Below are positions 1 through 64,000 of a stretch of 64,000 bases of DNA, piece by piece. Position numbers and translations under genes: made by a program. Position 1 is the stretch's first letter. Each line of letters starts with the position of its first letter. Source of the stretch: Flavobacterium limnophilum (GTDB taxonomy: Bacteria; Bacteroidota; Bacteroidia; Flavobacteriales; Flavobacteriaceae); the NCBI RefSeq assembly GCF_027111315.2, contig NZ_CP114289.2:1178001-1242000 (forward strand), given 5' to 3'. Under the pieces are notes generated by a model. The model searched no databases and was not told the origin of the DNA. It saw only the letters and a program-made list of their open reading frames with translations.

Positions 1-662
1 CGACTATAAAAATCCAAAAAAACATAACATACAACGAATTCTATTATTGTATCGAGTATATCAAAGAATTATATAGCCTTTTTCAACAAAATAAAAAAAC
101 AGTAACCGAATCGGTTATTAAGCATTGGTTATTTGAATTGAATTTTAATTCCCTGGATTTCTTTGACTATAAAACAGATGAAATTACTAAGAATTTGGAA
201 CTTTTAGAATCTGATATCGAGAAAACAGATTTGCTCTTTCATTTACTCAAAAAATTCAATCAAAGTCGTATTACAAATTTTAGAAAATTCAATCAAAAAA
301 TACCCTCGATCAAAGACCAATTAACCAGTTGGATCGAAGAAGAAATCGAGTACTTATCCCGAAGAAAAAATCTGGGTATTAATAATAATTATAACGCAAA
401 TAGTACGGAGGCCAAAGTCAAAATACAAACTAGTTTATCGGTAGCTCAGTTAACGTATTTCTTCAAAATTTTAATGAAAGTAAAAATTATCATTCACAAA
501 AATAATGCTGATATTTTTAGATTTATAGCCGAAAATTTTAATACCAAATCATCAACTCAAATTTCTGCGGATAGTGTGAAAAATAATTTTTACAATGCAG
601 ATACAAATTCCAAACTTAGAATTCGCCCATTTATAATTGAATTATTGAATCTTACGAAGTGA
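1..662 (+). CDS. RteC-like protein, 5' end outside window
   Basis: The reading frame is open from the left edge (codons in phase from base 3), so the N-terminus is missing. The C-terminal ~75 residues carry the pattern I associate with RteC-family proteins of Bacteroidota conjugative transposons: LSVAQLTYFFK, a basic stretch, DIFRFIAENF, then SVKNNFYN. RteC is known from CTnDOT as a regulator of excision genes, but RteC-like proteins occur in many integrated elements with unproven roles. The excisionase-like and replication-type genes downstream fit an integrative element. I infer a DNA-binding or regulatory role for that element. A TTG at 138 could be an internal start, but the upstream codons read as real protein. 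Confidence 0.7.
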   Translation, partial: TIKIQKNITYNEFYYCIEYIKELYSLFQQNKKTVTESVIKHWLFELNFNSLDFFDYKTDEITKNLELLESDIEKTDLLFHLLKKFNQSRITNFRKFNQKIPSIKDQLTSWIEEEIEYLSRRKNLGINNNYNANSTEAKVKIQTSLSVAQLTYFFKILMKVKIIIHKNNADIFRFIAENFNTKSSTQISADSVKNNFYNADTNSKLRIRPFIIELLNLTK

Positions 663-815
663 CAAAACTTCCTTCATCATTCTCCATCCAAAACCTTCCA
701 TCTGAAGTAAATCTTCATTATCTATGTTGAGCATGGCATCAACGCTTGAGATTTCGTTTTCTTCCATAAAATATTCAAGTTCTGGACTGATACTCTTTTC
801 AATAATTTCCTTCAC
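642..815 (-). CDS. small helix-hairpin-helix-like protein (57 aa), convergent with RteC-like gene
   Basis: A 58-codon frame reads leftward from a GTG at 815 to a TAA at 642-644, overlapping the last ~20 bases of the rteC-like gene. The product ends MLNIDNEDLLQMEGFGW and then a basic helix, which resembles the helix-hairpin-helix of the RNA polymerase alpha C-terminal domain. Fifty-plus codons without a stop and a coherent amphipathic sequence argue for a real or recently real gene, but there is no ATG start and no clear promoter. It could be a fragment of a longer lost gene. Function unknown. Confidence 0.4.
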   Translation of the reverse strand: MKEIIEKSISPELEYFMEENEISSVDAMLNIDNEDLLQMEGFGWRMMKEVLSLRKIQ

Positions 816-888
816 AATATAAAAATTAAAATAACCTCAACAATTGGGACTTTAGTAAAAACAAGCGGCGTGGGACATCAATAAATCA

Positions 889-1000
889 GCCACAGAGGTA
901 CCGCCAAGCACCCATTGCACCAATAAACTGAGCCCACGCCTTGCGTGGGCGAACAGTATATTTTCTGGTGCAATTCAAAAATTTGGCGGTTTTCCGTGGC
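889..1000. repeat. nested palindrome (four concentric stems)
   Basis: Four inverted-repeat pairs lie inside one another: GCCAC 889-893 with GTGGC 996-1000; ACCGCCAA 900-907 with TTGGCGGT 983-990; ATTGCACCA 914-922 with TGGTGCAAT 966-974; and GCCCACGC 932-939 with GCGTGGGC 943-950 around a 3-base loop. The DNA or its transcript could fold into one long branched hairpin of about 112 bases. It is more GC-rich than its surroundings and has no reading frame. It may be a REP/MITE-like repeat or a site used by the neighbouring element. Confidence 0.65.
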
Positions 1001-1030
1001 ACAGTAAATAACTTTCGCTACCTATATGTT

Positions 1031-1055
1031 AAAGAGTCTCAAACTCTTTTTTTTC
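1031..1055 (+). terminator. probable intrinsic terminator
   Basis: AAAGAGT (1031-1037) pairs with ACTCTTT (1043-1049) across a 5-base loop and is followed directly by a run of T. It would separate the RteC region from the HTH gene. Confidence 0.55.
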
Positions 1056-1154
1056 AAGAAACAAATTTAGACATTATTCAACAAGTATCATAATTCCATT
1101 CCACTTTAAAAAACTTTTTTTCGCTTAACCCTTAATATCATTGACTTCAATGGG

Positions 1155-1168
1155 GGGTTGCGCAACCC
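1155..1168. promoter_or_regulatory. 14-bp perfect palindrome
   Basis: GGGTTGCGCAACCC is a perfect palindrome about 65 bases upstream of the HTH gene start. Its core GTTGCGCAAC recurs at about 27688 upstream of the DUF4297 gene. It is a candidate operator or hairpin; no direct evidence of function. Confidence 0.3.
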
Positions 1169-1232
1169 TAGCAACTGTTTTGGTATTGTTCTTTTTTTTC
1201 TCTTTGCTTCCATAACCAAAACCTCAAAAAAA

Positions 1233-1520
1233 ATGGCAGTAGAAATAATAACTCGCGAAGACCTAGATCAATTTCGCTTGCTTCTCCTAAAAGACATCAC
1301 CGAAATATTAAATTCCAAACCAGATCATTCCAAAAAATGGCTCAAAGCCAAAGAAGTCCGTGAACTACTTAAAATTTCCCCATGCACACTCCAAAACCTT
1401 CGAATCAATGGATCACTGACATTCACCAAAATTGGCGCCACGCTTTACTATGACAATACCGACATCGAAAAACTGCTCAACAAAAACAAAATTGCTGCAT
1501 TACCAACACTTTTCAAATAA
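1233..1520 (+). CDS. excisionase-type helix-turn-helix protein (95 aa)
   Basis: The middle of the protein has the MerR/excisionase-like HTH_17 signature: WLKAKEVRELLKISPCTLQNLR, then a short wing with GSLTFTKIGATLYYD and a C-terminal helix (DIEKLLN). Proteins of this size with one such domain are standard in Bacteroidota mobile elements, where they are thought to regulate excision or replication genes. I chose the ATG at 1233 because the in-frame upstream extension from 1158 reads MRNPSNC followed by a very hydrophobic stretch and runs through a perfect palindrome. Next gene starts 68 bases downstream in the same direction. Confidence 0.75.
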   Translation: MAVEIITREDLDQFRLLLLKDITEILNSKPDHSKKWLKAKEVRELLKISPCTLQNLRINGSLTFTKIGATLYYDNTDIEKLLNKNKIAALPTLFK

Positions 1521-1588
1521 CCCCATCAAAACTTAATCCAAAACTACCCGATTTACCAATAACCAACAACCAATAACCGACACCCCCT

Positions 1589-2536
1589 ATGAACTACATC
1601 AAACACCTAACAGGTTTCTTTGACCGGGTCTCCGAGGATTGGACACTCAATCCTACCCATGTCAGTTTATACATTGCATTATTTCATTACTGGAACACCA
1701 GCCGCTTTCAAAACCCAATTAGCTTAACACGAGGTGAAGTGATGCGAATAAGTAAAATCAGTTCAAAGGCAACCTATCACAAGTGTATTAAAGATTTAAA
1801 TGACAAAGGCTATATAAAATACGAGCCTTCAAATAACCCATTCAAAGGCAGTTTGGCAACCCTTTTTGATTTCTCGGACTATCTCAAACCAGTTCAAAAA
1901 AAAGCCATCTCTCCTAAAAAAAATTTACCAAATAATGAACTAGTAATGAACAAGCAGGGGACAAGTAGTGAGACAACTACTGGTACAAGCAATGAACAAG
2001 CTCTGGTATCTTCTATAAACAATACAAACATTACAAACAATTCAAACGTTCAAAACGATTTAAACTTGGAAGAGCAAGCAAAAAATTTTGAAGAAATAAA
2101 TAATTCCGATTTAAAAAACAAAAATTTAGAAAAAGAAAAAAGTTCCGCCAAAAAAGAAAAAGAAATGCAGGAACAATTTCTTTTCGAAAATCAAAAATCA
2201 TTTTCTCCGGCATTCGCCGACTACAATGCGAAGCAAACAGAAAACAGTCGGCAAAAAAGTTCCACAAAAAAAGAAAAAGAGGGTGTGCCAACCATCGAAG
2301 AAGTCAAATCTTATTTCCTCCAACAAAACTTCCCCGAACTCGAAGCCAATAAATTTTTCAATTACTTCTCCAGTGTTGGCTGGTTAGTAGGCGGAAAAAT
2401 CCCGATGGTCGACTGGCAGGCTGCAGCTCAAAATTGGCTGCTCAACGCTCTCAAATTCAAAACCTACGAAAAACCACCAGACCGCGCCAAACACCTCAAC
2501 ACCGAAAACGACAAAGACTATGGGGAACCCCTCTAA
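1589..2536 (+). CDS. replication initiator/primosome-like protein (315 aa)
   Basis: Residues ~1-110 look like a winged-helix domain (helix pair around RISKISSKATYHKCIKDL, then a wing). Residues ~115-225 are low-complexity, rich in N, K, E and S, and likely a flexible linker. Residues ~230-300 contain VKSYFLQQNFPELEANKFF and GWLVGGKIPMVDW followed by AAAQNWLLNA, a C-terminal module seen in phage and plasmid replication proteins of Bacteroidota. An ATP-binding DnaC-like protein follows, the usual initiator plus helicase-loader order. I infer that the pair recruits the host helicase to the element's origin. The preceding leader consists of AACCNATAACC-like repeats. Confidence 0.6.
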   Translation: MNYIKHLTGFFDRVSEDWTLNPTHVSLYIALFHYWNTSRFQNPISLTRGEVMRISKISSKATYHKCIKDLNDKGYIKYEPSNNPFKGSLATLFDFSDYLKPVQKKAISPKKNLPNNELVMNKQGTSSETTTGTSNEQALVSSINNTNITNNSNVQNDLNLEEQAKNFEEINNSDLKNKNLEKEKSSAKKEKEMQEQFLFENQKSFSPAFADYNAKQTENSRQKSSTKKEKEGVPTIEEVKSYFLQQNFPELEANKFFNYFSSVGWLVGGKIPMVDWQAAAQNWLLNALKFKTYEKPPDRAKHLNTENDKDYGEPL

Positions 2537-2616
2537 CCCAGAACCGATTGAACAAACGATTCCAAATCCCCCTTGAGAAAGCAACCGACAACCGACAACC
2601 AATAACCGACAACCCT

Positions 2617-3222
2617 ATGTCCCAATACGACTACCTCGAAGTAACCCTATGGCTTGAAAAAAAAGGCATGGAAATCTATGGCAACCATTTCAAGATCCTT
2701 GAAACGGATTATGCCATCATTCACAAACTCATTGCCTATTTCCTCAAAGATGATAGCACCTGTTTTCAATTAAACATCGATCTCAATAAAGGCATTCTTC
2801 TCTCGGGTCCCGTTGGTATAGGCAAAACATCCCTTATGAATCTTATGAAAAATTTGGCCCCAATGGATCACAAATTTTTCGTAAAACCCTGCCGCGACAT
2901 CAGTTATGAATTTATCCAGGAAGGTTACGAAATAATCCAAAAATACAGCAAAGGAAAGCTCTATCCCGACCCCAAAAACATTTGTTTCGATGATTTGGGC
3001 ACCGAAAACAACATCAAATACTACGGTAACGAATGCAATGTAATGGCCGAGATATTACTCTCCAGATACGACCTGTTCATAGCCAAGAAAATCATGACCC
3101 ACATCACAACTAACCTTTCCGCTTCCGAAATAGAAACCACTTACGGCAACAGGGTTCGCTCCCGCCTCCGAAGTATGGTCAACCTAATAGCCTTCGACAA
3201 AGCCACAAAAGACAAACGCTAA
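2617..3222 (+). CDS. DnaC/IstB-like AAA+ ATPase, probable helicase loader (201 aa)
   Basis: Walker A is GPVGIGKT (residues 64-71), Walker B ICFDDLG (122-128), sensor 1 lies in HITTNLS (162-168), and an arginine-finger-like GNRVRSRL (178-185) follows. The order and spacing match DnaC/IstB-type ATPases; with a replication-initiator-like protein upstream, helicase loading is more likely than transposition. The frame extends upstream to 2434 but overlaps the previous gene in another frame; ATG 2617 follows the same AC-rich repeat leader as the neighbouring genes, so I prefer it. No IstA-like transposase is present. Confidence 0.75.
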   Translation: MSQYDYLEVTLWLEKKGMEIYGNHFKILETDYAIIHKLIAYFLKDDSTCFQLNIDLNKGILLSGPVGIGKTSLMNLMKNLAPMDHKFFVKPCRDISYEFIQEGYEIIQKYSKGKLYPDPKNICFDDLGTENNIKYYGNECNVMAEILLSRYDLFIAKKIMTHITTNLSASEIETTYGNRVRSRLRSMVNLIAFDKATKDKR

Positions 3223-3246
3223 CCACCTTTTAGCTCCCCCATTAGG

Positions 3247-3312
3247 AGGCCGAGCGTTAAAAAACAGTCCGGTGGACTGTTTTAGCGAAGGAGCCAGCCG
3301 GCGCAGAGGCAA
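3247..3312 (+). repeat. 66-bp hairpin repeat, copy 1
   Basis: Contains AAAACAGTCC and GGACTGTTTT as a 10-bp stem with loop GGT, followed by GCGAAGGAGCCAGCCGGCGC. It is nearly identical to copies at 3479 and 4364. Confidence 0.8.
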
Positions 3313-3478
3313 ATAATACCGATTAAATAACTAAACATAACCCATTGCTAAAAAGCCATAACTCATAAACAATAACCCTTAAATGAATACCCATGAAACC
3401 CAATCCAAAAACAAAGCCCCATTTCAACACCCAGAAAAACCCCAAAAATCCTCGCAACAGACTCCGCACCCGAAAACC

Positions 3479-3544
3479 GGACCGAGTGTTAAAAAACAGT
3501 CCACTGGACTGTTTTAGCGAAGGAGCCAGCCGGCGCGCAGGTAA
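3479..3544 (+). repeat. 66-bp hairpin repeat, copy 2
   Basis: Same stem as copy 1, loop ACT. Substitutions elsewhere are few (CGAGTG for CGAGCG, GCGCGCAGG at the end). Confidence 0.8.
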
Positions 3545-3580
3545 CGTATAGCAATTAACCGTTTAACCCCTAGTCTCCTG

Positions 3581-3606
3581 TTCCCCCTTTAGGGGGCTAG
3601 GGGGTA
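3581..3606. repeat. CCCCCTTTAGGGGG palindromic repeat
   Basis: TTCCCCCTTTAGGGGG followed by CTAGGGGGTAA. The same motif recurs near 4351, 17709, 19795 and 20525, always between or at the end of genes. Confidence 0.75.
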
Positions 3607-3660
3607 ACTCATAACCGATTAACCCCTAACCGATAACCCACAACCGATAACCCAAACCCT

Positions 3661-4296
3661 ATGAACGCAACAATAGCAAATTTCTGGAACCACTTCAAAG
3701 AAAACAATTTTGTTTTTCGTCTAATGCCCGATATCCCAAAAGAGGAACTAGAAAAATACTTCGGGAAATTACACGAGCTCCTCTACGAATACAACAAAGA
3801 TCTTGGCGTCATTATAACAAACGGCAAAACCAAATCCGAATTGATCATTACGGCCAAAGGCAATCCCTATCTTTTCAAAGATGTCGAACTATTGGTACAT
3901 TATGCACCAACCATAAAACCCTGGATAATAACAGCCTTTCTCCAACCAGTTGGAGACATCGATGAAATCGAAAAAGGAACCGACAAACCATTGGAATACT
4001 TTGGTATCAGTTTAAAAATAAGTCAAATGTATTTCATACCCCTCGAAAACAGTGATAACCCAAATCGTTTGGGGCTCAGAATTTACCTCAAAAATTACAT
4101 CGTTCACAAAGACAATCCAAGATTAAAAGAAGCAGTATACACAATTATCGAACACCTCGTCGGAGAAAAAGCTTTTGCAAACGACATCAACTTTATTGAG
4201 CTCGTGCAATTAACAACCGACACCCTAAAACCGCAACCCATAGATCTCTGCTATCTACAAGATTACCTAAGAGAATTCAATGAGCCAATCCTATAA
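3661..4296 (+). CDS. unknown protein A, paralogue of the next gene (211 aa)
   Basis: I do not recognise this family. The protein is soluble, without signal peptide or membrane segment. It shares a layout with the 229-residue product at 4483: an N-terminal FWN motif, a mid-protein GTDKPLEYFG, ISLKISQMYF, GEKAF near the C-terminus and a final P-Q-P-I-D-L stretch. The two genes probably arose by duplication within the mobile element. A position downstream of the helicase-loader gene suggests an element-maintenance or accessory role, but that is inference only. Confidence 0.7.
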   Translation: MNATIANFWNHFKENNFVFRLMPDIPKEELEKYFGKLHELLYEYNKDLGVIITNGKTKSELIITAKGNPYLFKDVELLVHYAPTIKPWIITAFLQPVGDIDEIEKGTDKPLEYFGISLKISQMYFIPLENSDNPNRLGLRIYLKNYIVHKDNPRLKEAVYTIIEHLVGEKAFANDINFIELVQLTTDTLKPQPIDLCYLQDYLREFNEPIL

Positions 4297-4363
4297 AAAA
4301 AAGTATCCAACAGTAAAACCAAAAAAAATTAACCAACCACCCCTTCCAAATTCCCCCTTTAGG

Positions 4364-4429
4364 GGGCCGAGCGTTAAAAAACAGTCCAGTGGACTGTTTT
4401 AGCGAAGGAGCCAGCCGGCGCACAGGCAA
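4364..4429 (+). repeat. 66-bp hairpin repeat, copy 3, fused to a CCCCCTTTAGGGGG repeat
   Basis: Same stem as copies 1 and 2, loop AGT. It is joined on its left directly to TTCCCCCTTTAGGGGG (4351-4366), so the two repeat types share bases here. Confidence 0.8.
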
Positions 4430-4482
4430 TGAATAATAATTAACCGACAAACATACAACCGATAACCGAAAACCGAAAACCC

Positions 4483-5172
4483 ATGATCCGCAACCTAAAA
4501 CCCATCACCCAAAACTCCAAGAAAAAAATCACCAGCTTCTGGAACTACGTTCGCAAAAACGAACAAGAAATATTTAACGGACTCCTTCTTGGTCTCAACT
4601 ATGACCAAATACTGGAGCAATTCTATAAAAAATTGAGCTATATTTCTAAAGCAATGATTTTTTTAATTAAAATCCCGGAAAACGACCAGGAAAAATACAC
4701 CATCATTTTCTGTTGCCGCGGCTATCGAAAAATATTTTCCAAAGCCATTGCTTTAGAAGAACAAGTTCCCCAAATGGAGAAATTTACTGCCCAAGCTTTT
4801 GTCCAACCATTCGAGGAGGTTACAAAATACAAAAACGGTACAGATGAACCATTTGAATTCAATGGATGTGACATCAAAATCAGCGAAATGCAAATGTCTT
4901 TAGAAGATTACGATATTGCCAGAAAGCAATTAAAAATCAATATTTACCTTCCCTTTTACAATGAAATAAAAGAATATAAAAACCTGGAAAATGATATTCA
5001 TTTAATTGTACTGTTTATTCTTGGCGAAATGGCTTTCTACAAACATATCCGAGAAATCAAGCTCCACCCAATGCCCTTGGAACCAGTAGGCCTGTTAAGC
5101 CTCATAGAACTTCCCGATTTCATTGACTATCTCTATCAAATCAACTCCAGACGAAAAACAAGAAAGGTTTAA
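4483..5172 (+). CDS. unknown protein B, paralogue of the previous gene (229 aa)
   Basis: Shares with the 211-residue protein upstream FWNYV, AQAFVQPF, GTDEPFEFNG, IKISEMQM, GEMAFY and a C-terminal P-M-P-L-E-P-V stretch. Overall identity is low, so the duplication is old. There is no catalytic motif that I can name. It is the last gene before the hairpin and truncated restriction gene that mark the start of the defence island. Start ATG 4483 follows another AACCGATAACC-like leader. Confidence 0.7.
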   Translation: MIRNLKPITQNSKKKITSFWNYVRKNEQEIFNGLLLGLNYDQILEQFYKKLSYISKAMIFLIKIPENDQEKYTIIFCCRGYRKIFSKAIALEEQVPQMEKFTAQAFVQPFEEVTKYKNGTDEPFEFNGCDIKISEMQMSLEDYDIARKQLKINIYLPFYNEIKEYKNLENDIHLIVLFILGEMAFYKHIREIKLHPMPLEPVGLLSLIELPDFIDYLYQINSRRKTRKV

Positions 5173-5239
5173 AAATACTTGAAATTTAAAGTCATTATTT
5201 CCTCTTCTAAAACCATGACAAAAAAAATAATTCACTAAA

Positions 5240-5255
5240 ATGAGGAAAACCGTAA
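5240..5255 (+). promoter_or_regulatory. ATGAGGAAAACCGTAA motif, copy 1
   Basis: The same 16 bases occur at 17822-17837, and related TTTACGGTTTCCCGTAAA sequences lie in the 108-bp repeats at 25987 and 27743. All four sit upstream of accessory genes. Role unknown. Confidence 0.35.
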
Positions 5256-5306
5256 AATAATTCCATTCAGTCCACTTAGCTTTGAAAAAATCAATCATAT
5301 CCCCAC

Positions 5307-5370
5307 TTTGAAAGTAGTGTGATTTATCAACGGAATTTGTTGATAACAAAAATCTTACACTACTTTCAAA
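5307..5370. repeat. two-tier inverted repeat before the defence island
   Basis: TTTGAAAGTAGTGT (5307-5320) is the perfect complement of ACACTACTTTCAAA (5357-5370). Inside it TATCAAC (5325-5331) pairs with GTTGATA (5339-5345). The structure lies 28 bases before the truncated restriction gene and could be an operator, an attenuator or a recombination landmark. Confidence 0.6.
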
Positions 5371-5398
5371 TTGTGTATTTTTAGATTCTCAAACAAAA

Positions 5399-5731
5399 GT
5401 GTCACCAATGTTTTTATTCCAGCCCTCAGTCCTCAAGAAATATTTAAACCAACAAGATTCTGCCTTAGTCCAAAAAGCCTATAAAAAATACACCAAGTAT
5501 TTTCACAATGCGGCCATTCAGGAAAACATCCGCAACAGCAAGGAGGAACAATTCTTGCGAGAATTATTTGTGGACATATTGGGTTATACACTCAATCCAG
5601 CGGCTAACTTTAATTTTACCACGGAACTCAAAAACATAAAAGGAGCTAAAAAAGTTGATGGGGCCATCCTAAAAGAAGGAAATGCTCTCGGTGTAATCGA
5701 ACTAAAGGGTACCAACACGAAAGATGAGTAA
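5399..5731 (+). pseudogene. N-terminal fragment of a type IIG-like restriction-modification enzyme
   Basis: The 110-residue product matches the N-terminus typical of large single-chain (Eco57I/type IIG-like) enzymes: a helical start, ELFVDILGYTLNP, then a nuclease core with KKVDGAI and GVIELKGTNTKD. In intact enzymes this is followed by hundreds of residues of methyltransferase and specificity domains; here the frame stops two codons after the conserved E-L-K-G-T-x-T-K-D. The last 8 bases overlap the start of the HNH-like gene. No methyltransferase part exists downstream, so the gene is truncated, probably by replacement of its 3' part with the following genes. The short product keeps the D...E-x-K nuclease residues. 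Confidence 0.75.
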
Positions 5732-6152
5732 TGAATTCTACATACAAGAGCAACATAGAAGAGTTGAAAAAATATATAACAAAAAAAAACACTCAAATTT
5801 CATAAATAAAAAAGGACTAGCAGATTGGTATACAACTGAGCTCAGGAAAAATGATTGTAAATGCTATTATTGTGAAACTTCAATATTTGATATTATTAAA
5901 TTAATAAACCTTTATAAAGTAAAAACTAGAGCTGTTAAAGGCAATGGAGTTAGAGGTCCTGTCTTAGAAATTGACAAAAATGATAATATCTATTCAAAAG
6001 AAACTTGTGTATTAGCTTGTTATTATTGCAATAATGATAAAAGTTACACATTGGATAAAGAAGAATATAAACAGCATTTTGGTGAAAATAGAAAACGTTT
6101 TTTTGACAAATTGTTACAGGAGGTGTTGCAAACTAAAGAAGATAAGAATTAA
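5724..6152 (+). CDS. HNH-like zinc-finger endonuclease (142 aa)
   Basis: Contains CKCYYCETS (first zinc knuckle, residues ~46-54) and, after GVRGPVLEIDKND, a second knuckle VLACYYCNNDKS. I recall a family of small HNH-type proteins with LEIDR/KxD in place of the canonical LxxDHI and a terminal CYWCNNAK-like motif; this protein fits it. The start ATG overlaps the stop region of the restriction fragment. The next gene (HD-Hsp90-like) begins 40 bases downstream, so the two are likely co-transcribed. I infer a DNA- or RNA-cleaving effector partnered with that ATPase. Whether it is catalytically active is uncertain because the usual central His is not evident. Confidence 0.65.
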   Translation: MSNEFYIQEQHRRVEKIYNKKKHSNFINKKGLADWYTTELRKNDCKCYYCETSIFDIIKLINLYKVKTRAVKGNGVRGPVLEIDKNDNIYSKETCVLACYYCNNDKSYTLDKEEYKQHFGENRKRFFDKLLQEVLQTKEDKN

Positions 6153-6192
6153 ACCAAAAAAGTGTAGTATTAAATACAAAAAGAAGCATATT

Positions 6193-9096
6193 ATGATAAA
6201 ATATCTTGAAGAATTATTGTACGAAAAAACAAAAGAAACGCAAAGTGCTATTTTATATGCCCAATGGAATTATGATAAAAAAGTTATTCCTTCCGCACTT
6301 AATGCCGTTTCTAATATATTTCCTCATTATAGTTTGCATGATGAATCACACTCAATAACTATAATTAACAACATAGTGAGAGTTCTCGGAAAAGAAAATA
6401 TGGTAAAATTATCTGCAATAGATATTTGGCTAATTTTAGAAGCTTCTTATAATCATGATATTGGTATGGTTGTATCGAGTGAAGAACTTTTAAAAACAAT
6501 TGAGTCTGATAAATTCATTAGCTTTTTTAAAGAGCTACTTCAAGATACAAAAAATAGCCTCTATGAATTTGCAAATCAATTTAATATTATTGAAAATAAA
6601 ATACGTTCTAAAGAAGATGTGTATAATTTAGAATTAAACGACAGTATCAAGTTTATACTAGCAGAATTCTTTAGAAGAACACATGCTGAACGTTCAGTCG
6701 ACATAATAATAAATCCATTAGGAGAACTTTCAATTGCTTCACCTAGAGGTGTAATTCCTGCAAGGATAAATAGGATTTTGGCAAATATCTGTTCTTGTCA
6801 CACGAAAAATTTTGAGGATGTGATGAAACTTCCTTTTTCTGAAGTAGGTATAGATATTGAAGATGCTCATCCTCGATTTATAGCTTGTTTACTTCGAATT
6901 GGTGATTTACTTGATTTAGATAATAATCGGTTTTCTGATGTGATGTTAAGAACTCTAACAAAAGTTCCAATTGATACGTTGAATCATAAATCAAAACATT
7001 TATCAATAGAATCTTTCAGGGTAGACAAAGAAATAATCGAAATTACAGCAAACTGTAAAGATTATGATGTGGCTAACATAACTCAGCACTGGTTTAATTA
7101 TTTGAATTCTGAGATAACCGAGCAAATGATTCGTTGGAATAAAATTGTTCCTTTCAAAGAGTTGGGGTATTTACCATCAATTGGAAAATTAGAAGTTATA
7201 TTAGAAAATTATGATTTGATAGACGGAAAGAACAAACCAAAATTTTCTGTAGATACAGACAAAGCTTTAGCATTATTACAGGGAGCAGGAATTTATGATG
7301 GTGCATATCAATGTATTCGTGAAGTTTTACAAAATGCAGTGGATGCGTCTTTAATTAGAATCTGGTTAGAACATTTTGAATCGAGTGATTTTTCAACACC
7401 TCAAAGCAAAGATTTTATTAGTCTAATTAATGATTATCAAATTATTATAAATATTAATGAAAAAGAAATTGAAGGTGATTTTAAATGTTGGGAAATAGAA
7501 ATAAATGATAAGGGCACTGGGATTTCTAGTACTGATTTAAAATTTTTAATGAATACTGGAAGTTCATCTAAAAATAGTGAAAGAATAAATATCATTGAAA
7601 ATATGCCTGCATGGCTAAAACCGTCAGGAACTTTTGGCATAGGCTTTCAAAGTATTTTCATGTTGACAGATTTAGTAACTATTGAAACAAAAAGTTTCTT
7701 TGATGAAGAGTTTCGAATAATTGAATTAAATAGTCCAAGCTCTAAAAAGAATGGAGATATTTTAATTCAAAAGAAAAAGACAACGCACGCTGTTAAACCT
7801 GGTTCAAAAATTTCATTCATTCATAAAACTAAAGCAATTCCAGATGGATATATCGTTAATTTTGGAACAAATGCTGAAAGAGTTGTGACAAACTTTGACC
7901 CTTTTTCAAATGAATCAATGGATGTTGAAATAGCGAAAATAGTAGATGAAATATTTGATTTTGCTGATAAGAGCTACATTCCAATAAAATTATTTATTGA
8001 TAATGAAGAAATTAAAATTTCATCACTCGAAAATAAATTTGATTATTTCGATCCTGAAAATTCTCTTGAAATTAAAATTCATTGTGGAAATGAAAAAAAT
8101 GGATGGAATTTATTAACATACTACAAAAATCAAAATACAGAGAATCGTTTGCGTCAAGAATTTGATGCTTTGGGATTTGAAATTAATATCCATAAGGATA
8201 AAGCATCCGAAGTACTAACTTTGAATCGGAATAAAATAAAATCGGAATATTCTAAAACGCTAAGCAGTGATTTTTATAAATCATCTTTTAAAATTATCAG
8301 TAAAAATTTCGATGATATTTTTCAAACTGAAGAGGAAAAATCTATCGGCAGTATGTTTCTAAATTTTTATAAAGAATTAAACGAAATAAAAGACATTGAT
8401 ATCTCACAATTTAATCACTGGGAAAATTTTGAAGTTGATTTAAAAATCAAAGGAATTGATGCTAAAAAGAAAATGATTGATTTACTAAGAGAATCTAAAA
8501 AAATATTCATTAAAAACAATCCCAAACGAACATTGACAAATGACGATGAATATGATTTTATCGATTCAGAACTATCAATATCACTTTCTAACCTAAGACC
8601 TTCGTTCGCTTTTACTAAATTTTTTCTATTGAAAATAGGTGAATATTTTAAGGCTGTTGAATCAAAAATAGATGCACCAAACCAGTCAAGAACTATAATT
8701 TATTCGAAAGAAAAACAAGGTAGTCCTATACAAGACGAAGAACTTTTAATTATTCTAAAAAATACAACCCAACACAGTGCAAGAGTTACTATTCCATGTC
8801 TTGAAAAGTATTTTGATTTAAGAATTAACGATGATTCTCATACTCCTTACCTTAGTCATTACACTTTAGACGGTAATATTTATTTCCCCTTTCCTAAAAT
8901 GTTATCGCCATTCATAAAACAAACAAATGAAGCTGATCAAAGTATTTTAAAAGAAGAGATAAATGATAAGCTCATTGATTGGGTTTACGATAATCGTTTT
9001 ATTACAGAAACAACGAGGCAACAAATTATAGAGGCATACAAGTTATTTTGTAATGATAATGATATTAGTTTAATTAATTCTGAAGAAACAAAGTAA
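6193..9096 (+). CDS. HD-domain/Hsp90-like (GHKL) ATPase fusion (967 aa), candidate defence protein
   Basis: Residues ~40-300 form an HD-type metal-binding domain: HDESHS (49-54), NHDIG (88-92), RTHAERS, and a late RIGDLLDLDNN. Residues ~355-600 form a GHKL ATPase: N-box REVLQNAVDAS (~375-386), G1 box INDKGTGIS (~436-444), G2 loop SGTFGIGFQS (~476-485). The remaining ~350 residues are unassigned. Such HD-Hsp90-like fusions occur near restriction genes and in defence islands, but I know of no characterised one that I could name with certainty. ATG 6193 is chosen because the upstream extension from 6034 overlaps the HNH gene. The pair may act as a phage sensor (ATPase) with nuclease effector. 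Confidence 0.7.
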   Translation: MIKYLEELLYEKTKETQSAILYAQWNYDKKVIPSALNAVSNIFPHYSLHDESHSITIINNIVRVLGKENMVKLSAIDIWLILEASYNHDIGMVVSSEELLKTIESDKFISFFKELLQDTKNSLYEFANQFNIIENKIRSKEDVYNLELNDSIKFILAEFFRRTHAERSVDIIINPLGELSIASPRGVIPARINRILANICSCHTKNFEDVMKLPFSEVGIDIEDAHPRFIACLLRIGDLLDLDNNRFSDVMLRTLTKVPIDTLNHKSKHLSIESFRVDKEIIEITANCKDYDVANITQHWFNYLNSEITEQMIRWNKIVPFKELGYLPSIGKLEVILENYDLIDGKNKPKFSVDTDKALALLQGAGIYDGAYQCIREVLQNAVDASLIRIWLEHFESSDFSTPQSKDFISLINDYQIIININEKEIEGDFKCWEIEINDKGTGISSTDLKFLMNTGSSSKNSERINIIENMPAWLKPSGTFGIGFQSIFMLTDLVTIETKSFFDEEFRIIELNSPSSKKNGDILIQKKKTTHAVKPGSKISFIHKTKAIPDGYIVNFGTNAERVVTNFDPFSNESMDVEIAKIVDEIFDFADKSYIPIKLFIDNEEIKISSLENKFDYFDPENSLEIKIHCGNEKNGWNLLTYYKNQNTENRLRQEFDALGFEINIHKDKASEVLTLNRNKIKSEYSKTLSSDFYKSSFKIISKNFDDIFQTEEEKSIGSMFLNFYKELNEIKDIDISQFNHWENFEVDLKIKGIDAKKKMIDLLRESKKIFIKNNPKRTLTNDDEYDFIDSELSISLSNLRPSFAFTKFFLLKIGEYFKAVESKIDAPNQSRTIIYSKEKQGSPIQDEELLIILKNTTQHSARVTIPCLEKYFDLRINDDSHTPYLSHYTLDGNIYFPFPKMLSPFIKQTNEADQSILKEEINDKLIDWVYDNRFITETTRQQIIEAYKLFCNDNDISLINSEETK

Positions 9097-9284
9097 TCAA
9101 TAACCACGGCCACCACTTCACGAGCAAGTACAAATCGTAGCCTAGTTGGAGGAGTTAATGACGTTTTGTGATGGTTTAGAGCAAAGTAGGAAGGAAAGCC
9201 AAGGATATAATGAAATCTTGTTGCAGTAGGTTTTGAAAGAGGCATTATATACAAATGAAAAAGTGTAACTAAAAAGTAATAATT

Positions 9285-10265
9285 ATGAATAAAGAATTTT
9301 TGCTTGAGCAAGTAATATCTGAATTAATGGATAATAAAAGTTCATTAGTGGGCCCTTTGATGAAACTTCAATATTTTGCAACAAGGACAGGTAATACTAA
9401 GTTATTAGAATTTGTATTATCTGAATTAAACGGTTATAAAGGAAAAGAAATTTTACCTGATTATCGAACCTCATTAGCATTTATAAATGTAGATATACAA
9501 TTTGGAAATAATAAACACTTTGATTTGGAAATCCCTATTGAGATGATCGATGGAAAACATAAAAATTTATTTCGTCAATTCACATTACCAGAAGCAGTTT
9601 CAGTACTGGAACAAATGTCTTTAAGTAATGAAGAAAATAAAAACTTAAGTAATTACTTAGCTATTAATTTACCTCTAACTTATATACACTATTTCCAAGA
9701 TCCCGCCGCTAATTTATACAAAAATCCATATTATAAAGCAAAAGTAGTTGGAGCAAGATTAATGACTAACAAAAATATAATATCAAGAGCATTAGTATCA
9801 GTGCGCTCTAGATTACTAACATTTTGTTTAGAAATTGGAAGTGATTTTGGATACGAAATTTCAATTGAAAATTATAATAAATCTCAAATTTTGAATAATC
9901 AAAAAATTACAAATTATATGACAACAATAATTAATAATAATGGCGATGGTAATATTGCAAGTACAGGGAATAATTCCATTATTAATGCCAACATTACAAT
10001 TAATAAGGGCAACAAACAACAACTTGTAAAAAAATTAGAAGAACTTAATATAGATGAGGAGGACATAAAAGAAATAATTCAAATTATTGAAGAAGAAGAA
10101 TCAACAATTATTGAAAATATTAATTTAGGTGACAATACTATTGACTGGATAACTAAAGTTTCAGGGAAAGCATTAAAAGGTGTTGGATCAATTGCAAAAG
10201 AGGTTACTTCCTCATTACTCGCAAATCTTTTTTTACAATATTTTGGTATTCCAGCAATTAGTTAA
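9285..10265 (+). CDS. AbiTii-domain protein (326 aa)
   Basis: The N-terminal ~120 residues match the AbiTii domain: a helical start with LKLQYFATRTGNTKLLEFV-like spacing and the hallmark ELNGYKG followed by LPDYR. A middle part (residues ~215-240) is rich in N, G and I (INNNGDGNIAS), followed by an acidic coiled stretch (~245-275) and a C-terminal hydrophobic tail with GKALKGVGSIAKEV and a final QYFGIP. AbiTii proteins are named from abortive-infection loci but their mechanism is not established. The gene lies 31 bases before the Mrr-STAND gene, suggesting one operon. Confidence 0.75.
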   Translation: MNKEFLLEQVISELMDNKSSLVGPLMKLQYFATRTGNTKLLEFVLSELNGYKGKEILPDYRTSLAFINVDIQFGNNKHFDLEIPIEMIDGKHKNLFRQFTLPEAVSVLEQMSLSNEENKNLSNYLAINLPLTYIHYFQDPAANLYKNPYYKAKVVGARLMTNKNIISRALVSVRSRLLTFCLEIGSDFGYEISIENYNKSQILNNQKITNYMTTIINNNGDGNIASTGNNSIINANITINKGNKQQLVKKLEELNIDEEDIKEIIQIIEEEESTIIENINLGDNTIDWITKVSGKALKGVGSIAKEVTSSLLANLFLQYFGIPAIS

Positions 10266-10296
10266 TTGGTACTAACTTTTAAACAAAATTTCAATT

Positions 10297-12504
10297 ATGG
10301 CTAATTATGATTTTTCAACACTTAACAGTTCCGATTTAGAAGAACTTGTTTGTGATTTATTAAACCTTGCCCAACCTGAAGGTTCAATAATAAAATATAA
10401 AACCTTTAAGGATGGAAAAGATAAAGGAATAGATTTTATATATTCAACAGCGAAAAATCTTTATGCGCAAGTTGGCCAGGTCAAGCATTATTACAGAACA
10501 GGTTATGATGGGTTGTACAAGGTTTTAAAAGATACAGAGGTAAACAATGTTAATATATTAAAACCAAATAAATACATTGTTGCTACTTCGGTAGATTTGA
10601 ATGTTGCTAATACAGAAGCTATAAAAAAATTATTTGGAGTGTATATTAAAAACCTAAATGATATTTATGGAAAAAAAGATTTAAATAGATTAATTGAAGA
10701 AAATGAAGGAATATTAAATTCTCATTACAAACTTTGGCTATCTGATTTTTCAATATTAACCAAAATATTGAATTCGCATTTACAATTTAGATCTTCCGAT
10801 TTAATAAATGATGAACTTAAAAAAAGAATTAGAATTTATGTAAAAACGTCATTGTTTGAAGATACTCGCAAAGCATTAGAAAAAAATAAGTTTGTTGTAA
10901 TAACTGGCGAACCTGGTGTAGGAAAAACAACTTTAGCCGAAATGTTAATTTATGAATACATAGCTAACGAATATAATTTAACGTATATAATTGATGATAT
11001 TAGAGAAGCCGAACAAGTGTTGGTTCCTGATAATTCAAAACAAATAATCTATTTTGATGATTTTTTGGGAAGTACAGAAGTTGAGATAAATAAGGCTAAA
11101 GGAAGTGAATCAAGACTAATAAATCTATTAAGAAGAGTTGCTAAATATGAGAATAAGTTTGTTGTTTTAACTACTAGAAATCATTTATTAAATGGTGCAA
11201 TTATTAGTTCTGAAAAATTAGATCGATTTAATATTAAAACTAAAACAAGTTTATTAGAACTCAAAGAATATAATGTAGAATTAAAAAAGCAGTTGCTAAA
11301 TAATCATATCGAAGTTTCCGATTTAAGAGAAGACTTAAAAGATGTATTGCTAAACAATGATATTCAAAATTTCATTTCAAATCATAATAATTTTACACCT
11401 CGCACTGTTGAATTTATTTGTGATAGTATAAAAATAAACCATTATGAACCTGAAGCATTTAAAAGTTTCATTAAAACTAGTTTTAATAAACCAGAAATTA
11501 TTTGGACTCATGCTTATACAGTTCAAATCAATGAAGATGCTAGACTTCTTCTACATACATTATTAAGTTTTGGGCAATCTGCAAATATTCATGAACTAGA
11601 AGAAGCTTTTTTAACTAGAGTTCAATATGAAGTAGAAAAAAATAATAAGAAAATAGAAATGTATGCTTTTAGAAATGCATTTAGAAATTTAGATGGTAGT
11701 TTTATTATTATCAAAAATACTTGTGAAGTTCATTTCATAAATCCTTCAATAATTGATTTTCTCAAAAGCTTTATTAGAAAAGATAAAGTGGAAATTAAAA
11801 AAATTGCAGAATCAGTAAAATATGTTTCTCAATTAACAGAAAGATTATTTTCATTAGGGAGTGCAGGTATTAATAAAATGCCAGAAAGCTTGGAAAAAAG
11901 ATTACTTACCGATTATCATTCTTTTGTAAGCAACAGTAATAGTGACTATGATTTAATTCAATTAGCTTTAGTAATTTATAAATACATTGATAATGTTGAC
12001 AAAGAGGAAGTTATTTGTGAAATAATTGATAGTATCACAGAATGGGAAGCATTATATCAAGACTATTCTTTAAACTCACATTTTAAAGAATTTATGGTTT
12101 CAGTTAAAGACAATGAAAATATTAATTCTGTTTTACAAGAAAGAATTGAAGAAATTGTTTCTGAACTGTTTAGAGGTCAGACAGACATCAATGAAGCTAT
12201 AGATTTGTTAGCTGAATTGATTAAAAGTTTTGATATTGATTTTAATAAATTAGACACAACAAATATCATTAATCATTTAGATGATTTATTTAGTGAAAAT
12301 GTTTTTGACGAAACGGAAGATCTAAAAGATTGGATAACTGATGAAGGCGAAGCATATGATAAAAGGCGTGAATTTGAAGACTTTAATGAACGTCTTAACC
12401 TTCTTGGTCTAGAATACAAAGCAGATTTAAGCGAATTTGACATTGATTGGTATGAAATAGCTCGTGATAACGATTTTAGAAGAATGATGGAGAAAGATGA
12501 TTAA
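10297..12504 (+). CDS. Mrr-type nuclease fused to nSTAND3-like NTPase (735 aa)
   Basis: Residues ~5-75 look like an Mrr-type restriction endonuclease fold with DKGIDF (D46 candidate) and QVKHY (Q61, K63). Residues ~175-400 are a P-loop STAND-type NTPase: GEPGVGKT (~204-211), Walker B IIYFDDFLG (~250-258), sensor VVLTTRNHLL. The rest is helical, ~330 residues, probably the sensing superstructure. Nuclease-STAND fusions are an established class of anti-phage sensors (the Avs-like logic): recognition of a phage product triggers oligomerisation and DNA cleavage. Here the specific trigger is unknown. It follows the AbiTii gene closely, so both may be one system. Confidence 0.75.
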   Translation: MANYDFSTLNSSDLEELVCDLLNLAQPEGSIIKYKTFKDGKDKGIDFIYSTAKNLYAQVGQVKHYYRTGYDGLYKVLKDTEVNNVNILKPNKYIVATSVDLNVANTEAIKKLFGVYIKNLNDIYGKKDLNRLIEENEGILNSHYKLWLSDFSILTKILNSHLQFRSSDLINDELKKRIRIYVKTSLFEDTRKALEKNKFVVITGEPGVGKTTLAEMLIYEYIANEYNLTYIIDDIREAEQVLVPDNSKQIIYFDDFLGSTEVEINKAKGSESRLINLLRRVAKYENKFVVLTTRNHLLNGAIISSEKLDRFNIKTKTSLLELKEYNVELKKQLLNNHIEVSDLREDLKDVLLNNDIQNFISNHNNFTPRTVEFICDSIKINHYEPEAFKSFIKTSFNKPEIIWTHAYTVQINEDARLLLHTLLSFGQSANIHELEEAFLTRVQYEVEKNNKKIEMYAFRNAFRNLDGSFIIIKNTCEVHFINPSIIDFLKSFIRKDKVEIKKIAESVKYVSQLTERLFSLGSAGINKMPESLEKRLLTDYHSFVSNSNSDYDLIQLALVIYKYIDNVDKEEVICEIIDSITEWEALYQDYSLNSHFKEFMVSVKDNENINSVLQERIEEIVSELFRGQTDINEAIDLLAELIKSFDIDFNKLDTTNIINHLDDLFSENVFDETEDLKDWITDEGEAYDKRREFEDFNERLNLLGLEYKADLSEFDIDWYEIARDNDFRRMMEKDD

Positions 12505-12572
12505 TATAACTTTCCAAAATTCCGCGGCTATCAGAAGTCTTCCATAAAACACAAACATTCGTAAAAGTACAG

Positions 12573-12611
12573 ATTGTTCTGGCGAGGTCTCCTGCGTAGA
12601 ACCAGAACAAT
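12573..12611. repeat. stem-loop at the end of the defence island
   Basis: ATTGTTCTGG (12573-12582) pairs perfectly with CCAGAACAAT (12602-12611) around a GC-rich 19-base loop. No T-run follows, so a simple terminator is unlikely. Confidence 0.5.
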
Positions 12612-12659
12612 ATGTACAATGCTGAAAAACAAGAATCAATAATCTAAATTCAATTAAAA

Positions 12660-12893
12660 ATGAAACTATCAAATATTACTTTTCTAGAAGAAAAAAACAA
12701 TGATTACGTTGTGATGAATTTAATAAGTGGAAGTGAAGAAATTAAAGCTTTTTTAATGACTTTTGGCTCAATTGAAAATGACAAAATAATTGATTTCCAA
12801 AATTTTTCATATAACATTGAAGAATTTAGATTAGTATTGGTAGACAATGAATTTTTGAATCTTGATTTCTATTTGAAAAAGATATACTTCTAA
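12660..12893 (+). CDS. unknown small acidic protein (77 aa)
   Basis: A short, complete frame with an ATG 4 bases after an A-rich leader. The sequence has alternating hydrophobic residues suggesting beta strands, with no signal peptide, cysteine cluster or catalytic motif. I do not recognise it. The stop codon abuts a 41-bp hairpin repeat. It may be a small partner of the island upstream or an orphan. Confidence 0.5.
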   Translation: MKLSNITFLEEKNNDYVVMNLISGSEEIKAFLMTFGSIENDKIIDFQNFSYNIEEFRLVLVDNEFLNLDFYLKKIYF

Positions 12894-12934
12894 ACCCGCT
12901 CGCGCAGATTTCTAATCCGTGCCCACCCCAATAA
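12894..12934 (+). repeat. 41-bp hairpin repeat, copy 1
   Basis: Starts ACCCGCTCGCGCAGATT and ends CCAATAA. Two further copies lie at 30890 and 30994. The central stem here is GATT/AATC, whereas the other copies have GGAAT/ATTCC, so pairing is kept despite base changes. Confidence 0.8.
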
Positions 12935-13067
12935 TCAACTACATTCAAAACCTATTTTCAGTTTGTTACCCAAGCTCAAAATCTCCCCCCCATTCCTTAA
13001 CCTCTCCCTAACCCCAAATCCCATTTTTTTCCTACCTTTACTTTCCAAACCCCAAACCTCCCCAAAA

Positions 13068-14726
13068 ATGCGCCTATTCAAAAAAACTACCCAAACCCTA
13101 TTTTTCCTTTTCACTTCAACCATACTACTGGCTCAAACAACGGTAAAAGAAAAAGACTATACCCTCAAATATTCCACCAACAAAATCGGAATCCAATTTG
13201 AGAACACCACCACCGAAATCAAAGCTTTCGATGCCTTCACCAACAACGAAGTTAGCATCGAAAAAGACAGCACTGCAGCAAACGGCTTCAACCTCAAAAA
13301 CATTCCCCCTGCACAAATCCTAAAACTGCAATACACCACCACCGGAACAAACGCCAAAACAACGACCAAATACCTGGCAACACAATCCCAATCTTCCGGT
13401 GCAATCAATGTCTATTTCAACAACCCGGTAAACACCACCTACGCCCAAACCCAAAACGCAGTCAACTTGTCCAATACGCTCGACGACAAACTAATCGAAT
13501 ACATCAATGCCTGCACGACAACCTTGGACATAGCCATCTACAATTCCTATTCTCCTTCCGAAACAACCGGCATAGCAGGAGCCATAAATGCTGCCTATGC
13601 GAGGGGCGTTCAAGTCCGTATCATTTACGACGGTAGTACTTCCAGTGTGATGATTCCGCTTATCAATCCCGCAATCCCTACTTTGCCAAGCCCTCAAAGC
13701 AGTGCCTATGCAATCATGCATAACAAATTCGTAATCTTCGATGCCAACCACGCCGACCCAAACCTCCCTTGGGTTTGGACAGGTTCAACCAATTGGACGG
13801 TGGCGCAAATAGATGGCCCAGACCAAAACAACGCCATGGCAATCCAGGATCAAGCCTTGGCCTTGGCCTACAAATTGGAATTCGAGGAAATGTGGGGAAG
13901 CAGCACCCTGACACCGGACTTGGTGAATTCAAGATTTGGCCCATACAAAACCGACAACACACCCCATACTTTCATCATTGGCGGCAAAACCGTGGAAAGC
14001 TACTTCAGCCCCAGCGACGACACCAACACCCACATCATTTCCACTATCAACACGGCAAACTCCGACATCGACATAGCCACAATGCTAATCACCAGAACCG
14101 ACATAACCTCTGCCCTGTTGGACAAATTCAATTCCGGCCTAACCAACATCAATTTGGTGGTCGACACCCAAAACCCAACCGGCAATCAATTCCTGACCAT
14201 ACAAGCAGGCTTGTCACCAAACCACGCAGTAAAATCGTCCTTCTCCGGAATTATGCACCACAAATTTATGGTAGTCGACAATTTCGACCACACCTCAGAT
14301 CCATTGGTTCTTTTAGGTTCCCACAACTGGAGCTCCGCTGCCCAAACCAAAAACGACGAAAACACCCTAATCGTCCACGATGCCAACATCGCCAACCAGT
14401 ACTACCAATCCTTCGCCTACCTATACCTTCAAGCAGGCGGCCTAATAACCAATCCACTGTCTGTAAGTGACAATACTTGGGCATCAAATTGGAGCATCTA
14501 TCCAAACCCCTCCAACGGCATTTTCCATATCCAAAATAATTCCACCAGCGCATCCCAAAACACGACCCTAAACATCATCGATATCCTGGGCAGAACTATT
14601 TTAACAAAAACCTATAACCCAAACTCTCCTGAAACCATCGACCTATCCAACAACTCAAAAGGTCTCTATTTCATCCAACTTCAAAACAAAACCCAATCCA
14701 CAAACTTCAAAATCTTGAAGCAATAA
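13068..14726 (+). CDS. secreted phospholipase D-like protein with T9SS sorting domain (552 aa)
   Basis: The N-terminus is a signal peptide (basic MRLFKKTTQ, hydrophobic core, cleavage after LLAQ). Two HKD motifs are present: MHNKFVIFD (~216-224) with GSTNW, and MHHKFMVVD (~395-403) with GSHNWSS, so both halves of a PLD active site are intact. Residues ~475-552 form a type A T9SS C-terminal domain: IYPNPSNGIFHI, ILGRTILTKT, GLYFIQL, ending FKILKQ. The enzyme is predicted to cross the outer membrane by type IX secretion and act on phospholipids or nucleic acid. ATG 13068 is the first codon consistent with the signal peptide; the upstream frame is proline-rich noncoding. Confidence 0.85.
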   Translation: MRLFKKTTQTLFFLFTSTILLAQTTVKEKDYTLKYSTNKIGIQFENTTTEIKAFDAFTNNEVSIEKDSTAANGFNLKNIPPAQILKLQYTTTGTNAKTTTKYLATQSQSSGAINVYFNNPVNTTYAQTQNAVNLSNTLDDKLIEYINACTTTLDIAIYNSYSPSETTGIAGAINAAYARGVQVRIIYDGSTSSVMIPLINPAIPTLPSPQSSAYAIMHNKFVIFDANHADPNLPWVWTGSTNWTVAQIDGPDQNNAMAIQDQALALAYKLEFEEMWGSSTLTPDLVNSRFGPYKTDNTPHTFIIGGKTVESYFSPSDDTNTHIISTINTANSDIDIATMLITRTDITSALLDKFNSGLTNINLVVDTQNPTGNQFLTIQAGLSPNHAVKSSFSGIMHHKFMVVDNFDHTSDPLVLLGSHNWSSAAQTKNDENTLIVHDANIANQYYQSFAYLYLQAGGLITNPLSVSDNTWASNWSIYPNPSNGIFHIQNNSTSASQNTTLNIIDILGRTILTKTYNPNSPETIDLSNNSKGLYFIQLQNKTQSTNFKILKQ

Positions 14727-14862
14727 TAGCTTTCACTGTGTAAAATATCCTTATAAAAACTTCTTTTTCAATTAAATTAGGATAATAAATAGCAACTCAA
14801 TTACCCTAAATTGATAGTAATAAATTAATGTTTTGTAGTATTTTATTTCATTAAGTATTAAT

Positions 14863-14870
14863 TATATTTG
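14863..14870 (+). promoter_or_regulatory. -7 box TATATTTG upstream of lipoprotein gene
   Basis: Perfect TAnnTTTG box 43 bases before the ATG at 14913. A TTTG lies at 14832-14835, somewhat farther upstream than the usual ~19-base spacing. Confidence 0.5.
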
Positions 14871-14912
14871 TTCAAGTTATTTTTTAAACAAAACACTTTA
14901 TAAACGATAATA

Positions 14913-16502
14913 ATGAAAGCTTTCTTATACCTAGCAATACTTGTCGCATTTGCCTCCTGTTCCAAAGAAGAAGAAGAGGGACCAACTGTCGAAGAAGTTC
15001 AAAAAAAGGCAAGTGTTTCAATAATTTTGCCCCTTAAAGACCGAGATTATTCATCGCACAATAATGGTATTTATGGTGTATTTGAAAACCCTTCTGACCA
15101 AAAAACTTTTAAAGGAAAAATAAAACTTTCCGATACTTTGATGGTGGCCAATACCGACTTGAAAATTAAATGGCGTAGTAATATTGATGGTGAATTGTTT
15201 GTGGGTATTCCCAATGCTAAATTCGAGAGCAATTTTACCACCTCATTAACCAAAGGATTGCATAAAATATATTTTGAAGTTTATTTAGGGGATAATCCTA
15301 AAGTAATACAAAAGGATTCCATAACGATTTCAAATGTGGTCAAGTTAGAAGCAACTCCCTATAAAGGAAGAATGATGAAGTTGAACTGGTCTAAATATGA
15401 AGGAACCGGCTTTGTATCCTATTTAGTATACAACGACAGTAACACTCCATTAGCTGAGATAAAAGACATCAACACACTACAATACGACTATTCCGAAATC
15501 TACGAATTATCTAAAGAACATCACTACCAAGTGGTGGTCAAAACAAATAGTCCTGCTTTGATAAATGAAACATTAGGTAGCAACATAGTAACTAAGATAA
15601 CGGGGGATTTTATTTCGTTTCCGTATTACGTTAGAAAAATGGTAAAAGACCCCACTCGACATAAATTATATGCAATAGCAACACCAAAAGATTTAGATGA
15701 AATCCCAAATAAATATGGTATTGTAATTATTAACACCGATACTTTCACAATTGAATCTCATATACTAACCACAACTAGATTTACAGATTTATCTGTCTCC
15801 CCTGATGGGCAATACTTATATTTAACCCAACGTCATGTAGATCTAATTACAAAAGTCAATTTAAATACGTTTAGTTCAAGCATCATTTACACGCATACTG
15901 GTGGTGCAGGTTTTGAAAATATTGAAGCCGCTAACAACAATATGTTGTATGCCTATGTCTATTATGATTTGTCTAACATGCAATTGATCAATGCACTGAC
16001 TGGAGCCTATACAGTAGCTACATCTGGATTTGCACAAGGTGACATGCGTTACAATAGTTCAAACGACACCCTTTATTTAGGTGAAAGTAATACCTCAGGC
16101 GGGGATTTATTTATGATCAACTCCTCCAATTTCCTAAGCACTTTAAATGGCTTCACCAAATATGGTGAAGTAGGCTATCCATTTCCTTCTGTAACAATAT
16201 CAGACGATATGAAACATATTTTTTGGGATAAATTTCAATTAGATAAGAATCTAAGCCTAGTTCGTAAATTTAATACGGTCATACGGGCTTGCAGCCCTTC
16301 CAATAAATATCTTGCAGATTGGGGTAAAGTTTATGATTATTCAACAATGAACACCATTTTTAATTTTCCATCTTTTGGCAATTATGAATACTATAATTCA
16401 GACACTTACTTTATTGATGACAACACCATTATTACCAATAAGACCTATGATCCAAACGATGGCAGTCCTTCCTATTCCTGTTTTTTCAGAATAAAAATAT
16501 AA
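14913..16502 (+). CDS. lipoprotein with beta-propeller-like C-terminal half (529 aa)
   Basis: MKAFLYLAILVAFASC is a lipoprotein signal with Cys16 as lipidation site, followed by an acidic SKEEEEGP stretch typical of surface-exported flavobacterial lipoproteins. Residues ~30-210 look like Ig/fibronectin-type beta domains. Residues ~235-529 contain repeated blades with LYAIATPKDL, LSVSPDGQYLYLT and LYLGES, resembling YVTN/PQQ-type propellers. Likely an outer-membrane or surface protein; ligand unknown. Single-gene unit with its own TAnnTTTG box. Confidence 0.7.
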   Translation: MKAFLYLAILVAFASCSKEEEEGPTVEEVQKKASVSIILPLKDRDYSSHNNGIYGVFENPSDQKTFKGKIKLSDTLMVANTDLKIKWRSNIDGELFVGIPNAKFESNFTTSLTKGLHKIYFEVYLGDNPKVIQKDSITISNVVKLEATPYKGRMMKLNWSKYEGTGFVSYLVYNDSNTPLAEIKDINTLQYDYSEIYELSKEHHYQVVVKTNSPALINETLGSNIVTKITGDFISFPYYVRKMVKDPTRHKLYAIATPKDLDEIPNKYGIVIINTDTFTIESHILTTTRFTDLSVSPDGQYLYLTQRHVDLITKVNLNTFSSSIIYTHTGGAGFENIEAANNNMLYAYVYYDLSNMQLINALTGAYTVATSGFAQGDMRYNSSNDTLYLGESNTSGGDLFMINSSNFLSTLNGFTKYGEVGYPFPSVTISDDMKHIFWDKFQLDKNLSLVRKFNTVIRACSPSNKYLADWGKVYDYSTMNTIFNFPSFGNYEYYNSDTYFIDDNTIITNKTYDPNDGSPSYSCFFRIKI

Positions 16503-16598
16503 TACTATTCAATACTTTATTTTCAACCCTATCCACAACCTTCAAAATCCTAAAGCAATAAATTCTTAGCTAGCAGTTATTCCTTCAACATTCGCATT

Positions 16599-17192
16599 AT
16601 GAAAAAACTTCTATATCTCGCACTATTAATCCCATTCATAACCTTTGCACAGCGCAACTACCTCGACGAAGGAAACAAACTATTGAGTCAAGATAAAAAC
16701 AAGGAAGCGGAGGAACTCTTCAAAGAAGCCATAAAATCAGAAAAAAACAATCTAGTATATCAAACCCAACTTGGATTAGCTTTGACCAATCAAGGGAAAT
16801 ACAGCGAAGCCGAAAAGCAGCTGGATAAAGTCTTGTCCAAAGAACCAAACAACACCGGAGCACTTTGGTATTCAGGAATTAATAATTTTCAAAATGGAAA
16901 TAACTTTAGAAAAGCGATAATGTATTTCGAAAAAGCATATCCTCTAATTGCCGACACTTCACCCCAGTTTTTCGCGGTCAATTTCTTTATTGCAAAATCA
17001 TACAGAAACTTGCTCTATACCGAAGGTCTAACCTACGATGAAACAAGCCGAATGCTGGAAACTTCAAAAGAATATGTAAAACTGCAACCAGACGCAACCG
17101 ATGCAGCCCAATTTTCTGCTTTCATAAAATATGTAGAAGAAAATCGATTCCCGCCAAATGTAAAAATTTGGAGAGTCATAAAAGGAAACTAA
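16599..17192 (+). CDS. exported TPR protein (197 aa)
   Basis: A signal peptide (MKKLLYLALLIPFITFAQ) precedes at least three tetratricopeptide repeats: residues ~20-53 (EGNKLLSQDKNKEAEELFKE), ~54-87 (ALTNQGKYSEAEKQLDKVL) and ~88-125 (NFRKAIMYFEKAY). TPR domains mediate protein-protein contacts; a periplasmic scaffold or envelope role is likely. No enzymatic domain. Confidence 0.8.
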   Translation: MKKLLYLALLIPFITFAQRNYLDEGNKLLSQDKNKEAEELFKEAIKSEKNNLVYQTQLGLALTNQGKYSEAEKQLDKVLSKEPNNTGALWYSGINNFQNGNNFRKAIMYFEKAYPLIADTSPQFFAVNFFIAKSYRNLLYTEGLTYDETSRMLETSKEYVKLQPDATDAAQFSAFIKYVEENRFPPNVKIWRVIKGN

Positions 17193-17266
17193 TTGACAAA
17201 CTAAAATTTGGTAAACAACAGCTCCCTGCTTAAACCACCCATTTAATAACCAATATTATATTTCAA

Positions 17267-17647
17267 ATGAAACCTATACTACGATTATTCACAATTCTTG
17301 CTTTTATCGGAATTTATTCTACTGTAAATGCTCAAAATTCAGAATTATTAAATGGCAAATGGATTTTCAAAGAAGCTACAAATAAAGGAATAGATAAACT
17401 CGGAAGAGAAAGTTTGAAATCAGATATAATCAATAAATTGACTTTTGAATTTAAAAGCAATGGCGACTTTGTAGCTTTTGCTTTTGGACAAAACATGAAT
17501 GGTAAATGGGCATTTAATATTAATAATTCCAAATCCATAATTTTAGATACAGGAACGGAAAAATTTGAGTTATTAATTCTTGAATTAACTGAAAATCGAT
17601 TGGCATTAAAAATAGGTCTTGGAGAATTTTTAATGAAAAAAATCTAA
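17267..17647 (+). CDS. exported lipocalin-like protein (126 aa)
   Basis: Signal peptide with cleavage after VNAQ, followed by a beta-rich ~105-residue domain beginning LLNGKWIFKEA, with FEFKSNGDFVAF, GKWAFN and ILELTENRLALK. This is the pattern of the small lipocalin-like domains common in Flavobacteriaceae. Function and ligand unknown. Confidence 0.65.
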   Translation: MKPILRLFTILAFIGIYSTVNAQNSELLNGKWIFKEATNKGIDKLGRESLKSDIINKLTFEFKSNGDFVAFAFGQNMNGKWAFNINNSKSIILDTGTEKFELLILELTENRLALKIGLGEFLMKKI

Positions 17648-17708
17648 GAACATCCTATAATCAAAAATCAATCCTCTATGCGCTTAACCCATAACGTCTC
17701 TTTCAAGT

Positions 17709-17732
17709 TCCCCCTTTAGGGGGTCAGGGGGT
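17709..17732. repeat. CCCCCTTTAGGGGG palindromic repeat
   Basis: TCCCCCTTTAGGGGG followed by TCAGGGGGTC, between the lipocalin-like gene and the small gene at 17920. Confidence 0.75.
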
Positions 17733-17821
17733 CACTCCCCACCATTTCTTCTACACAAATAACCTTTATACGAAAAGTAATAATCCCCTCAATAAATATT
17801 TTTTCAAAATATTTCACCCAA

Positions 17822-17876
17822 ATGAGGAAAACCGTAATCTATTCTAATTTACACTTTCTAACTTTACATATATTTG
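17822..17876 (+). promoter_or_regulatory. ATGAGGAAAACCGTAA motif, copy 2, plus TATATTTG box
   Basis: The 16-base motif (17822-17837) is identical to 5240-5255. A TATATTTG -7 box follows at 17869-17876, 43 bases before the next ATG. Confidence 0.5.
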
Positions 17877-17919
17877 AGAAAATCAGAATTTTTTAGTAAC
17901 AATTTTATTAAAAATAATT

Positions 17920-18111
17920 ATGGCAGTGTATAAATTAAAAGCAAATGGTAATTATGGCAATATGCCAAAAAATTATGAATTTCAAGTAGTTTCAGCCACA
18001 ACTCCAACTCCAGATTTTAAAGATATTGAAAAAGCAATAGAACGGCTTGGCTTTAACTCACAAGCTAAATCATACAAAAGCTCTGGAAATTTTGAGGTGA
18101 AAAAAATTTAA
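17920..18111 (+). CDS. unknown small protein (63 aa)
   Basis: A short basic protein with MAVYKLKANGNYGNMPKNYE at the start, a Thr/Pro turn (TTPTPDF) and an alpha-helix (DIEKAIERLGF). A TATATTTG promoter box lies 43 bases upstream, which supports expression. It could be a small regulator or partner of the glycosylase-like gene that follows 73 bases later. Confidence 0.55.
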   Translation: MAVYKLKANGNYGNMPKNYEFQVVSATTPTPDFKDIEKAIERLGFNSQAKSYKSSGNFEVKKI

Positions 18112-18184
18112 ATATAATAAATACTCTTTACGGAATAACATTCCTCACTTTCCAATTATCTAAAACTTAATTTAAAATACAGAT

Positions 18185-18910
18185 ATGGTATATAATAAAA
18201 ATTTTGAAGAACTACTAAAAACATTACCTGACAATGAATACGTGGGTTTAGGTAATCCTAATGCAAAAATCTTATTTATTGGCAAAGAGGCTGGCACTGA
18301 CATTGGAACAGAAATATTTCACGGAAACACAAAATCTTGGAAGGTTAAAGAATTCGATTATTCAAAAAGGTATATCCCCATAGAACCTCATTTGCGAAAC
18401 CTAAACCATACTTGGCAGCGATATCAAAAACTTTATGACAAAATAGTTTCTAAACTTTGTATAATTGACGATAACCCAAAAAAAGACAAGTATGAAATTA
18501 CTTTCTTAGAAAATATTTTTACAACTGAATTTAGCAATATGCCAGCTAAAACAACTAATACAGCTAAAAAACAAATTGATTTTAGAACCGAATTAGAAAA
18601 AAGAAAGCTTGCATTTTTTAATACTAATTTCATTGAACAATTTTCGATAATCGTAATTTTTGCTAATGACAGTAATTATATTGAAACATATTCTGGCGAA
18701 GTTTCTAAATTGTTCAAAGTGAAATTTGATTACATATATGATTATCCTGGTAGAGATAAAATATGGATTCATTCTGGAATTCATTCTGGATTTAATCCGA
18801 AATTGTTAATACATACAAGGCAGTTGACAAATAGTATTTCAAAAGACTTGTTGGATAGTATCAGTGAAATTATTACGAATTTCATCAAAGCTAACTCATT
18901 AAATTTGTAA
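18185..18910 (+). CDS. uracil-DNA-glycosylase-superfamily-like protein (241 aa)
   Basis: Residues ~20-45 read YVGLGNPNAKILFIGKEAG, resembling the first strand and active-site loop of UDG-superfamily enzymes (ILFIGE-A-P-G type). The C-terminal part has a conserved-looking IHSGIHSG (residues ~198-205), in the place where such enzymes carry their second His motif. The middle is unlike canonical UDG. The neighbouring gene is PD-(D/E)XK-like, and the same pairing recurs at 39149-40385. I infer a base-excision or DNA-modification-sensing role; the assignment is tentative. Confidence 0.4.
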   Translation: MVYNKNFEELLKTLPDNEYVGLGNPNAKILFIGKEAGTDIGTEIFHGNTKSWKVKEFDYSKRYIPIEPHLRNLNHTWQRYQKLYDKIVSKLCIIDDNPKKDKYEITFLENIFTTEFSNMPAKTTNTAKKQIDFRTELEKRKLAFFNTNFIEQFSIIVIFANDSNYIETYSGEVSKLFKVKFDYIYDYPGRDKIWIHSGIHSGFNPKLLIHTRQLTNSISKDLLDSISEIITNFIKANSLNL

Positions 18911-18987
18911 CAACTCGCTATGTACTCCATTACTTGCCCATTACGTATCGACCAATAGTTAACCTTCATTCAAAAAAAACTAACAAT

Positions 18988-19806
18988 ATGAATTTTAAAG
19001 AAGAAATAGAAAATTTTGTAATTATTGGGTTTAAAAATAACAACATTCCTCTAATTACAAATAGCAAGCACAATTTTGTACTTAAATGTACAACGGAAAA
19101 TTTCATAACCTTACCGCCAATAAATTTTAAATATCATAGGTGGGCTGGAAGTTTAAAAAGTTCTCAAGCATTTGCTTATAATGTTTTTTCGGGCATTAAT
19201 AATTCTACTTTACAATTTGAATTCCCTATGGAAGTTTTTGATAGAGATGCCCAAATTGATGTTAAGTTTGAAGATTTGAAATCCCAAACAATTGAATTGT
19301 TTGAGGTTAAAGCATTTGAAATTAATAGCATAAGTAAAAATAGAATTTTGTTTGAACAGAAATACTTTACTAAAACAGAATACAAGCGTTCTGATATAGC
19401 TGAACAATTTATGGGATTTATTAAAACTGTTATAAAAAAATATGAAAATCAAAACATCTATGGTGGAGGAATAAAGCAACTGTGTAGTCACTTACTCGGA
19501 ATTATAAATATTATGAATAAGCCCCAGTATATAAACAAGAAATTTAAACTCTACAGTTTTTGCTTAGACAATCCATTCTATAATAAATTTGAACAAAATG
19601 TAAGTAACTATAAAGAAACTCTAATTACTTTTAAAAACCTTGTAGATGAATTTTTGCAAGAAATTAAAGTTGATGACCGTGTGGAATATTGTGGTTTTAT
19701 TTCTGCAAGTGAATACATTATTAAAAACAAAAATTTATTAGGTAAAGAAAACTATGATTATGTACTGAAAAGATACATATCTAATAATTTCCAATTCCCC
19801 CTTTAG
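18988..19806 (+). CDS. predicted PD-(D/E)XK nuclease-like protein (272 aa)
   Basis: A nuclease-like core is visible: RWAGSLKSSQAFAYNVFSG, then AQIDVKFED and IELFEVKAFE, giving D...E-V-K in the PD-(D/E)XK arrangement. A helical C-terminal half follows. ATG 18988 is preferred over 18934 because the extension is rich in Y, P and K and unlike the rest. The last codons (F-P-L-stop) come from a CCCCCTTTAGGGGG repeat, so the C-terminus may have been trimmed or extended by repeat insertion. Likely works with the glycosylase-like gene upstream. Confidence 0.5.
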   Translation: MNFKEEIENFVIIGFKNNNIPLITNSKHNFVLKCTTENFITLPPINFKYHRWAGSLKSSQAFAYNVFSGINNSTLQFEFPMEVFDRDAQIDVKFEDLKSQTIELFEVKAFEINSISKNRILFEQKYFTKTEYKRSDIAEQFMGFIKTVIKKYENQNIYGGGIKQLCSHLLGIINIMNKPQYINKKFKLYSFCLDNPFYNKFEQNVSNYKETLITFKNLVDEFLQEIKVDDRVEYCGFISASEYIIKNKNLLGKENYDYVLKRYISNNFQFPL

Positions 19807-19819
19807 GGGGCTAGGGGGC
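19795..19819. repeat. CCCCCTTTAGGGGG repeat containing the stop codon of the nuclease-like gene
   Basis: TTCCCCCTTTAGGGGG followed by CTAGGGGGC. The TAG at 19804-19806 is the stop codon of the upstream gene. Confidence 0.8.
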
Positions 19820-19901
19820 AAACTCTAACCGATTAACCAATAACCGCTTAACCCCCTAACAACATTTTCAATCCCTTTTCCAAAAACACAATATAATTCT
19901 C

Positions 19902-19909
19902 TAACTTTG
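19902..19909 (+). promoter_or_regulatory. -7 box TAACTTTG
   Basis: Matches TAnnTTTG 23 bases before the ATG at 19932. Confidence 0.55.
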
Positions 19910-19931
19910 TTTAAATCTAATACTTCGAATT

Positions 19932-20444
19932 ATGGAAAATAGAGAATTTGATTTTGATGAACCCATTATATTCTGTGCACACAATTTAGATATTGGCAAC
20001 CCAAAGAAATTAGCCACTGAATTAGCAAAAAGATTAGGAGTAAACATCAATATCTTGAAACTAGGTGGTGAAGTAATGGAGACGATTACAATTCCAAACG
20101 CAACTAGCACTAAAAATCTAAATATTCTAAATCCCAAATACGACAAATTCTTCAAATACGCCTTAGAGTATGGTGATGAAGCCCATGTTATTGCTAATGA
20201 TTATTTGCAATATTTCTTGCCTGCCAGTGTGGATTATTTAAAACTAATTGAAACACTAAAACAAAAAGAAAGTGCGGACGAAGAATTGGACAGTTTTATT
20301 GAATTAAAAAAGTTCGGTGCCACCGAAGTTTACATTGCCAACACAGAGGAAGTAAACCTCACCGACGACGATAAACAAGATTGGTCAAATGTCTTCAAAG
20401 TTATTGGTAATCTGGAAAGTCACTTTCTATACAAATTACCGTAA
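19932..20444 (+). CDS. unknown acidic protein (170 aa)
   Basis: A soluble acidic protein beginning MENREFDFDEPIIFCAH and containing KKLATELAKRLGVNINI. No recognised domain. An own TAACTTTG promoter box lies just upstream and repeat-rich sequences flank both sides, so it behaves as an independent single-gene unit. Confidence 0.65.
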   Translation: MENREFDFDEPIIFCAHNLDIGNPKKLATELAKRLGVNINILKLGGEVMETITIPNATSTKNLNILNPKYDKFFKYALEYGDEAHVIANDYLQYFLPASVDYLKLIETLKQKESADEELDSFIELKKFGATEVYIANTEEVNLTDDDKQDWSNVFKVIGNLESHFLYKLP

Positions 20445-20524
20445 AAATAAACACTACTGTAGTTCCCCTGACATTGCGAACGCAACAGAGTGTCGTGCGG
20501 CAATCTGGAGTTAGGGGGTAAACA

Positions 20525-20551
20525 ATTCCCCCTTTAGGGGGTTAGGGGGTT
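20525..20551. repeat. CCCCCTTTAGGGGG repeat containing the stop codon of the repressor gene
   Basis: TTCCCCCTTTAGGGGG followed by TTAGGGGG. The leftward repressor gene ends in this repeat: its TAA is the complement of TTA at 20542-20544. Confidence 0.8.
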
Positions 20552-21309
20552 CTTCCCTTCAATTCCCCAATCTCCCTTTTCAACTCCAAAAACATGTTCA
20601 CGACATTGGCCGTTTCCGGATTCTCTTGTTTGCTGTCATTTCGCCCGATATTGCACTCGTACTCCCAAATTTCGAGAATATCCGAAACCTTGACTTCATA
20701 AGCAGGGTAAAAATTGTTGTCTGATGCAACAACCAGGGCATTGGTTTTGTTTTTATTCAAACGCTTGTACACCATGCCTTCGCTTTTGGTAATCAGGATA
20801 TAAGTTCTGCCATCCTTGACGTCTCCCAACTTTTCAATATACCGCCCGATGATGATGCTGCCATCTTCGTGGGGAGGCATCGAATCGCCTTCAATCGGAA
20901 AACCCCTGTACTTGCCTGGCCCCAAAAAAGGCAATGAAATATGTTGCAGGCTTTCGATATATTCGGGATCGGCATAACCATTTAAGTAACCGGCCTTGAC
21001 TTTTTGGGTGACGACTTCAATAAAATTCTCCCCGTTCGTGTCGACCGTGATAGGCAATACCAATCTATTGTTTTCCAATTGCAATAAATTGTCCATCGGT
21101 ATTTTCCGCACATCCACGGAAAGCAGTAGGTCAATGCTGATATGATAATAATGGGCAATTTTCTTCAGTATTTCATACGGAGCTTCCGAAGTTCCGTCTT
21201 CATATTTCACGTAACGTCCACGCGTGATGAGCAGGCTTTCAGCCAGCTTTTCCTGCGAAATTTTTTTGTGCAGCCGTAGGCTCCTGATATTGTCTGAAAA
21301 TAACGACAT
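20542..21309 (-). CDS. LexA-like XRE-family repressor with S24 peptidase domain (255 aa)
   Basis: An N-terminal XRE helix-turn-helix (residues ~1-60: LRLHKKISQEKLAESL, RGRYVKYEDG) is joined to a C-terminal S24/LexA-type self-cleavage domain: FPIEGDSMPPHEDG with the nucleophilic Ser, and ITKSEGMVYKRLN with the catalytic Lys. Such proteins repress SOS-type genes and cleave themselves when RecA filaments form. It is divergent from the Y-family polymerase gene, with palindromic TGTTACA/TGTAACA sites between, implying autoregulation and control of the mutagenesis genes. I prefer ATG 21309 because the longer form from 21348 would run through an operator. Confidence 0.85.
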   Translation of the reverse strand: MSLFSDNIRSLRLHKKISQEKLAESLLITRGRYVKYEDGTSEAPYEILKKIAHYYHISIDLLLSVDVRKIPMDNLLQLENNRLVLPITVDTNGENFIEVVTQKVKAGYLNGYADPEYIESLQHISLPFLGPGKYRGFPIEGDSMPPHEDGSIIIGRYIEKLGDVKDGRTYILITKSEGMVYKRLNKNKTNALVVASDNNFYPAYEVKVSDILEIWEYECNIGRNDSKQENPETANVVNMFLELKREIGELKGRTP

Positions 21310-21317
21310 CTTGTTTT

Positions 21318-21378
21318 TGTTACAATTTGTAACAGCAAATATAAACATTTTTGTTACAACCTGTACTAATTTTGTAAC
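21318..21378. promoter_or_regulatory. operators for the LexA-like repressor
   Basis: TGTTACAATTTGTAACA (21318-21334) is a 17-bp palindrome around a 3-base centre. TGTTACAACCTGTACTA (21352-21368) is an imperfect second site and TTTGTAAC (21371-21378) a third half-site. All lie in the divergent promoter region between the repressor and polymerase genes. Confidence 0.7.
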
Positions 21379-21394
21379 CTAGAAATTAAAGAAA

Positions 21395-22582
21395 ATGACA
21401 AGGGCAATTGTACACCTCGATATGAATACTTTTTTCGTCTCCTGCGAAAGACTAACCAACTCTCAGTTGGAAGGCATTCCGTTGATTATTGGCGGTGGTG
21501 ACCGTGGCGTCGTGGCCTCTTGTTCCTATGAAGCACGTCATTTTGGGGTGCGTTCCGCTATGCCGATAAATATGGCTTTAAAACTTTGCCCTCAGGCCAA
21601 AGTTTTGAAAGGCGATATGGAATTATATTCCAAATTCTCCCATACAATTACTGAAATTATTCAGGAAAAAGCACCAGTGGTAGAGAAAGCCAGCATTGAT
21701 GAATTTTACCTCGACATAACGGGTATGGATAAATTCTATGGCAGTTACAAATGGACAAACGAACTGGCGCAAAAGATCACAAAAGAAACCGGATTACCCC
21801 TGACTTTTGCCTTATCGGTCAACAAAACCGTTTCTAAAATTGGAACAGGCGAAGGAAAACAAAAAACGAATTTGGAAATACCGGAACACATGGTGAAACC
21901 ATTTTTAAACCCTTTATCGATACAAAAGATACCAATGGTGGGCGATGTAACGTTTCGACTATTATCACGCATTGGAATTCGTACAATTCAAACCCTTTCG
22001 GAAATGCCGGCTGAGGTACTCCAACAAATGATTGGAAAAAACGGCATCGAAATTTGGAAAAAAGCCAATGGTATTGATAACAATCCCGTGGAACCCTATT
22101 CCGAGAGAAAATCAATCTCTTCAGAACATACATTCTCCCAAGACACCATCGATATGGTGAAACTAAAAACCATCCTAATCGGTATGGTCGAAAAACTGGC
22201 CTTCCAACTGCGTTCCGAACAATGGCTAACTTCGACTGTTGTAGTCAAAATTCGTTATGCCAATTTCGATACCGAAACCAAACAATGCAAAATAGCCTAT
22301 ACCTCGGCCGATCACATCCTGACCAAAAACGTGATGGAATTATTTGATAAATTATACCAACGCCGAATGCGCCTCCGATTAATCGGAATCCGCTTCAGCG
22401 GATTGGTTCGAGGTACTTACCAAATCAATCTATTCGAAGATACCGAAGAAATGCTGTCCCTGTATGCGGCAATGGATAAAATGAAAAGCCGTTACGGTTT
22501 TGATGCCGTAATGCGTTGCGCAGGCGCAACCTTCAAACCCAACAATAAAGACGAAATCTTAAAACGATCCCCTAAACTATAA
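21395..22582 (+). CDS. dinB: Y-family DNA polymerase (DinB/Pol IV-like, 395 aa)
   Basis: The catalytic metal-binding motifs are intact: HLDMNTFFVSCE at residues ~7-18 and SIDEFYLDITG near 103-113. The palm-fingers (GVRSAMPI), thumb helix-hairpin-helix (IPMVGDVTFRLLSRIGI) and little-finger domain follow in order, and the length is normal. It carries out translesion synthesis at stalled forks. It is the first gene after the LexA-like operators and is followed by an error-prone DnaE, so the locus is an inducible mutagenesis cassette. No ImuA-like gene is present. Confidence 0.9.
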   Translation: MTRAIVHLDMNTFFVSCERLTNSQLEGIPLIIGGGDRGVVASCSYEARHFGVRSAMPINMALKLCPQAKVLKGDMELYSKFSHTITEIIQEKAPVVEKASIDEFYLDITGMDKFYGSYKWTNELAQKITKETGLPLTFALSVNKTVSKIGTGEGKQKTNLEIPEHMVKPFLNPLSIQKIPMVGDVTFRLLSRIGIRTIQTLSEMPAEVLQQMIGKNGIEIWKKANGIDNNPVEPYSERKSISSEHTFSQDTIDMVKLKTILIGMVEKLAFQLRSEQWLTSTVVVKIRYANFDTETKQCKIAYTSADHILTKNVMELFDKLYQRRMRLRLIGIRFSGLVRGTYQINLFEDTEEMLSLYAAMDKMKSRYGFDAVMRCAGATFKPNNKDEILKRSPKL

Positions 22583-22659
22583 ACCATTAAACAACAAACA
22601 ACAAACAATAAACAATAAACAATAAACAATAAACAACAAACAACAAACATCTTCCCCCT
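22583..22659 (+). repeat. AACAATA-type tandem repeat leader
   Basis: Roughly seven to nine units of AAACAATA/AAACAACA fill the gap between the two polymerase genes and end 12 bases before the dnaE-like ATG. It has no purine-rich Shine-Dalgarno sequence. Confidence 0.7.
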
Positions 22660-25600
22660 ATGTACCTCAACTGCCACTCCTTTCATTCCTTGCGTTATGG
22701 CACCATACCGCTGACAGACTTGATACAACAAGCCGTTGCATCTGGTGTGAAAGCTATGGCATTGACAGACATCAACACGGTTACCGGCATTTATGATTTC
22801 ATCAAAGGGTGCAACGATCTGGGTATAAAACCATTGGTCGGAATAGAATTTCGCTGCAACCATAAATTACGGTATATCGGCTTGGCCAAAAATGCGGAAG
22901 GACTGGCAGAAATGAACCGGTTCTTGACCAAGCATAATTTCGAGAATATGACTTTGCCTTTGGAAGCCCCTGATTTTAAAGAGGTATTTATAATTTACCC
23001 CTTTGAAAATGTTCCTGCGGCTTTGAAAGAAAACGAATTTGTCGGCATTCGTCCGGAACAACTCATCAAATTATACCTGCCAGAATGGAAAAGCAAACAG
23101 CAAAAAATGGTGGTGCTGCAACCCATAACATTCCGCACAAAAAAGGAATTCAACCTCCATAAAATCCTTCGGGCTATCGATACAAACATCATCTTGTCAA
23201 AGCTTGTGGAAGACGATTACTGCAAAACGTCCGAAAAAATGCAGCCTTTGGAGGAACTACTGGCAAAATATGAAGAGTTCCCCGAGATAGTGGCCAATAC
23301 AGAAAAAATAATTCAGGAATGCAATTTCCAATTCGATTTCCAGACTCCTAAAAATAAAAAGTATTATACCAACAATCGAGAAACCGATATGGCGTTGCTG
23401 ACAACTCTTGCGCATCAAGGATTGGTGTGGAGATACGGCGACAATAATCCCGAGGCAAAAGCCAGGGTGGAAAAAGAATTGAAAGTGATTGACGAACTAA
23501 AATTCAGTGGCTATTTCTTGATTACATGGGACATCATCCGCTACAGCAACAGTCGGGGGTTTTTGCATATCGGGCGCGGCAGCGGTGCCAACAGCATAGT
23601 CAGTTATTGCTTGGGTATTACCGACATTTGCCCGATAGAACTGGATTTGTATTTTGAACGCTTCCTCAACGTCAACCGCAAAAGCCCACCCGATTTTGAC
23701 ATAGACTGGTCCTGGAAAGAACGGGATACCATTCTCGAATACATTTTCAATCGCTACGGTGCCGATCACGTGGCGTTTTGCGGTACCAATGTGGAATTCA
23801 AATACAGGTCAATATTCAGGGAAGTGGGCAAGGTTTTTGGCTTGCCAAAAGAAGAACTGGATAGGTTGGCCAAAAACCCGATGGCTTCACACGACCAAAA
23901 TTCAGTGGTAAAGTTTGTGCAGGAATACGGAATGATGCTCGAAAAATACCCCAATCAAAGAAGCATGCATTCTTGTGGCATATTGATTTCGGAGGAACCC
24001 ATTACCAATTATACGCCTTTGGAGATGCCCCCAAAAGGCTTTCCCATTGTGCTTTTCGACATGCACGTGGCCGAAGATATAGGCTTTGAAAAGTTCGATA
24101 TTTTAAGCCAACGAGGGATTGGACATATTGACGACACTGTTAAGCTGATTCAAAAGAACCGCGGCATCAAAGTGGACATCCGCAACACGGCCCTGTCCAA
24201 AAATGAGGCCAAGGCCAATAGCTTCTTGGAACAAGGAAAAACCATAGGATGCTTTTACATTGAAAGCCCCGCAATGCGAGGACTCCTTCGCCGACTCAAA
24301 TGCGACAATTACAAAACGCTCGTGGCAGCTTCCTCAATAATTCGCCCAGGGGTGGCAAAGTCGGGTATGATGAAAGAATACATTTTCAGGCACAACAACC
24401 CCGACAAATTCGAATATTTCCACGATGTTTTTAAGGAACAGCTGGGCGAAACCTACGGCATTATGGTCTATCAGGAAGACGTGATCAAGATTGCCTTGCA
24501 TTATGGTGGGCTTCCCGCTGCAGATGGTGACATCTTGCGACGTGCCATGAGTGGCAAAGGGCGCTCGTTGGTGGCCTTGCAAAAAGTGAAGGAGGACTTT
24601 TTTGTTTCCTGTGCCAAAAAAGGACACCCACAAAAGTTGAGCGAAGAAATATACAGACAAATCGAATCTTTCGCTGGCTATTCATTTTGCAAGGCGCATT
24701 CAGGCTCTTATGCTGTCGAAAGTTACCAAAGCTTGTACCTGAAGGCATACTATCCGGTCGAATTTATGGTGGCGGTCATTAACAATCAGGGAGGCTTTTA
24801 CCGAACCGAAGTGTACATTCACGAAGCTCGGATGTCTGGAGCTACAATACACAATCCTTGCGTCAACAAGAGTGAATACGAAACTTCGGTTTACGGCACC
24901 GATGTCTATCTGGGCTTGATGCACTTGGAAGGATTGGAAACTAGAATAGCACACGGCATTATTGCGGAGCGCAAAGAAAAAGGAGAATTCAAATCCTTGG
25001 AAGATTTCATAAACCGAATCCCGATAGGCATTGAAGGCATCCAGATCCTGATTTTTATTGGTGCCTTTCGTTTTACGGGCAAAACCAAAAACCAATTGCT
25101 GGTCATAGCCCGATTAATCCTGGTAAACTTCAAACCCGAAAACCGCAACCTGATGCTGATTCAAGAACCGGTCAAAGACTATAAACTGCCCGTTCTCGAA
25201 CGCGCTGCTTTTGAAGACGCCTTCGATGAAATAGAATTGCTCAGTTTTCCAGTCTCCTGTTCGCCTTTCGATTTGTTGCAAACCACCTATAGGGGAAAAG
25301 TGATGGCCAAGGACTTGCTCGCTCACCATAAAAAATCGGTAAAAATGCTCGCCTATCTGATTTCCAGAAAACACGTGCCTACCAATAGGGGAACAATGTT
25401 TTTTGGCACTTGGATAGACAGCGAAGGAGTATATTTCGACACGGCACATTTTGCCGACAGCCTAGAAAAATATCCGTTTCAAGGCGGTGGCTGTTATTTG
25501 CTTTTGGGTAACGTGGAAGTCGATTTCCATTTTCCGACCATCACAGTGCTCAAAATGGCAAAAATGCCCTTCATTCCCGATCCAAGATTTTCAAATACCA

Positions 25601-25719
25601 CCGACAGGCAATACAAAGTCCACCAACAAATTCGGGAAGACGTGAGTATGACAAATCGGGCACCCTATCCACAAGAACACGAAATTAACTTGCCCAGACA
25701 GAAAATGATACCCGGATAA
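22660..25719 (+). CDS. error-prone DNA polymerase III alpha-like subunit (DnaE2-type, 1019 aa)
   Basis: The N-terminal PHP domain begins CHSFHSLRYGTIPL and includes GIKPLVGIEF. The polymerase core has GRGSGANSIVSYCLG and the catalytic PPDFDIDW (two of the palm aspartates), then QEDVIKIALHYGG and YSFCKAHSGSYAV (fingers/tau-like region). A helix-hairpin-helix and OB-type C-terminus (GTMFFGTWIDSEG) complete the chain. The length (about 1020 aa, shorter than replicative DnaE) and its pairing with dinB and a LexA-like repressor fit the error-prone DnaE2 class used in SOS mutagenesis. It probably shares the operon promoter at 21370. Confidence 0.85.
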   Translation: MYLNCHSFHSLRYGTIPLTDLIQQAVASGVKAMALTDINTVTGIYDFIKGCNDLGIKPLVGIEFRCNHKLRYIGLAKNAEGLAEMNRFLTKHNFENMTLPLEAPDFKEVFIIYPFENVPAALKENEFVGIRPEQLIKLYLPEWKSKQQKMVVLQPITFRTKKEFNLHKILRAIDTNIILSKLVEDDYCKTSEKMQPLEELLAKYEEFPEIVANTEKIIQECNFQFDFQTPKNKKYYTNNRETDMALLTTLAHQGLVWRYGDNNPEAKARVEKELKVIDELKFSGYFLITWDIIRYSNSRGFLHIGRGSGANSIVSYCLGITDICPIELDLYFERFLNVNRKSPPDFDIDWSWKERDTILEYIFNRYGADHVAFCGTNVEFKYRSIFREVGKVFGLPKEELDRLAKNPMASHDQNSVVKFVQEYGMMLEKYPNQRSMHSCGILISEEPITNYTPLEMPPKGFPIVLFDMHVAEDIGFEKFDILSQRGIGHIDDTVKLIQKNRGIKVDIRNTALSKNEAKANSFLEQGKTIGCFYIESPAMRGLLRRLKCDNYKTLVAASSIIRPGVAKSGMMKEYIFRHNNPDKFEYFHDVFKEQLGETYGIMVYQEDVIKIALHYGGLPAADGDILRRAMSGKGRSLVALQKVKEDFFVSCAKKGHPQKLSEEIYRQIESFAGYSFCKAHSGSYAVESYQSLYLKAYYPVEFMVAVINNQGGFYRTEVYIHEARMSGATIHNPCVNKSEYETSVYGTDVYLGLMHLEGLETRIAHGIIAERKEKGEFKSLEDFINRIPIGIEGIQILIFIGAFRFTGKTKNQLLVIARLILVNFKPENRNLMLIQEPVKDYKLPVLERAAFEDAFDEIELLSFPVSCSPFDLLQTTYRGKVMAKDLLAHHKKSVKMLAYLISRKHVPTNRGTMFFGTWIDSEGVYFDTAHFADSLEKYPFQGGGCYLLLGNVEVDFHFPTITVLKMAKMPFIPDPRFSNTTDRQYKVHQQIREDVSMTNRAPYPQEHEINLPRQKMIPG

Positions 25720-25740
25720 AGAAAATCATCATTTTTTTGT

Positions 25741-25832
25741 CATTTCGACAAAGGAGAACCCGAGCGAAGCGAACAGGCGTAGCAATCACATCAGTTGCTC
25801 ACATTATGCGATTTCTCCCATTGGTCGAAATG
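25741..25832. repeat. 92-bp imperfect palindromic repeat
   Basis: CATTTCGAC (25741-25749) pairs with GTCGAAATG (25824-25832), and GGAGAA (25753-25758) with TTCTCC (25813-25818). The text (CATTTCGAC... GGAGAA... GCGAAGCGAAC) is typical of dispersed intergenic repeats in flavobacteria. It lies just after the dnaE-like gene. Confidence 0.65.
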
Positions 25833-26207
25833 GCAAATAAATCCTTAACTTAATGACATTGCTGGAGAGCCTGTCCCTAACAATTCGGGAGGTGCCCGCA
25901 GGGCGGGGTGGTTCCTTCTCCAAAACCTTCCCCCTCCTCTCCAATCCTTCCCACAGCTACTGAAACTAGAAAAATAAAAAAAATAACCTTTACGGTTTCC
26001 CGTAAAATCCTTGAACCAAAAGGACTTACTTTTGAAAATAGAAAAAAAACAATAGGATTTTTATCAGTGTTTTCGGTATTAATTTATATATTTGAGGAAA
26101 TAACAAATGCTACAAATTAGCGACAATCTATCCAATTATGGGTGTATAGGTGCTGCTTGATAGCGAGTATATACAAGTTACCCACAAGCTAACCAGACCA
26201 ACAAACA
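25833..26207. other. intergenic region with GC-rich repeat and 108-bp repeat
   Basis: Holds a GC-rich stretch around 25885-25915 (GTGCCCGCAGGGCGGGG), then the 108-bp promoter repeat and a leader. A 70-codon frame from 25908 runs through these repeats and is not credible as a gene. Confidence 0.55.
25987..26094 (+). repeat. 108-bp promoter-bearing repeat, copy 1
   Basis: Begins CCTTTACGGTTTCCCGTAAA (palindromic TTTACGG/CCGTAAA) and ends in TATATTTG, a -7 box. It is about 88% identical, by eye, to 27743-27850, with the same length. It precedes the HNH gene. Confidence 0.75.
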
Positions 26208-27041
26208 ATGGCATTAAACAGAGACAATTTCACAACTAAAACAGTAGATATACTTGCTAAAAGAGTCGGATATCAATGTTCAAACCCAAACTGCAGAAAA
26301 GCAACAGTCGGACCTAATACTGCGAAAGATAAAGCGACAATAGTTGGAGTTGCCGCACATATTACTGCTGCTTCACCGGGAGGTCCAAGATACAATGGAG
26401 TTTTAACAACAGAGCAAAGAAAAGATATTGAAAACGGAATTTGGCTATGTGTCAATTGTTCAACACTAATAGATAAAGATCCAAATGCATTTTCTGTGAC
26501 AATGCTTTATGATTGGAAAGAATATTCAGAAAATGAAATGAACAAACAATTATTAGGCGTCGAATTAAAAACAGAAAGGCCTTTTATAGAAGCTGACCTA
26601 ATATGGTCAAATAGCCAAAAGTGGAATAGAGGATATAGCTATAAAAATAAAGAACTTTACGGAAATGTAATTGTTCTTGGCGAAAACAAACCAATAATTA
26701 TTTGGAATTTGGTTTGGAATTTTAAAATTGCACTTTATAACAATTCAAGATTTCCCGCTTTTAATATAAAAATTGAGCAAATAGGTGGAACGAATTTCAG
26801 CTCAATTGATTCATTATCTAAAATAAACAATTTACCACCTTATGCAGACTTAGAATTAAGAGCAAGTTTTGAAAATTATTTCGAAGGAACTCATCTTGAA
26901 GCAGACGAATTGATAAAACCGAAAGTACCCGAAATTATCCAAGGACTTCAGATGCGAATGACTTATAATGATGAAAATGGAAAAGAACACGCAACAATAT
27001 TCACAATTAACGGAGAGGAATTTAACAACGAAAGAATATAA
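26208..27041 (+). CDS. HNH-domain protein with C-terminal beta-rich domain (277 aa)
   Basis: Residues ~20-90 form an HNH/treble-clef fold: C24 and C29 (CSNPNC), VAAHITAASPGGPRYNG with H51, then ENGIWLCVNCSTLID with N76, C81 and C84. In the family that I know, the final motif is CxxCH; here the His is Ser85, which may weaken metal binding or catalysis. Residues ~110-277 are beta-rich (IIWNLVWNFKIALYNNSR) and could bind a ligand or second messenger. It sits between two copies of a 108-bp promoter repeat near other defence genes, so an anti-phage role is plausible. Confidence 0.65.
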   Translation: MALNRDNFTTKTVDILAKRVGYQCSNPNCRKATVGPNTAKDKATIVGVAAHITAASPGGPRYNGVLTTEQRKDIENGIWLCVNCSTLIDKDPNAFSVTMLYDWKEYSENEMNKQLLGVELKTERPFIEADLIWSNSQKWNRGYSYKNKELYGNVIVLGENKPIIIWNLVWNFKIALYNNSRFPAFNIKIEQIGGTNFSSIDSLSKINNLPPYADLELRASFENYFEGTHLEADELIKPKVPEIIQGLQMRMTYNDENGKEHATIFTINGEEFNNERI

Positions 27042-27207
27042 AGCCTGCGGGTAACAGCCATTTTGAGCTAGTTGGAATTTAGTGGAATTACTGTTTCGCA
27101 TCAAATTTTCGTTAAGTTGAAAACTGAAAGGTTACGAACTTCCAGCCATTTCAAAGCAGAGAAACGTTGGCGGCAATAGCAAGACACATTCCTATAAAAA
27201 GACACCT

Positions 27208-27663
27208 ATGAATATCAACGATTTAAAAAACAAAGGAAGAGCAGTTAAAAAATCTCAAATCCGAGGTAGATTTAGAGGTTTTAGAAAAGAAAGATTATTT
27301 TACTTGACAGACGGAACAGGCTGGATTCAAAAAGAATACAAATATTGGTATCATTATGAATATAATCCATCAATTACTATTTATGAACATAGTGACAGAT
27401 ATTATTTTGCAATTGACGGTCAGAGCGAATTTGTAGAAGTCAAACAGGCTAAAGATATTTCTCGCCACACAATTGTTAGCGATTTCAATGGCTGGAATGG
27501 AGATAGCATTTTTGTAATGGAAAACGGGGAAGTTTGGCAACAAGATGAATATGATTATGAATACAATTATTCATATCGTCCAGACGCTACTATCTATAAT
27601 GACGGTTGGAATTACAGAATGGAAGTTGAAGGTTGTACTGTTCAAGTTAAAAGAATTAAATAA
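27208..27663 (+). CDS. unknown protein with two internal beta repeats (151 aa)
   Basis: Residues ~20-78 (GRFRGFRKERLFYLTDGTGW, Y-rich strand, ITIYEHSDRYYFAIDG) and ~85-150 (SDFNGWNGDSIFVMENGEVW, Y-rich strand, ATIYNDGWNYRMEVEG) are clearly duplicates. Each repeat could form a small beta sandwich or barrel similar to SH3-like modules. No catalytic motif. It shares the repeat-flanked segment with the HNH gene but is 167 bases downstream of it. Confidence 0.6.
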   Translation: MNINDLKNKGRAVKKSQIRGRFRGFRKERLFYLTDGTGWIQKEYKYWYHYEYNPSITIYEHSDRYYFAIDGQSEFVEVKQAKDISRHTIVSDFNGWNGDSIFVMENGEVWQQDEYDYEYNYSYRPDATIYNDGWNYRMEVEGCTVQVKRIK

Positions 27664-27742
27664 AGCTACTACCGTCAACAGCCACAGTTGTTGCGCAACC
27701 TTATTCAAAAACTAAACTTTCAAAATAAGCATAAAAAACCAG

Positions 27743-27850
27743 CCTTTACGGTTTCCCGTAAAACCCCTAACTCAAAAGAACTTACTTTAGAAAATAGAAA
27801 TAAAACAGTATGTTTTTTATCAGTGTTTTCGGTATTAATTTATATATTTG
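27743..27850 (+). repeat. 108-bp promoter-bearing repeat, copy 2
   Basis: Same structure as copy 1, ending TATATTTG at 27843-27850, 117 bases before the DUF4297 gene. The gap 27664-27967 otherwise shows only the palindrome GTTGCGCAAC (about 27688-27697). Confidence 0.75.
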
Positions 27851-27967
27851 GTAAAACTTACATATGATGTTTATCATATATAGCTACCCTAAAACAGATC
27901 GCTTTGTGTGATTTTGTCACACATATAAATGAGTTGGGCGACACCCTAAAAAAAAACGAGACGTTAA

Positions 27968-29059
27968 ATGACAGATAAAACAATAAATTCAGGACCAGAC
28001 GCACAAAACGGATTCGCTTTGCAAAGGAATACTGCTATTTTTTTGTTATTAGAAAACTATTTTAGTAAGTTTCAAAATAAAAAATACTTTGTCTGTCTTG
28101 AACATCACGAAGATTTTTTATTCTGCTTTTTGAATGAAAATGATACAGTATCTTTAATAGAAGCATATCAATCAAAAAAAAAGGCACCCGATATTTGGCG
28201 TTTAAACAATGAATTGTTTGGAATAATAACTAAATTATTAAAAACTGGTACAGAATTAATTCAAGATCAAATTTCTAAATCTTCAGATTACAATCATATA
28301 CTTTACTTCTCTTCTAATCAGACCATACATTTAGAACACAAACCAAAAAAAAATGAGCAATTGCCAACTGTTTCTGTTTCAATAAAAGCTGATAATCCAA
28401 ATTCACTTTTTACAAGCTTACCAAACGAAATTAAAGAAAAATTAAAAACAAACATTACTGAAATTGATTTACACAAGGAGTTAGATAATTTAAGTTTTAT
28501 TTGGATACCTTTTACAACAACTGAAAAAGAACAGGAAAATCAACTTGTAGGTAAAATAGATGAAGTGTTTGAAAATCAGATTTTTGATAAAAGAGCAGCA
28601 ATCGATACTTTAATCAGTTTATTTAGAAAAATTGAAACCACTTATAATAAAGGTAATATTGTAAAACTATTAGATAAAACCAAAAGAGTAAGCAATTCTG
28701 AAGTTGAAAACGCTTTTAATATTTTAACAACAAAAGCCAAATGTTTTGATTATTGGCACAGAAAAAAAGCAGAAGTTTCTTTAAAGTTAAAAATAAGAAT
28801 TATTGAAAAAGAAACATTTGAGTTAGCGTTTGATAGTGCTTTTGATTTATTTAAAAGTTTCAAAGAAGCCGAACATCAAAAGATTTTCAACTTTGTAAAT
28901 AAACAAATTAATAATTTAACTTCTTTTTCAGAAGAAGATTGTGTATTTGAACTTTTAGAGTTATTTAAAAGTTCTGAAAGAACAAAATTTAATGACTTGC
29001 AATTAAAAGCTATACTATTTGCAGCGCTTTTTGAAGTATTATACTTAACAGAAAACTAA
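27968..29059 (+). CDS. DUF4297/Cap4-type nuclease, Lamassu LmuA-like (363 aa)
   Basis: The N-terminus carries the DUF4297 pattern SGPDAQNGFALQRNTAIF, then CLEHHEDFLF and IEAYQSKKK, giving E...E-x-x-Q-x-K of a PD-(D/E)XK-type dsDNA nuclease (residues ~45-72). The C-terminal ~240 residues are helical. DUF4297 domains are the effectors in Cap4 CBASS proteins and in some Lamassu systems. The next gene, 2 bases downstream, is an SMC/Rad50-like ATPase, the Lamassu LmuB-type partner. I infer a two-gene Lamassu-like system; no LmuC-like third gene is visible. Confidence 0.7.
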   Translation: MTDKTINSGPDAQNGFALQRNTAIFLLLENYFSKFQNKKYFVCLEHHEDFLFCFLNENDTVSLIEAYQSKKKAPDIWRLNNELFGIITKLLKTGTELIQDQISKSSDYNHILYFSSNQTIHLEHKPKKNEQLPTVSVSIKADNPNSLFTSLPNEIKEKLKTNITEIDLHKELDNLSFIWIPFTTTEKEQENQLVGKIDEVFENQIFDKRAAIDTLISLFRKIETTYNKGNIVKLLDKTKRVSNSEVENAFNILTTKAKCFDYWHRKKAEVSLKLKIRIIEKETFELAFDSAFDLFKSFKEAEHQKIFNFVNKQINNLTSFSEEDCVFELLELFKSSERTKFNDLQLKAILFAALFEVLYLTEN

Positions 29060-29061
29060 CT

Positions 29062-30780
29062 ATGAAATCTCAAATAATTTATAAAAACTTTTTTATTTTT
29101 TCTGAAAAAAGTAATACAAGCTTTTTTACTACTTTTAGTAGTGATATTAATATTATTCACGGGAAAAATACATCCGGAAAAAGTACAATAATTCAGGCGA
29201 TTCATTATGCTTTTGGAATAAATGACGAAAAACATAAGTTAGCCGAAATTCTATCAGAAAAGGTAATCTTCAGATTAGATTTTCTGATAAAAAAAGAATT
29301 TGTAGAAAATATTACAATAGTTAGAGATGACGATTTTATTTATATTAAAAGAGAAAACCAACCTTTAGAAAAATTTTCGGGTATTATTGGGAATTCATCT
29401 AAAGAACATATTAAATTGAAACATTATTTAGCTGAATTATGTGGATTTAATCTACAATTAGAAACTTCTGGAGAATATAAACTTGCTTCTTTAGAAGCTA
29501 TGTTTTTACCTTATTACGTTGCTCAAGATTATGGATGGGTTTTGGCTTTAAAATCATTTCGTGGCTTAGATTTTTTTAGAAATTTTAAATATGATTATTA
29601 TGATTACTATTTAGGTATTACAAATGAATATGATAGATTAGAAAAACAAAATCTAGAAAAAGAAAAGAAGGATTTTGAAAATCAAATCAAATTTCTAACA
29701 AATATTGAAAAACAAAATGACGAATTAAATCTTTCAAAATTAAAAGATGAATCGTTTATTTCTAAATCAATTGAATATATTGATTCATATAAAAAAAATA
29801 AGGATGAATTAATCCAAACGGAGAAAAAATATATAGTAAAATGTAACGAAGTAACTTTTTATGAAGAGAGATTAAAAATTTTAAATAAAGTAAAAATTTC
29901 TCTTAAAAAAGAAAATCCAATAAAAGACGACTGTCCTACTTGTAAACAAAGTTTACCAAGTTTATTAGAGAACATCTACGAGTATTCGCAAGATGTAAAT
30001 AACACAAATGCAGAAATCGAAAAAATAAAAGTAAAATTTAAAGACTTACAAAGTACTATTAACAGTCTAGAAGAAAAGATATCTATTCAAAAAGAAAAAG
30101 TAACGAAGGATTATTCAATATTAGATAAATACAAAATTGAAGATTTAACTTTTGGTACTTGGTTAGATAACAAAACTAAAGTCAAACTTTCTGAGAATAT
30201 TTTAACTCAAATAGGTGAAACAACAATTAATCTTAATAAAAAAATAAGTGAATTAAAAAAATTCAAAACTGATGATGAAATAAAGAAAGAAAGGAATTCG
30301 AGAGATTTTCAATTCAAAAATTACTTTATAGATTTTTTAAATGAATTGAATGTTAAAAAATTTGATGATGATAAGTACACATTGCTTTACTGGATGGGAA
30401 TTTTTCCAAAACAAGGTGTCGAGCTTTTGAAAACTATGTTAGCTTATTATTTTGCTTTTAATAGAGTAATTGAAGATACAGAATATATACATAGATTACC
30501 GTTTTTATTAGATGCTATTTTCAAAGAAGATATAGATGAAGATAACAGAAAATTGATTCTTAAATTTATTTATAAAAACAAGCCAAAAAATGAACAAATA
30601 ATTTTCTCATTTGCTGAATCAAAGAAAAATCCAAAAACAGCTGAGGAATACAATAGAGAATTAATGAAAAATGAAGCTAAATTAATTTTAACTGATTTGA
30701 AAAATGAAAGGTCAGTTTTAAAACCTCTTACTGGTGACCAAAATGAATATTTAGAAGAAACATTAAAATTAATCGAATAA
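29062..30780 (+). CDS. SMC/Rad50-like ATPase, Lamassu LmuB-like (572 aa)
   Basis: Walker A is HGKNTSGKST (residues ~33-42). Two coiled-coil arms (residues ~190-285 and ~305-400) flank a zinc-hook motif CPTC (~291-294). The C-terminal lobe has RLPFLLDAIFKEDID (~478-492), a Walker B-like region, and IIFSFAESKK after it. This is the architecture of SMC-like defence ATPases that sense DNA ends or replication intermediates and release the nuclease. It is shorter than Rad50 (short coils), as usual for defence versions. Tight spacing with the DUF4297 gene indicates one operon. Confidence 0.75.
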   Translation: MKSQIIYKNFFIFSEKSNTSFFTTFSSDINIIHGKNTSGKSTIIQAIHYAFGINDEKHKLAEILSEKVIFRLDFLIKKEFVENITIVRDDDFIYIKRENQPLEKFSGIIGNSSKEHIKLKHYLAELCGFNLQLETSGEYKLASLEAMFLPYYVAQDYGWVLALKSFRGLDFFRNFKYDYYDYYLGITNEYDRLEKQNLEKEKKDFENQIKFLTNIEKQNDELNLSKLKDESFISKSIEYIDSYKKNKDELIQTEKKYIVKCNEVTFYEERLKILNKVKISLKKENPIKDDCPTCKQSLPSLLENIYEYSQDVNNTNAEIEKIKVKFKDLQSTINSLEEKISIQKEKVTKDYSILDKYKIEDLTFGTWLDNKTKVKLSENILTQIGETTINLNKKISELKKFKTDDEIKKERNSRDFQFKNYFIDFLNELNVKKFDDDKYTLLYWMGIFPKQGVELLKTMLAYYFAFNRVIEDTEYIHRLPFLLDAIFKEDIDEDNRKLILKFIYKNKPKNEQIIFSFAESKKNPKTAEEYNRELMKNEAKLILTDLKNERSVLKPLTGDQNEYLEETLKLIE

Positions 30781-30889
30781 AATAGCAATCGCCCAATACA
30801 CGCTACAAGCAAGCTGGGCATTTGGATTGATTTAAAGAGGGTTTTGTATCTGAAAAATTAGTTTTTAACCGAAAGTTTAGGTTTTCTTA

Positions 30890-30930
30890 ACCCGCTCGCG
30901 CGGAATTGCATTCCGTGCCCATTCCAATAA
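30890..30930 (+). repeat. 41-bp hairpin repeat, copy 2
   Basis: Starts ACCCGCTCGCGCGGAATTGC; stem CGGAAT/ATTCCG around TGC. Confidence 0.85.
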
Positions 30931-30993
30931 TTATGAGATGGATTATTTAATATTTAATAAGATATAGCCAATAGTTATAAAATACATTCTCAT

Positions 30994-31034
30994 ACCCGTT
31001 AGCGCGGAATTGCATTCCGTGCCCATTCCAATAA
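30994..31034 (+). repeat. 41-bp hairpin repeat, copy 3
   Basis: Identical to copy 2 except GTTAG in place of GCTCG near the start. Confidence 0.85.
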
Positions 31035-31097
31035 GTATCTACAACAATCAAAATCAATTTATCCCACCCCATTTACAATACTATTAATAAAGACCCT

Positions 31098-31105
31098 TAT
31101 ATTTG
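31098..31105 (+). promoter_or_regulatory. -7 box TATATTTG for xseA-xseB
   Basis: Perfect TAnnTTTG box 25 bases before the xseA ATG. Confidence 0.6.
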
Positions 31106-31130
31106 ATGCAATCCAAAACCCGAAACCGGA

Positions 31131-32522
31131 ATGCCTGAAAAAAATAATGATAAGACTGTTTTTTCGCTACTAGAGGTAACAAACAGCATCAAAAAAACGC
31201 TGGAGGAAAGGTATACCAGTTCATTTTGGGTGAAAGCCGAAATGAACAAACTCAATCATTACAGTAAAACAGGCCATTGCTTTCCGGAATTAGTGGAAAA
31301 ATCAGAGGGTAAAATAATTGCACAAATCAAATCAATCCTTTGGCAAGGCGATTACAACAACATAAACCGCAATTTTCTAAAAACGCTAAAAGAGCCACTA
31401 AAAGATGGAATAAAAATTCTATTATTGGCCAAAATAATTTTCGATCCCGCATTTGGCCTTTCCCTTCAAATATTGGATATAGACCCACAATACACTTTAG
31501 GAGATTTAGAAAAAGAAAAGCTCGAAACGATAAAAAAACTGCAGCTCGAGGGTATTTACGATAAAAACAAAAAAGTAGAACTTCCACTTTTGCCCCAAAG
31601 AATCGCAATAATATCAGTAGAAACCAGCAAAGGCTATGGCGATTTTAAAGATGTAATGGATAAAAATCCTTGGAATTACAAGTTTTTCCATTTCTTGTTT
31701 CCAGCAGTATTACAAGGACCCAAAGCCATTCACAGCATCATTGCCCAATTAGAAAGAATCAAAAAAGTGCAGCACCATTTCGATGTCGTGGCCATCATCA
31801 GAGGCGGTGGCGGAGACATTGGCCTATCGTGCTATAACAATTATGTTTTGGCCAAAGAAATTGCCCTATTCCCAATCCCGGTAATAACAGGAATTGGTCA
31901 CGTCACAAATGAAACAGTGTGCGAAATGATTTCACACACCAACGCAATCACACCAACCAAATTAGCCGAATTCCTAATTCAAAAATTCCATAATTTTTCA
32001 GTTCCAATCCAAAGAGCCAAAGATAAATTAGTGGACAAATCCAGAAGAATACTAACGGAGGAAAACACAAAGCTCCAATCAGAACTAAAGTTGTTTCGCT
32101 CCTTTACTGAAAATATGTTAAACACTAATGAGCATAAAATCAAGAATGCCATATATTCAATCCAGCATCAATCACAATTTATAATCAAAAACAACAATAC
32201 CAACTTAAATTCATTCAAGGAGAAAACCCGCTTAGCAACAATTTTCAGCCTAAGCCAACTCAAAGTTTCCATAAATAATTACCAAGAAAAAATTAGTATC
32301 CAATCAAAACTCCAACTGAAAACTTCCTGGTTAGCTATCGGAAACATAGATAAAAACATAACCATTCTAAATCCAATAAACATTTTAAAAAGAGGTTTCA
32401 GCATCACATACTTTAATGGTAAATCAATAAAAGATGCAGCTCAGCTAGCTGAAGGAGAAAAAATAAGCACCGTGTTATATAATGGCACAATCGACAGTAC
32501 AATAACAAAAATAAAAAAATAA
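31131..32522 (+). CDS. xseA: exodeoxyribonuclease VII large subunit (463 aa)
   Basis: An N-terminal OB-fold (FSLLEVTNSIKKTLEERYTS, FWVKAEMN) is followed by the XseA catalytic domain with RIAIISVETSKGYGDF, VVAIIRGGGGDIGLSCYN and PVITGIGHVTNET, then a long coiled-coil and the C-terminal LKRGFSITYFNGK. It is the nuclease subunit of ExoVII, degrading single-stranded DNA in the cytoplasm during repair. Normal length. xseB starts one base after its stop codon, so the two are one operon. Confidence 0.95.
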   Translation: MPEKNNDKTVFSLLEVTNSIKKTLEERYTSSFWVKAEMNKLNHYSKTGHCFPELVEKSEGKIIAQIKSILWQGDYNNINRNFLKTLKEPLKDGIKILLLAKIIFDPAFGLSLQILDIDPQYTLGDLEKEKLETIKKLQLEGIYDKNKKVELPLLPQRIAIISVETSKGYGDFKDVMDKNPWNYKFFHFLFPAVLQGPKAIHSIIAQLERIKKVQHHFDVVAIIRGGGGDIGLSCYNNYVLAKEIALFPIPVITGIGHVTNETVCEMISHTNAITPTKLAEFLIQKFHNFSVPIQRAKDKLVDKSRRILTEENTKLQSELKLFRSFTENMLNTNEHKIKNAIYSIQHQSQFIIKNNNTNLNSFKEKTRLATIFSLSQLKVSINNYQEKISIQSKLQLKTSWLAIGNIDKNITILNPINILKRGFSITYFNGKSIKDAAQLAEGEKISTVLYNGTIDSTITKIKK

Positions 32523-32523
32523 A

Positions 32524-32721
32524 ATGGAAGAAAAATTCAACTATACAAAAGCCTTCGAAGAATTAAAAGGTATTGTAACCGAAATAGAACAAGGTGAAAT
32601 CTCAGTAGACGAACTATCCGAAAAAGTAAAAAGAGCAACCGAACTAATCCAAAAATGCAAACTAAAATTAACCACAACCGAAGAAGACGTCAATAAAATT
32701 TTAAAAGAACTCGAAAATTAA
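32524..32721 (+). CDS. xseB: exodeoxyribonuclease VII small subunit (65 aa)
   Basis: A typical XseB three-helix protein: FNYTKAFEELKGIVTEIEQG, ISVDELSEKVKRATELIQKC, then a final helix with L-K-E-L-E-N. It wraps the coiled coil of XseA to form the ExoVII complex. Size and position immediately after xseA are standard. Confidence 0.93.
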   Translation: MEEKFNYTKAFEELKGIVTEIEQGEISVDELSEKVKRATELIQKCKLKLTTTEEDVNKILKELEN

Positions 32722-32760
32722 ATAGGGATTAAAAACGAATAGATAAAAATTTAGTGAATA

Positions 32761-33330
32761 ATGGAAAATAAAAATAATAGTATATTTAAATTTATACTAG
32801 GAGTATACGCTGGATATTTTATCCTTTATCCTGCAGTTCACGGGAAATGGAATCATAGATTCGATGATTTGAAAATCTTATTTGGTTCTAAAACTGAAAA
32901 ATCTTCAAAGAAATCATATCGCAATGAGTTTCAGGAATTAGACAGCTTAACTCTTGAAACTTTCAAAGACTATTATGGCGAGAAGCAAGGTCAAGTGAAA
33001 TTCAATATGTATATAAAAGTAAATAGAAATTCGACTCAATTAAACATAGATAACGATTCAGCTTGGCAACAACGCGGTTATAACTCAAAATCCAAAAATT
33101 GGGATAATGATTATGACTTTACTGAAGATGAAAAAAATAATAGATCAAATCAACTTAACCCAAACAACGATAAATATTACCAGAGCAGAGGAATGGACGG
33201 TAGACCAAATAATTGGAATAATAGTTATGAAGATGATAGTAATAGCAACTATTCTCAAGATGAACTTGATAATCACGCTGATCAAATGAATCCCAATAAT
33301 GATGCTTATCATTCCAGTAGAGGTAATTAA
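32761..33330 (+). CDS. unknown membrane-anchored protein with NPNND...SRG repeats (189 aa)
   Basis: An N-terminal hydrophobic segment (residues ~7-25: IFKFILGVYAGYFILYPAV) probably anchors it in the membrane. The C-terminal third holds three units of the form Q-[LM]-N-x-N-N-D-x-x-x-x-S/Q-R-G: QLNIDNDSAWQQRG, QLNPNNDKYYQSRG and QMNPNNDAYHSSRG. The linker is rich in N, D, S and W. I have no function for it. It begins 39 bases after xseB and could be read from the same transcript. Confidence 0.6.
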   Translation: MENKNNSIFKFILGVYAGYFILYPAVHGKWNHRFDDLKILFGSKTEKSSKKSYRNEFQELDSLTLETFKDYYGEKQGQVKFNMYIKVNRNSTQLNIDNDSAWQQRGYNSKSKNWDNDYDFTEDEKNNRSNQLNPNNDKYYQSRGMDGRPNNWNNSYEDDSNSNYSQDELDNHADQMNPNNDAYHSSRGN

Positions 33331-33410
33331 TAAATTTTTTGAGGTTCCAACCCGACCGCCCTGTTTAATTGCAAATTTACCCGACAGAACGTTTATAAAC
33401 TAAAATTAAT

Positions 33411-34295
33411 ATGTTGACATACAATGAACTCATAGAGCTAAGGAACAAATTAGCAAATTGCGAGATTTCATTAGAAATAGCAAAAGCAGATTTTTGGAAA
33501 GACTTCAAAGAAGGACAATATTCTTGGCACACGAAGGACTGGAAAGAAAGAAGGTCTAAATTCATTAAAGAAAAATGTGAAATATGTGCCAGTGAACACG
33601 TATTAACGCTGCAGCATCTTTCTCATCCAAGAAAGTTTACAGAATATAAAACAGGTGCGACAAGAGTATATACAAAAGAATATATAGAGGCAAATCCTGA
33701 TATTGACAAATCTGAGTTTGGGAATCACATATCAAAAATGTATGATTATTTGCCAGTTCTTTTATGTCCTAATTGTAAAAGTAAAAACCCTAGTGAAAGA
33801 GTGAGAAAAACTCCAAAATATCGTTGCACTGATTGTAAACACGAATTTGACGAACCAATTTTTAATTCGGTAAATGAACTCATTTCTATCTTTTATAAAA
33901 ATGAGGACGCATACGAAGTTCAAGACAAGTGTTTTGTATCAAAGGATATATGGAAAAACAAGCATAACTTATCAAACATTAAATATTGGTTGCAAAGGGA
34001 ACGTGCAAAGAATAAAGACACGGTATCGATTGAGAAAGAAGCATTTTTGGAATATCTAAATGATAACATTAAGTATCTTTCCTTTGACGATACAATAACT
34101 GCTTGTAGAAAATGTGCAGCTAGCTTTGACCTGTATAATATGGAATTATGCCCTAAATGTAAAATTTATTACAAAGGCATTCAATATCCAACTTGCATTC
34201 AATGTTTGCCAGAAGAAAAGCGAAAAGCTGTATTCGAACAGATTCAATTCAACAAAGAAATGCAAGTAATTAATAGAGGATTGGGGATAGATTAA
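33411..34295 (+). CDS. zinc-finger HNH-like protein of unknown role (294 aa)
   Basis: Several cysteine knuckles are present: CEICASEHVLTLQHLSH (residues ~57-73; C-x2-C plus His, HNH-like), CPNCKSKNP with CTDCKHEF (a zinc ribbon, ~122-146), CRKCAASFD with CPKC (~230-250) and CIQC (~263-266). The N-terminal helix and basic KDWKERRSKF could contact nucleic acid. It may be a nuclease or an adaptor; the catalytic residues cannot be confirmed from sequence. Single gene. Confidence 0.55.
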   Translation: MLTYNELIELRNKLANCEISLEIAKADFWKDFKEGQYSWHTKDWKERRSKFIKEKCEICASEHVLTLQHLSHPRKFTEYKTGATRVYTKEYIEANPDIDKSEFGNHISKMYDYLPVLLCPNCKSKNPSERVRKTPKYRCTDCKHEFDEPIFNSVNELISIFYKNEDAYEVQDKCFVSKDIWKNKHNLSNIKYWLQRERAKNKDTVSIEKEAFLEYLNDNIKYLSFDDTITACRKCAASFDLYNMELCPKCKIYYKGIQYPTCIQCLPEEKRKAVFEQIQFNKEMQVINRGLGID

Positions 34296-34481
34296 ATATT
34301 ATAACTATCAAAACCTGCTGCTTATAGCTAGAGTGTCGTTGCGTGCGCAGCAGGAACAATGAAACTCCTGTTGCACAACACCGGAACACGTGCCATCAAC
34401 ACTTTGCAGTTATCGTGTAGTTTTTAGATTGAGATGCGAGAGGATATTGCATCCACAACATATACAGATCAATTCTAAATT

Positions 34482-34907
34482 ATGGAAACAAAATACAATT
34501 TAGATCGTTTCTTGGAAGCTCAAGAAACTACATACAATGAAGCCTTGTCCGAAATTACAAGAGGTAAAAAGCAAAGCCATTGGATGTGGTTCATTTTTCC
34601 ACAAATCGCAGGTTTGGGCTTCACCGACTATAATGTATTCTATGCCATAAAAAACCTGGAAGAAGCAACCCAGTATTTACGACATCCCGTTTTGGGTCAG
34701 AGACTAATTGAAATTTCAAAAGCCGTTTTGGAAATAAATGGAAAAACGGCAAACGAAATCTTCGGAAAACCAGATGACAGAAAATTGAAGTCGTGCATGA
34801 CCCTGTTTGCGCAAATAACGAATACAGATCCAATATTTCAGAAAGTCTTGGATAAATATTACCAAGGAACCAAAGACGAAAAAACAATGCAACTGCTCAA
34901 CAATTAA
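34482..34907 (+). CDS. DUF1810-family protein (141 aa)
   Basis: Matches DUF1810: NLDRFLEAQETTYNEALSEI, KQSHWMWFIFPQIAGLG, LRHPVLGQRL and GKPDDRKLKSCMTLF, full length for the family. The family is widespread and cytoplasmic; its biochemical role is not known. Transcribed alone, starting after a 186-base gap that shows no other feature. Confidence 0.9.
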   Translation: METKYNLDRFLEAQETTYNEALSEITRGKKQSHWMWFIFPQIAGLGFTDYNVFYAIKNLEEATQYLRHPVLGQRLIEISKAVLEINGKTANEIFGKPDDRKLKSCMTLFAQITNTDPIFQKVLDKYYQGTKDEKTMQLLNN

Positions 34908-34954
34908 CATTCCATTGTAAAATCTTGATTACTTTTTTTCCTAACTTTAAATGT

Positions 34955-35060
34955 TGAATAGTATTTCTAACCTCCAACTTCAAACCTCTAACTTCTAACC
35001 TCCCGCTTCTAACTTCTAACCTCTAACTTCTAACCTCTAACCTCAAACCTCCCACTTCCC
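34955..35060 (+). repeat. CTAACTT/CTAACCT tandem repeat leader
   Basis: About twelve units of a 7-base pyrimidine-rich repeat (CTAACTT, CTAACCT, TCAAACC variants) run directly up to the ATG of the next gene. Confidence 0.75.
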
Positions 35061-35678
35061 ATGTGTTTCCACTCCAAACAATCAAAGTCAGGCATAGAAC
35101 TACAAAAACGGTTCAAGGCAACCTTGGACAACCCCTTGGAGTTCCAACCGCAAAACTACATCAACGGCTTTGACTTTCCGGAAACACCGGTCATAATCGA
35201 CGAAACACCACAAATCATTACACACTACAATTGGGGGCTAATCCCGGCTTGGGCAAAAGACGAAGAAATCAAAAAATACACCCTAAACGCAAAAATAGAA
35301 ACCGTCCACGAAAAACCATCCTTCAAAAATTCGGTCAACAAAAGATGCCTCGTAATCGCCAACGGCTATTTCGAATGGCAATGGCTGGATCCAAAAGGTA
35401 AAAACAAACAAAAATATGAATTGTGCCTGCCAGACGAAGAATTGTTTGCTTTCGCAGGATTGTATTCCCATTGGGTAGATAAGAACACGGGGGAGCTAAA
35501 AAACACCTACACTATCCTCACCACGGAGGCAAGTCCCTTGCTTGCTGAAATACACAATCATAATAAAAGAATGCCGGTCGTTCTAAAACGCGATGATGAA
35601 ACCAAATGGTTACAGCACGAGCCAATCGAACACTTTGCTTTTCCCTACCAAGTCGACTTGGTGGCAAGAAAAATATGA
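35061..35678 (+). CDS. SOS-response-associated peptidase, YedK/HMCES family (205 aa)
   Basis: Begins M-C-F: after Met removal the Cys2 forms the thiazolidine crosslink to abasic sites in single-stranded DNA. NGYFEWQW contains the catalytic Glu region, and HNHNKRMPVVL the active-site His. Length is typical. The protein shields abasic sites during replication; its presence fits the repair theme of the window (glycosylase-like genes, mutagenesis polymerases), although it is not adjacent to them. The start codon comes right after a pyrimidine-rich tandem repeat with no Shine-Dalgarno. Confidence 0.92.
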   Translation: MCFHSKQSKSGIELQKRFKATLDNPLEFQPQNYINGFDFPETPVIIDETPQIITHYNWGLIPAWAKDEEIKKYTLNAKIETVHEKPSFKNSVNKRCLVIANGYFEWQWLDPKGKNKQKYELCLPDEELFAFAGLYSHWVDKNTGELKNTYTILTTEASPLLAEIHNHNKRMPVVLKRDDETKWLQHEPIEHFAFPYQVDLVARKI

Positions 35679-35682
35679 AATA

Positions 35683-36063
35683 TTAAAAATGAAATACTAT
35701 GGTCATTTCTTTTTTGGTTGGGCCAACTTCATCCAATACAGAAATAAAATCAGGTTCTTTATTTTCAACAACGGCCAAAAAAGCTTGCTTTACCAAATGC
35801 GGTGCCGCAGCTTCATCAATTCCCAGAAGTTCCTCGTTTGCATCAAATCGAAACAAAATCCCATCTACCAATAATTCATCATTCCCCTCGGCACTGTTAT
35901 CGGGAACCATCCCAAAATGATGAACCCCCAAAGTCTCATCTTTCAATAATGCAATGGCTTTAGTTTGAAAATGCGAAAACAAATTCGAGTCAGGCATCCC
36001 AACGGGTAAACTAACATTGGAGGCCTCGATTGTCAGGGAAAGTACGGTGGGCTCTATCATCAT
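35683..36063 (-). CDS. unknown conserved-looking protein (126 aa)
   Basis: A leftward gene, convergent with yedK (4-base gap). The protein starts MMIEPTVLSLTIEASN and is hydrophilic, ending EMTIVFHF, with KAIALLKDETLGVHHFG in the middle. I do not recognise its family. The second Met (36060) is an alternative start. The long stop-free frame on this strand and the intergenic promoter-like space to the right support a real gene. Confidence 0.6.
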   Translation of the reverse strand: MMIEPTVLSLTIEASNVSLPVGMPDSNLFSHFQTKAIALLKDETLGVHHFGMVPDNSAEGNDELLVDGILFRFDANEELLGIDEAAAPHLVKQAFLAVVENKEPDFISVLDEVGPTKKEMTIVFHF

Positions 36064-36170
36064 GGCATATTTTTTTATAAAATTACAAAAATCTATAAAA
36101 CAACGCTACTTTTTCCTGCAGCTACAAAAACAATTAGTGTTAAATTACTCCCCTTTCTCTTAACTCCTCC

Positions 36171-36178
36171 TATATTTG
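36171..36178 (+). promoter_or_regulatory. -7 box TATATTTG for the S1/P1 nuclease gene
   Basis: Perfect TAnnTTTG 16 bases before the ATG at 36195. Confidence 0.55.
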
Positions 36179-36194
36179 CCAAAAATTTTATCCA

Positions 36195-36962
36195 ATGAAC
36201 AAAGCCCTAATTACCCTGTCATTTTTACTGACACTACTTATTTTACCAATCAAAACTTTCGCCTGGGGCAGTAAAGGACACGCAATGGTGGCCGAGGTAG
36301 CTTTTAACTATATGGACGAAAACACCAAAAAGGAAGTCCTGAAATACCTCGATGGTATGACAATCCAAGAAGCCGCCAACTGGATGGACAATGTAAAAAG
36401 TGACCATTCCTACGATTATATGAGAGCCTACCATTACGCCAATTTTGACAAGGGCGCCAATGTGGTAGAAACAAATGGAGACAACATTGTTTTTCAACTA
36501 AATACTACCATCAAAGAATTGCAAAACAAGGAAAGCCTCTCCAAAGAACAAATCAACACCAAAATAAAAATCCTTTTCCATTTAATGGGAGACTTACACC
36601 AACCTTTACACGTAGGTTATGGAGAAGACAAAGGGGGCAATACAATACAGCTCAACTACAATTTCAGGGGCACAAACCTGCATTCCTTGTGGGATTCCGG
36701 CATAATCGAATACAAAAAAATCACCCTACAGGATTGTCTAAAAGCCAACAATTATTCCAAAAATGAAATCAGGGCAATTCAATACACCAATGTTGTCAAT
36801 TGGGCTACAGACACCAGGGCCTATCTACCCCAAATCTACAAAACCGGCGGCAACAAAATCAACGACGATTATGTAGACGCTTGCGCCCCATTAATCGAAA
36901 ACCAAATACTAAAAGCCGGAATCCGCCTGGCAGGAGTCCTAAATGAAGTTTTCAAAAACTAA
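36195..36962 (+). CDS. secreted S1/P1-family nuclease (255 aa)
   Basis: A signal peptide (residues 1-23) ends before AWGSKGHAMVAEVA, where the new N-terminal Trp and the His bind zinc. Further ligands lie in YHYANFD, LMGDLHQPLHVGYG and NLHSLWDSGI, the standard S1/P1 trinuclear zinc site. It is predicted to degrade single-stranded DNA/RNA or 3'-nucleotides in the periplasm or medium, for nucleotide and phosphate scavenging. Own promoter; convergent with the WYL regulator. Confidence 0.9.
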   Translation: MNKALITLSFLLTLLILPIKTFAWGSKGHAMVAEVAFNYMDENTKKEVLKYLDGMTIQEAANWMDNVKSDHSYDYMRAYHYANFDKGANVVETNGDNIVFQLNTTIKELQNKESLSKEQINTKIKILFHLMGDLHQPLHVGYGEDKGGNTIQLNYNFRGTNLHSLWDSGIIEYKKITLQDCLKANNYSKNEIRAIQYTNVVNWATDTRAYLPQIYKTGGNKINDDYVDACAPLIENQILKAGIRLAGVLNEVFKN

Positions 36963-37066
36963 CATTTCAAATTTCAACTATATTTCAAAATAATAAAAGT
37001 CTTTTCCATCCAATGGTGGGAAGGATATTTCGATCATTTATTATAAATTCTACCTAAGTAAGAAGT

Positions 37067-38062
37067 TTAATTCAACCGCTCGCATTTATTTCCAAACCTC
37101 CCTACAAAAAAGTCAATTTCTCGATTGTCCCAAACGGAAATTTCCAAGATGGTAAAATCCTTGCGTTTTTCTATGATGCGTTGTGAATGGTGAATTTTTT
37201 TATTCTCGACAATTCCCATTGCCCAATCGGTAAATTTTAATTTAAAAGTTTTTAATATATTTTCCTTGTCATACCAAATCCCTAAACTGTTGTTGAGTAA
37301 ATATTCTAAATTGCTATTTTTATACAGTTCTTGGTAATCGAAATAAATGTACTTTTCAACTGTGTCATTATCTTCATCTTCCAATATTGCAGGATACACT
37401 TGTTTTTCCATGAATTTATCAAGAGTGTAGTTTTTTAATAATACTTCTGCTTCGTTTGTATTTTCATCGATATCGGTTCCCAATAAATAATAACGGTTAT
37501 CATAATACCTGATTTGTAATGGAGCAACTTGCTTGAATGTTGCTATTCCTTTTTTGTCATACAAGAATTTAATGGCTTGCCCTTTTTTGATGTATTCAAT
37601 GATTCTGCCAGCCAATATAAGCAACTGGTCTTGACTGTTTAAAGCAGGCTCAATATGCACAAAATGCGGATGCGGGTTTAAATCTTCTTCGCTATAATCA
37701 AATTCATCCATTAGGACGGATTTAATCCATTCTACAGAGTTCATCGTTTTTTCGGTATCCAACAACCCTAAAAGCAAGGGTAAGGTAAGTTGTTCCTCTT
37801 CCGTCAAATTCAAATTTTCGGGATGACCTTCAAGAACAAAATAACTTTTCCCTTCAAACTTTCTGGATTTGATTGTATATCCGTTTTCCAACAGGCTTTC
37901 CTTTGCCCTGTCAAAAGTTCTTCTGGATATGCCATCCATTCCATAATCTGTTTTCAAAATTTCATTTAGGGAAGTCAAAAGCTCTTCAACATTGAGATTT
38001 TTCTCTCTTAGAAGTTTTACTATGATTTTCTTGTAAATCTTTTTTTTGCCATAATCTTCCAT
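37067..38062 (-). CDS. WYL-domain transcriptional regulator (331 aa)
   Basis: An N-terminal helix-turn-helix (KKIIVKLLREKNLNVEEL, GISRRTFDRAKESLLENG) is followed by a WYL domain: GQAIKFLYDKKGIATFKQVA and PLQIRYYDNRYYLLG. WYL regulators often respond to nucleic acid or nucleotide signals and may control phage defence. ATG 38062 is preferred over 38164 because a TATCTTTG -7 box lies on this strand between them. It is divergent from the LamG lipoprotein gene. Target genes unknown. Confidence 0.8.
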   Translation of the reverse strand: MEDYGKKKIYKKIIVKLLREKNLNVEELLTSLNEILKTDYGMDGISRRTFDRAKESLLENGYTIKSRKFEGKSYFVLEGHPENLNLTEEEQLTLPLLLGLLDTEKTMNSVEWIKSVLMDEFDYSEEDLNPHPHFVHIEPALNSQDQLLILAGRIIEYIKKGQAIKFLYDKKGIATFKQVAPLQIRYYDNRYYLLGTDIDENTNEAEVLLKNYTLDKFMEKQVYPAILEDEDNDTVEKYIYFDYQELYKNSNLEYLLNNSLGIWYDKENILKTFKLKFTDWAMGIVENKKIHHSQRIIEKRKDFTILEISVWDNREIDFFVGRFGNKCERLN

Positions 38063-38183
38063 AAAAAAAATGTTTTGTTCTACAGCAAAGATAGGAAAAC
38101 AACTTTGCCATTTTATGCCAAACACGACTGTAGTTTTGTCTAATAATAAACACGAATCCATCATCTTAACTTAATCCCAAAAA

Positions 38184-38972
38184 ATGAAAACAATGAAATC
38201 ACTTAAAAACTTAATGCTACTGACAGCTGTGTCCATTTTATTAATCAATTGTAGTCCAAACAACAGTTCGACTCCAGAACCATCAACATTTCCAACAGAC
38301 GGTTTAGTTGCCCAGTACAACTTTAATGGCAATGCCAACGATGTTTCGGGGCATAACTTAAACAGTATTGTTTATGCGGCTTCCCTAACAACAGACAGAA
38401 AGGGAAAGAATGCTGCTGCCTATCAATTTTCCCATCAAGGAAGTGTTTTTGGAAAAAGAAATACTGAAATCTATGTTCCCAATTCATCCCTTTTAGACAA
38501 CAACCAACTTACTGTTTCCACTTGGATATATCCAAGATCCTATTTTTGGACAGGAAATGCCCAAAGTCCCAATACGGCAATCATCAGGAGAAGCGAAAAT
38601 GGCTATGCCAATCCTTCCGGTGAAGTATGGGGTTTGGATTTTAATCAAAATAACCTAACGGCAGGACTTGTTGGCACAAACAATACCCACTTAAATTTGA
38701 GTGTTTCCACTATTCCCTTAAATCAATGGAGTCATATTGCGTTTTCCTACGATGGAGCAACGCTGAAAATTTATGTCAATGGCGTTTTAAAAGGAAGCCA
38801 AGCAGGAGTGATAACCCTGAATTCGGGTAATTCGGGAATTTCAATTGGTGACTCTTATCAAGCCAACGGTTATTGGTGGCCTCTTGATGGGAAATTAGAC
38901 GATACTGCCTTATGGAACAGGGCACTTTCAGCCGAAGAATTACAAAAAGTTTACAATTCCAATGACAATTAA
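38184..38972 (+). CDS. LamG-domain lipoprotein (262 aa)
   Basis: Lipoprotein signal ending LLINC (Cys about residue 23), a Ser/Thr/Pro-rich linker, then a LamG/concanavalin-type jelly roll (residues ~40-260): LVAQYNFNGNANDVSGH, TVSTWIYPRS, WSHIAFSYDGATLKIYVNG, LDDTALWNRALSAEEL. Such domains bind carbohydrate or protein at the cell surface. Transcription is away from the WYL regulator. Alternative start at 38193. Confidence 0.85.
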   Translation: MKTMKSLKNLMLLTAVSILLINCSPNNSSTPEPSTFPTDGLVAQYNFNGNANDVSGHNLNSIVYAASLTTDRKGKNAAAYQFSHQGSVFGKRNTEIYVPNSSLLDNNQLTVSTWIYPRSYFWTGNAQSPNTAIIRRSENGYANPSGEVWGLDFNQNNLTAGLVGTNNTHLNLSVSTIPLNQWSHIAFSYDGATLKIYVNGVLKGSQAGVITLNSGNSGISIGDSYQANGYWWPLDGKLDDTALWNRALSAEELQKVYNSNDN

Positions 38973-39148
38973 TTGAAAACCGACACTTTGTTGAGGTATC
39001 AAAACAGTTTTGACAGCTACTGATTAAAACATTGATTCTTAAATAAATGAAATTGACTTTTCCAATTTTTATTTGAAAAAATATAGTTATATATTTACAA
39101 AAATCACTCTTTGAAATATAAAAAACCAACCAATTAAAAAACAATAAT

Positions 39149-39730
39149 ATGCCTTGTGAACACAGATTTTTAAACCAATTACTTCCTGTTTGGGAATTAG
39201 AATACCTATTTGTAGGAACATTTAATCCTACTTGGAATTATAATAATGCTGAGCAAGCAGATTATTTTTACGGAAAAATTAAAAATAATTTTTGGTGCGT
39301 TTTACCAAGAGTTTTTGGAGAAGAAAGCTTAAAACGAGAAGAATTAAATATAAAGCTTGATTATATTATTCAAAAGAAAATAGGTATTACTGATTTAGTG
39401 ATTAACATTCAAAACGCATCCAGAGAAAACATTGATGATAGGAATAAACTAACAAAGGGCTTTTCAGATAATGTTCTTAATAGATATATTTTAGAATTTA
39501 ATACTCCTAATATTCTAAAACTAATTGAAAATAATAAATCAACATTGCAGGGTGTCTTTTTAACAAGATCAACATTAAATGGTATTGATAAAATTGCTAA
39601 AAATTGGAGAGAAATTGAAGAATATTGTTTAAACAATAAAATCAAAACAGATAAACTTCGAACACCTGCAAACTATGGTGGAGGATGTGATAGAAAGTCA
39701 GAAGATTGGGCTAATAAAATTTTACTTTAA
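39149..39730 (+). CDS. predicted DNA glycosylase, UDG superfamily (193 aa)
   Basis: LEYLFVGTFNPTWNYNNAEQ (residues ~16-35) matches the active-site strand and loop of the UDG superfamily (G-T-F-P/N-P type, as in family 6 and MUG-like enzymes), followed by ADYFYGKIKNNFWCVLPRVFG, a classic F-Y...N-x-F-W pattern. The C-terminus has VFLTRSTLNG and TPANYGGG. The predicted role is excision of damaged or modified bases. It lies 13 bases before a PD-(D/E)XK-like gene and thus forms a repair or defence pair. Confidence 0.65.
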   Translation: MPCEHRFLNQLLPVWELEYLFVGTFNPTWNYNNAEQADYFYGKIKNNFWCVLPRVFGEESLKREELNIKLDYIIQKKIGITDLVINIQNASRENIDDRNKLTKGFSDNVLNRYILEFNTPNILKLIENNKSTLQGVFLTRSTLNGIDKIAKNWREIEEYCLNNKIKTDKLRTPANYGGGCDRKSEDWANKILL

Positions 39731-39743
39731 AAACAAACTAAAA

Positions 39744-40385
39744 ATGACATTAAAAGAAGTGATAGATACGCTAGAAATAAAAGAACTTGTTGGAGAACTA
39801 TGGGGTGAAATTGAAAGTGGTTTAAACAATAATGAAATGTTAATTTCCTCTGAAAAGTCTTTGGTTTTCAAATTTGCTTGGTTACTACATTTAAAGGCGG
39901 AAGAGAAATTAAGTAATGTTGATTTTGAGATAGCATTGTATGGAGTAGATTTTTCAGATGGAAAATTTTTAGATCTATATTTTGAAATTGAAATTCAGGG
40001 AAGTAATTATAAAGTTGGTATTGAATTCAAATTTCCGAATAAAAAGGTTTCAAATTCAGGACAAACACAAGTAAGACAAAAAATAATTAATGATATTAAA
40101 AGATTAAATCATTTGGTAAATGAAAATAGAATTGATTTAGGGATATTTTTATGTGCTACAAATGAAAAATATTACTCAATAAATAAAAAAAGAATAGAGC
40201 CACATTTTGAGACATATCACGGGGTTCGATATCTTTCGGGTGATTATTTTCCAATAAACCCAAAGTATTCTCACAATGTTCAAATTTCAAGCGACATAGC
40301 GTTTTTATGGAGAAATAAGGAGATAATAAATGATAATTACTTTTCATTTTTAGAACCAATTTACATTGAAAAGAAAGATGAATAA
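39744..40385 (+). CDS. predicted PD-(D/E)XK nuclease (213 aa)
   Basis: ISSEKSLVFKFAWLL resembles the N-terminal helix of restriction-type nucleases; FLDLYFEIEIQ and GIEFKF give the D...E-x-K core (residues ~80-105), followed by helices with QTQVRQKIINDIKRLNHLV. The protein is otherwise unknown. ATG 39744 is chosen because the longer form from 39675 overlaps the upstream gene. The pair with the glycosylase-like gene suggests cleavage at sites from which a base has been removed. Confidence 0.55.
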   Translation: MTLKEVIDTLEIKELVGELWGEIESGLNNNEMLISSEKSLVFKFAWLLHLKAEEKLSNVDFEIALYGVDFSDGKFLDLYFEIEIQGSNYKVGIEFKFPNKKVSNSGQTQVRQKIINDIKRLNHLVNENRIDLGIFLCATNEKYYSINKKRIEPHFETYHGVRYLSGDYFPINPKYSHNVQISSDIAFLWRNKEIINDNYFSFLEPIYIEKKDE

Positions 40386-40455
40386 CAAATTAAACATAAT
40401 CCAAATCCAAAAAGCAATCTCCGAACACCTTGACGAAATAATATTCTTATGGTAA
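40378..40455 (+). pseudogene. relic of a GNAT acetyltransferase N-terminus
   Basis: A 25-codon frame encodes IQIQKAISEHLDEIIFLW, nearly the same as the first residues of the intact GNAT gene at 40946 (KIQKATAEHLDEIVSLW). The DNA similarity runs through the TGG codon, after which the relic frame hits TAA. The ATG of the next gene is formed inside the relic at 40449. It is best explained as a duplicated GNAT gene that lost everything after its N-terminus. Confidence 0.75.
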
Positions 40456-40934
40456 AAGTAATTAATCCTCATAAAGAGAACTTTCAAACAGAAGCTGTTT
40501 TAATCACGGAATATCGAGATTCGAATTTTCATATACGAACAGACAATCACGGTTTTCAATTTCATAAAGTTACCCTGAAAAGAGTTTTTGAAGTAGCCGA
40601 GAATGACATAGAAAACTATTGTGTCGAGGTTTCCTTGTTACATCAAAAAGATGTTTTGCTATGTTTTTCCAATAGATTACTGTACACCAAAACAATTGAA
40701 AATGGAGTAGCCAACTGGGAGTATTCCTATAACCATATGCTTTTTATCAATAAAATTTTCAAGGACGATTCCATTTATTTTTATGGCTATTTCGAAATAG
40801 CTAAAATAATCTCCGAAGTTGACACCAGAAGAGAAAGATATAATTTTCAGTTTATTGTAAAAAACACTCCTCTTCTTCTGGAAGTGTTAAATGAAGATTT
40901 CCATAATTTATTCTTCAGTAATAAAGAAGTCTAA
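40449..40934 (+). CDS. unknown protein with MVKVINP start (161 aa)
   Basis: Beta-rich soluble protein beginning MVKVINPHKENF. It appears distantly related to the 153-residue product at 41440 (MVKIINP, a K-R-[VI] strand, a central EN(Y/L)..E..L strand pair, D-x-x-x-Y/F-E at the end). It starts inside the GNAT relic. No motif known to me. It may be an immunity- or sensor-type protein; unassigned. Confidence 0.6.
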   Translation: MVKVINPHKENFQTEAVLITEYRDSNFHIRTDNHGFQFHKVTLKRVFEVAENDIENYCVEVSLLHQKDVLLCFSNRLLYTKTIENGVANWEYSYNHMLFINKIFKDDSIYFYGYFEIAKIISEVDTRRERYNFQFIVKNTPLLLEVLNEDFHNLFFSNKEV

Positions 40935-40945
40935 ATAACAGCAAA

Positions 40946-41419
40946 ATGATTAAAATCCAAAAAGCAACTGCCGAACACCTTGACGAAATAGTATCATTAT
41001 GGCTAAAACTAATGAATCTGCATAAAGGCTTTGACGAAGATTTTTTTGCAGACACCGACAATTCCGGCGAAGAATATAAAATGAATTTAGATTGGAATTT
41101 GCGAGATACTACAAGAATTCTTTTTATTGCCACAAAGAGCAATAAAATCATAGGTTATGTAACGGCCGACATTAGCTGGTTCAGATATTCAAGTTACAAT
41201 TCCAACAATTACTGCACGATTGGAGATATAATGATTGATGAAAACTTCCGTCATTTAGGTATTGGAAAACTATTTATAAACGAAATAAAAAAATGGGCTA
41301 AGTCGGAATCGACAAATAAGATTATTTTGAATGTTTTTTCAAAAAACACCACAGCTCTAAACTTCTTTAAAAAACAAGGATTTGAAGATAATTTCAATAA
41401 TCTGGTTTTAGAATTTTAA
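40946..41419 (+). CDS. GNAT-family N-acetyltransferase (157 aa)
   Basis: A complete GNAT fold: N-terminal strand-helix (IKIQKATAEHLDEIVSLWLK), IGYVTADISWF, then the acetyl-CoA-binding beta4-alpha3 motif GDIMIDENFRHLGIGKLF, and the C-terminal NVFSKNTTALNFFKKQGF. It transfers acetyl groups from acetyl-CoA to an unknown amine substrate. It is the intact copy of the gene whose relic lies at 40378, and is followed 21 bases later by the MVKIINP gene, so GNAT plus MVK gene form a duplicated unit. Confidence 0.88.
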   Translation: MIKIQKATAEHLDEIVSLWLKLMNLHKGFDEDFFADTDNSGEEYKMNLDWNLRDTTRILFIATKSNKIIGYVTADISWFRYSSYNSNNYCTIGDIMIDENFRHLGIGKLFINEIKKWAKSESTNKIILNVFSKNTTALNFFKKQGFEDNFNNLVLEF

Positions 41420-41439
41420 TCATTTATAACAAATCAATT

Positions 41440-41901
41440 ATGGTAAAAATAATCAATCCCATTATGTGTCACGGAAAAATGATAATTCATTATAAAGGAA
41501 ATAACGAATTGTTGAAATGGAAACCACCGATAATGAAACGGATTTATATGCACCGTTCAATGGAAGTTCAGCCAGATGTTTATGAAAATTTAATTATTGA
41601 AACCGAGCTTGTTGATGGCAGTAGGGTGTGTTTTTCTTTAAAATCAGCTAACATCTACTTTAGTTTATTGGTAGATAATGAAAAAAAATGGGTAACATCT
41701 GAAGAGGATGGCGCTTGTTTTTATGAGGCTAACGTCGATAATGAACAAGTAGTTTTTGAAGGGAGTCTTAGTTTTAAAAAAGAAATAACTCCCGGATTTA
41801 TTAGCCACGAAGGTTATCAAATTATTTTGTTTTTTAAATATTCAAAAGATCTAAAGGAATTATTAGACACAAATAATATTGATTGCATATATCATTCCTG
41901 A
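41440..41901 (+). CDS. unknown protein with MVKIINP start (153 aa)
   Basis: Begins MVKIINPIMCHGKMII and is predicted beta-rich. Weakly similar to the protein at 40449 (same start, same placement after a GNAT sequence). No recognised domain or active site. The gene is 24 bases before an ADP-ribosylglycohydrolase gene and may belong to the same transcript. Confidence 0.6.
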   Translation: MVKIINPIMCHGKMIIHYKGNNELLKWKPPIMKRIYMHRSMEVQPDVYENLIIETELVDGSRVCFSLKSANIYFSLLVDNEKKWVTSEEDGACFYEANVDNEQVVFEGSLSFKKEITPGFISHEGYQIILFFKYSKDLKELLDTNNIDCIYHS

Positions 41902-41924
41902 TCAATCAAATTTTAATAAAGTAA

Positions 41925-42848
41925 ATGAATCGAAACTTTTTAAAAGACATCCTTTACGGAGTTGCCGTTGGTGATGCGCTTGGTGTTCCTGTAGAATTTA
42001 AAAGTCGTTATTATTTAAGGCAAAATCCTGTAGACACGATGCAGGGTTTTGGAACCCACGATGTCAAAGCAGGAGTTTGGTCTGATGACAGTTCGTTAAC
42101 CTTTTGTTTAGCCGAAAGCATTAATGAAGGCTTGGATTTACAACAATTGGCAAACAAATTTATCGCCTGGAAAAACGAAAATTATTGGACACCGGAAGGC
42201 GAAGTTTTTGATATCGGCATTGCCACGAGTATAGCTATTGATCGGTTAGCCAAAGGGATGAAACCTGAATTGGCTGGCGGTTTTGAAGAATGGGACAACG
42301 GAAACGGTTCCCTGATGCGTATTTTGCCTTTGGTGCAATACAGCAAAGACAAGTCGATTTCCGAAAGGTTTGAAATCACAAAAGCAGTTTCCTCACTTAC
42401 ACACGGACACATACGTTCGGTGATTGGCTGTTTTTATTATTTGGAATTTGCCAAACAGATAATGGAAGGCAAAAACAAGTTTGAAATTTACGAAAACTTA
42501 AAAACGGAAGTAACTGGATTTTTAAAATCATTGAATGTCAATCCTTCTGAAATTGTAATTTACAGTCGCCTTTTGAACGGTAATATTTATGAATTAGGGG
42601 AAGATGAAATCAAAAGTTCGGGTTATGTGGTTCATACTTTGGAAGCGAGTATTTGGAGTCTATTAACCACTGATAATTATGTCGATGCCGTTCTCAAAGC
42701 TATTAATTTAGGGGAAGACACCGATACCACGGGAGCAGTTACGGGTGGTTTGGCAGGAATGCTCTACGGATTTGAAACCATCCTGAAAGAATGGATTGAG
42801 GTTTTAGCAAAAAAGAATGATATTGACAAACTGATTCCTCAAGACTAA
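41925..42848 (+). CDS. ADP-ribosylglycohydrolase, DraG-like (307 aa)
   Basis: Metal-binding motifs of the ARH/DraG fold are intact: GVAVGDALGVPVEF, VWSDDSSLTFCLAES (W-S-D-D-S), WDNGNGSLMRI and the C-terminal NLGEDTDTTGAVTGGLAG. It removes ADP-ribose from proteins or nucleic acid in the cytoplasm, using two Mg/Mn ions. Its place after small unknown genes suggests a role against an ADP-ribosylating toxin or in a regulatory cycle, but no ADP-ribosyltransferase is recognisable in this window. Confidence 0.88.
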   Translation: MNRNFLKDILYGVAVGDALGVPVEFKSRYYLRQNPVDTMQGFGTHDVKAGVWSDDSSLTFCLAESINEGLDLQQLANKFIAWKNENYWTPEGEVFDIGIATSIAIDRLAKGMKPELAGGFEEWDNGNGSLMRILPLVQYSKDKSISERFEITKAVSSLTHGHIRSVIGCFYYLEFAKQIMEGKNKFEIYENLKTEVTGFLKSLNVNPSEIVIYSRLLNGNIYELGEDEIKSSGYVVHTLEASIWSLLTTDNYVDAVLKAINLGEDTDTTGAVTGGLAGMLYGFETILKEWIEVLAKKNDIDKLIPQD

Positions 42849-42922
42849 AATTAAATATATATAAATAACATCCGTCTTTTTAAAGTTCATTATAACTGAG
42901 TTAAATCAAGTGACTAATTTCA

Positions 42923-43489
42923 ATGCAAACGCTAAAAATCAATCTTCACGGGGAAAGTTGGTCACTGAAAAAATTCGAGTGCAGCGAGGTTGATTTTACA
43001 GAATGTTTGAAAGTGGCTGCTAAAATGAAACTCCCCTTAGTAAAAGCGTTATTAGATCCCTTTTTCTATTATTACCTAAAAATACCTACTGTCCCATCAT
43101 TGGAAAATTTACCAGGCATAAAAGTAAGCGGACTATGGAACTCACCAAAAAACCAAATCGAAATATTATTGGATGGCAAAAAAATCGATAAACTCCAAAT
43201 CAAAGATTTAAACCAGCAACAATTGCTTTTTCCCCTCTATAACGTGAATAAAACCGAAGTCACGGAAGAATACAATCCTGGAATTTATATCGAACAAAAA
43301 GCCATTGGTTTCATTGCCAGCTATGAAATAAAATTAGACCATTTTACTATAGATGATTTGCAATTCAAATTGACACAATTTAACGACAAACTACTTTTGC
43401 AAAAACCAAGCTATCAAAATAAAAAAGTAATCTTCAGAAAAAAGGAAACCCTGCTCATTTACCAAAATAGTTTTGAAATTATAAAATGA
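42923..43489 (+). CDS. unknown protein (188 aa)
   Basis: A soluble protein beginning MQTLKINLHGESWSLKKF, with a helix containing LPLVKALLDPFFYYYLKIP and a basic C-terminus. No domain recognised. It is the last gene before the ~2.1 kb hairpin region. Confidence 0.6.
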   Translation: MQTLKINLHGESWSLKKFECSEVDFTECLKVAAKMKLPLVKALLDPFFYYYLKIPTVPSLENLPGIKVSGLWNSPKNQIEILLDGKKIDKLQIKDLNQQQLLFPLYNVNKTEVTEEYNPGIYIEQKAIGFIASYEIKLDHFTIDDLQFKLTQFNDKLLLQKPSYQNKKVIFRKKETLLIYQNSFEIIK

Positions 43490-43697
43490 TTACTGGAAAG
43501 ATTCCCATTAACTCATTCAACTGCACAAAAATTGCTCCTAGTCCAAGTATTCCTAGCATCATTGTCATCCTGAGCGCAGACGAAGGATTTGTTTGCTTCA
43601 TTTCACTAATTACGTTTTCAATAGAGTAAACATTTTTTGTCGTTCGCGGTGAAAAGGACGTTTCCCGCTTCGGTTGCCACTCCTGGCCAACGCTCCT

Positions 43698-43766
43698 AAA
43701 AAAATTTCTGTCACGGTTTTTGGAACAAAAACACGTACACTTCGTGACTCGCGCCAGAAATTTTTT
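43698..43766. repeat. hairpin H1
   Basis: AAAAAATTTCTG (43699-43710) pairs with CAGAAATTTTTT (43755-43766); inside, TCACG (43711-43715) pairs with CGTGA (43743-43747). Confidence 0.6.
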
Positions 43767-43773
43767 CCCCAAA

Positions 43774-43872
43774 GCTGTTTTACATAATTGAGTATTATAA
43801 TTCATCACAAAGCGTTTATATTGTTTTTTTGGTTTTTGCGACGAAGTTATAATATCATTTATGTAAAACAGC
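43774..43872. repeat. hairpin H2
   Basis: GCTGTTTTACATAA (43774-43787) is the exact complement of 43859-43872, and TATTATAA (43793-43800) of TTATAATA (43847-43854). Confidence 0.7.
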
Positions 43873-43889
43873 CGCACCCCAACGCGCCG

Positions 43890-43991
43890 GTGGTTTGCTC
43901 CAGGACAACTTCTTGAGGGGCTGTAAAGACATTGGTCATCCCGTGCGCAGTCGAGGGACAGCCCCTCAAGAAGCTGCCCTTCACAAACCAC
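43890..43991. repeat. hairpin H3
   Basis: GTGGTTTG (43890-43897) pairs with CAAACCAC (43984-43991), and CTTCTTGAGGGGCTG (43909-43923) with its perfect complement at 43959-43973. Confidence 0.75.
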
Positions 43992-44097
43992 TACAATACC
44001 TCACGAAGAATTTATATCTTTTAATTAACGATTCCGTATCGCTGATAACTTATGATGGTTTTTAGCAACTTGGTATTGAAATCGGAAGTCTTTGCAT

Positions 44098-44177
44098 TGA
44101 TTTTGTGAGTAGAAAAATGGCTTTTAAGTCTAGTGGATTTGCCTAGGGAAAAAGCCATTTTTCTACACACAAAATCA
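44098..44177. repeat. hairpin H4 (28-base arms)
   Basis: 44098-44125 and 44150-44177 are complementary over 28 positions with one mismatch. The outermost part, TTTTGTG and CACAAAA, also flanks the smaller hairpins of the tandem units that follow. Confidence 0.8.
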
Positions 44178-44181
44178 AAAA

Positions 44182-45175
44182 GCCAGCAAGAGTATTGTTT
44201 TTTTATTTGCCACAAAATACCTAGTAATTGCTTTTCCGGAAAAGCAGTTGCCATATCGTTTTTATAAGACAATTTTCTGCAAACTGACACTGTACACTGA
44301 ACACTATTTCTGGCACCAGCTTTTCCACAAAAGCAATCAGAATTACCCCAGTAAGCAAATAAAAAAACAATACACTTGCCTGCGCTGCTGCCCCATCGCA
44401 CTAGGTATTATTATGCATTGTTTTTGTGAGTGCAGACCATTACTTACAACGTTGCTTCCTGAATAATACAATTCCAATAAAGTAATGGCCTGCACACACA
44501 AAATCAAAAAGCCAGCAAGAGTATCGTTTTTTATTTGCCACAAAATAAGTAGTAATTGCTTTTCCGGAAAAGCAGTTGCCATATCGTTTTATAAGACAAT
44601 TTTCTGCAAACTGACACTGTACACTGTACACTGAACACTATTTCTGGCACCAGCTTTTCCACAAAAGCAATCAGGAACACCCCAGTCAGCAAATAAAAAA
44701 ACAATACACTTGCCTGCGCTGCTGCCTCATCGCACTAGGTATTATTATGCATTGTTTTTGTGAGTGCAGACCATTACTTACAACGTTGCTTCCTGAATAA
44801 TACAATTCCAATAAAGTAATGGCCTGCACACACAAAATTAAAAAGCCAGCAAGAGTATCGTTTTTTATTTGCCACAAAATAAGTAGTAATTGCTTTTCCG
44901 GAAAAGCAGTTGCCATATCGTTTTATAAGACAATTTTCTGCAAACTGACACTGTACACTGTACACTGAACACTATTTCTGGCACCAGCTTTTCCACAAAA
45001 GCAATCAGGAACACCCCAGTCAGCAAATAAAAAAACAATACACTTGCCTGCGCTACTGCCTCATCGCACTAGGTATTATTATGCATTGTTTTTGTGAGTG
45101 CAGACCATTACTTACAACGTTGATTCCTGAATAATACAATTCCAATAAAGTAATGGTCTGCACACACAAAATCAA
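44182..45175. repeat. tandem array of three ~330-bp palindromic units
   Basis: GCCAGCAAGAGTAT recurs at 44182, 44511 and 44845 (periods 329 and 334), and the units between are almost identical. Each unit contains two hairpins. The large one in unit 1 has GTATTGTTTTTTTATTTGC (44192-44210) with its exact complement at 44355-44373, extended outward by GCAAG/CTTGC, with internal GCTTTTCCGGAAAAGC. The small one has GTGCAG-CCATTACTT (from 44430) against the complement ending 44496, flanked by TTTTGTG and CACAAAA. A fourth unit is cut off after 45175. No reading frame is conserved with coding character. Confidence 0.8.
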
Positions 45176-45188
45176 GTCCAGTAAAGAG

Positions 45189-45257
45189 TATGGATTTTTA
45201 AAACATAAAAAAAATTGGAATGGCGGTTAATGTGTTTTTCTGTTTTAAAAATCCATA
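45189..45257. repeat. hairpin H5
   Basis: TATGGATTTTTAAAACA (45189-45205) is the exact 17-base complement of 45241-45257. Confidence 0.75.
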
Positions 45258-45348
45258 CCCTTTCCAAGAAAATCCCCCCTCTTAAGAAAACATTTTTCGA
45301 TTGGTTACTAATGAAAAAACCATGGTTAATAGGAAAATAAAAAAATAA

Positions 45349-45531
45349 AAAAAAAGAAAGTAAAGTTAAGCTCCAGTTTCAAGAAAGTAAAGTTCAGGCC
45401 TCCGGTTTTTTGAAAATTTTTTTCCGAAAAGAAATATTGTCCTCCTAATCAACATCCGGTCGGAAAAAATTTTTCAAAAAAAACTTGACTTTCTTGAAAC
45501 TTCCACTTAGGAGATGACTTTCTTTTTTTTC
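45349..45531. repeat. hairpin H6, ~180 bases
   Basis: Concentric stems: an A-run plus GAAAGT near 45350-45362 with ACTTTC plus T-run near 45517-45530; AGTTTCAAGAAAGT (45375-45388) with ACTTTCTTGAAACT (45488-45501); and 45406-45427 with 45460-45481, 22 positions with one mismatch. Confidence 0.75.
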
Positions 45532-45641
45532 CTTTTTTTTCTTTTAAAAAATTTTATGTGGCGAAGCGTAGCGAGGCACATTGGCTAGTTCACCAGAAAA
45601 TAAATGAAAATTGAAAAGCTAATCAATTTAAATCCGAAGCC

Positions 45642-46064
45642 ATGACCAATTTTATCATCAAGACCCATCGAAAAGACACACAGTACACCAAACCCCATTT
45701 ATTCATCCTTAACAAAGGGTTGAACGCCGGAAAGCCCCAGGACGAGCCTTTCGCAAACAGCTTTGTCATCATTTTTTCTGAGGAAAAGGACCGCGATAAC
45801 ATTTTCCTGGTAGCATACAGCTTGTGGAAAACAAAATTTTGGCACCCACACCTTTATGGTTCCGTGATTCCATTTTTGCGCCTCCCAGACTTCAAAAAAG
45901 AGTTCAACCCCCAATCCAGTTTGATGATGGTCGAACACGAGCAGCACGTCAAAAATGTGGAAGCGCTCAAATTGTTGGAAAAAAAAGAAAAACAGTATAA
46001 AGAGGATATGATGCTTATAAATGACATCCGTAAGACCATATTGTATCGCTATTGCAAGAAATAA
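45642..46064 (+). CDS. DUF6943-like protein (140 aa)
   Basis: FIIKTHRKDTQYTKPHLFIL, NKGLNAGKPQDEPFANSFVI, SLWKTKFWHPHLYGSVIPFL and a helical C-terminus match a small family that I know as DUF6943 from Bacteroidota mobile and prophage-like regions. Function unknown. It directly follows the hairpin region and is followed by a 59-residue protein that I also recall as its usual neighbour; the pair may be a mobile-element module linked to the hairpins. Confidence 0.65.
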   Translation: MTNFIIKTHRKDTQYTKPHLFILNKGLNAGKPQDEPFANSFVIIFSEEKDRDNIFLVAYSLWKTKFWHPHLYGSVIPFLRLPDFKKEFNPQSSLMMVEHEQHVKNVEALKLLEKKEKQYKEDMMLINDIRKTILYRYCKK

Positions 46065-46091
46065 TTATGACCATCTTTAATACTCACTACC

Positions 46092-46271
46092 ATGGAACTA
46101 TTCATTCTATACCAAACCGACATTTGGAAAACCAAAATCTCGAGAGTCTTTTACGGAATATTTGACAGCAGGCCAAAAACAAAGGGCAGCGCCAAATACA
46201 ACGGATTATATACTGCTAATACAAAAGTGGTCATCGAAAAAGTAACCTTGAACATTTTCGAAGAAATCTAA
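46092..46271 (+). CDS. small partner protein (59 aa)
   Basis: ATG 46092 opens a 59-residue frame beginning MELFILYQTDIWKTKISRVF and ending KVVIEKVTLNIFEEI, stop at 46269-46271. It lies 27 bases after the DUF6943-like gene in the same direction. Regular strand-helix pattern and coherent composition suggest a real protein. Function unknown. Confidence 0.6.
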   Translation: MELFILYQTDIWKTKISRVFYGIFDSRPKTKGSAKYNGLYTANTKVVIEKVTLNIFEEI

Positions 46272-46418
46272 AACATAAGATTTATATTATGTATATTTGA
46301 AAATAATTAGTCCTGGCATTTATCAGACAAAGCCATTCTATTTTGGGTAGATTGGTTCCAATTTATGGCACCTAAAACCGAATTATACACAACTAGCCCT
46401 AAGCACACGTAATAGATT

Positions 46419-47093
46419 ATGAACAATTTTACAGAGAATATAATTAGCGGAGTGATTGGTGGACTTGTGGTTTATTTTTTTCAAGTAATTAGAGAAATAA
46501 TCAAAGAGAAAAAACAGAAGATTGAAAGTAACAAGGTTGGAAACCAAGTTAGCAAATATCTTGACGAAAAGTTTCTACTTAATTACGAACCTGGAGGATT
46601 ATCAATAGAAAAAATCATACAAGACTTTGGTGAACCAACAGAAAAATATAAATATCCATATGACTCAGATGATAATGAATATCTAGTTATTTATAAATAC
46701 AAATTTGTTAATGCAGTTGTCCTTTTTTCTACAATCGAAAATAACTCATCAATAGTTTCGATTACAGTAAACTCAAGTAAAAATAAAAAACATCCTGTTC
46801 TTTGCCCTTATACTTTTGATGAAACAGAAAAACACTTTGGCAATGCCAGAATTACATCAGAAATTATTGAAAATGAAAGATGTTTTGAAAAAGAAAGTTA
46901 TACTAATTGGGCATATTCAGCAATTCAGGCAAAGTTTTTTCAAAGGGAGATTAAACATTTTACTTTTACATATTTTGTTTGCGATATAGGAATTGAAAAC
47001 ATTGATGAAATGAAAGGTAAAGTTATTGACCAAATTTGTATCAGCACGGTAATGGAAGTTTTTCCAATTATTAACTTTTATGAAATGGTCTAA
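46419..47093 (+). CDS. unknown membrane-anchored protein (224 aa)
   Basis: An N-terminal transmembrane helix (residues ~7-24, IISGVIGGLVVYFFQVI) is followed by a basic stretch and a cytoplasmic or periplasmic domain with YLDEKFLLNYEPGGLSIEKI and a DFGEPTEKYKYPY motif. The layout is like single-pass sensor or effector-anchor proteins found in defence loci. It has its own terminator right after the stop codon, so it is not in the ABC-3C operon downstream. Confidence 0.55.
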   Translation: MNNFTENIISGVIGGLVVYFFQVIREIIKEKKQKIESNKVGNQVSKYLDEKFLLNYEPGGLSIEKIIQDFGEPTEKYKYPYDSDDNEYLVIYKYKFVNAVVLFSTIENNSSIVSITVNSSKNKKHPVLCPYTFDETEKHFGNARITSEIIENERCFEKESYTNWAYSAIQAKFFQREIKHFTFTYFVCDIGIENIDEMKGKVIDQICISTVMEVFPIINFYEMV

Positions 47094-47114
47094 CCGCATA
47101 TAAATGCGGTTTTA
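47093..47114 (+). terminator. intrinsic terminator
   Basis: ACCGCAT (47093-47099) pairs with ATGCGGT (47104-47110) and is followed by TTTAT; it starts at the last base of the upstream gene's stop codon. Confidence 0.65.
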
Positions 47115-47251
47115 TGCAATAGCTAGTTTATTTTTTATTGGCCGGAAAGTAATAATAGGTCAATTCTATATCTTTACAACTAAACTTAATGGCGTCGCCA
47201 CTGCGTAAAGTCGCGTCACGTTAATTCAATAAAAGAAAATATAATTAATAA

Positions 47252-48190
47252 ATGAGCCAAAAATACTATTCAAAACTTCGCTTTTCACTTAATGCCATAA
47301 AATCTGAAGGACAGAAATATGAAGATTTGTTCAATGACGTTATGATTGCCTCAAGGACTGGCTTTCGGAGAGTTAAGGCTTATGGTAATATTGGGGATAG
47401 AAAAAATGATGGCTTTGTTCCAGCTACTGGTGTCTACTTTCAAGTATTTGCACCAGAAGATATCAACAATGAACGAACTGTGGTTTCCGCAGTAAGTAAA
47501 CTAGAAGAAGACTTTACCAAGTTATTAGAGCATTGGAATGAATTTACACCTATAAAAGAATTTTATTTTGTGTTAAATGACAAACAAAAAGGCTCTCCTC
47601 CACCAGTAGAACAGAAAATGGCGAAACTTTGTAAGCTCCATCCTGATATTTCTTTTGGGACTTATACTATGGATGATTTGATTTCAGAATTTATGGAATT
47701 AGATATAGAAAAACAAGAATCCATAATTGGTTTTATTCCTTCGCCAAATAAATTGCAAACAATTTCAGTTTCAGCGTTATCTACCACTATTGAACATTTG
47801 ATATCTCTCAAAGAAGTAAAGGATAAACCCAATGACAATTTTGATTTAGAGGAATTCAATAACAAAATTGTTTTTAACTTTTTAGATAATAGAATCGCAC
47901 AAATATTAGAGAAAGCAGAAACACAAACATATATTATAGACGAATATTTTACTCGCAATCAGAACAAACGCTTAGGTGAAATTATCCGAAATTCTTTAAA
48001 TTATATTTACGAAACAGAAAAAGAAAAATATGGAGGTGTAGTAACTGTCTTAAATTCAGCTATTATTTTCTATAACATTCTTGATATATGTGCCGTTGAA
48101 AAGGGAGATGAAGCTATCAATTCATCACTTGTTTTGATGTCATTCTTTTTTACAAGCTGTGATATTTTTGAAAAACCGACTAAAGATTAA
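47252..48190 (+). CDS. ABC-three-component system effector-like protein (312 aa)
   Basis: The N-terminal ~120 residues resemble the restriction-nuclease-like part of ABC-3C first components: YEDLFNDVMIASRTGFRRVK, GDRKNDGFVPATGVYFQVFA (a D...Q-x-F/Y-x-A/K pattern), KEFYFVLNDK. The middle has a low-complexity linker and the C-terminal part is helical. In ABC-3C systems the first component is the toxic effector, with the middle component and SMC-like ATPase as regulators. It begins the operon at 47252. Confidence 0.7.
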   Translation: MSQKYYSKLRFSLNAIKSEGQKYEDLFNDVMIASRTGFRRVKAYGNIGDRKNDGFVPATGVYFQVFAPEDINNERTVVSAVSKLEEDFTKLLEHWNEFTPIKEFYFVLNDKQKGSPPPVEQKMAKLCKLHPDISFGTYTMDDLISEFMELDIEKQESIIGFIPSPNKLQTISVSALSTTIEHLISLKEVKDKPNDNFDLEEFNNKIVFNFLDNRIAQILEKAETQTYIIDEYFTRNQNKRLGEIIRNSLNYIYETEKEKYGGVVTVLNSAIIFYNILDICAVEKGDEAINSSLVLMSFFFTSCDIFEKPTKD

Positions 48191-48191
48191 A

Positions 48192-48440
48192 ATGATTCTT
48201 CCATCAAAACATATTAGAAATTGTGAAAGCCTAATTGGTTTGGGTAGTATACTCTTAAATAAATTAGAAAGTCCAAAAACTATCGATGAGCTTTGGATTG
48301 ATTTTGAAGGGATTAACAACACAAAAGACTGTCCAACTTTACATTCTTTTGACAATGTAATTCTAGCATTAGATCTATTATTTGTATTAGGCAAAATTCA
48401 ATTCAATGAAAAACAAATTATAAAAAATGAAACTAATTGA
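48192..48440 (+). CDS. ABC-3C middle component, MC6-like (82 aa)
   Basis: Begins MILPSKHIRNCESLIGLGSI, then LLNKLESPKTIDELWIDFEG and SFDNVILALDLLFVLGKIQF: the pattern of ABC-three-component middle components (L-P-x-K-H-I ... S-F-D ... L-A-L-D-x-L-x-x-L-G-x-I). It probably links the effector to the ATPase. ATG 48192 is one base after the effector's stop codon; the frame's upstream extension lies inside that gene. It overlaps the ATPase gene by 14 bases. Confidence 0.8.
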   Translation: MILPSKHIRNCESLIGLGSILLNKLESPKTIDELWIDFEGINNTKDCPTLHSFDNVILALDLLFVLGKIQFNEKQIIKNETN

Positions 48441-50151
48441 GCTTGGAGCTAATAAACCCACATTTAGAACTATATACTTCAATCCGAGTGGTATCACTTT
48501 GATTATTGGTAAACGTGCAGAAGAAAAAGGAAATAATACTTATAATGGCGTTGGTAAGTCTTTCGCTTTATATCTCGTACAATTTTGTCTAGCGAGTAAA
48601 TCAAATCTTAAGCTTTCTAAAAAGCTACCTACTTGGGAATTTTATCTTAAATTTTCAATTGAGGGTAAAGATTTTATTGTAAAAAGAAGTACCGATAATC
48701 AAAGTAAAGTTTCTTTAAATGGTGAAGAAAAAAGTCTCTCAGAATTTTCAGAGTTTATGTTAATGTCAATATTTACTATTCCAGACGGTGTCACTAAAGC
48801 TTCATTCAGATCTTTAATTTCAAGATTCTTACGAACAAGAAAGCAAGAATATTTTAAGTTTGACAACTTCGTTTATAAAGAACAAGACGAAAGAGCTCTT
48901 CTTAGTAATTCTATCCTTTTGGGCCTTAATTCTCTTTTAGTAGAAAAAAAATTTTTATTGAAAGAAGAAATTAATAAAATATCAGATTTTCGGAAAGCTA
49001 TTCAATCTGATGAGACCTTCAATTCCTTTTTTGGTGCAGACAATGATATTGATATTGTAATTAAAGAATTAGAAGAGAGTATTCAAAAACTAGAAATTAA
49101 AATTTCGCAATTTGAGATAGCTGAGGACTATTCCAAAATTGAAGAACAATCAAATTTATTATCATATCAACTTAAAGAAAGCAATAATCAACTTTCGTTA
49201 TTAAGGGAAACATTAAAGAACATTATAAAATCTTTGCATTTAAGATCAGATATGTCAGAATCAATCTTTGATTCATTCATTGCGAGTCTTGAAAGTGAAT
49301 TAAATATTAAAGTTTCAGAAAGGGTTTCAGAAGTAAAGGCTTTCCATCAAAACTTAACGACTGGCAGAACCCATAGACTTAATAAAGAAAAGACTAATAT
49401 TCTTGAACAAATTGATGAAGAAGAAAAAAAACAAAAACTTATTGCAAGTAAATATGATACAAGTTTAAAATTTCTTAATAAATATGGTGCTTTAGATGAT
49501 TACGTTTCTGTTAATCAAAAACTAAATGAAGATAAAAATGCTTTGTCAAAAATAACGACTTCCATACAACTAATCAATGCATACAAAAAGCGTGAGAGTG
49601 AAATTAAACTAGTTATGGCAGAAGATAATCTTGCCACTGAACAGTATTTGCAAGTAGAGAAGCAAGGACATTTAGCTATTTTAATGGATTCATACCGAGC
49701 GCTAACAGGGAGTTTTTATGACGATAAAAAAGGAGGCATTTCTGTAGTAAATAATGATGGTCAAAACAAATTACGCTACAAGATAGATGTTAGAATTCAA
49801 GATGATGCCTCAGATGGAATTAATGAGGTAAGAATATTTTGCTTTGATTTATTATTACTTCTGAGCCAGATAAATCATAATGTTAAATTTATTTTTCACG
49901 ATAGCAGGTTGTTTGCTAATATGGATACACATCAAAGATTTTCCGCATTAAACATTGCTTCTGAGATAGGAAGTAAAGATTTTCAATACATCGCATCAAT
50001 GAATCAAGACACACTAGACATATTGAAAGAAGAAAGAAGTGCAGAAGAATATAAAGAAATTATTGAAGAGAATATTGTTCTAGAACTTAATGGTGACAAT
50101 CCAGAAGGTAGATTGTTAGGAATCCATTTAGACTTAGATTATTTAGAATGA
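48427..50151 (+). CDS. ABC-3C SMC-like ATPase, DUF2326-type (574 aa)
   Basis: The P-loop is unusual: ITLIIGKRAEEKGNNTYNGVGKS (spaced insert before NGVGKS, residues ~22-43), as in DUF2326/ABC-3C ATPases. A coiled-coil spans ~200-420 (IEEQSNLLSYQLKESNNQL and following). The C-terminal DUF2326 lobe has DGINEVRIFCFDLLLLL and a Walker B-like VKFIFHDSRLFANMD. This ATPase is thought to sense an invader and license the effector. The overlap with the middle-component gene shows a single operon. Confidence 0.8.
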   Translation: MKLIELGANKPTFRTIYFNPSGITLIIGKRAEEKGNNTYNGVGKSFALYLVQFCLASKSNLKLSKKLPTWEFYLKFSIEGKDFIVKRSTDNQSKVSLNGEEKSLSEFSEFMLMSIFTIPDGVTKASFRSLISRFLRTRKQEYFKFDNFVYKEQDERALLSNSILLGLNSLLVEKKFLLKEEINKISDFRKAIQSDETFNSFFGADNDIDIVIKELEESIQKLEIKISQFEIAEDYSKIEEQSNLLSYQLKESNNQLSLLRETLKNIIKSLHLRSDMSESIFDSFIASLESELNIKVSERVSEVKAFHQNLTTGRTHRLNKEKTNILEQIDEEEKKQKLIASKYDTSLKFLNKYGALDDYVSVNQKLNEDKNALSKITTSIQLINAYKKRESEIKLVMAEDNLATEQYLQVEKQGHLAILMDSYRALTGSFYDDKKGGISVVNNDGQNKLRYKIDVRIQDDASDGINEVRIFCFDLLLLLSQINHNVKFIFHDSRLFANMDTHQRFSALNIASEIGSKDFQYIASMNQDTLDILKEERSAEEYKEIIEENIVLELNGDNPEGRLLGIHLDLDYLE

Positions 50152-50236
50152 AAAAAGCGTGTAACAAAACCATTAAGCAACGGACGATACTTTCAAATCG
50201 CTTAGCCCGCTGCCTATAGCTCCAACGGTTAAAAAT

Positions 50237-50266
50237 AAAAAGCCAGGTCTCTCGACTTGGCTTTCT
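50237..50266. terminator. bidirectional terminator
   Basis: AAAGCCAGGTC and GACTTGGCTTT form an 11-bp stem (one G-T pair) around TCTC, with A-rich sequence to the left and T-rich to the right. It separates the ABC-3C operon from the convergent leftward cassette. Confidence 0.7.
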
Positions 50267-50304
50267 TATTATCTAATCCAAAGGTCACCACAACTAGAAT
50301 TAGA

Positions 50305-50481
50305 CTATTTTTTGTGCTTCTTGATGAGGTATTTGAGTAGCAATGATATTACAAAACTGACAATCGCTCCAAGAGCAGCTAATATAATCGTCTTTAAAAC
50401 ATCTTCCGAATGCAAATTCGGCAAAACACTCAAAAATGTACCTCCGGCTGTACCCATCAGGGTGTGGTTACCCGTCGTCAT
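50305..50481 (-). CDS. small membrane protein (58 aa)
   Basis: ATG complement at 50479-50481 to TAG at 50305-50307. The product begins MTTGNHTLMGTAGGTFLSVL, followed by one strong transmembrane helix (residues ~30-52) and a KKHKK end. It overlaps the end of the 85-residue protein gene by 14 bases, so it is the last gene of a leftward operon. Possibly a holin-like or anchor protein. Confidence 0.6.
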   Translation of the reverse strand: MTTGNHTLMGTAGGTFLSVLPNLHSEDVLKTIILAALGAIVSFVISLLLKYLIKKHKK

Positions 50482-50725
50482 CCACGCTTGGTGGCAAAAC
50501 CGCTTCCCCTGTGGTCAGCTGGCTTACCGCTGAGACCACTCCGCCCGCAACAGCCAAATAACCACCAACTGTAGTCAGCACAACTGGCAAAGCCACCGGA
50601 GCTGCCAGGATCGTTCCACCAATGGCAGCCATAGCCAATCCAATATTTCGAAGCACTTTAAAAAATTTAGGCGTTGGAGCTTTCACTCGTTTAATAATAT
50701 TCATATTTTCTCGTTTTGCTGTCAT
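50468..50725 (-). CDS. small hydrophobic protein (85 aa)
   Basis: ATG at 50725 overlaps the DUF5675 stop codon as ATGA, indicating translational coupling. A basic N-terminus (KRVKAPTPKFFKVLRN) is followed by a ~45-residue hydrophobic region rich in A, V and G (AAPVALPVVLTTVGGYLAVA), enough for two transmembrane helices. I recall similar proteins next to DUF5675 genes. Function unknown; holin-like is one possibility. Confidence 0.6.
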   Translation of the reverse strand: MTAKRENMNIIKRVKAPTPKFFKVLRNIGLAMAAIGGTILAAPVALPVVLTTVGGYLAVAGGVVSAVSQLTTGEAVLPPSVDDDG

Positions 50726-51138
50726 CCTTCCAAAGTCAGGAATCCAGATTGAACAATCAACTCTACACTTTCTTTCTGATCCAAAACTTTATAAACCAAA
50801 TTTTTCAACTTGGTAAAAGCTTTTCGAGACATCAGACCCAATCCAGGTCCAGAAAGTTTCGTTACTGGAGCAATACAACCATTCAATTCTCGTTGGGCAT
50901 TATTGGCTGGATGAAGCAGAATCAAACTTCTGTTTTTTACATTTACTATTTCCAAATGCCATTGGAACTTCTTGCTGTACCGCTTTCTAATAAAATATTT
51001 CCCCTCCGGAATGCAGGAAACCTTCGTTTCGTTGTTCTTCCAAGGCAATTCAATAGTATGGCAGATTAATTTGCCCTCGCATTCGAGTTTACCATTGCAT
51101 CCTTCAGGGAAATAAGTTCTAGTTAAAAATAGTGTCAT
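50722..51138 (-). CDS. DUF5675-family protein (138 aa)
   Basis: Full-length match to DUF5675: LTRTYFPEGCNGKLECEGKL, CHTIELPWKNNETKVSCIPE, SLILLHPANNAQRELNGCIA, PVTKLSGPGLGLMSRKAF. The family occurs in prophage-like cassettes and has been suggested to be phage- or cell-wall-related, without proof. Second gene of the leftward operon, coupled to the next by an ATGA overlap. Confidence 0.8.
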   Translation of the reverse strand: MTLFLTRTYFPEGCNGKLECEGKLICHTIELPWKNNETKVSCIPEGKYFIRKRYSKKFQWHLEIVNVKNRSLILLHPANNAQRELNGCIAPVTKLSGPGLGLMSRKAFTKLKNLVYKVLDQKESVELIVQSGFLTLEG

Positions 51139-51181
51139 ATTCTAACTATTTAATTTGTCAGACTGAGCCCGTCGAAGTCCA

Positions 51182-51940
51182 TTAGACACCGCCATCCACT
51201 TTCACCAATGCCAATGGGTTGTAAGCGCCATTTTTCAATGGGTACATTTGTCCATTCACTTCTTGGTAAAACTCCACACCTAAAGCCAAAAACAAAGGTT
51301 TTGTGCTTGCAGCTGTCACTGCATTCACTTGGCTGATGGCAACTGTTGCCACCGCGTCCCATGGAAGGATGGCAGTTTCTGAATGTGCTTCAACGAAAGT
51401 TTCAGCTTCGAAATCAATTTCAGCTCCAGCCGAAATGATTTTAAAATGGGTTGTTCCACTAGGAGCAGCAATCATGTTTGCCGGAACAAACGGATCAATG
51501 TCAACAGTGATTTCACCTGCAGCACGGTCAATAGTTCCAACGAATGGAGCAAATAAACTGGTACCCAGTTTTCCTCTGATGTTGAATTCAAATCCGGTAA
51601 GCAATTCCGCCTCGCCATCAATCACGTTTCGTAATCCTCTAACGCTAATAACATCAGCTTGAATTACTTTAACCATTTGTTGAGTCAAGCGGCTCACCAT
51701 TCTTCCATCGGCAGAATTCAAGAGCAATGCTCTCAAAGCCGTTCTCAAAATCTTGCCGGCTACCCCGGCTCGCCCAAATTCAGACCCATTCTCGCGGGTT
51801 CTCTGAAACGCAGGATCATTTTTGATTCTGCTGGCGTCGATGCCTCCTTTTTCACGAGCCAAATGCCCGTCCTGGGTTTTGTAAAAGGTAATATCCCCGA
51901 TAGTACCTTTCAACTTAATTATGCCTTTTTGCCTTGCCAT
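51182..51940 (-). CDS. unknown protein with phage-structural look (252 aa)
   Basis: Begins MARQKGIIKLKGTIGDITFY, then AREKGGIDASRIKNDPAFQR and ENGSEFGRAGVAGKI. The C-terminal ~150 residues are beta-rich and Ala/Val/Gly-rich. I recall proteins of this kind upstream of DUF5675 genes in Flavobacterium but know no function; the composition fits a particle or tail component, which is an inference. First gene of the leftward four-gene cassette; direct-repeat motifs lie upstream. Confidence 0.6.
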   Translation of the reverse strand: MARQKGIIKLKGTIGDITFYKTQDGHLAREKGGIDASRIKNDPAFQRTRENGSEFGRAGVAGKILRTALRALLLNSADGRMVSRLTQQMVKVIQADVISVRGLRNVIDGEAELLTGFEFNIRGKLGTSLFAPFVGTIDRAAGEITVDIDPFVPANMIAAPSGTTHFKIISAGAEIDFEAETFVEAHSETAILPWDAVATVAISQVNAVTAASTKPLFLALGVEFYQEVNGQMYPLKNGAYNPLALVKVDGGV

Positions 51941-52077
51941 AATTCCTAATATTTAAATTAATACTTGGTTTGAAATTCCCTCAATCATCATCCGTTGCAA
52001 CATCTTTCAATTGATTTCGAGAACAAATTTTAGCTTATTTAGCAGAATAAAAAAGCAAGCACAGTTCCATATGTCCG

Positions 52078-52113
52078 AAAACGACATAAATGGCTTAAAA
52101 CGACATAAATGCC
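52078..52113 (-). promoter_or_regulatory. two direct repeats upstream of the leftward cassette
   Basis: AAAACGACATAAATG occurs at ~52078-52091 and ~52097-52111 with a period of about 20 bases (two turns of helix), 140-170 bases upstream of the 51940 start. A regulator binding in tandem on one face is plausible. Confidence 0.4.
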
Positions 52114-52114
52114 C

Positions 52115-52140
52115 ATAAAAAAACACCCCAGAGAGGTGTA
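52115..52140 (-). terminator. leftward-reading terminator-like hairpin
   Basis: Read on the minus strand, ACACC and GGTGT form a stem followed by seven T. It could insulate the cassette from leftward read-through. Confidence 0.4.
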
Positions 52141-52306
52141 ACTTGCAGCAATAAATAGTAACTTAGAAAATCTTAATTTTGTAAAGCCATTTTAGGATTT
52201 ACAAAATAATCAGCAAAGATATTTAAGGATTGAAAAGATTAAAATATAGACTTTGCACCTAGCACTTTGATGCTAGTCAAAGCCTAGTCAAAGGTATAGA
52301 TAGTGT

Positions 52307-52510
52307 ATGAAAAATGAAAAACAGAGGGTCTGCATTTATCCAAAGGACATACAGCGCATAACAGGCAAGAGTTATCGTCAAAGTACCAGAATAATGCAAA
52401 AAGTAAAAAACGACCTCAATAAGCCCGAAAATGAATTCTTAACGATAGAAGAATTCTGTTTGTACACAGGAATAAAATATGAACAAGTAGCTCATTTGAT
52501 TTTTGGTTAA
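52307..52510 (+). CDS. small HTH-like protein (67 aa)
   Basis: Contains VCIYPKDIQRITGKSYRQST and FLTIEEFCLYTGIKYEQVAH, a pattern of small helical proteins that I have seen in Bacteroidota accessory regions; it may be a one-domain DNA-binding regulator. The upstream region (52248-52305) has several TAGTCAAAG repeats, possible binding sites. Divergent from the DUF5675 cassette; may regulate it. Confidence 0.6.
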   Translation: MKNEKQRVCIYPKDIQRITGKSYRQSTRIMQKVKNDLNKPENEFLTIEEFCLYTGIKYEQVAHLIFG

Positions 52511-52760
52511 AATTAGAAAATACTTGTTCATATTTTAAACCTATTAAATCCTTAAATCTTAATTAAACTAGTTCATTTTTTAGTCAAGTTTCTTTCTTAA
52601 TCAATTAATTATCAGTATATTTAATCATTGAATTTAGATCATTTTTTTTATCCATATCAATAGGAGTCACTTGAGGAGTCACTTGTAATAAATGCTTCGT
52701 AAAACCTTGTTTTAGTGCTAATTACAAAAACAAAAAAATCCCTCTTTCTCCGCAGAATTA

Positions 52761-52800
52761 AAACCCTAACGATTGACTTTCAATTAGTTAGGGTTTTTTT
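52761..52800 (+). terminator. strong intrinsic terminator
   Basis: AAACCCTAAC (52761-52770) pairs with GTTAGGGTTT (52787-52796) and is followed by T's. Confidence 0.75.
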
Positions 52801-52982
52801 ATTGCTTCGAAATCACCACAATATCCCACAATCACCAGAATTATAAGGGATCAAGCATAAAAAAACCGCCTTTTTCAAAGTGGTTCTTTAGAAAGTATCT
52901 ATAAAATTTATGAAGCCGTACCAGAGTGCAAATTCCAGTGGTATAAATGTAACCCTGTATCGGAAATAGAACAAACAATATT

Positions 52983-53080
52983 TATATGCTTTTACATATA
53001 GATATATTTTATTTACAATAAACTATATGCTTTTGCATATAATTTACTATATTTGCTTAAAATCAATGCAAAAGCATATA
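52983..53080 (+). promoter_or_regulatory. three HipB operators around a TATATTTG promoter
   Basis: TATATGCTTTTACATATA (52983-53000), TATATGCTTTTGCATATA (53024-53041) and the inverted ATGCAAAAGCATATA (53066-53080) are copies of one palindromic site. The -7 box TATATTTG (53048-53055) lies between the second and third. HipB-type autorepression is the obvious reading. Confidence 0.75.
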
Positions 53081-53083
53081 GCA

Positions 53084-53302
53084 ATGAAGACACTAGCCGA
53101 TTTTGTAAAAGATAAAAGAAACGAAGTAAAGCTCACACAGGAAGCCTTTGCGGAACGTGCTGGAGTAGCTCTTACAGTGATTCGAAAAATAGAACAGGGA
53201 AAAGAAAACCTCAACCTCGAAAAAGTAAACCAAGTGCTCAAAATGTTTGGGCATACCTTGGCTCCAGTCAATGCAAGAGAATTATTCAAAAATGACGATT
53301 AA
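53084..53302 (+). CDS. hipB: HipB-like antitoxin (72 aa)
   Basis: A compact XRE helix-turn-helix: TLADFVKDKRNEVKLTQEAF, AERAGVALTVIRKIEQGKEN, LNLEKVNQVLKMFGHTL. This is the usual HipB DNA-binding antitoxin fold. ATG 53084 is taken because the upstream frame from 53027 overlaps operators and promoter. It is the first gene of an operon with hipS and hipT, each a few bases apart. Confidence 0.85.
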   Translation: MKTLADFVKDKRNEVKLTQEAFAERAGVALTVIRKIEQGKENLNLEKVNQVLKMFGHTLAPVNARELFKNDD

Positions 53303-53307
53303 AGAAA

Positions 53308-53640
53308 ATGAGAAAAGCAGCCGTATATTATAAAGAATTTCTGGCGGGCATCCTCACGGAAACGGACGACGGGGAATACACCTTCGAATACGATGAAAAA
53401 TATGTGGTGGAACATCCCAAGGAAGGCATCAGCCTGACAATGCCGGTACGATTAAAAAGCTACACCGACAAACGATTGTTTCCTTTTTTCGAAGGTTTGA
53501 TCCCGGAAGGATGGCTATTGGACATTGCGTCCAAAAACTGGAAAATAAATCCTGGCGACCGAATGGGCTTGCTTCTGGCCTGTTGCCAGAATTGCATCGG
53601 AGCAGTTAGTGTACAATCAATACAAAACGAAAATGAGTAA
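53308..53640 (+). CDS. hipS: HipS-like protein, HipA N-terminal subdomain (110 aa)
   Basis: The sequence matches the HipA N-terminal subdomain 1 as a stand-alone protein: KAAVYYKEFLAGILTE, SLTMPVRLKSYTDKRLFPFF, GLIPEGWLLDIASKNWKI and DRMGLLLACCQNCIGAVSV. In the tripartite HipBST system this part is encoded separately and acts as antitoxin against the HipT kinase. It overlaps hipT by 8 bases, as in known hipBST operons. Confidence 0.85.
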   Translation: MRKAAVYYKEFLAGILTETDDGEYTFEYDEKYVVEHPKEGISLTMPVRLKSYTDKRLFPFFEGLIPEGWLLDIASKNWKINPGDRMGLLLACCQNCIGAVSVQSIQNENE

Positions 53641-54586
53641 GTGTCTATATTGCTATGAACCATTGGAGGACAATGGTACTGGTGATTTCCACGAGCAGTG
53701 CAGCTTGGAGTTTTTTGGCACCAAACAACCACCAGTATTCGAACATTCACTAAAACAAATGGCGGAATTGGCCAAAAACGTGGTGGAACGAAGTGTGGCG
53801 GTTCCTGGCGTGCAACCCAAACTATCCCTGTCTATCGTTAATGACTCTCTGCAGGACGGAAACAAAGGACGTCTTACCGTTGTAGGAGCCTTGGGAGGAA
53901 ATTACATTTTTAAACCACCATCCGACCAATACCCTGAAATGCCCGAAAATGAACACCTGACGATGCGAATCGCGGAAGCATTCGGAATCAATACGGTAAA
54001 ATCAAGCTTGATCCGATTGCAGTCGGGCGAACTGTCTTATATCACCAAACGCATCGACCGAACGGATACCGGAGAGAAAATCCATATGCTCGACATGTTC
54101 CAGATCACGGAAGCCTTCGATAAATACAAAAGCTCGATGGAAAAGGTGGGCAAAGCCCTAAACGAGTATTCGGACAACACCTTGTTGGACAAATTGTATT
54201 TTCTGGAATTGGGCATTTTCAGTTTCCTCACCGGGAACAACGACATGCACCTGAAGAACTTTTCGATGATCCATTCCGGCGACAGTTGGACATTGGCTCC
54301 AGCCTATGATCTATTGAATGTGGCCATAGTAAACCCCGACGACACCGAGGAACTGGCCCTAACACTGGAGGGAAAAAAGAGAAAACTACAATGGGAAAAT
54401 TTCGAAAAGCTGGGCATCAACCTTGGACTTAACGGAAAACAAATAAAAAGCATCGTCAAACGCTTCCAGAAAAACAAACCCGTCGCTTTCCAATGGATCA
54501 ATAATTCATTCCTGTCCGAGGAATACAAGGAAAAATACAAGACCCTGATGGAAGAAAGATACCGCGCCTTGTTCCACCGGGAATGA
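53633..54586 (+). CDS. hipT: HipT-like serine/threonine kinase toxin (317 aa)
   Basis: HipA-type kinase core without subdomain 1: a short zinc-binding start (CLYCYEPLEDNGTGDFHEQC), GVQPKLSLS (the P-loop/autophosphorylation region), GGNYIFKPP, NEHLTMRIAEAFGI, GNNDMHLKNFSM (catalytic H-L-K-N loop) and APAYDLLNVAI (metal-binding D). HipT kinases phosphorylate tryptophanyl-tRNA synthetase in the characterised system and stop growth; here the target is unproven. ATG 53633 overlaps the hipS stop. Confidence 0.85.
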   Translation: MSKCLYCYEPLEDNGTGDFHEQCSLEFFGTKQPPVFEHSLKQMAELAKNVVERSVAVPGVQPKLSLSIVNDSLQDGNKGRLTVVGALGGNYIFKPPSDQYPEMPENEHLTMRIAEAFGINTVKSSLIRLQSGELSYITKRIDRTDTGEKIHMLDMFQITEAFDKYKSSMEKVGKALNEYSDNTLLDKLYFLELGIFSFLTGNNDMHLKNFSMIHSGDSWTLAPAYDLLNVAIVNPDDTEELALTLEGKKRKLQWENFEKLGINLGLNGKQIKSIVKRFQKNKPVAFQWINNSFLSEEYKEKYKTLMEERYRALFHRE

Positions 54587-54780
54587 ACGCATCCTTTTTT
54601 TTGATTAATTTTGCTCCACTAAAAGTTTGGCCAACAGAATGTCACTTAGTCCCTCTTTTTTCGCTTTTTTAAAGCGCTAATTATTGTTAATCAGTAAGTT
54701 GTGTTCTTTTTTTAGCCCACATTCAATTGAAAATGAAAAAACAGGGTCAATCCCAAAACCTGTGGAGTCCTTTTTTTAAA

Positions 54781-56052
54781 TTATACTTTGAAAATGAGTT
54801 TGTTTTTATATAATAACCACAAAATAAACGTCCAAAAAACAACGTACAACAAGGCAAATGCCAATGAAGCGTTCAATGGGTCAGAAAATTGTGGTGAAAT
54901 ATAAAAATCATAAAAATAGTCTCTCGTGTTTATTTTTCCTGAAATAACTTCGGGGTTTTGAATTTCAATCATGCTCCAAACTTCTGGAAGTATTCCTGAT
55001 AAAAAGAACACGATCATGGGATTCACGCCCCAAATCAAAAAAATATTGGTCCATTTTTTATAATTGGCAATCTCTATTAAATAATGCAAAAGTGTTAAAA
55101 TCAATATTGCCAAACCGGCAGTATATAAAACATAAGAACTGGTCCAAAGTGATTTATTTATTGGAAAAACGAGATTCCAAATTAAACCAAGTACCAACAA
55201 TGAAATACCAATAATGCTTAGTTTTTTGGTGATTTCTATTTTAGCAGTTTCTAAATTCAATAATTGTCCAATTACTATTCCAATAATTCCGGTTGCAATA
55301 GCAGGTATAGTACTTAAAATACCTTCGGGATCCCATGTTTTGGAGGAACTCCATAAATGTCCGTTTAAAACTAAATTGTCCAACCACGCTGCCAGATTAG
55401 TGTCTTTTTCAAAATTAGCCTCGCCAAAACCCGGAACAGGAATGCAGGCCATCAAAAACCAATAAAATAGCAACAACGATGTGGCAATCCCTATTTGGGT
55501 TTTTAAAGTGGTTTTCAAAAATAGGATGGATGCAAAAAAATAGACAATCCCAATGCGTTGCAAGACCCCGGGTATCCTGACATCTTGATAATTTTCTATT
55601 TTGCTGTAGGCTAAAAATAATAGTGTCGCCAGAATTGCAAAAGCCAAGTACGTTTTTATTTTTTGGTTAAAACTTCCCAAAAGAGCCATTCCAACAATGC
55701 CAGTAATTATCAGGCGAATAATCAATAAGGGTATTCCTTCCAGTCCTAAAAACGCTATTTTTCCGAAATAATTTAAAAATAATCCCAAACAGAAAATTCG
55801 CAACGAGCGAACCACAATTTTGTTAAAAACGGCAAAGTCAAACTGTTTGTTTGGCATGGAAAATGGAATTGCAGTTCCCATAATAAATATGAAAAAAGGA
55901 AATACCAAATCAGTGGGGGTGCAGCCATTCCATTCGGCATGTTCCAACGGTGGATAAATATGGACCCAACTTCCGGGGTTGTTGACGATCGTCATTAACA
56001 TTATTGTAAATCCCCTGAATACATCTAGTGAAATTAAACGTTCTTTGGTCAT
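54781..56052 (-). CDS. heparan-alpha-glucosaminide N-acetyltransferase-like membrane protein (423 aa)
   Basis: Begins RLISLDVFRGFTIMLMTIVN, then HAEWNGCTPTDLVFPFFIF, the signature of the HGSNAT/NagX-like (DUF5009) acyltransferase family, with about ten predicted transmembrane helices. It likely moves acetyl groups from cytoplasmic acetyl-CoA onto periplasmic sugars such as glucosamine derivatives. Full length. The gene is transcribed alone on the minus strand. Confidence 0.85.
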   Translation of the reverse strand: MTKERLISLDVFRGFTIMLMTIVNNPGSWVHIYPPLEHAEWNGCTPTDLVFPFFIFIMGTAIPFSMPNKQFDFAVFNKIVVRSLRIFCLGLFLNYFGKIAFLGLEGIPLLIIRLIITGIVGMALLGSFNQKIKTYLAFAILATLLFLAYSKIENYQDVRIPGVLQRIGIVYFFASILFLKTTLKTQIGIATSLLLFYWFLMACIPVPGFGEANFEKDTNLAAWLDNLVLNGHLWSSSKTWDPEGILSTIPAIATGIIGIVIGQLLNLETAKIEITKKLSIIGISLLVLGLIWNLVFPINKSLWTSSYVLYTAGLAILILTLLHYLIEIANYKKWTNIFLIWGVNPMIVFFLSGILPEVWSMIEIQNPEVISGKINTRDYFYDFYISPQFSDPLNASLAFALLYVVFWTFILWLLYKNKLIFKV

Positions 56053-56402
56053 TTTAGTTTGGGTTAAATTATTATTTCATAAATTACATATTGCAACATT
56101 TGTTGAATATCTTCCTCATTATTTCATTGACTAACATATTTTTAGGTTATTGGTCAAAAAATTCATGGATAATTTCGGATTAGGTATCTGTCAAAAAGCT
56201 TTCCGACTACTATCTTTATAAAAATTGTTTAACATAGGAAAGATACTATTTATAACTTAAATTTCGGTTTAGAACTTTAAAATAAAATTATTAATGAAAA
56301 CTTTATAAATTGAAATTGTTTCATAGATTTGGACTCTTAATGAAGGCCTGCATTTTGGCACAATTCACGGTATAATTTTTTTTAAACGTTAAAATTTCAA
56401 CT
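56053..56402. other. divergent intergenic region
   Basis: 350 bases between leftward and rightward membrane-protein genes. Contains GCATTTTGGCACA (56350-56362) and TATAATTT (56371-56378) upstream of the permease. No gene seen. Confidence 0.5.
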
Positions 56403-58334
56403 ATGGCGATTTCCGGTTTATTTAGAAAAAAAACAGTGCATGATATTTTAAAACAAGTCGAAAAAAACAATACTGATGGTCATAATGCTTTGGGAAAACA
56501 TTTGACTGCCCGTGATTTGACCGCCTTTGGTATTGCGGCCATTGTGGGAGCAGGGATTTTTAGCACCATTGGGAAAGCTAGTGCCGATGGAGGTCCAGCA
56601 GTAATTTTTCTTTTTTTGTTTACTGCTATTGCCTGTAGTTTTGCCGCTTTTGCCTATGCAGAGTTTGCTTCAATGGTTCCCGTTTCTGGTAGTGCTTATA
56701 CGTATTCTTATGTTGCTTTTGGTGAAATAATTGCCTGGATTATTGGTTGGGCCTTGATTATGGAATATGCCATTGGCAATATAACGGTTGCCATTTCGTG
56801 GAGTGATTATTTTACGGGATTACTCGAAAGTGGCGGCATTTATTTGCCGCAATGGGTTCAAATGGATTATTTGACGGCTTCGAACGGTTTTAAAGACGCC
56901 ACGGCATTGATGCAAGGCGGAAAAACCTATGAAAATTTAGGTTCGGGTTTGCAAGCTGCTTACACGGCTTGGACGACTTCACCGGTAATTGGTTCTTTTC
57001 ATTTTGTTGCTGATTTGCCTGCCTTGTTGATTATTATCTTGATTACCGCATTGGTATATCGTGGAATGAAAGAGTCCAGAAACGCCAGTAATATTATGGT
57101 TGTAGTAAAATTATGTATCGTTCTTTTGGTGATTTTTGTGGGTTCCAGATATGTTGATACGGCCAATTGGGATCCGTTTGCACCCAATGGTGTTTCGGGT
57201 GTTTTAAAAGGAGTTTCGGCAGTTTTCTTTGCCTATATTGGTTTTGACGCCATTTCAACGACAGCCGAAGAATGCAAAAATCCGCAACGTGATTTGCCTC
57301 GAGGAATGATGTGGGCCATTATTATTTGTACCATTTTATATATCGCCATTGCCTTGGTTTTGACGGGAATGGTAAGTTATAATGAATTAAATGTTGGAGA
57401 TCCATTGGCTTTTGTATTCGATAAATTGAATCTAAAATGGATGTCGGGAATTATTGCCGTCAGTGCCGTTATAGCAATGGCGAGTGTTTTGTTGGTTTTC
57501 CAAATGGGGCAACCCCGAATTTGGATGAGCATGAGCCGTGATGGATTGTTGCCCAAACGTTTTTCCAAAGTGCATCCAAAATTCAAGACGCCTTCTTATG
57601 CCACTATCGTGACTGGTTTTGTGGTGGCGATTCCAGCCTTGTTTTTGAACTTGACGATGGTTACCGATTTGTGCAGTATCGGTACTTTGTTTGCCTTTGT
57701 CTTGGTTTGCGCCGGCGTTTTGGTATTGCAAAACAAACCCAATATTCCTCGTGGAAAGTTCAAGACTCCTTATGTAAATTCTAAATTTATCATGCCGGTC
57801 CTGATTGCCATTGGACTCGTTTATGCTTTTGGTTACAACCAAAAAGCAACGATGGATTTCATTACCAATGAAACACAAATTAACACTCCTGCCGATATTG
57901 TTACAGCATTGGACAAAGAGCACACCACGAAAGTTTATGATTATTTGGTAGCTGTCGATGCCAAGAACAGCACTGTCGAGACGCCGGACTTGGAGCATTT
58001 GTTGAGCCAATACGAGCTAGATGATGCCAAATATGCCACCGTGGTTGCAGGTCTTCCAGTGGATGATTTCATCAAGTATCAAAGTGGTTTCAATCTTTTT
58101 AAACACAAAATCCCTATGTGGATTTTCTTGATTGTCTTGTTTGGATTGACGATTTGGTCATACAAACAAAATTTGTCGCTAATTCCTTTATTGGGCTTGA
58201 TTTGTTGCCTCTACATGATGGCGGAACTGAGTGTTTGGAACTGGATTTATTTCACCATTTGGTTGCTTATTGGACTCTTGATTTACTTTGGCTTTAGCCG
58301 AAAAAACAGCAAATTGAATATTCCGGAAGCTTGA
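56403..58334 (+). CDS. APC-family amino-acid permease (643 aa)
   Basis: A cationic amino-acid transporter-like protein: LTAFGIAAIVGAGIFSTIGK (TM1 with the G-A-G-I-F signature), VPVSGSAYTYSYVAFGEI, FFAYIGFDAISTTAEECKNP (TM6-TM7) and about twelve to fourteen helices. An insertion of ~90 residues (about 485-575) before the last two helices is rich in T, D and N and may be a soluble loop. It imports amino acids with protons or other ions. Confidence 0.9.
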   Translation: MAISGLFRKKTVHDILKQVEKNNTDGHNALGKHLTARDLTAFGIAAIVGAGIFSTIGKASADGGPAVIFLFLFTAIACSFAAFAYAEFASMVPVSGSAYTYSYVAFGEIIAWIIGWALIMEYAIGNITVAISWSDYFTGLLESGGIYLPQWVQMDYLTASNGFKDATALMQGGKTYENLGSGLQAAYTAWTTSPVIGSFHFVADLPALLIIILITALVYRGMKESRNASNIMVVVKLCIVLLVIFVGSRYVDTANWDPFAPNGVSGVLKGVSAVFFAYIGFDAISTTAEECKNPQRDLPRGMMWAIIICTILYIAIALVLTGMVSYNELNVGDPLAFVFDKLNLKWMSGIIAVSAVIAMASVLLVFQMGQPRIWMSMSRDGLLPKRFSKVHPKFKTPSYATIVTGFVVAIPALFLNLTMVTDLCSIGTLFAFVLVCAGVLVLQNKPNIPRGKFKTPYVNSKFIMPVLIAIGLVYAFGYNQKATMDFITNETQINTPADIVTALDKEHTTKVYDYLVAVDAKNSTVETPDLEHLLSQYELDDAKYATVVAGLPVDDFIKYQSGFNLFKHKIPMWIFLIVLFGLTIWSYKQNLSLIPLLGLICCLYMMAELSVWNWIYFTIWLLIGLLIYFGFSRKNSKLNIPEA

Positions 58335-58416
58335 TTTTGCTTGGTTGGAAATCATTTTCAAACTTTGAATTTTTAATAAAATCCTTGGTAATTTCTTAAT
58401 AAGATGAAGTCGAAAT

Positions 58417-58450
58417 GCATTTTGGCACACTAGTTTTTTGACTATATTTG
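58417..58450 (+). promoter_or_regulatory. promoter with GCATTTTGGCACA and TATATTTG
   Basis: The 13-base GCATTTTGGCACA (58417-58429) is identical to 56350-56362 upstream of the permease. TTTG at 58421-58424 and TATATTTG at 58443-58450 are spaced 18 bases apart, fitting the Bacteroidota -33/-7 arrangement. Confidence 0.6.
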
Positions 58451-58471
58451 GCACCATTAAAAAAAGCAACG

Positions 58472-59797
58472 ATGAAAGCATTAGAAAAAGGAAGTTCAAA
58501 ATTGTTAAACGCTTGGGCTTTTTATGATTGGGCAAATTCGGTGTATAGTTTGGTGATTGCAACGGCTGTATTTCCTTTGTTTTATTTGGCTTTGTTTAGC
58601 AAGGATTATCAGTATATTAACGCTTTTGGCAGTGAAATCAAAAATTCTGCCTTGATTGTTTTTGTTACTGCTGCTGCCTTTTTGGTAGTTGCTTTTATCT
58701 CGCCTCTCTTGTCTGGAATTTCTGATTATGTTGGAAACAAGAAAGCTTTCATGCAATTCTTTTGCTATATGGGCGGATTGTCTTGCATCGGTTTGTATTG
58801 GTTCAGTTTGGAACATATTTACATTAGTTTATTGTTTTATTTTTTAGGATTGATAGGGTTTTGGGGAAGTTTGGTTTTTTATAATTCTTATCTACCGGAT
58901 ATAGCTTTTCCGGCACAACAAGATAAAGTTAGTGCCAAAGGATATTCTTTGGGGTACATAGGAAGTGTTCTTTTATTGGTTGTCAATTTGGCAATGATTA
59001 TGAAACCCGATTTTTTTGGAATTACGGGAACAAGTGCTGAAGGAGCAATGAAGGCTATGCGTTATTCATTTTTAATGGTGGGTGTTTGGTGGATTCTTTT
59101 TAGTCAATATACCTTTTATTATCTGCCAAAAGGGAATGACAATGCAAATCAAAAAGTAACGCATCATGTGATTTTTAATGGTTTCAGGGAACTTAAAATA
59201 GTGTGGAAACAGTTGGAAGGCAATATTGCTTTAAAAAGATATTTAGGTAGTTTTTTTGTGTACAGCATGGCTGTGCAAACGGTGATGCTTGTGGCTACTT
59301 ATTTTGGGGAGCAAGAAATTGCTTGGTCATCCAAGGAAGAAAGTACTACTGGATTGATTATCTGTATTTTGTTGATTCAATTGGTGGCTGTTTTAGGCGC
59401 ATTTTTAACGTCTAGGGCATCGGAAAAATTCGGAAATATTGCAACTCTTATAGTTATTAATTGTTTTTGGGTTTTGCTTTGTATTGCGGCCTATTTTATT
59501 GTTTTACCCTTGCATTTTTATGTTATGGCAGCCTTGGTTGGATTGGTTATGGGCGGAATCCAGTCGTTGTCACGTTCTACTTATTCTAAATTATTGCCTG
59601 AAACCGAGGACACGGCTTCTTTTTTTAGTTTTTATGACGTTTCCGAAAAAATTGGAATCGTAATCGGGATGTGCGTTTATGGCATCATTGACCAAATTAC
59701 GGAAAGTCCAAGATTTGCCATCGTGTTTTTGGGTATCTTTTTTGTTACGGGAGTCATTTTATTGAGAAGAGTACCTAAAAACAAGGCCGTAAACTAA
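58472..59797 (+). CDS. UMF1-type MFS transporter (441 aa)
   Basis: Begins LLNAWAFYDWANSVYSLVIA, the hallmark of the UMF1/Atg22-like family, with 12 predicted transmembrane helices and the family's LSRSTYSKLLPE after helix 10. It is a candidate exporter of amino acids or peptides. ATG 58472 is preferred to 58448 because the promoter's TATATTTG covers the latter position. Confidence 0.85.
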   Translation: MKALEKGSSKLLNAWAFYDWANSVYSLVIATAVFPLFYLALFSKDYQYINAFGSEIKNSALIVFVTAAAFLVVAFISPLLSGISDYVGNKKAFMQFFCYMGGLSCIGLYWFSLEHIYISLLFYFLGLIGFWGSLVFYNSYLPDIAFPAQQDKVSAKGYSLGYIGSVLLLVVNLAMIMKPDFFGITGTSAEGAMKAMRYSFLMVGVWWILFSQYTFYYLPKGNDNANQKVTHHVIFNGFRELKIVWKQLEGNIALKRYLGSFFVYSMAVQTVMLVATYFGEQEIAWSSKEESTTGLIICILLIQLVAVLGAFLTSRASEKFGNIATLIVINCFWVLLCIAAYFIVLPLHFYVMAALVGLVMGGIQSLSRSTYSKLLPETEDTASFFSFYDVSEKIGIVIGMCVYGIIDQITESPRFAIVFLGIFFVTGVILLRRVPKNKAVN

Positions 59798-59940
59798 TTT
59801 CTTCTGCATCAATTGCCTTTTCGTGGTTCAAATTATTTATTTCGCTTATTTATGGCTAGATTTTAAATATACCGAACAGTTTTTATGAATACTATTGCTA
59901 AAGTTATTGTCAAAAAACTGCATTTAGATTTTTAAAACTC

Positions 59941-59948
59941 TATATTTG
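59941..59948 (+). promoter_or_regulatory. -7 box TATATTTG
   Basis: Perfect TAnnTTTG 20 bases upstream of the lipoprotein ATG at 59968. Confidence 0.6.
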
Positions 59949-59967
59949 TAGGGTAAAACAACTAATT

Positions 59968-60942
59968 ATGAGAAGATTTAGAATTTTTATTTTGCCCTTG
60001 GTTATAATTGCAACATTTTGTTTGAATTCTTGTGAGATAGAACCCCTAGATCCCGCTTTGATTGGCACTAATCCAAATCCAGGAACTAATACTTCTGCAG
60101 GAGTTTTTAAGGTAGATTTTGACGGAAAAACTTTCGTTGCCACTACTGTTCAAGCGTTAGTAAATAACGATTACATATCCATTTCTGGATTAAAAACATC
60201 AACAGGAGAATTAGTGCAAATAACATTACCGGCTCCATTCAATGAAGTTGGAACTTATACTTGGAAAGAGGTTAGTGCGGCAGCAGGTGTTATGGCATTG
60301 GCTTATAATCCACCAGCTGGTGCAATGGCATTCATATCAGCGGATAAAAATTCAGTTAGTGGTCCTGAATTTGCAGGATATACAGATACTGCTAAAATTA
60401 CTATTTCTAAAATAGATGTTGTCAATGGTAAAATGTCGGGAACTTTTGAATTTACAGGATTTAGATACAAAGACCCCGTAGGAGGAAGCACAAGTATCGA
60501 AACAAAAAAATTCACAAGAGGTTCTTTTACGGATATCCCATTTACCAAAGATGTCGTTGTGACACCAAATAATAATAGTTTTTCAGCAAAAATGGATGGA
60601 GTGGCTTTTACCCCAACATATATTAATGGTTTAAGTTCTTCGGGTTTTATAACTATTGTTGGAAGAAGAGGAACTATAGAAAACATAGGATTGGTTTTTC
60701 CTAACACGATTGCACCAGGGACATATAATTATAGTTGGCTTGACACTGATTTCAGGGGACAATACATAAAAAATAATAATGCCGATGGAAGTGGAATATT
60801 TGGTGGAGATGGCTCTGTTACTATTACAAGCCATGACAAAGTGAATAAAAAAATAGTAGGAACTTTCAAGTTCACCGCAAATTCATTTATAGTAAGTGAA
60901 ACACATAACATTACGGATGGAACTTTTAGCGTTTCTTATTAG
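59968..60942 (+). CDS. DUF6252-like lipoprotein with two repeats (324 aa)
   Basis: Lipoprotein signal ending LNSC (Cys ~22), then a linker and two similar beta domains: residues ~45-185 (GVFKVDFDGKTFVATTVQAL, ISGLKTSTGELVQITLP) and ~195-324 (FSAKMDGVAFTPTYINGL, ITIVGRRGTIENIGLVFP). This is the DUF6252-type surface lipoprotein plan, duplicated. Likely outer-membrane; role unknown. Confidence 0.75.
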   Translation: MRRFRIFILPLVIIATFCLNSCEIEPLDPALIGTNPNPGTNTSAGVFKVDFDGKTFVATTVQALVNNDYISISGLKTSTGELVQITLPAPFNEVGTYTWKEVSAAAGVMALAYNPPAGAMAFISADKNSVSGPEFAGYTDTAKITISKIDVVNGKMSGTFEFTGFRYKDPVGGSTSIETKKFTRGSFTDIPFTKDVVVTPNNNSFSAKMDGVAFTPTYINGLSSSGFITIVGRRGTIENIGLVFPNTIAPGTYNYSWLDTDFRGQYIKNNNADGSGIFGGDGSVTITSHDKVNKKIVGTFKFTANSFIVSETHNITDGTFSVSY

Positions 60943-60963
60943 TTAATAATCGAATAAATTTTT

Positions 60964-60992
60964 AATCCGCTACTTTTTGGCGGATTTTTTTT
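60964..60992 (+). terminator. intrinsic terminator
   Basis: AATCCGC (60964-60970) pairs with GCGGATT (60980-60986) and is followed by T6. Confidence 0.75.
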
Positions 60993-61076
60993 GGCATGAT
61001 GATTGTCACTTTTCAAGGTCAAGCGAATATTGGGTGGATTAGATTGATTTTATTGAAATTTATTAATCTGATGTCT

Positions 61077-61084
61077 TATATTTG
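61077..61084 (+). promoter_or_regulatory. -7 box TATATTTG for lon
   Basis: TATATTTG with a TTG 21 bases upstream (61053-61055) and 45 bases before the lon ATG. Confidence 0.6.
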
Positions 61085-61128
61085 TTATTCAATGAATCTA
61101 TTAATGACAAAAAGACTTAAAATAGAAT

Positions 61129-63579
61129 ATGTCAAATCATAAAATACGCACTCTTGACAATCTGTCACTTCAAGAATTTGATACGGAAACCGAATTAATT
61201 CCTTTATTGACTCCCGAAGACGAGGAGGAAATGAACAACGAAGAATTGCCGGATTCATTGCCTATTTTGCCCTTGCGAAATATGGTTTTGTTTCCCGGAG
61301 TTGTCATTCCAATCACCGCAGGACGCGATAAATCCATAAAATTGATCAATGACGCTTATGCGGCTGGAAAAATCATTGGAGTTGTGGCTCAAAAGAACGA
61401 AGAAGTTGAAGATCCTTCCAAAAATGACATTCACAAAATAGGAACTGTAGCCCGAATTTTGCGCGTCCTGAAAATGCCTGATGGTAATGTTACCGTTATT
61501 CTTCAAGGAAAAAAACGTTTCCAAATAGAATCCATAGTTTCTGAAATTCCTTACATCACGGCAAGTATCAAGGAAGTGTCCGAAAAAAGACCCGGAAAAA
61601 AGGACACCGAATTCTTGGCGATTCTTGATTCTGTCAAAGAGTTGGCTATCCAAATTATTAAGGAAAACCCGAATATCCCGAGCGAAGCCACCTTTGCCAT
61701 CAAAAATATTGAAAGTCAATCGTTTTTGGTCAATTTTGTGACTTCCAACATGAATTTATCCGTGGAGGAAAAACAAAACCTGTTGTCGATAAATTCCTTG
61801 AAAGAGCGAGCATTGGAAACGCTTCGGTACATGAATTTGGAGTTGCAAAAACTCGAATTAAAAAATGACATCCAGTCTAAAGTTCGTTTCGATTTAGACC
61901 AACAGCAACGCGAATATTTCCTTCACCAACAAATGAAAACCATTCAGGAAGAATTGGGTGGCGTTTCACAAGAAGAGGAAATGGACGAAATGAGCGTCAA
62001 GGCCAAAACCAAGAAATGGGACGAAACCACGCAGAAACATTTCGAAAAAGAATTGTCAAAAATGCGTCGAATGAATCCGCAAGCGCCTGATTTTGGTATC
62101 CAAAGGAATTATTTGGAGTTGTTTTTGGATTTGCCTTGGAACGAATATTCCAAAGACAATTTCGATTTGAAACGTGCTCAAAAAATTCTCGACAGAGATC
62201 ACTTTGGTTTGGAAGACGTCAAGAAAAGAATGATAGAACATTTGGCCGTCTTGAAATTGCGAAATGACATGAAGTCGCCAATTATTTGTTTGACGGGACC
62301 TCCGGGAGTTGGTAAAACCTCCATTGGAAAATCAGTTGCCGAAGCTTTGGGAAGGGAATATGTGAGAATATCTCTTGGTGGTTTGCGCGACGAAGCGGAA
62401 ATCCGTGGACACAGAAAAACCTATATTGGTGCCATGCCGGGAAGAATCATACAAAGCTTGAAAAAAGCGGGAACTTCCAATCCGGTTTTTGTTTTGGACG
62501 AAATAGACAAATTGTCCAATAGCCATCAAGGCGATCCGTCTTCGGCATTGTTGGAAGTTTTGGATCCGGAACAAAACAGTTCGTTCTATGACAATTTCTT
62601 GGAAATGGGGTACGATTTATCGAAAGTGATGTTCATTGCCACTTCCAATAATATGTCTGAAATTCAGCCTGCCTTGCGAGATAGAATGGAAATCATCAAA
62701 ATGTCGGGTTACACGATTGAAGAAAAAGTGGAAATAGCCCGTCAACATTTATTTCCGAGACAATTGAAAGAACACGGTCTAACGGCCAAACATTTGTCTA
62801 TTGGAAAAAAACAATTGGAAAAAATAGTCGAAGGATATACTCGTGAATCCGGGGTTCGTGGTTTGGAAGCAAAAATTGCGCAAGTGATTCGAAATGCCGC
62901 CAAATCCATTGCAATGGAGGAGGAGTACAACAAGAAAGTGACCGACGAAGACATAGTGAAAGTACTTGGAATTCCAAGGTTGGAGAGAGACAAATACGAA
63001 AGCAATGATGTTGCCGGGGTGGTAACAGGACTTGCCTGGACAAGCGTTGGCGGCGATATTCTCTTTATCGAATCCTTGATTTCTCAAGGAAAAGGGGCGA
63101 TGACTATTACGGGGAATTTAGGAAACGTGATGAAAGAATCGGCAACGATAGCTTTGGAATATATTAAAGCCAATGCGGAATTAGTAGGCATAAATCCAGA
63201 AATTTTGTCCAAATACAATATTCACTTGCACGTTCCCGAGGGAGCTACTCCAAAAGACGGCCCAAGTGCAGGAATCGCGATGTTGACTTCTTTGGTTTCG
63301 GTGCTTACGCAAAAGAAAGTGAAGAAAGGATTGGCCATGACGGGCGAAATTACATTACGTGGAAAAGTATTGCCAGTAGGCGGAATAAAAGAAAAGATTT
63401 TGGCCGCCAAAAGAGCTAACATCAAGGAAATTATCCTTTGCCACGAAAACAAAAGCGATATAGACGAAATAAAACCAGAATATATCGAAGGATTGACTTT
63501 TCATTATGTCAAGGAAATGAGTGATGTCCTGAAAATTGCCATCACCGACCAAAAGGTGAAAAACGCAAAAGCATTATAA
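61129..63579 (+). CDS. lon: Lon protease (816 aa)
   Basis: N-terminal LAN domain (LPILPLRNMVLFPGVVIPIT), coiled-coil helices, AAA+ module (Walker A GPPGVGKTS ~residues 388-396, Walker B VFVLDEIDK), then the proteolytic domain with the catalytic Ser in KDGPSAGIAM and Lys in VLPVGGIKEKILAAKRA. ATP-dependent degradation of damaged and regulatory proteins in the cytoplasm; Lon also degrades antitoxins in many bacteria, which is of interest with the HipBST locus nearby. Full length, own promoter and terminator. Confidence 0.97.
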   Translation: MSNHKIRTLDNLSLQEFDTETELIPLLTPEDEEEMNNEELPDSLPILPLRNMVLFPGVVIPITAGRDKSIKLINDAYAAGKIIGVVAQKNEEVEDPSKNDIHKIGTVARILRVLKMPDGNVTVILQGKKRFQIESIVSEIPYITASIKEVSEKRPGKKDTEFLAILDSVKELAIQIIKENPNIPSEATFAIKNIESQSFLVNFVTSNMNLSVEEKQNLLSINSLKERALETLRYMNLELQKLELKNDIQSKVRFDLDQQQREYFLHQQMKTIQEELGGVSQEEEMDEMSVKAKTKKWDETTQKHFEKELSKMRRMNPQAPDFGIQRNYLELFLDLPWNEYSKDNFDLKRAQKILDRDHFGLEDVKKRMIEHLAVLKLRNDMKSPIICLTGPPGVGKTSIGKSVAEALGREYVRISLGGLRDEAEIRGHRKTYIGAMPGRIIQSLKKAGTSNPVFVLDEIDKLSNSHQGDPSSALLEVLDPEQNSSFYDNFLEMGYDLSKVMFIATSNNMSEIQPALRDRMEIIKMSGYTIEEKVEIARQHLFPRQLKEHGLTAKHLSIGKKQLEKIVEGYTRESGVRGLEAKIAQVIRNAAKSIAMEEEYNKKVTDEDIVKVLGIPRLERDKYESNDVAGVVTGLAWTSVGGDILFIESLISQGKGAMTITGNLGNVMKESATIALEYIKANAELVGINPEILSKYNIHLHVPEGATPKDGPSAGIAMLTSLVSVLTQKKVKKGLAMTGEITLRGKVLPVGGIKEKILAAKRANIKEIILCHENKSDIDEIKPEYIEGLTFHYVKEMSDVLKIAITDQKVKNAKAL

Positions 63580-63602
63580 ACACTGCTTTTTAATTCAAAT
63601 CA

Positions 63603-63638
63603 ATTCCATCCTGAAACTTCGGGATGGAATTTTTATTT
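63603..63638 (+). terminator. intrinsic terminator of lon
   Basis: ATTCCATCC (63603-63611) pairs with GGATGGAAT (63622-63630), followed by TTTTATTTT. Confidence 0.85.
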
Positions 63639-63744
63639 TAGCCAAAAAAATCGTTTTGAAACTTCGACAAGAAAACAAGAATTTATGTCATTATAATTTT
63701 ATCTTCGCATTTGCGTTTTACAATACCGAATAGTCCTTTTAAGT

Positions 63745-64000
63745 ATGCCAAAAAAACTTTTATTATTTCTTTTATTCTCGTTTTGCACCGTGTCCTACGG
63801 TCAAATAGGAGGTAAGTACACCTATCAGTTTTTAAATTTGGTCACTTCGCCTAGACAAGCAGCTTTGGGCGGAAAAACGATTACTATTTATGATAACGAC
63901 GTCAATCAAGCCCATTTTAATCCGGCCACCATTAACCCGGAAATGGACAATCAGCTGGCATTGAATTATGGTAGCTATTTTGGAGAAGTTGCTTACGGAA
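63745..64000 (+). CDS. porQ: type IX secretion system protein PorQ, N-terminus only
   Basis: A signal peptide ends before IGGKYTYQFLNLVTSPRQAA, followed by LGGKTITIYDNDVNQAHFNP; this is the PorQ start (GG...YQFLNLV-S-P-R-Q-A-A-L-G-G). PorQ is an outer-membrane barrel protein that with PorU, PorV and PorZ forms the attachment complex of the T9SS, consistent with the T9SS-sorted phospholipase earlier in the window. The gene continues past the right edge. Confidence 0.85.
   Translation, partial: MPKKLLLFLLFSFCTVSYGQIGGKYTYQFLNLVTSPRQAALGGKTITIYDNDVNQAHFNPATINPEMDNQLALNYGSYFGEVAYG

Follow-up and report, generated by a model that had tools for sequence, protein, structure and literature searches.

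The interval 43698-45531 raises the question of what a chain of long hairpins without a gene represents in a bacterial genome. It lies in the window, i.e., the whole 64-kb stretch of DNA that was analyzed (G000:C1:1178001-1242000 of a 4.5-Mb genome). The initial annotation had left three readings side by side: nested fold-back transposable elements, a hairpin-based recombination or packaging region, and a large structured RNA. Our analysis indicates that the chain is most probably a giant minus-strand RNA of a recurring Flavobacterium element, lying mostly head to head with a DUF6943 gene and possibly acting as the scaffold of a ribonucleoprotein.

Extent and layout of the hairpin chain

The annotated chain of at least eight long hairpins was recovered by an inverted-repeat scan. 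Eight inverted repeats with a score of at least 14 and arms of 14 to 29 nt were detected in 43698-45531, compared with none in each of 60 dinucleotide shuffles. They span 43774-43872, 43902-43980, 44097-44178, 44418-44507, 44756-44837, 45086-45175, 45183-45263, and 45406-45481, and account for 8 of the 11 non-overlapping repeats of this score in the whole window. A large foldback was found in addition at 44186-44379. The three tandem units that had been described form an array at 44165-45175, each 334 nt long, with 96% matches. Equally, TTTTGTG/CACAAAA stem bases are common to several hairpins with differing arms, as had been pointed out, and they recur in relatives. The absence of a gene was borne out as well. 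Reading frames within the interval are short, and no position carries an open reading frame (ORF) of at least 60 amino acids (aa) in more than 4 of 14 copies of the region. A coding explanation was rejected accordingly. The annotated boundaries hold for the hairpin chain but not for the unit to which it belongs, since a purine/pyrimidine clamp extends the latter to about 45544 and the whole is part of a larger element. The putative RNA and its parts are as follows (all on the minus strand):

About 45560 (5') to 43690 (3'): predicted giant structured RNA (covariation, wobble bias, and fold z score; ends placed by conservation)
45334-45544: 5' domain, helices 1 to 4, a purine-rich/pyrimidine-rich clamp around a long hairpin
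45183-45263: helix 6 hairpin with stem base AAAGAGTATGG (inverted repeat, covariation)
45086-45175: helix 7-type hairpin, the copy closest to the 5' end (inverted repeat, relatives)
44165-45175: 334-nt RNA module, three times in tandem, each comprising one hairpin and a large foldback that resembles helices 9 and 11
44097-44178: helix 12 hairpin with base TTGATTTTGTG (inverted repeat, relatives, covariation)
43889-43992: helices 16 and 17, a long stem plus outer GTGGTTTG/CAAACCAC (sequence, inverted-repeat scan, covariation)
43774-43872: helices 18 and 19, included in the 14-sequence set of covariance model R1
43697-43766: hairpin at the 3' terminus, followed by eye to resemble a terminator with its U tract, helix 20 of the covariation model

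Pairing is maintained among relatives

When 44090-45180 served as a DNA query, 15 of 60 genomes gave a match at an E value of ≤0.001, its own genome counted. Besides the latter, matches below 1e-30 were obtained in G010, G013, G014, G026, and G031, all of the same genus. Relatives repeat the hairpins in a similar order, and their arm letters differ yet still pair. Forty loci were chosen manually among the DUF6943 places listed, with preference for good matches and long contigs; as several share a genome or are nearly identical, locus counts are not independent. The covariation alignment comprised 14 of 19 copies, as L072, L086, L100, L028, and L078 were left out to fit the column limit. Its consensus contains 235 pairs in 20 helices, including a long-range one that joins columns 615-641 with 788-814. 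The proportion of paired cells was 97.5% (of 3,258), compared with 90.6 ± 0.3% in shuffles, and 71 pairs were changed on both sides, compared with 39.7 ± 3.3. The covariation score of 0.264 fell to 0.135 when shuffled and to 0.05 to 0.07 when the partners were slid. Further pair types are less telling, being reached by 39 of 500 shuffles. A long multi-helix structure backed by covariation, as is characteristic of large ornate RNAs, was thus found in these 14 copies under both controls. Helices 7 and 12 have a common TTG.TTTTGTG-type base in several copies, whereas their distal arms differ and only the pairing is kept. The earlier suggestion that pairing is maintained is consequently upheld.

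These comparisons argue firmly that a single large structured minus-strand molecule includes the hairpins as its helices. Its length is about 1.2 to 1.3 kb among the Flavobacterium relatives aligned and about 1.9 kb in the window. One module, present as a single copy in the relatives compared for it, is triplicated in the window copy. RNA hairpins are also duplicated in tandem in L033 and L074, and modular growth is therefore not limited to the window copy. A third type, the L075 group, was folded from ten Flavobacterium copies and yielded 182 pairs, of which 36 covary, with 151 GU and 17 AC combinations; its fold appears less well supported by these sequences than that of the main Flavobacterium type.

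The minus strand is the structured one

DNA complementarity alone would make A.C and G.T mismatches equally frequent. Across 51 loci, non-Watson-Crick cells on the plus strand comprised 139 A.C but only 6 G.T; the remaining mismatches were CT (28), TT (27), AA (26), CC (24), AG (9), and GG (1). The same bias was evident in 11 copies (57 versus 1) and in the window copy alone (8 versus 0). An excess of A.C on the plus strand equals G.U wobbles on the minus strand, which points to the latter as the structured one. Twenty-nine of the 51 loci, those of the long-hairpin type, were folded with RNAalifold. The minus strand gave 274 pairs, 141 of them covarying, at an energy of -387, and the plus strand gave 246 pairs, 118 covarying, at -327. 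When the minus strand of the window was folded as two halves, z scores of -11.9 and -23.1 were obtained, and none of 20 shuffles was as stable in either case. The plus strand of the first half folds 56 kcal/mol more weakly than the minus strand with an equally extreme z score, and for this reason our strand assignment is based on the wobble bias and not on z. Taken with the compensatory changes and the conserved hairpin order, the bias favors the large structured RNA among the readings first proposed.

The molecule is probably an RNA transcribed from a unit of its own, which would end at the terminator-like hairpin. In that hairpin (43697-43766), 11 of 16 pairs of helix 20 are changed on both sides; its other direction is also T-rich. 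A simple scan listed 5 terminator-like sites, compared with 2.2 ± 1.3 in shuffles, and the 3' hairpin is not among them, the scan admitting loops of 3 to 8 nt only. Promoter-like sites were as frequent as in shuffles by a simple scan (6 versus 6.4). No TAnnTTTG box was seen close to the presumed RNA start; 27 such sites lie 150 to 349 nt upstream of the DUF6943 domain start, within the predicted RNA.

The RNA region belongs to a recurring element

Homology with relatives assigns about 43505-46278 and 50237-52769 of the window to the element, which is composed as follows:

43505-43560, no strand: conserved motif, putative left end of the element (homology to most compared relatives starts at about 43505)
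45642-46064, plus: DUF6943 protein of 140 aa, oriented divergently from the RNA (Pfam E value, 1.4e-53)
46279-50236, plus: cargo insert with ORFs 46419-47093, 47252-48190, and 48427-50151
50305-50481, minus: small membrane-type protein by eye, 58 aa
50468-50725, minus: small membrane-type protein by eye, 85 aa
50722-51138, minus: DUF5675 protein, 138 aa (Pfam E value, 8.6e-33)
51182-51940, minus: P252, a conserved 252-aa protein that recurs in copies of the element
52307-52510, plus: HTH-like protein by eye, 67 aa (weak PHROG matches, one excisionase-like, E value 0.023)

By sequence comparison, many Flavobacterium genomes harbor the element of which the RNA region is part, and this region mostly lies head to head with DUF6943. 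In L068 and L114, the distance between the left-end motif and DUF6943 exceeds that of most copies by more than 1 kb. P252 is present in 52 of 54 distinct places and distant (33 to 35% identity) in L024-type copies. Relatives of it are encoded by 550 of the 594 pattern matches listed in GTDB genomes. Its structural identity (C2 domains and other PDB matches) was not used, as the model was of low confidence (mean pLDDT, 63.9). Recurrence is incomplete for the small membrane-type proteins, DUF5675, and the HTH-like protein, and some of the gaps stem from short contigs or stretches; L024 has a DUF5675 protein by Pfam that was missed by BLAST.

A single-query BLAST search detected a tyrosine recombinase downstream of DUF6943 in 16 of 54 distinct places; many of the stretches end before the site. 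The same search found none in the window copy, which may be immobile. Pfam integrase domains are present in the L106 recombinase. L105 and L106 are two contigs of G156, the second of 32.6 kb, and at least 11.8 kb around the element are alike at 99.4%. A tRNA-Tyr gene lies about 0.3 kb from the recombinase in four closely related copies. No convincing direct repeats were seen at the element ends. Neither P252 nor DUF6943 had a relative in phage records or viral contigs in single-protein searches, of which the viral-contig search reaches close relatives only, and no DUF6943 relative was found on plasmids.

The 4-kb cargo of the window is absent between matching flanks in the compared relatives. 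It matches PDC-M68B (E value, 4.3e-78), and its middle ORF (47252-48190) has weak matches to LmuA (1.6e-4) and PDC-M68A (2.2e-4). In 15 of 52 distinct places (17 of 59 rows), more than 700 bp separate DUF6943 from the membrane proteins; L107 to L113 duplicate places of other loci, here as in the survey of 54 places. Ten cargo ORFs of other copies were scanned with Pfam, revealing TIR, CAP12-type TIR, REase-ARP, PcfJ (twice), trypsin-like, TonB C-terminal, and endonuclease matches; two of the ten also have weak PADLOC matches.

Several features elsewhere in the window were recorded as separate observations. Two genes at 27968-30780 match Lamassu LmuA and LmuB (E values, 5e-131 and 1e-225). An HTH gene adjoins a HipA_C gene at 53027-54586, and TATGCTTTTGCATA-type palindromes by this pair, at 52983-53081, are perhaps an operator. 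Tandem repeats with a 7-bp period occur at 2582-2614, 3605-3659, 22589-22649, and 34966-35051.

Linkage to DUF6943 and distribution

The covariance model R1 represents one RNA domain and was built from 14 sequences, all from DUF6943-adjacent copies; the window sequence 43774-43872 scores 120.7 bits (E value, 4.7e-26) by construction, as it belongs to the model. Forty-five of the 52 strongest R1 matches (E value, ≤8.2e-13) lie 902 to 1,889 bp from a divergent DUF6943 gene, the DUF6943 places being those listed for the genus plus those of a later search. Without the 11 sequences that had built the model, the count is 34 of 41. Among the seven strong matches without a close DUF6943 gene, three are too near a contig end to tell and two have the gene at 5.0 and 7.5 kb. 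No DUF6943 gene was found near the remaining two, one of which is in a genome without any. R1 matches were obtained in 45 of 150 genomes of the genus and 12 of 198 of the class, and DUF6943 in 101 of 299 (1 to 5 matches each) and 29 of 395 (21 of 196 genera), respectively, with the own genome counted throughout. A profile search retrieved 4,016 DUF6943 proteins at an E value of ≤0.001 from a database clustered at 90%. Weaker R1 matches also occur in other genomes without DUF6943, that of L235 about 1.4 kb from a P252 relative. Such matches may be related elements or look-alike palindromes. In L234 and L236 to L240, R1 matches were observed near paired recombinase-like genes and not near any DUF6943 gene.

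Five copies from other genera, two of them nearly identical, share a multibranched fold of 339 pairs, 63 of which are changed on both sides; these figures, obtained without a shuffle control, refer to five of the six L216-group copies, L217 having been dropped. Some copies of other genera gave no elaborate fold among 27 chosen loci with six shuffles per locus. Both the Flavobacterium and the L216-group types pair a purine-rich 5' strand with a U-rich one and have an ACATAATG/CATTATGT-type helix near the 3' end. In addition, the Flavobacterium-built R1 matches G418 (E value, 9.7e-12) and G484 (3.6e-7), genomes of the L216 group, at 755 and 963 bp from divergent DUF6943 genes. We infer that the two types may form one RNA family.

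The DUF6943 protein and a proposed role for the RNA

The predicted fold of DUF6943 is closest to target-recognition domains, with Z scores at the background level stated for the tool. Nine of the 13 top structure-comparison rows are restriction or DNA-methyltransferase chains by title, again at Z scores that may be background. The model may resemble type I S subunits in having a recognition-like domain followed by a long helix. Sequence comparison gave no support for membership in an S-subunit family: none of the 15 families matched by any of 38 DUF6943 members (Pfam E value ≤10, HMMER filters) is an S-subunit family, and the sole PDB match of the profile is myosin (E value, 0.39). Pfam revealed no nuclease domain, and DUF6943 was not mentioned in the literature searched.

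We propose, with less certainty than the RNA itself, that the RNA would scaffold a ribonucleoprotein in which DUF6943 docks at the repeated conserved stem bases. The triplicated module would then add DUF6943 sites. Such a complex might serve the upkeep of the element or the defense-like cargo that it often carries. A more far-reaching proposal is a new class of giant RNA-protein system, borne by a widespread family of Bacteroidia mobile elements whose cargo is defense-like, in which a scaffold RNA of 1.2 to 1.9 kb and several DUF6943 copies would make up a DNA-recognition or anti-restriction machine or a GOLLD/ROOL-like RNA cage. We regard this as speculative and rather doubtful; within it, DUF6943 may be related to restriction specificity subunits, at half their size.

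Alternative explanations

The minus strand could instead act as structured single-stranded DNA, be it a transfer or replication origin or a recombination or packaging substrate. G-T wobbles are tolerated in single-stranded DNA too, and the strand bias is hence compatible with such a role. A tyrosine recombinase accompanies some copies, and two of ten scanned cargo ORFs are PcfJ-like, a family known from a conjugative plasmid. However, we noticed neither a relaxase nor a replication gene in our scans of the core genes, and the multibranched architecture and the terminator-like 3' end resemble a transcript more, which makes this explanation improbable. Nested or clustered fold-back transposons (MITEs), as first considered, would fit inverted repeats with common ends and tandem 334-nt units. 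They are hardly credible given that the hairpins keep their order within one unit in relatives, that compensatory changes occur, and that the own genome matches 44090-45180 at the same site only (E value, ≤0.001).

If the region were several terminators in a row, or else a structured antisense or leader that regulates DUF6943, no function of the whole molecule would be required; the terminator-like 3' hairpin and the divergent orientation relative to DUF6943 agree with it. Twenty conserved helices, one of them long-range, exceed what termination needs, and we consider this very unlikely. Conserved stem bases with variable arms, together with a recombinase in some copies, also recall integron-like attC hairpins recognized by a site-specific recombinase, but no gene cassettes were seen between the hairpins and the cargo lies beside the RNA, so that we give this idea almost no weight. 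A giant minus-strand RNA remains our preferred reading.

Comparison with known RNAs

To our knowledge, few bacterial RNAs of such size and complexity are known. For the one described here, a candidate protein partner, an element, and many hosts are at hand, which opens the role of a giant ornate RNA to experimental testing. A search of 42800-46500 against Rfam (E value, ≤1) gave 33 matches, none at the gathering score; the 31 that are miRNA families were taken as chance on long hairpins, below the cutoffs. The GOLLD, ROOL, OLE, and HEARO models had no match at the gathering score in the window or in 12 relative loci, where two tRNAs and one Flavo-1 reached it. Flavo-1 (RF01705) is a candidate structured RNA of Bacteroidetes whose function is also not known (PMC2864571, PMC9723704). 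Its model has 76 positions, unlike the giant RNA. In another genus, the match (L216, 2561-2633, minus strand) falls on the 3' edge of the giant RNA region, and Flavo-1 was not among the matches of the window region or of the other 11 loci. The portions consulted of an F. psychrophilum transcriptome paper (PMC9723704) and of a paper on 104 candidates (PMC2864571) include Flavo-1 and nothing resembling the giant RNA. No title or abstract start describing such an RNA was found in the literature searched, which covers few subscription journals.

Closer parallels are offered by a further source (PMC12286853). There, GOLLD, ROOL, and OLE are bacterial or phage RNAs of poorly understood function that, like the window RNA, are very large, elaborately paired, and known first from covariation. 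HEARO RNA with IsrB is a large RNA complexed with a DNA-acting protein, as proposed here, although HEARO measures 343 nt (PMC12286853) and DUF6943 is without a Pfam nuclease domain. In contrast to GOLLD, ROOL, and OLE, as far as that source describes them, the RNA of about 1.2 to 1.9 kb lies beside DUF6943 in an element of Bacteroidia and, in the window, carries a triplicated module.
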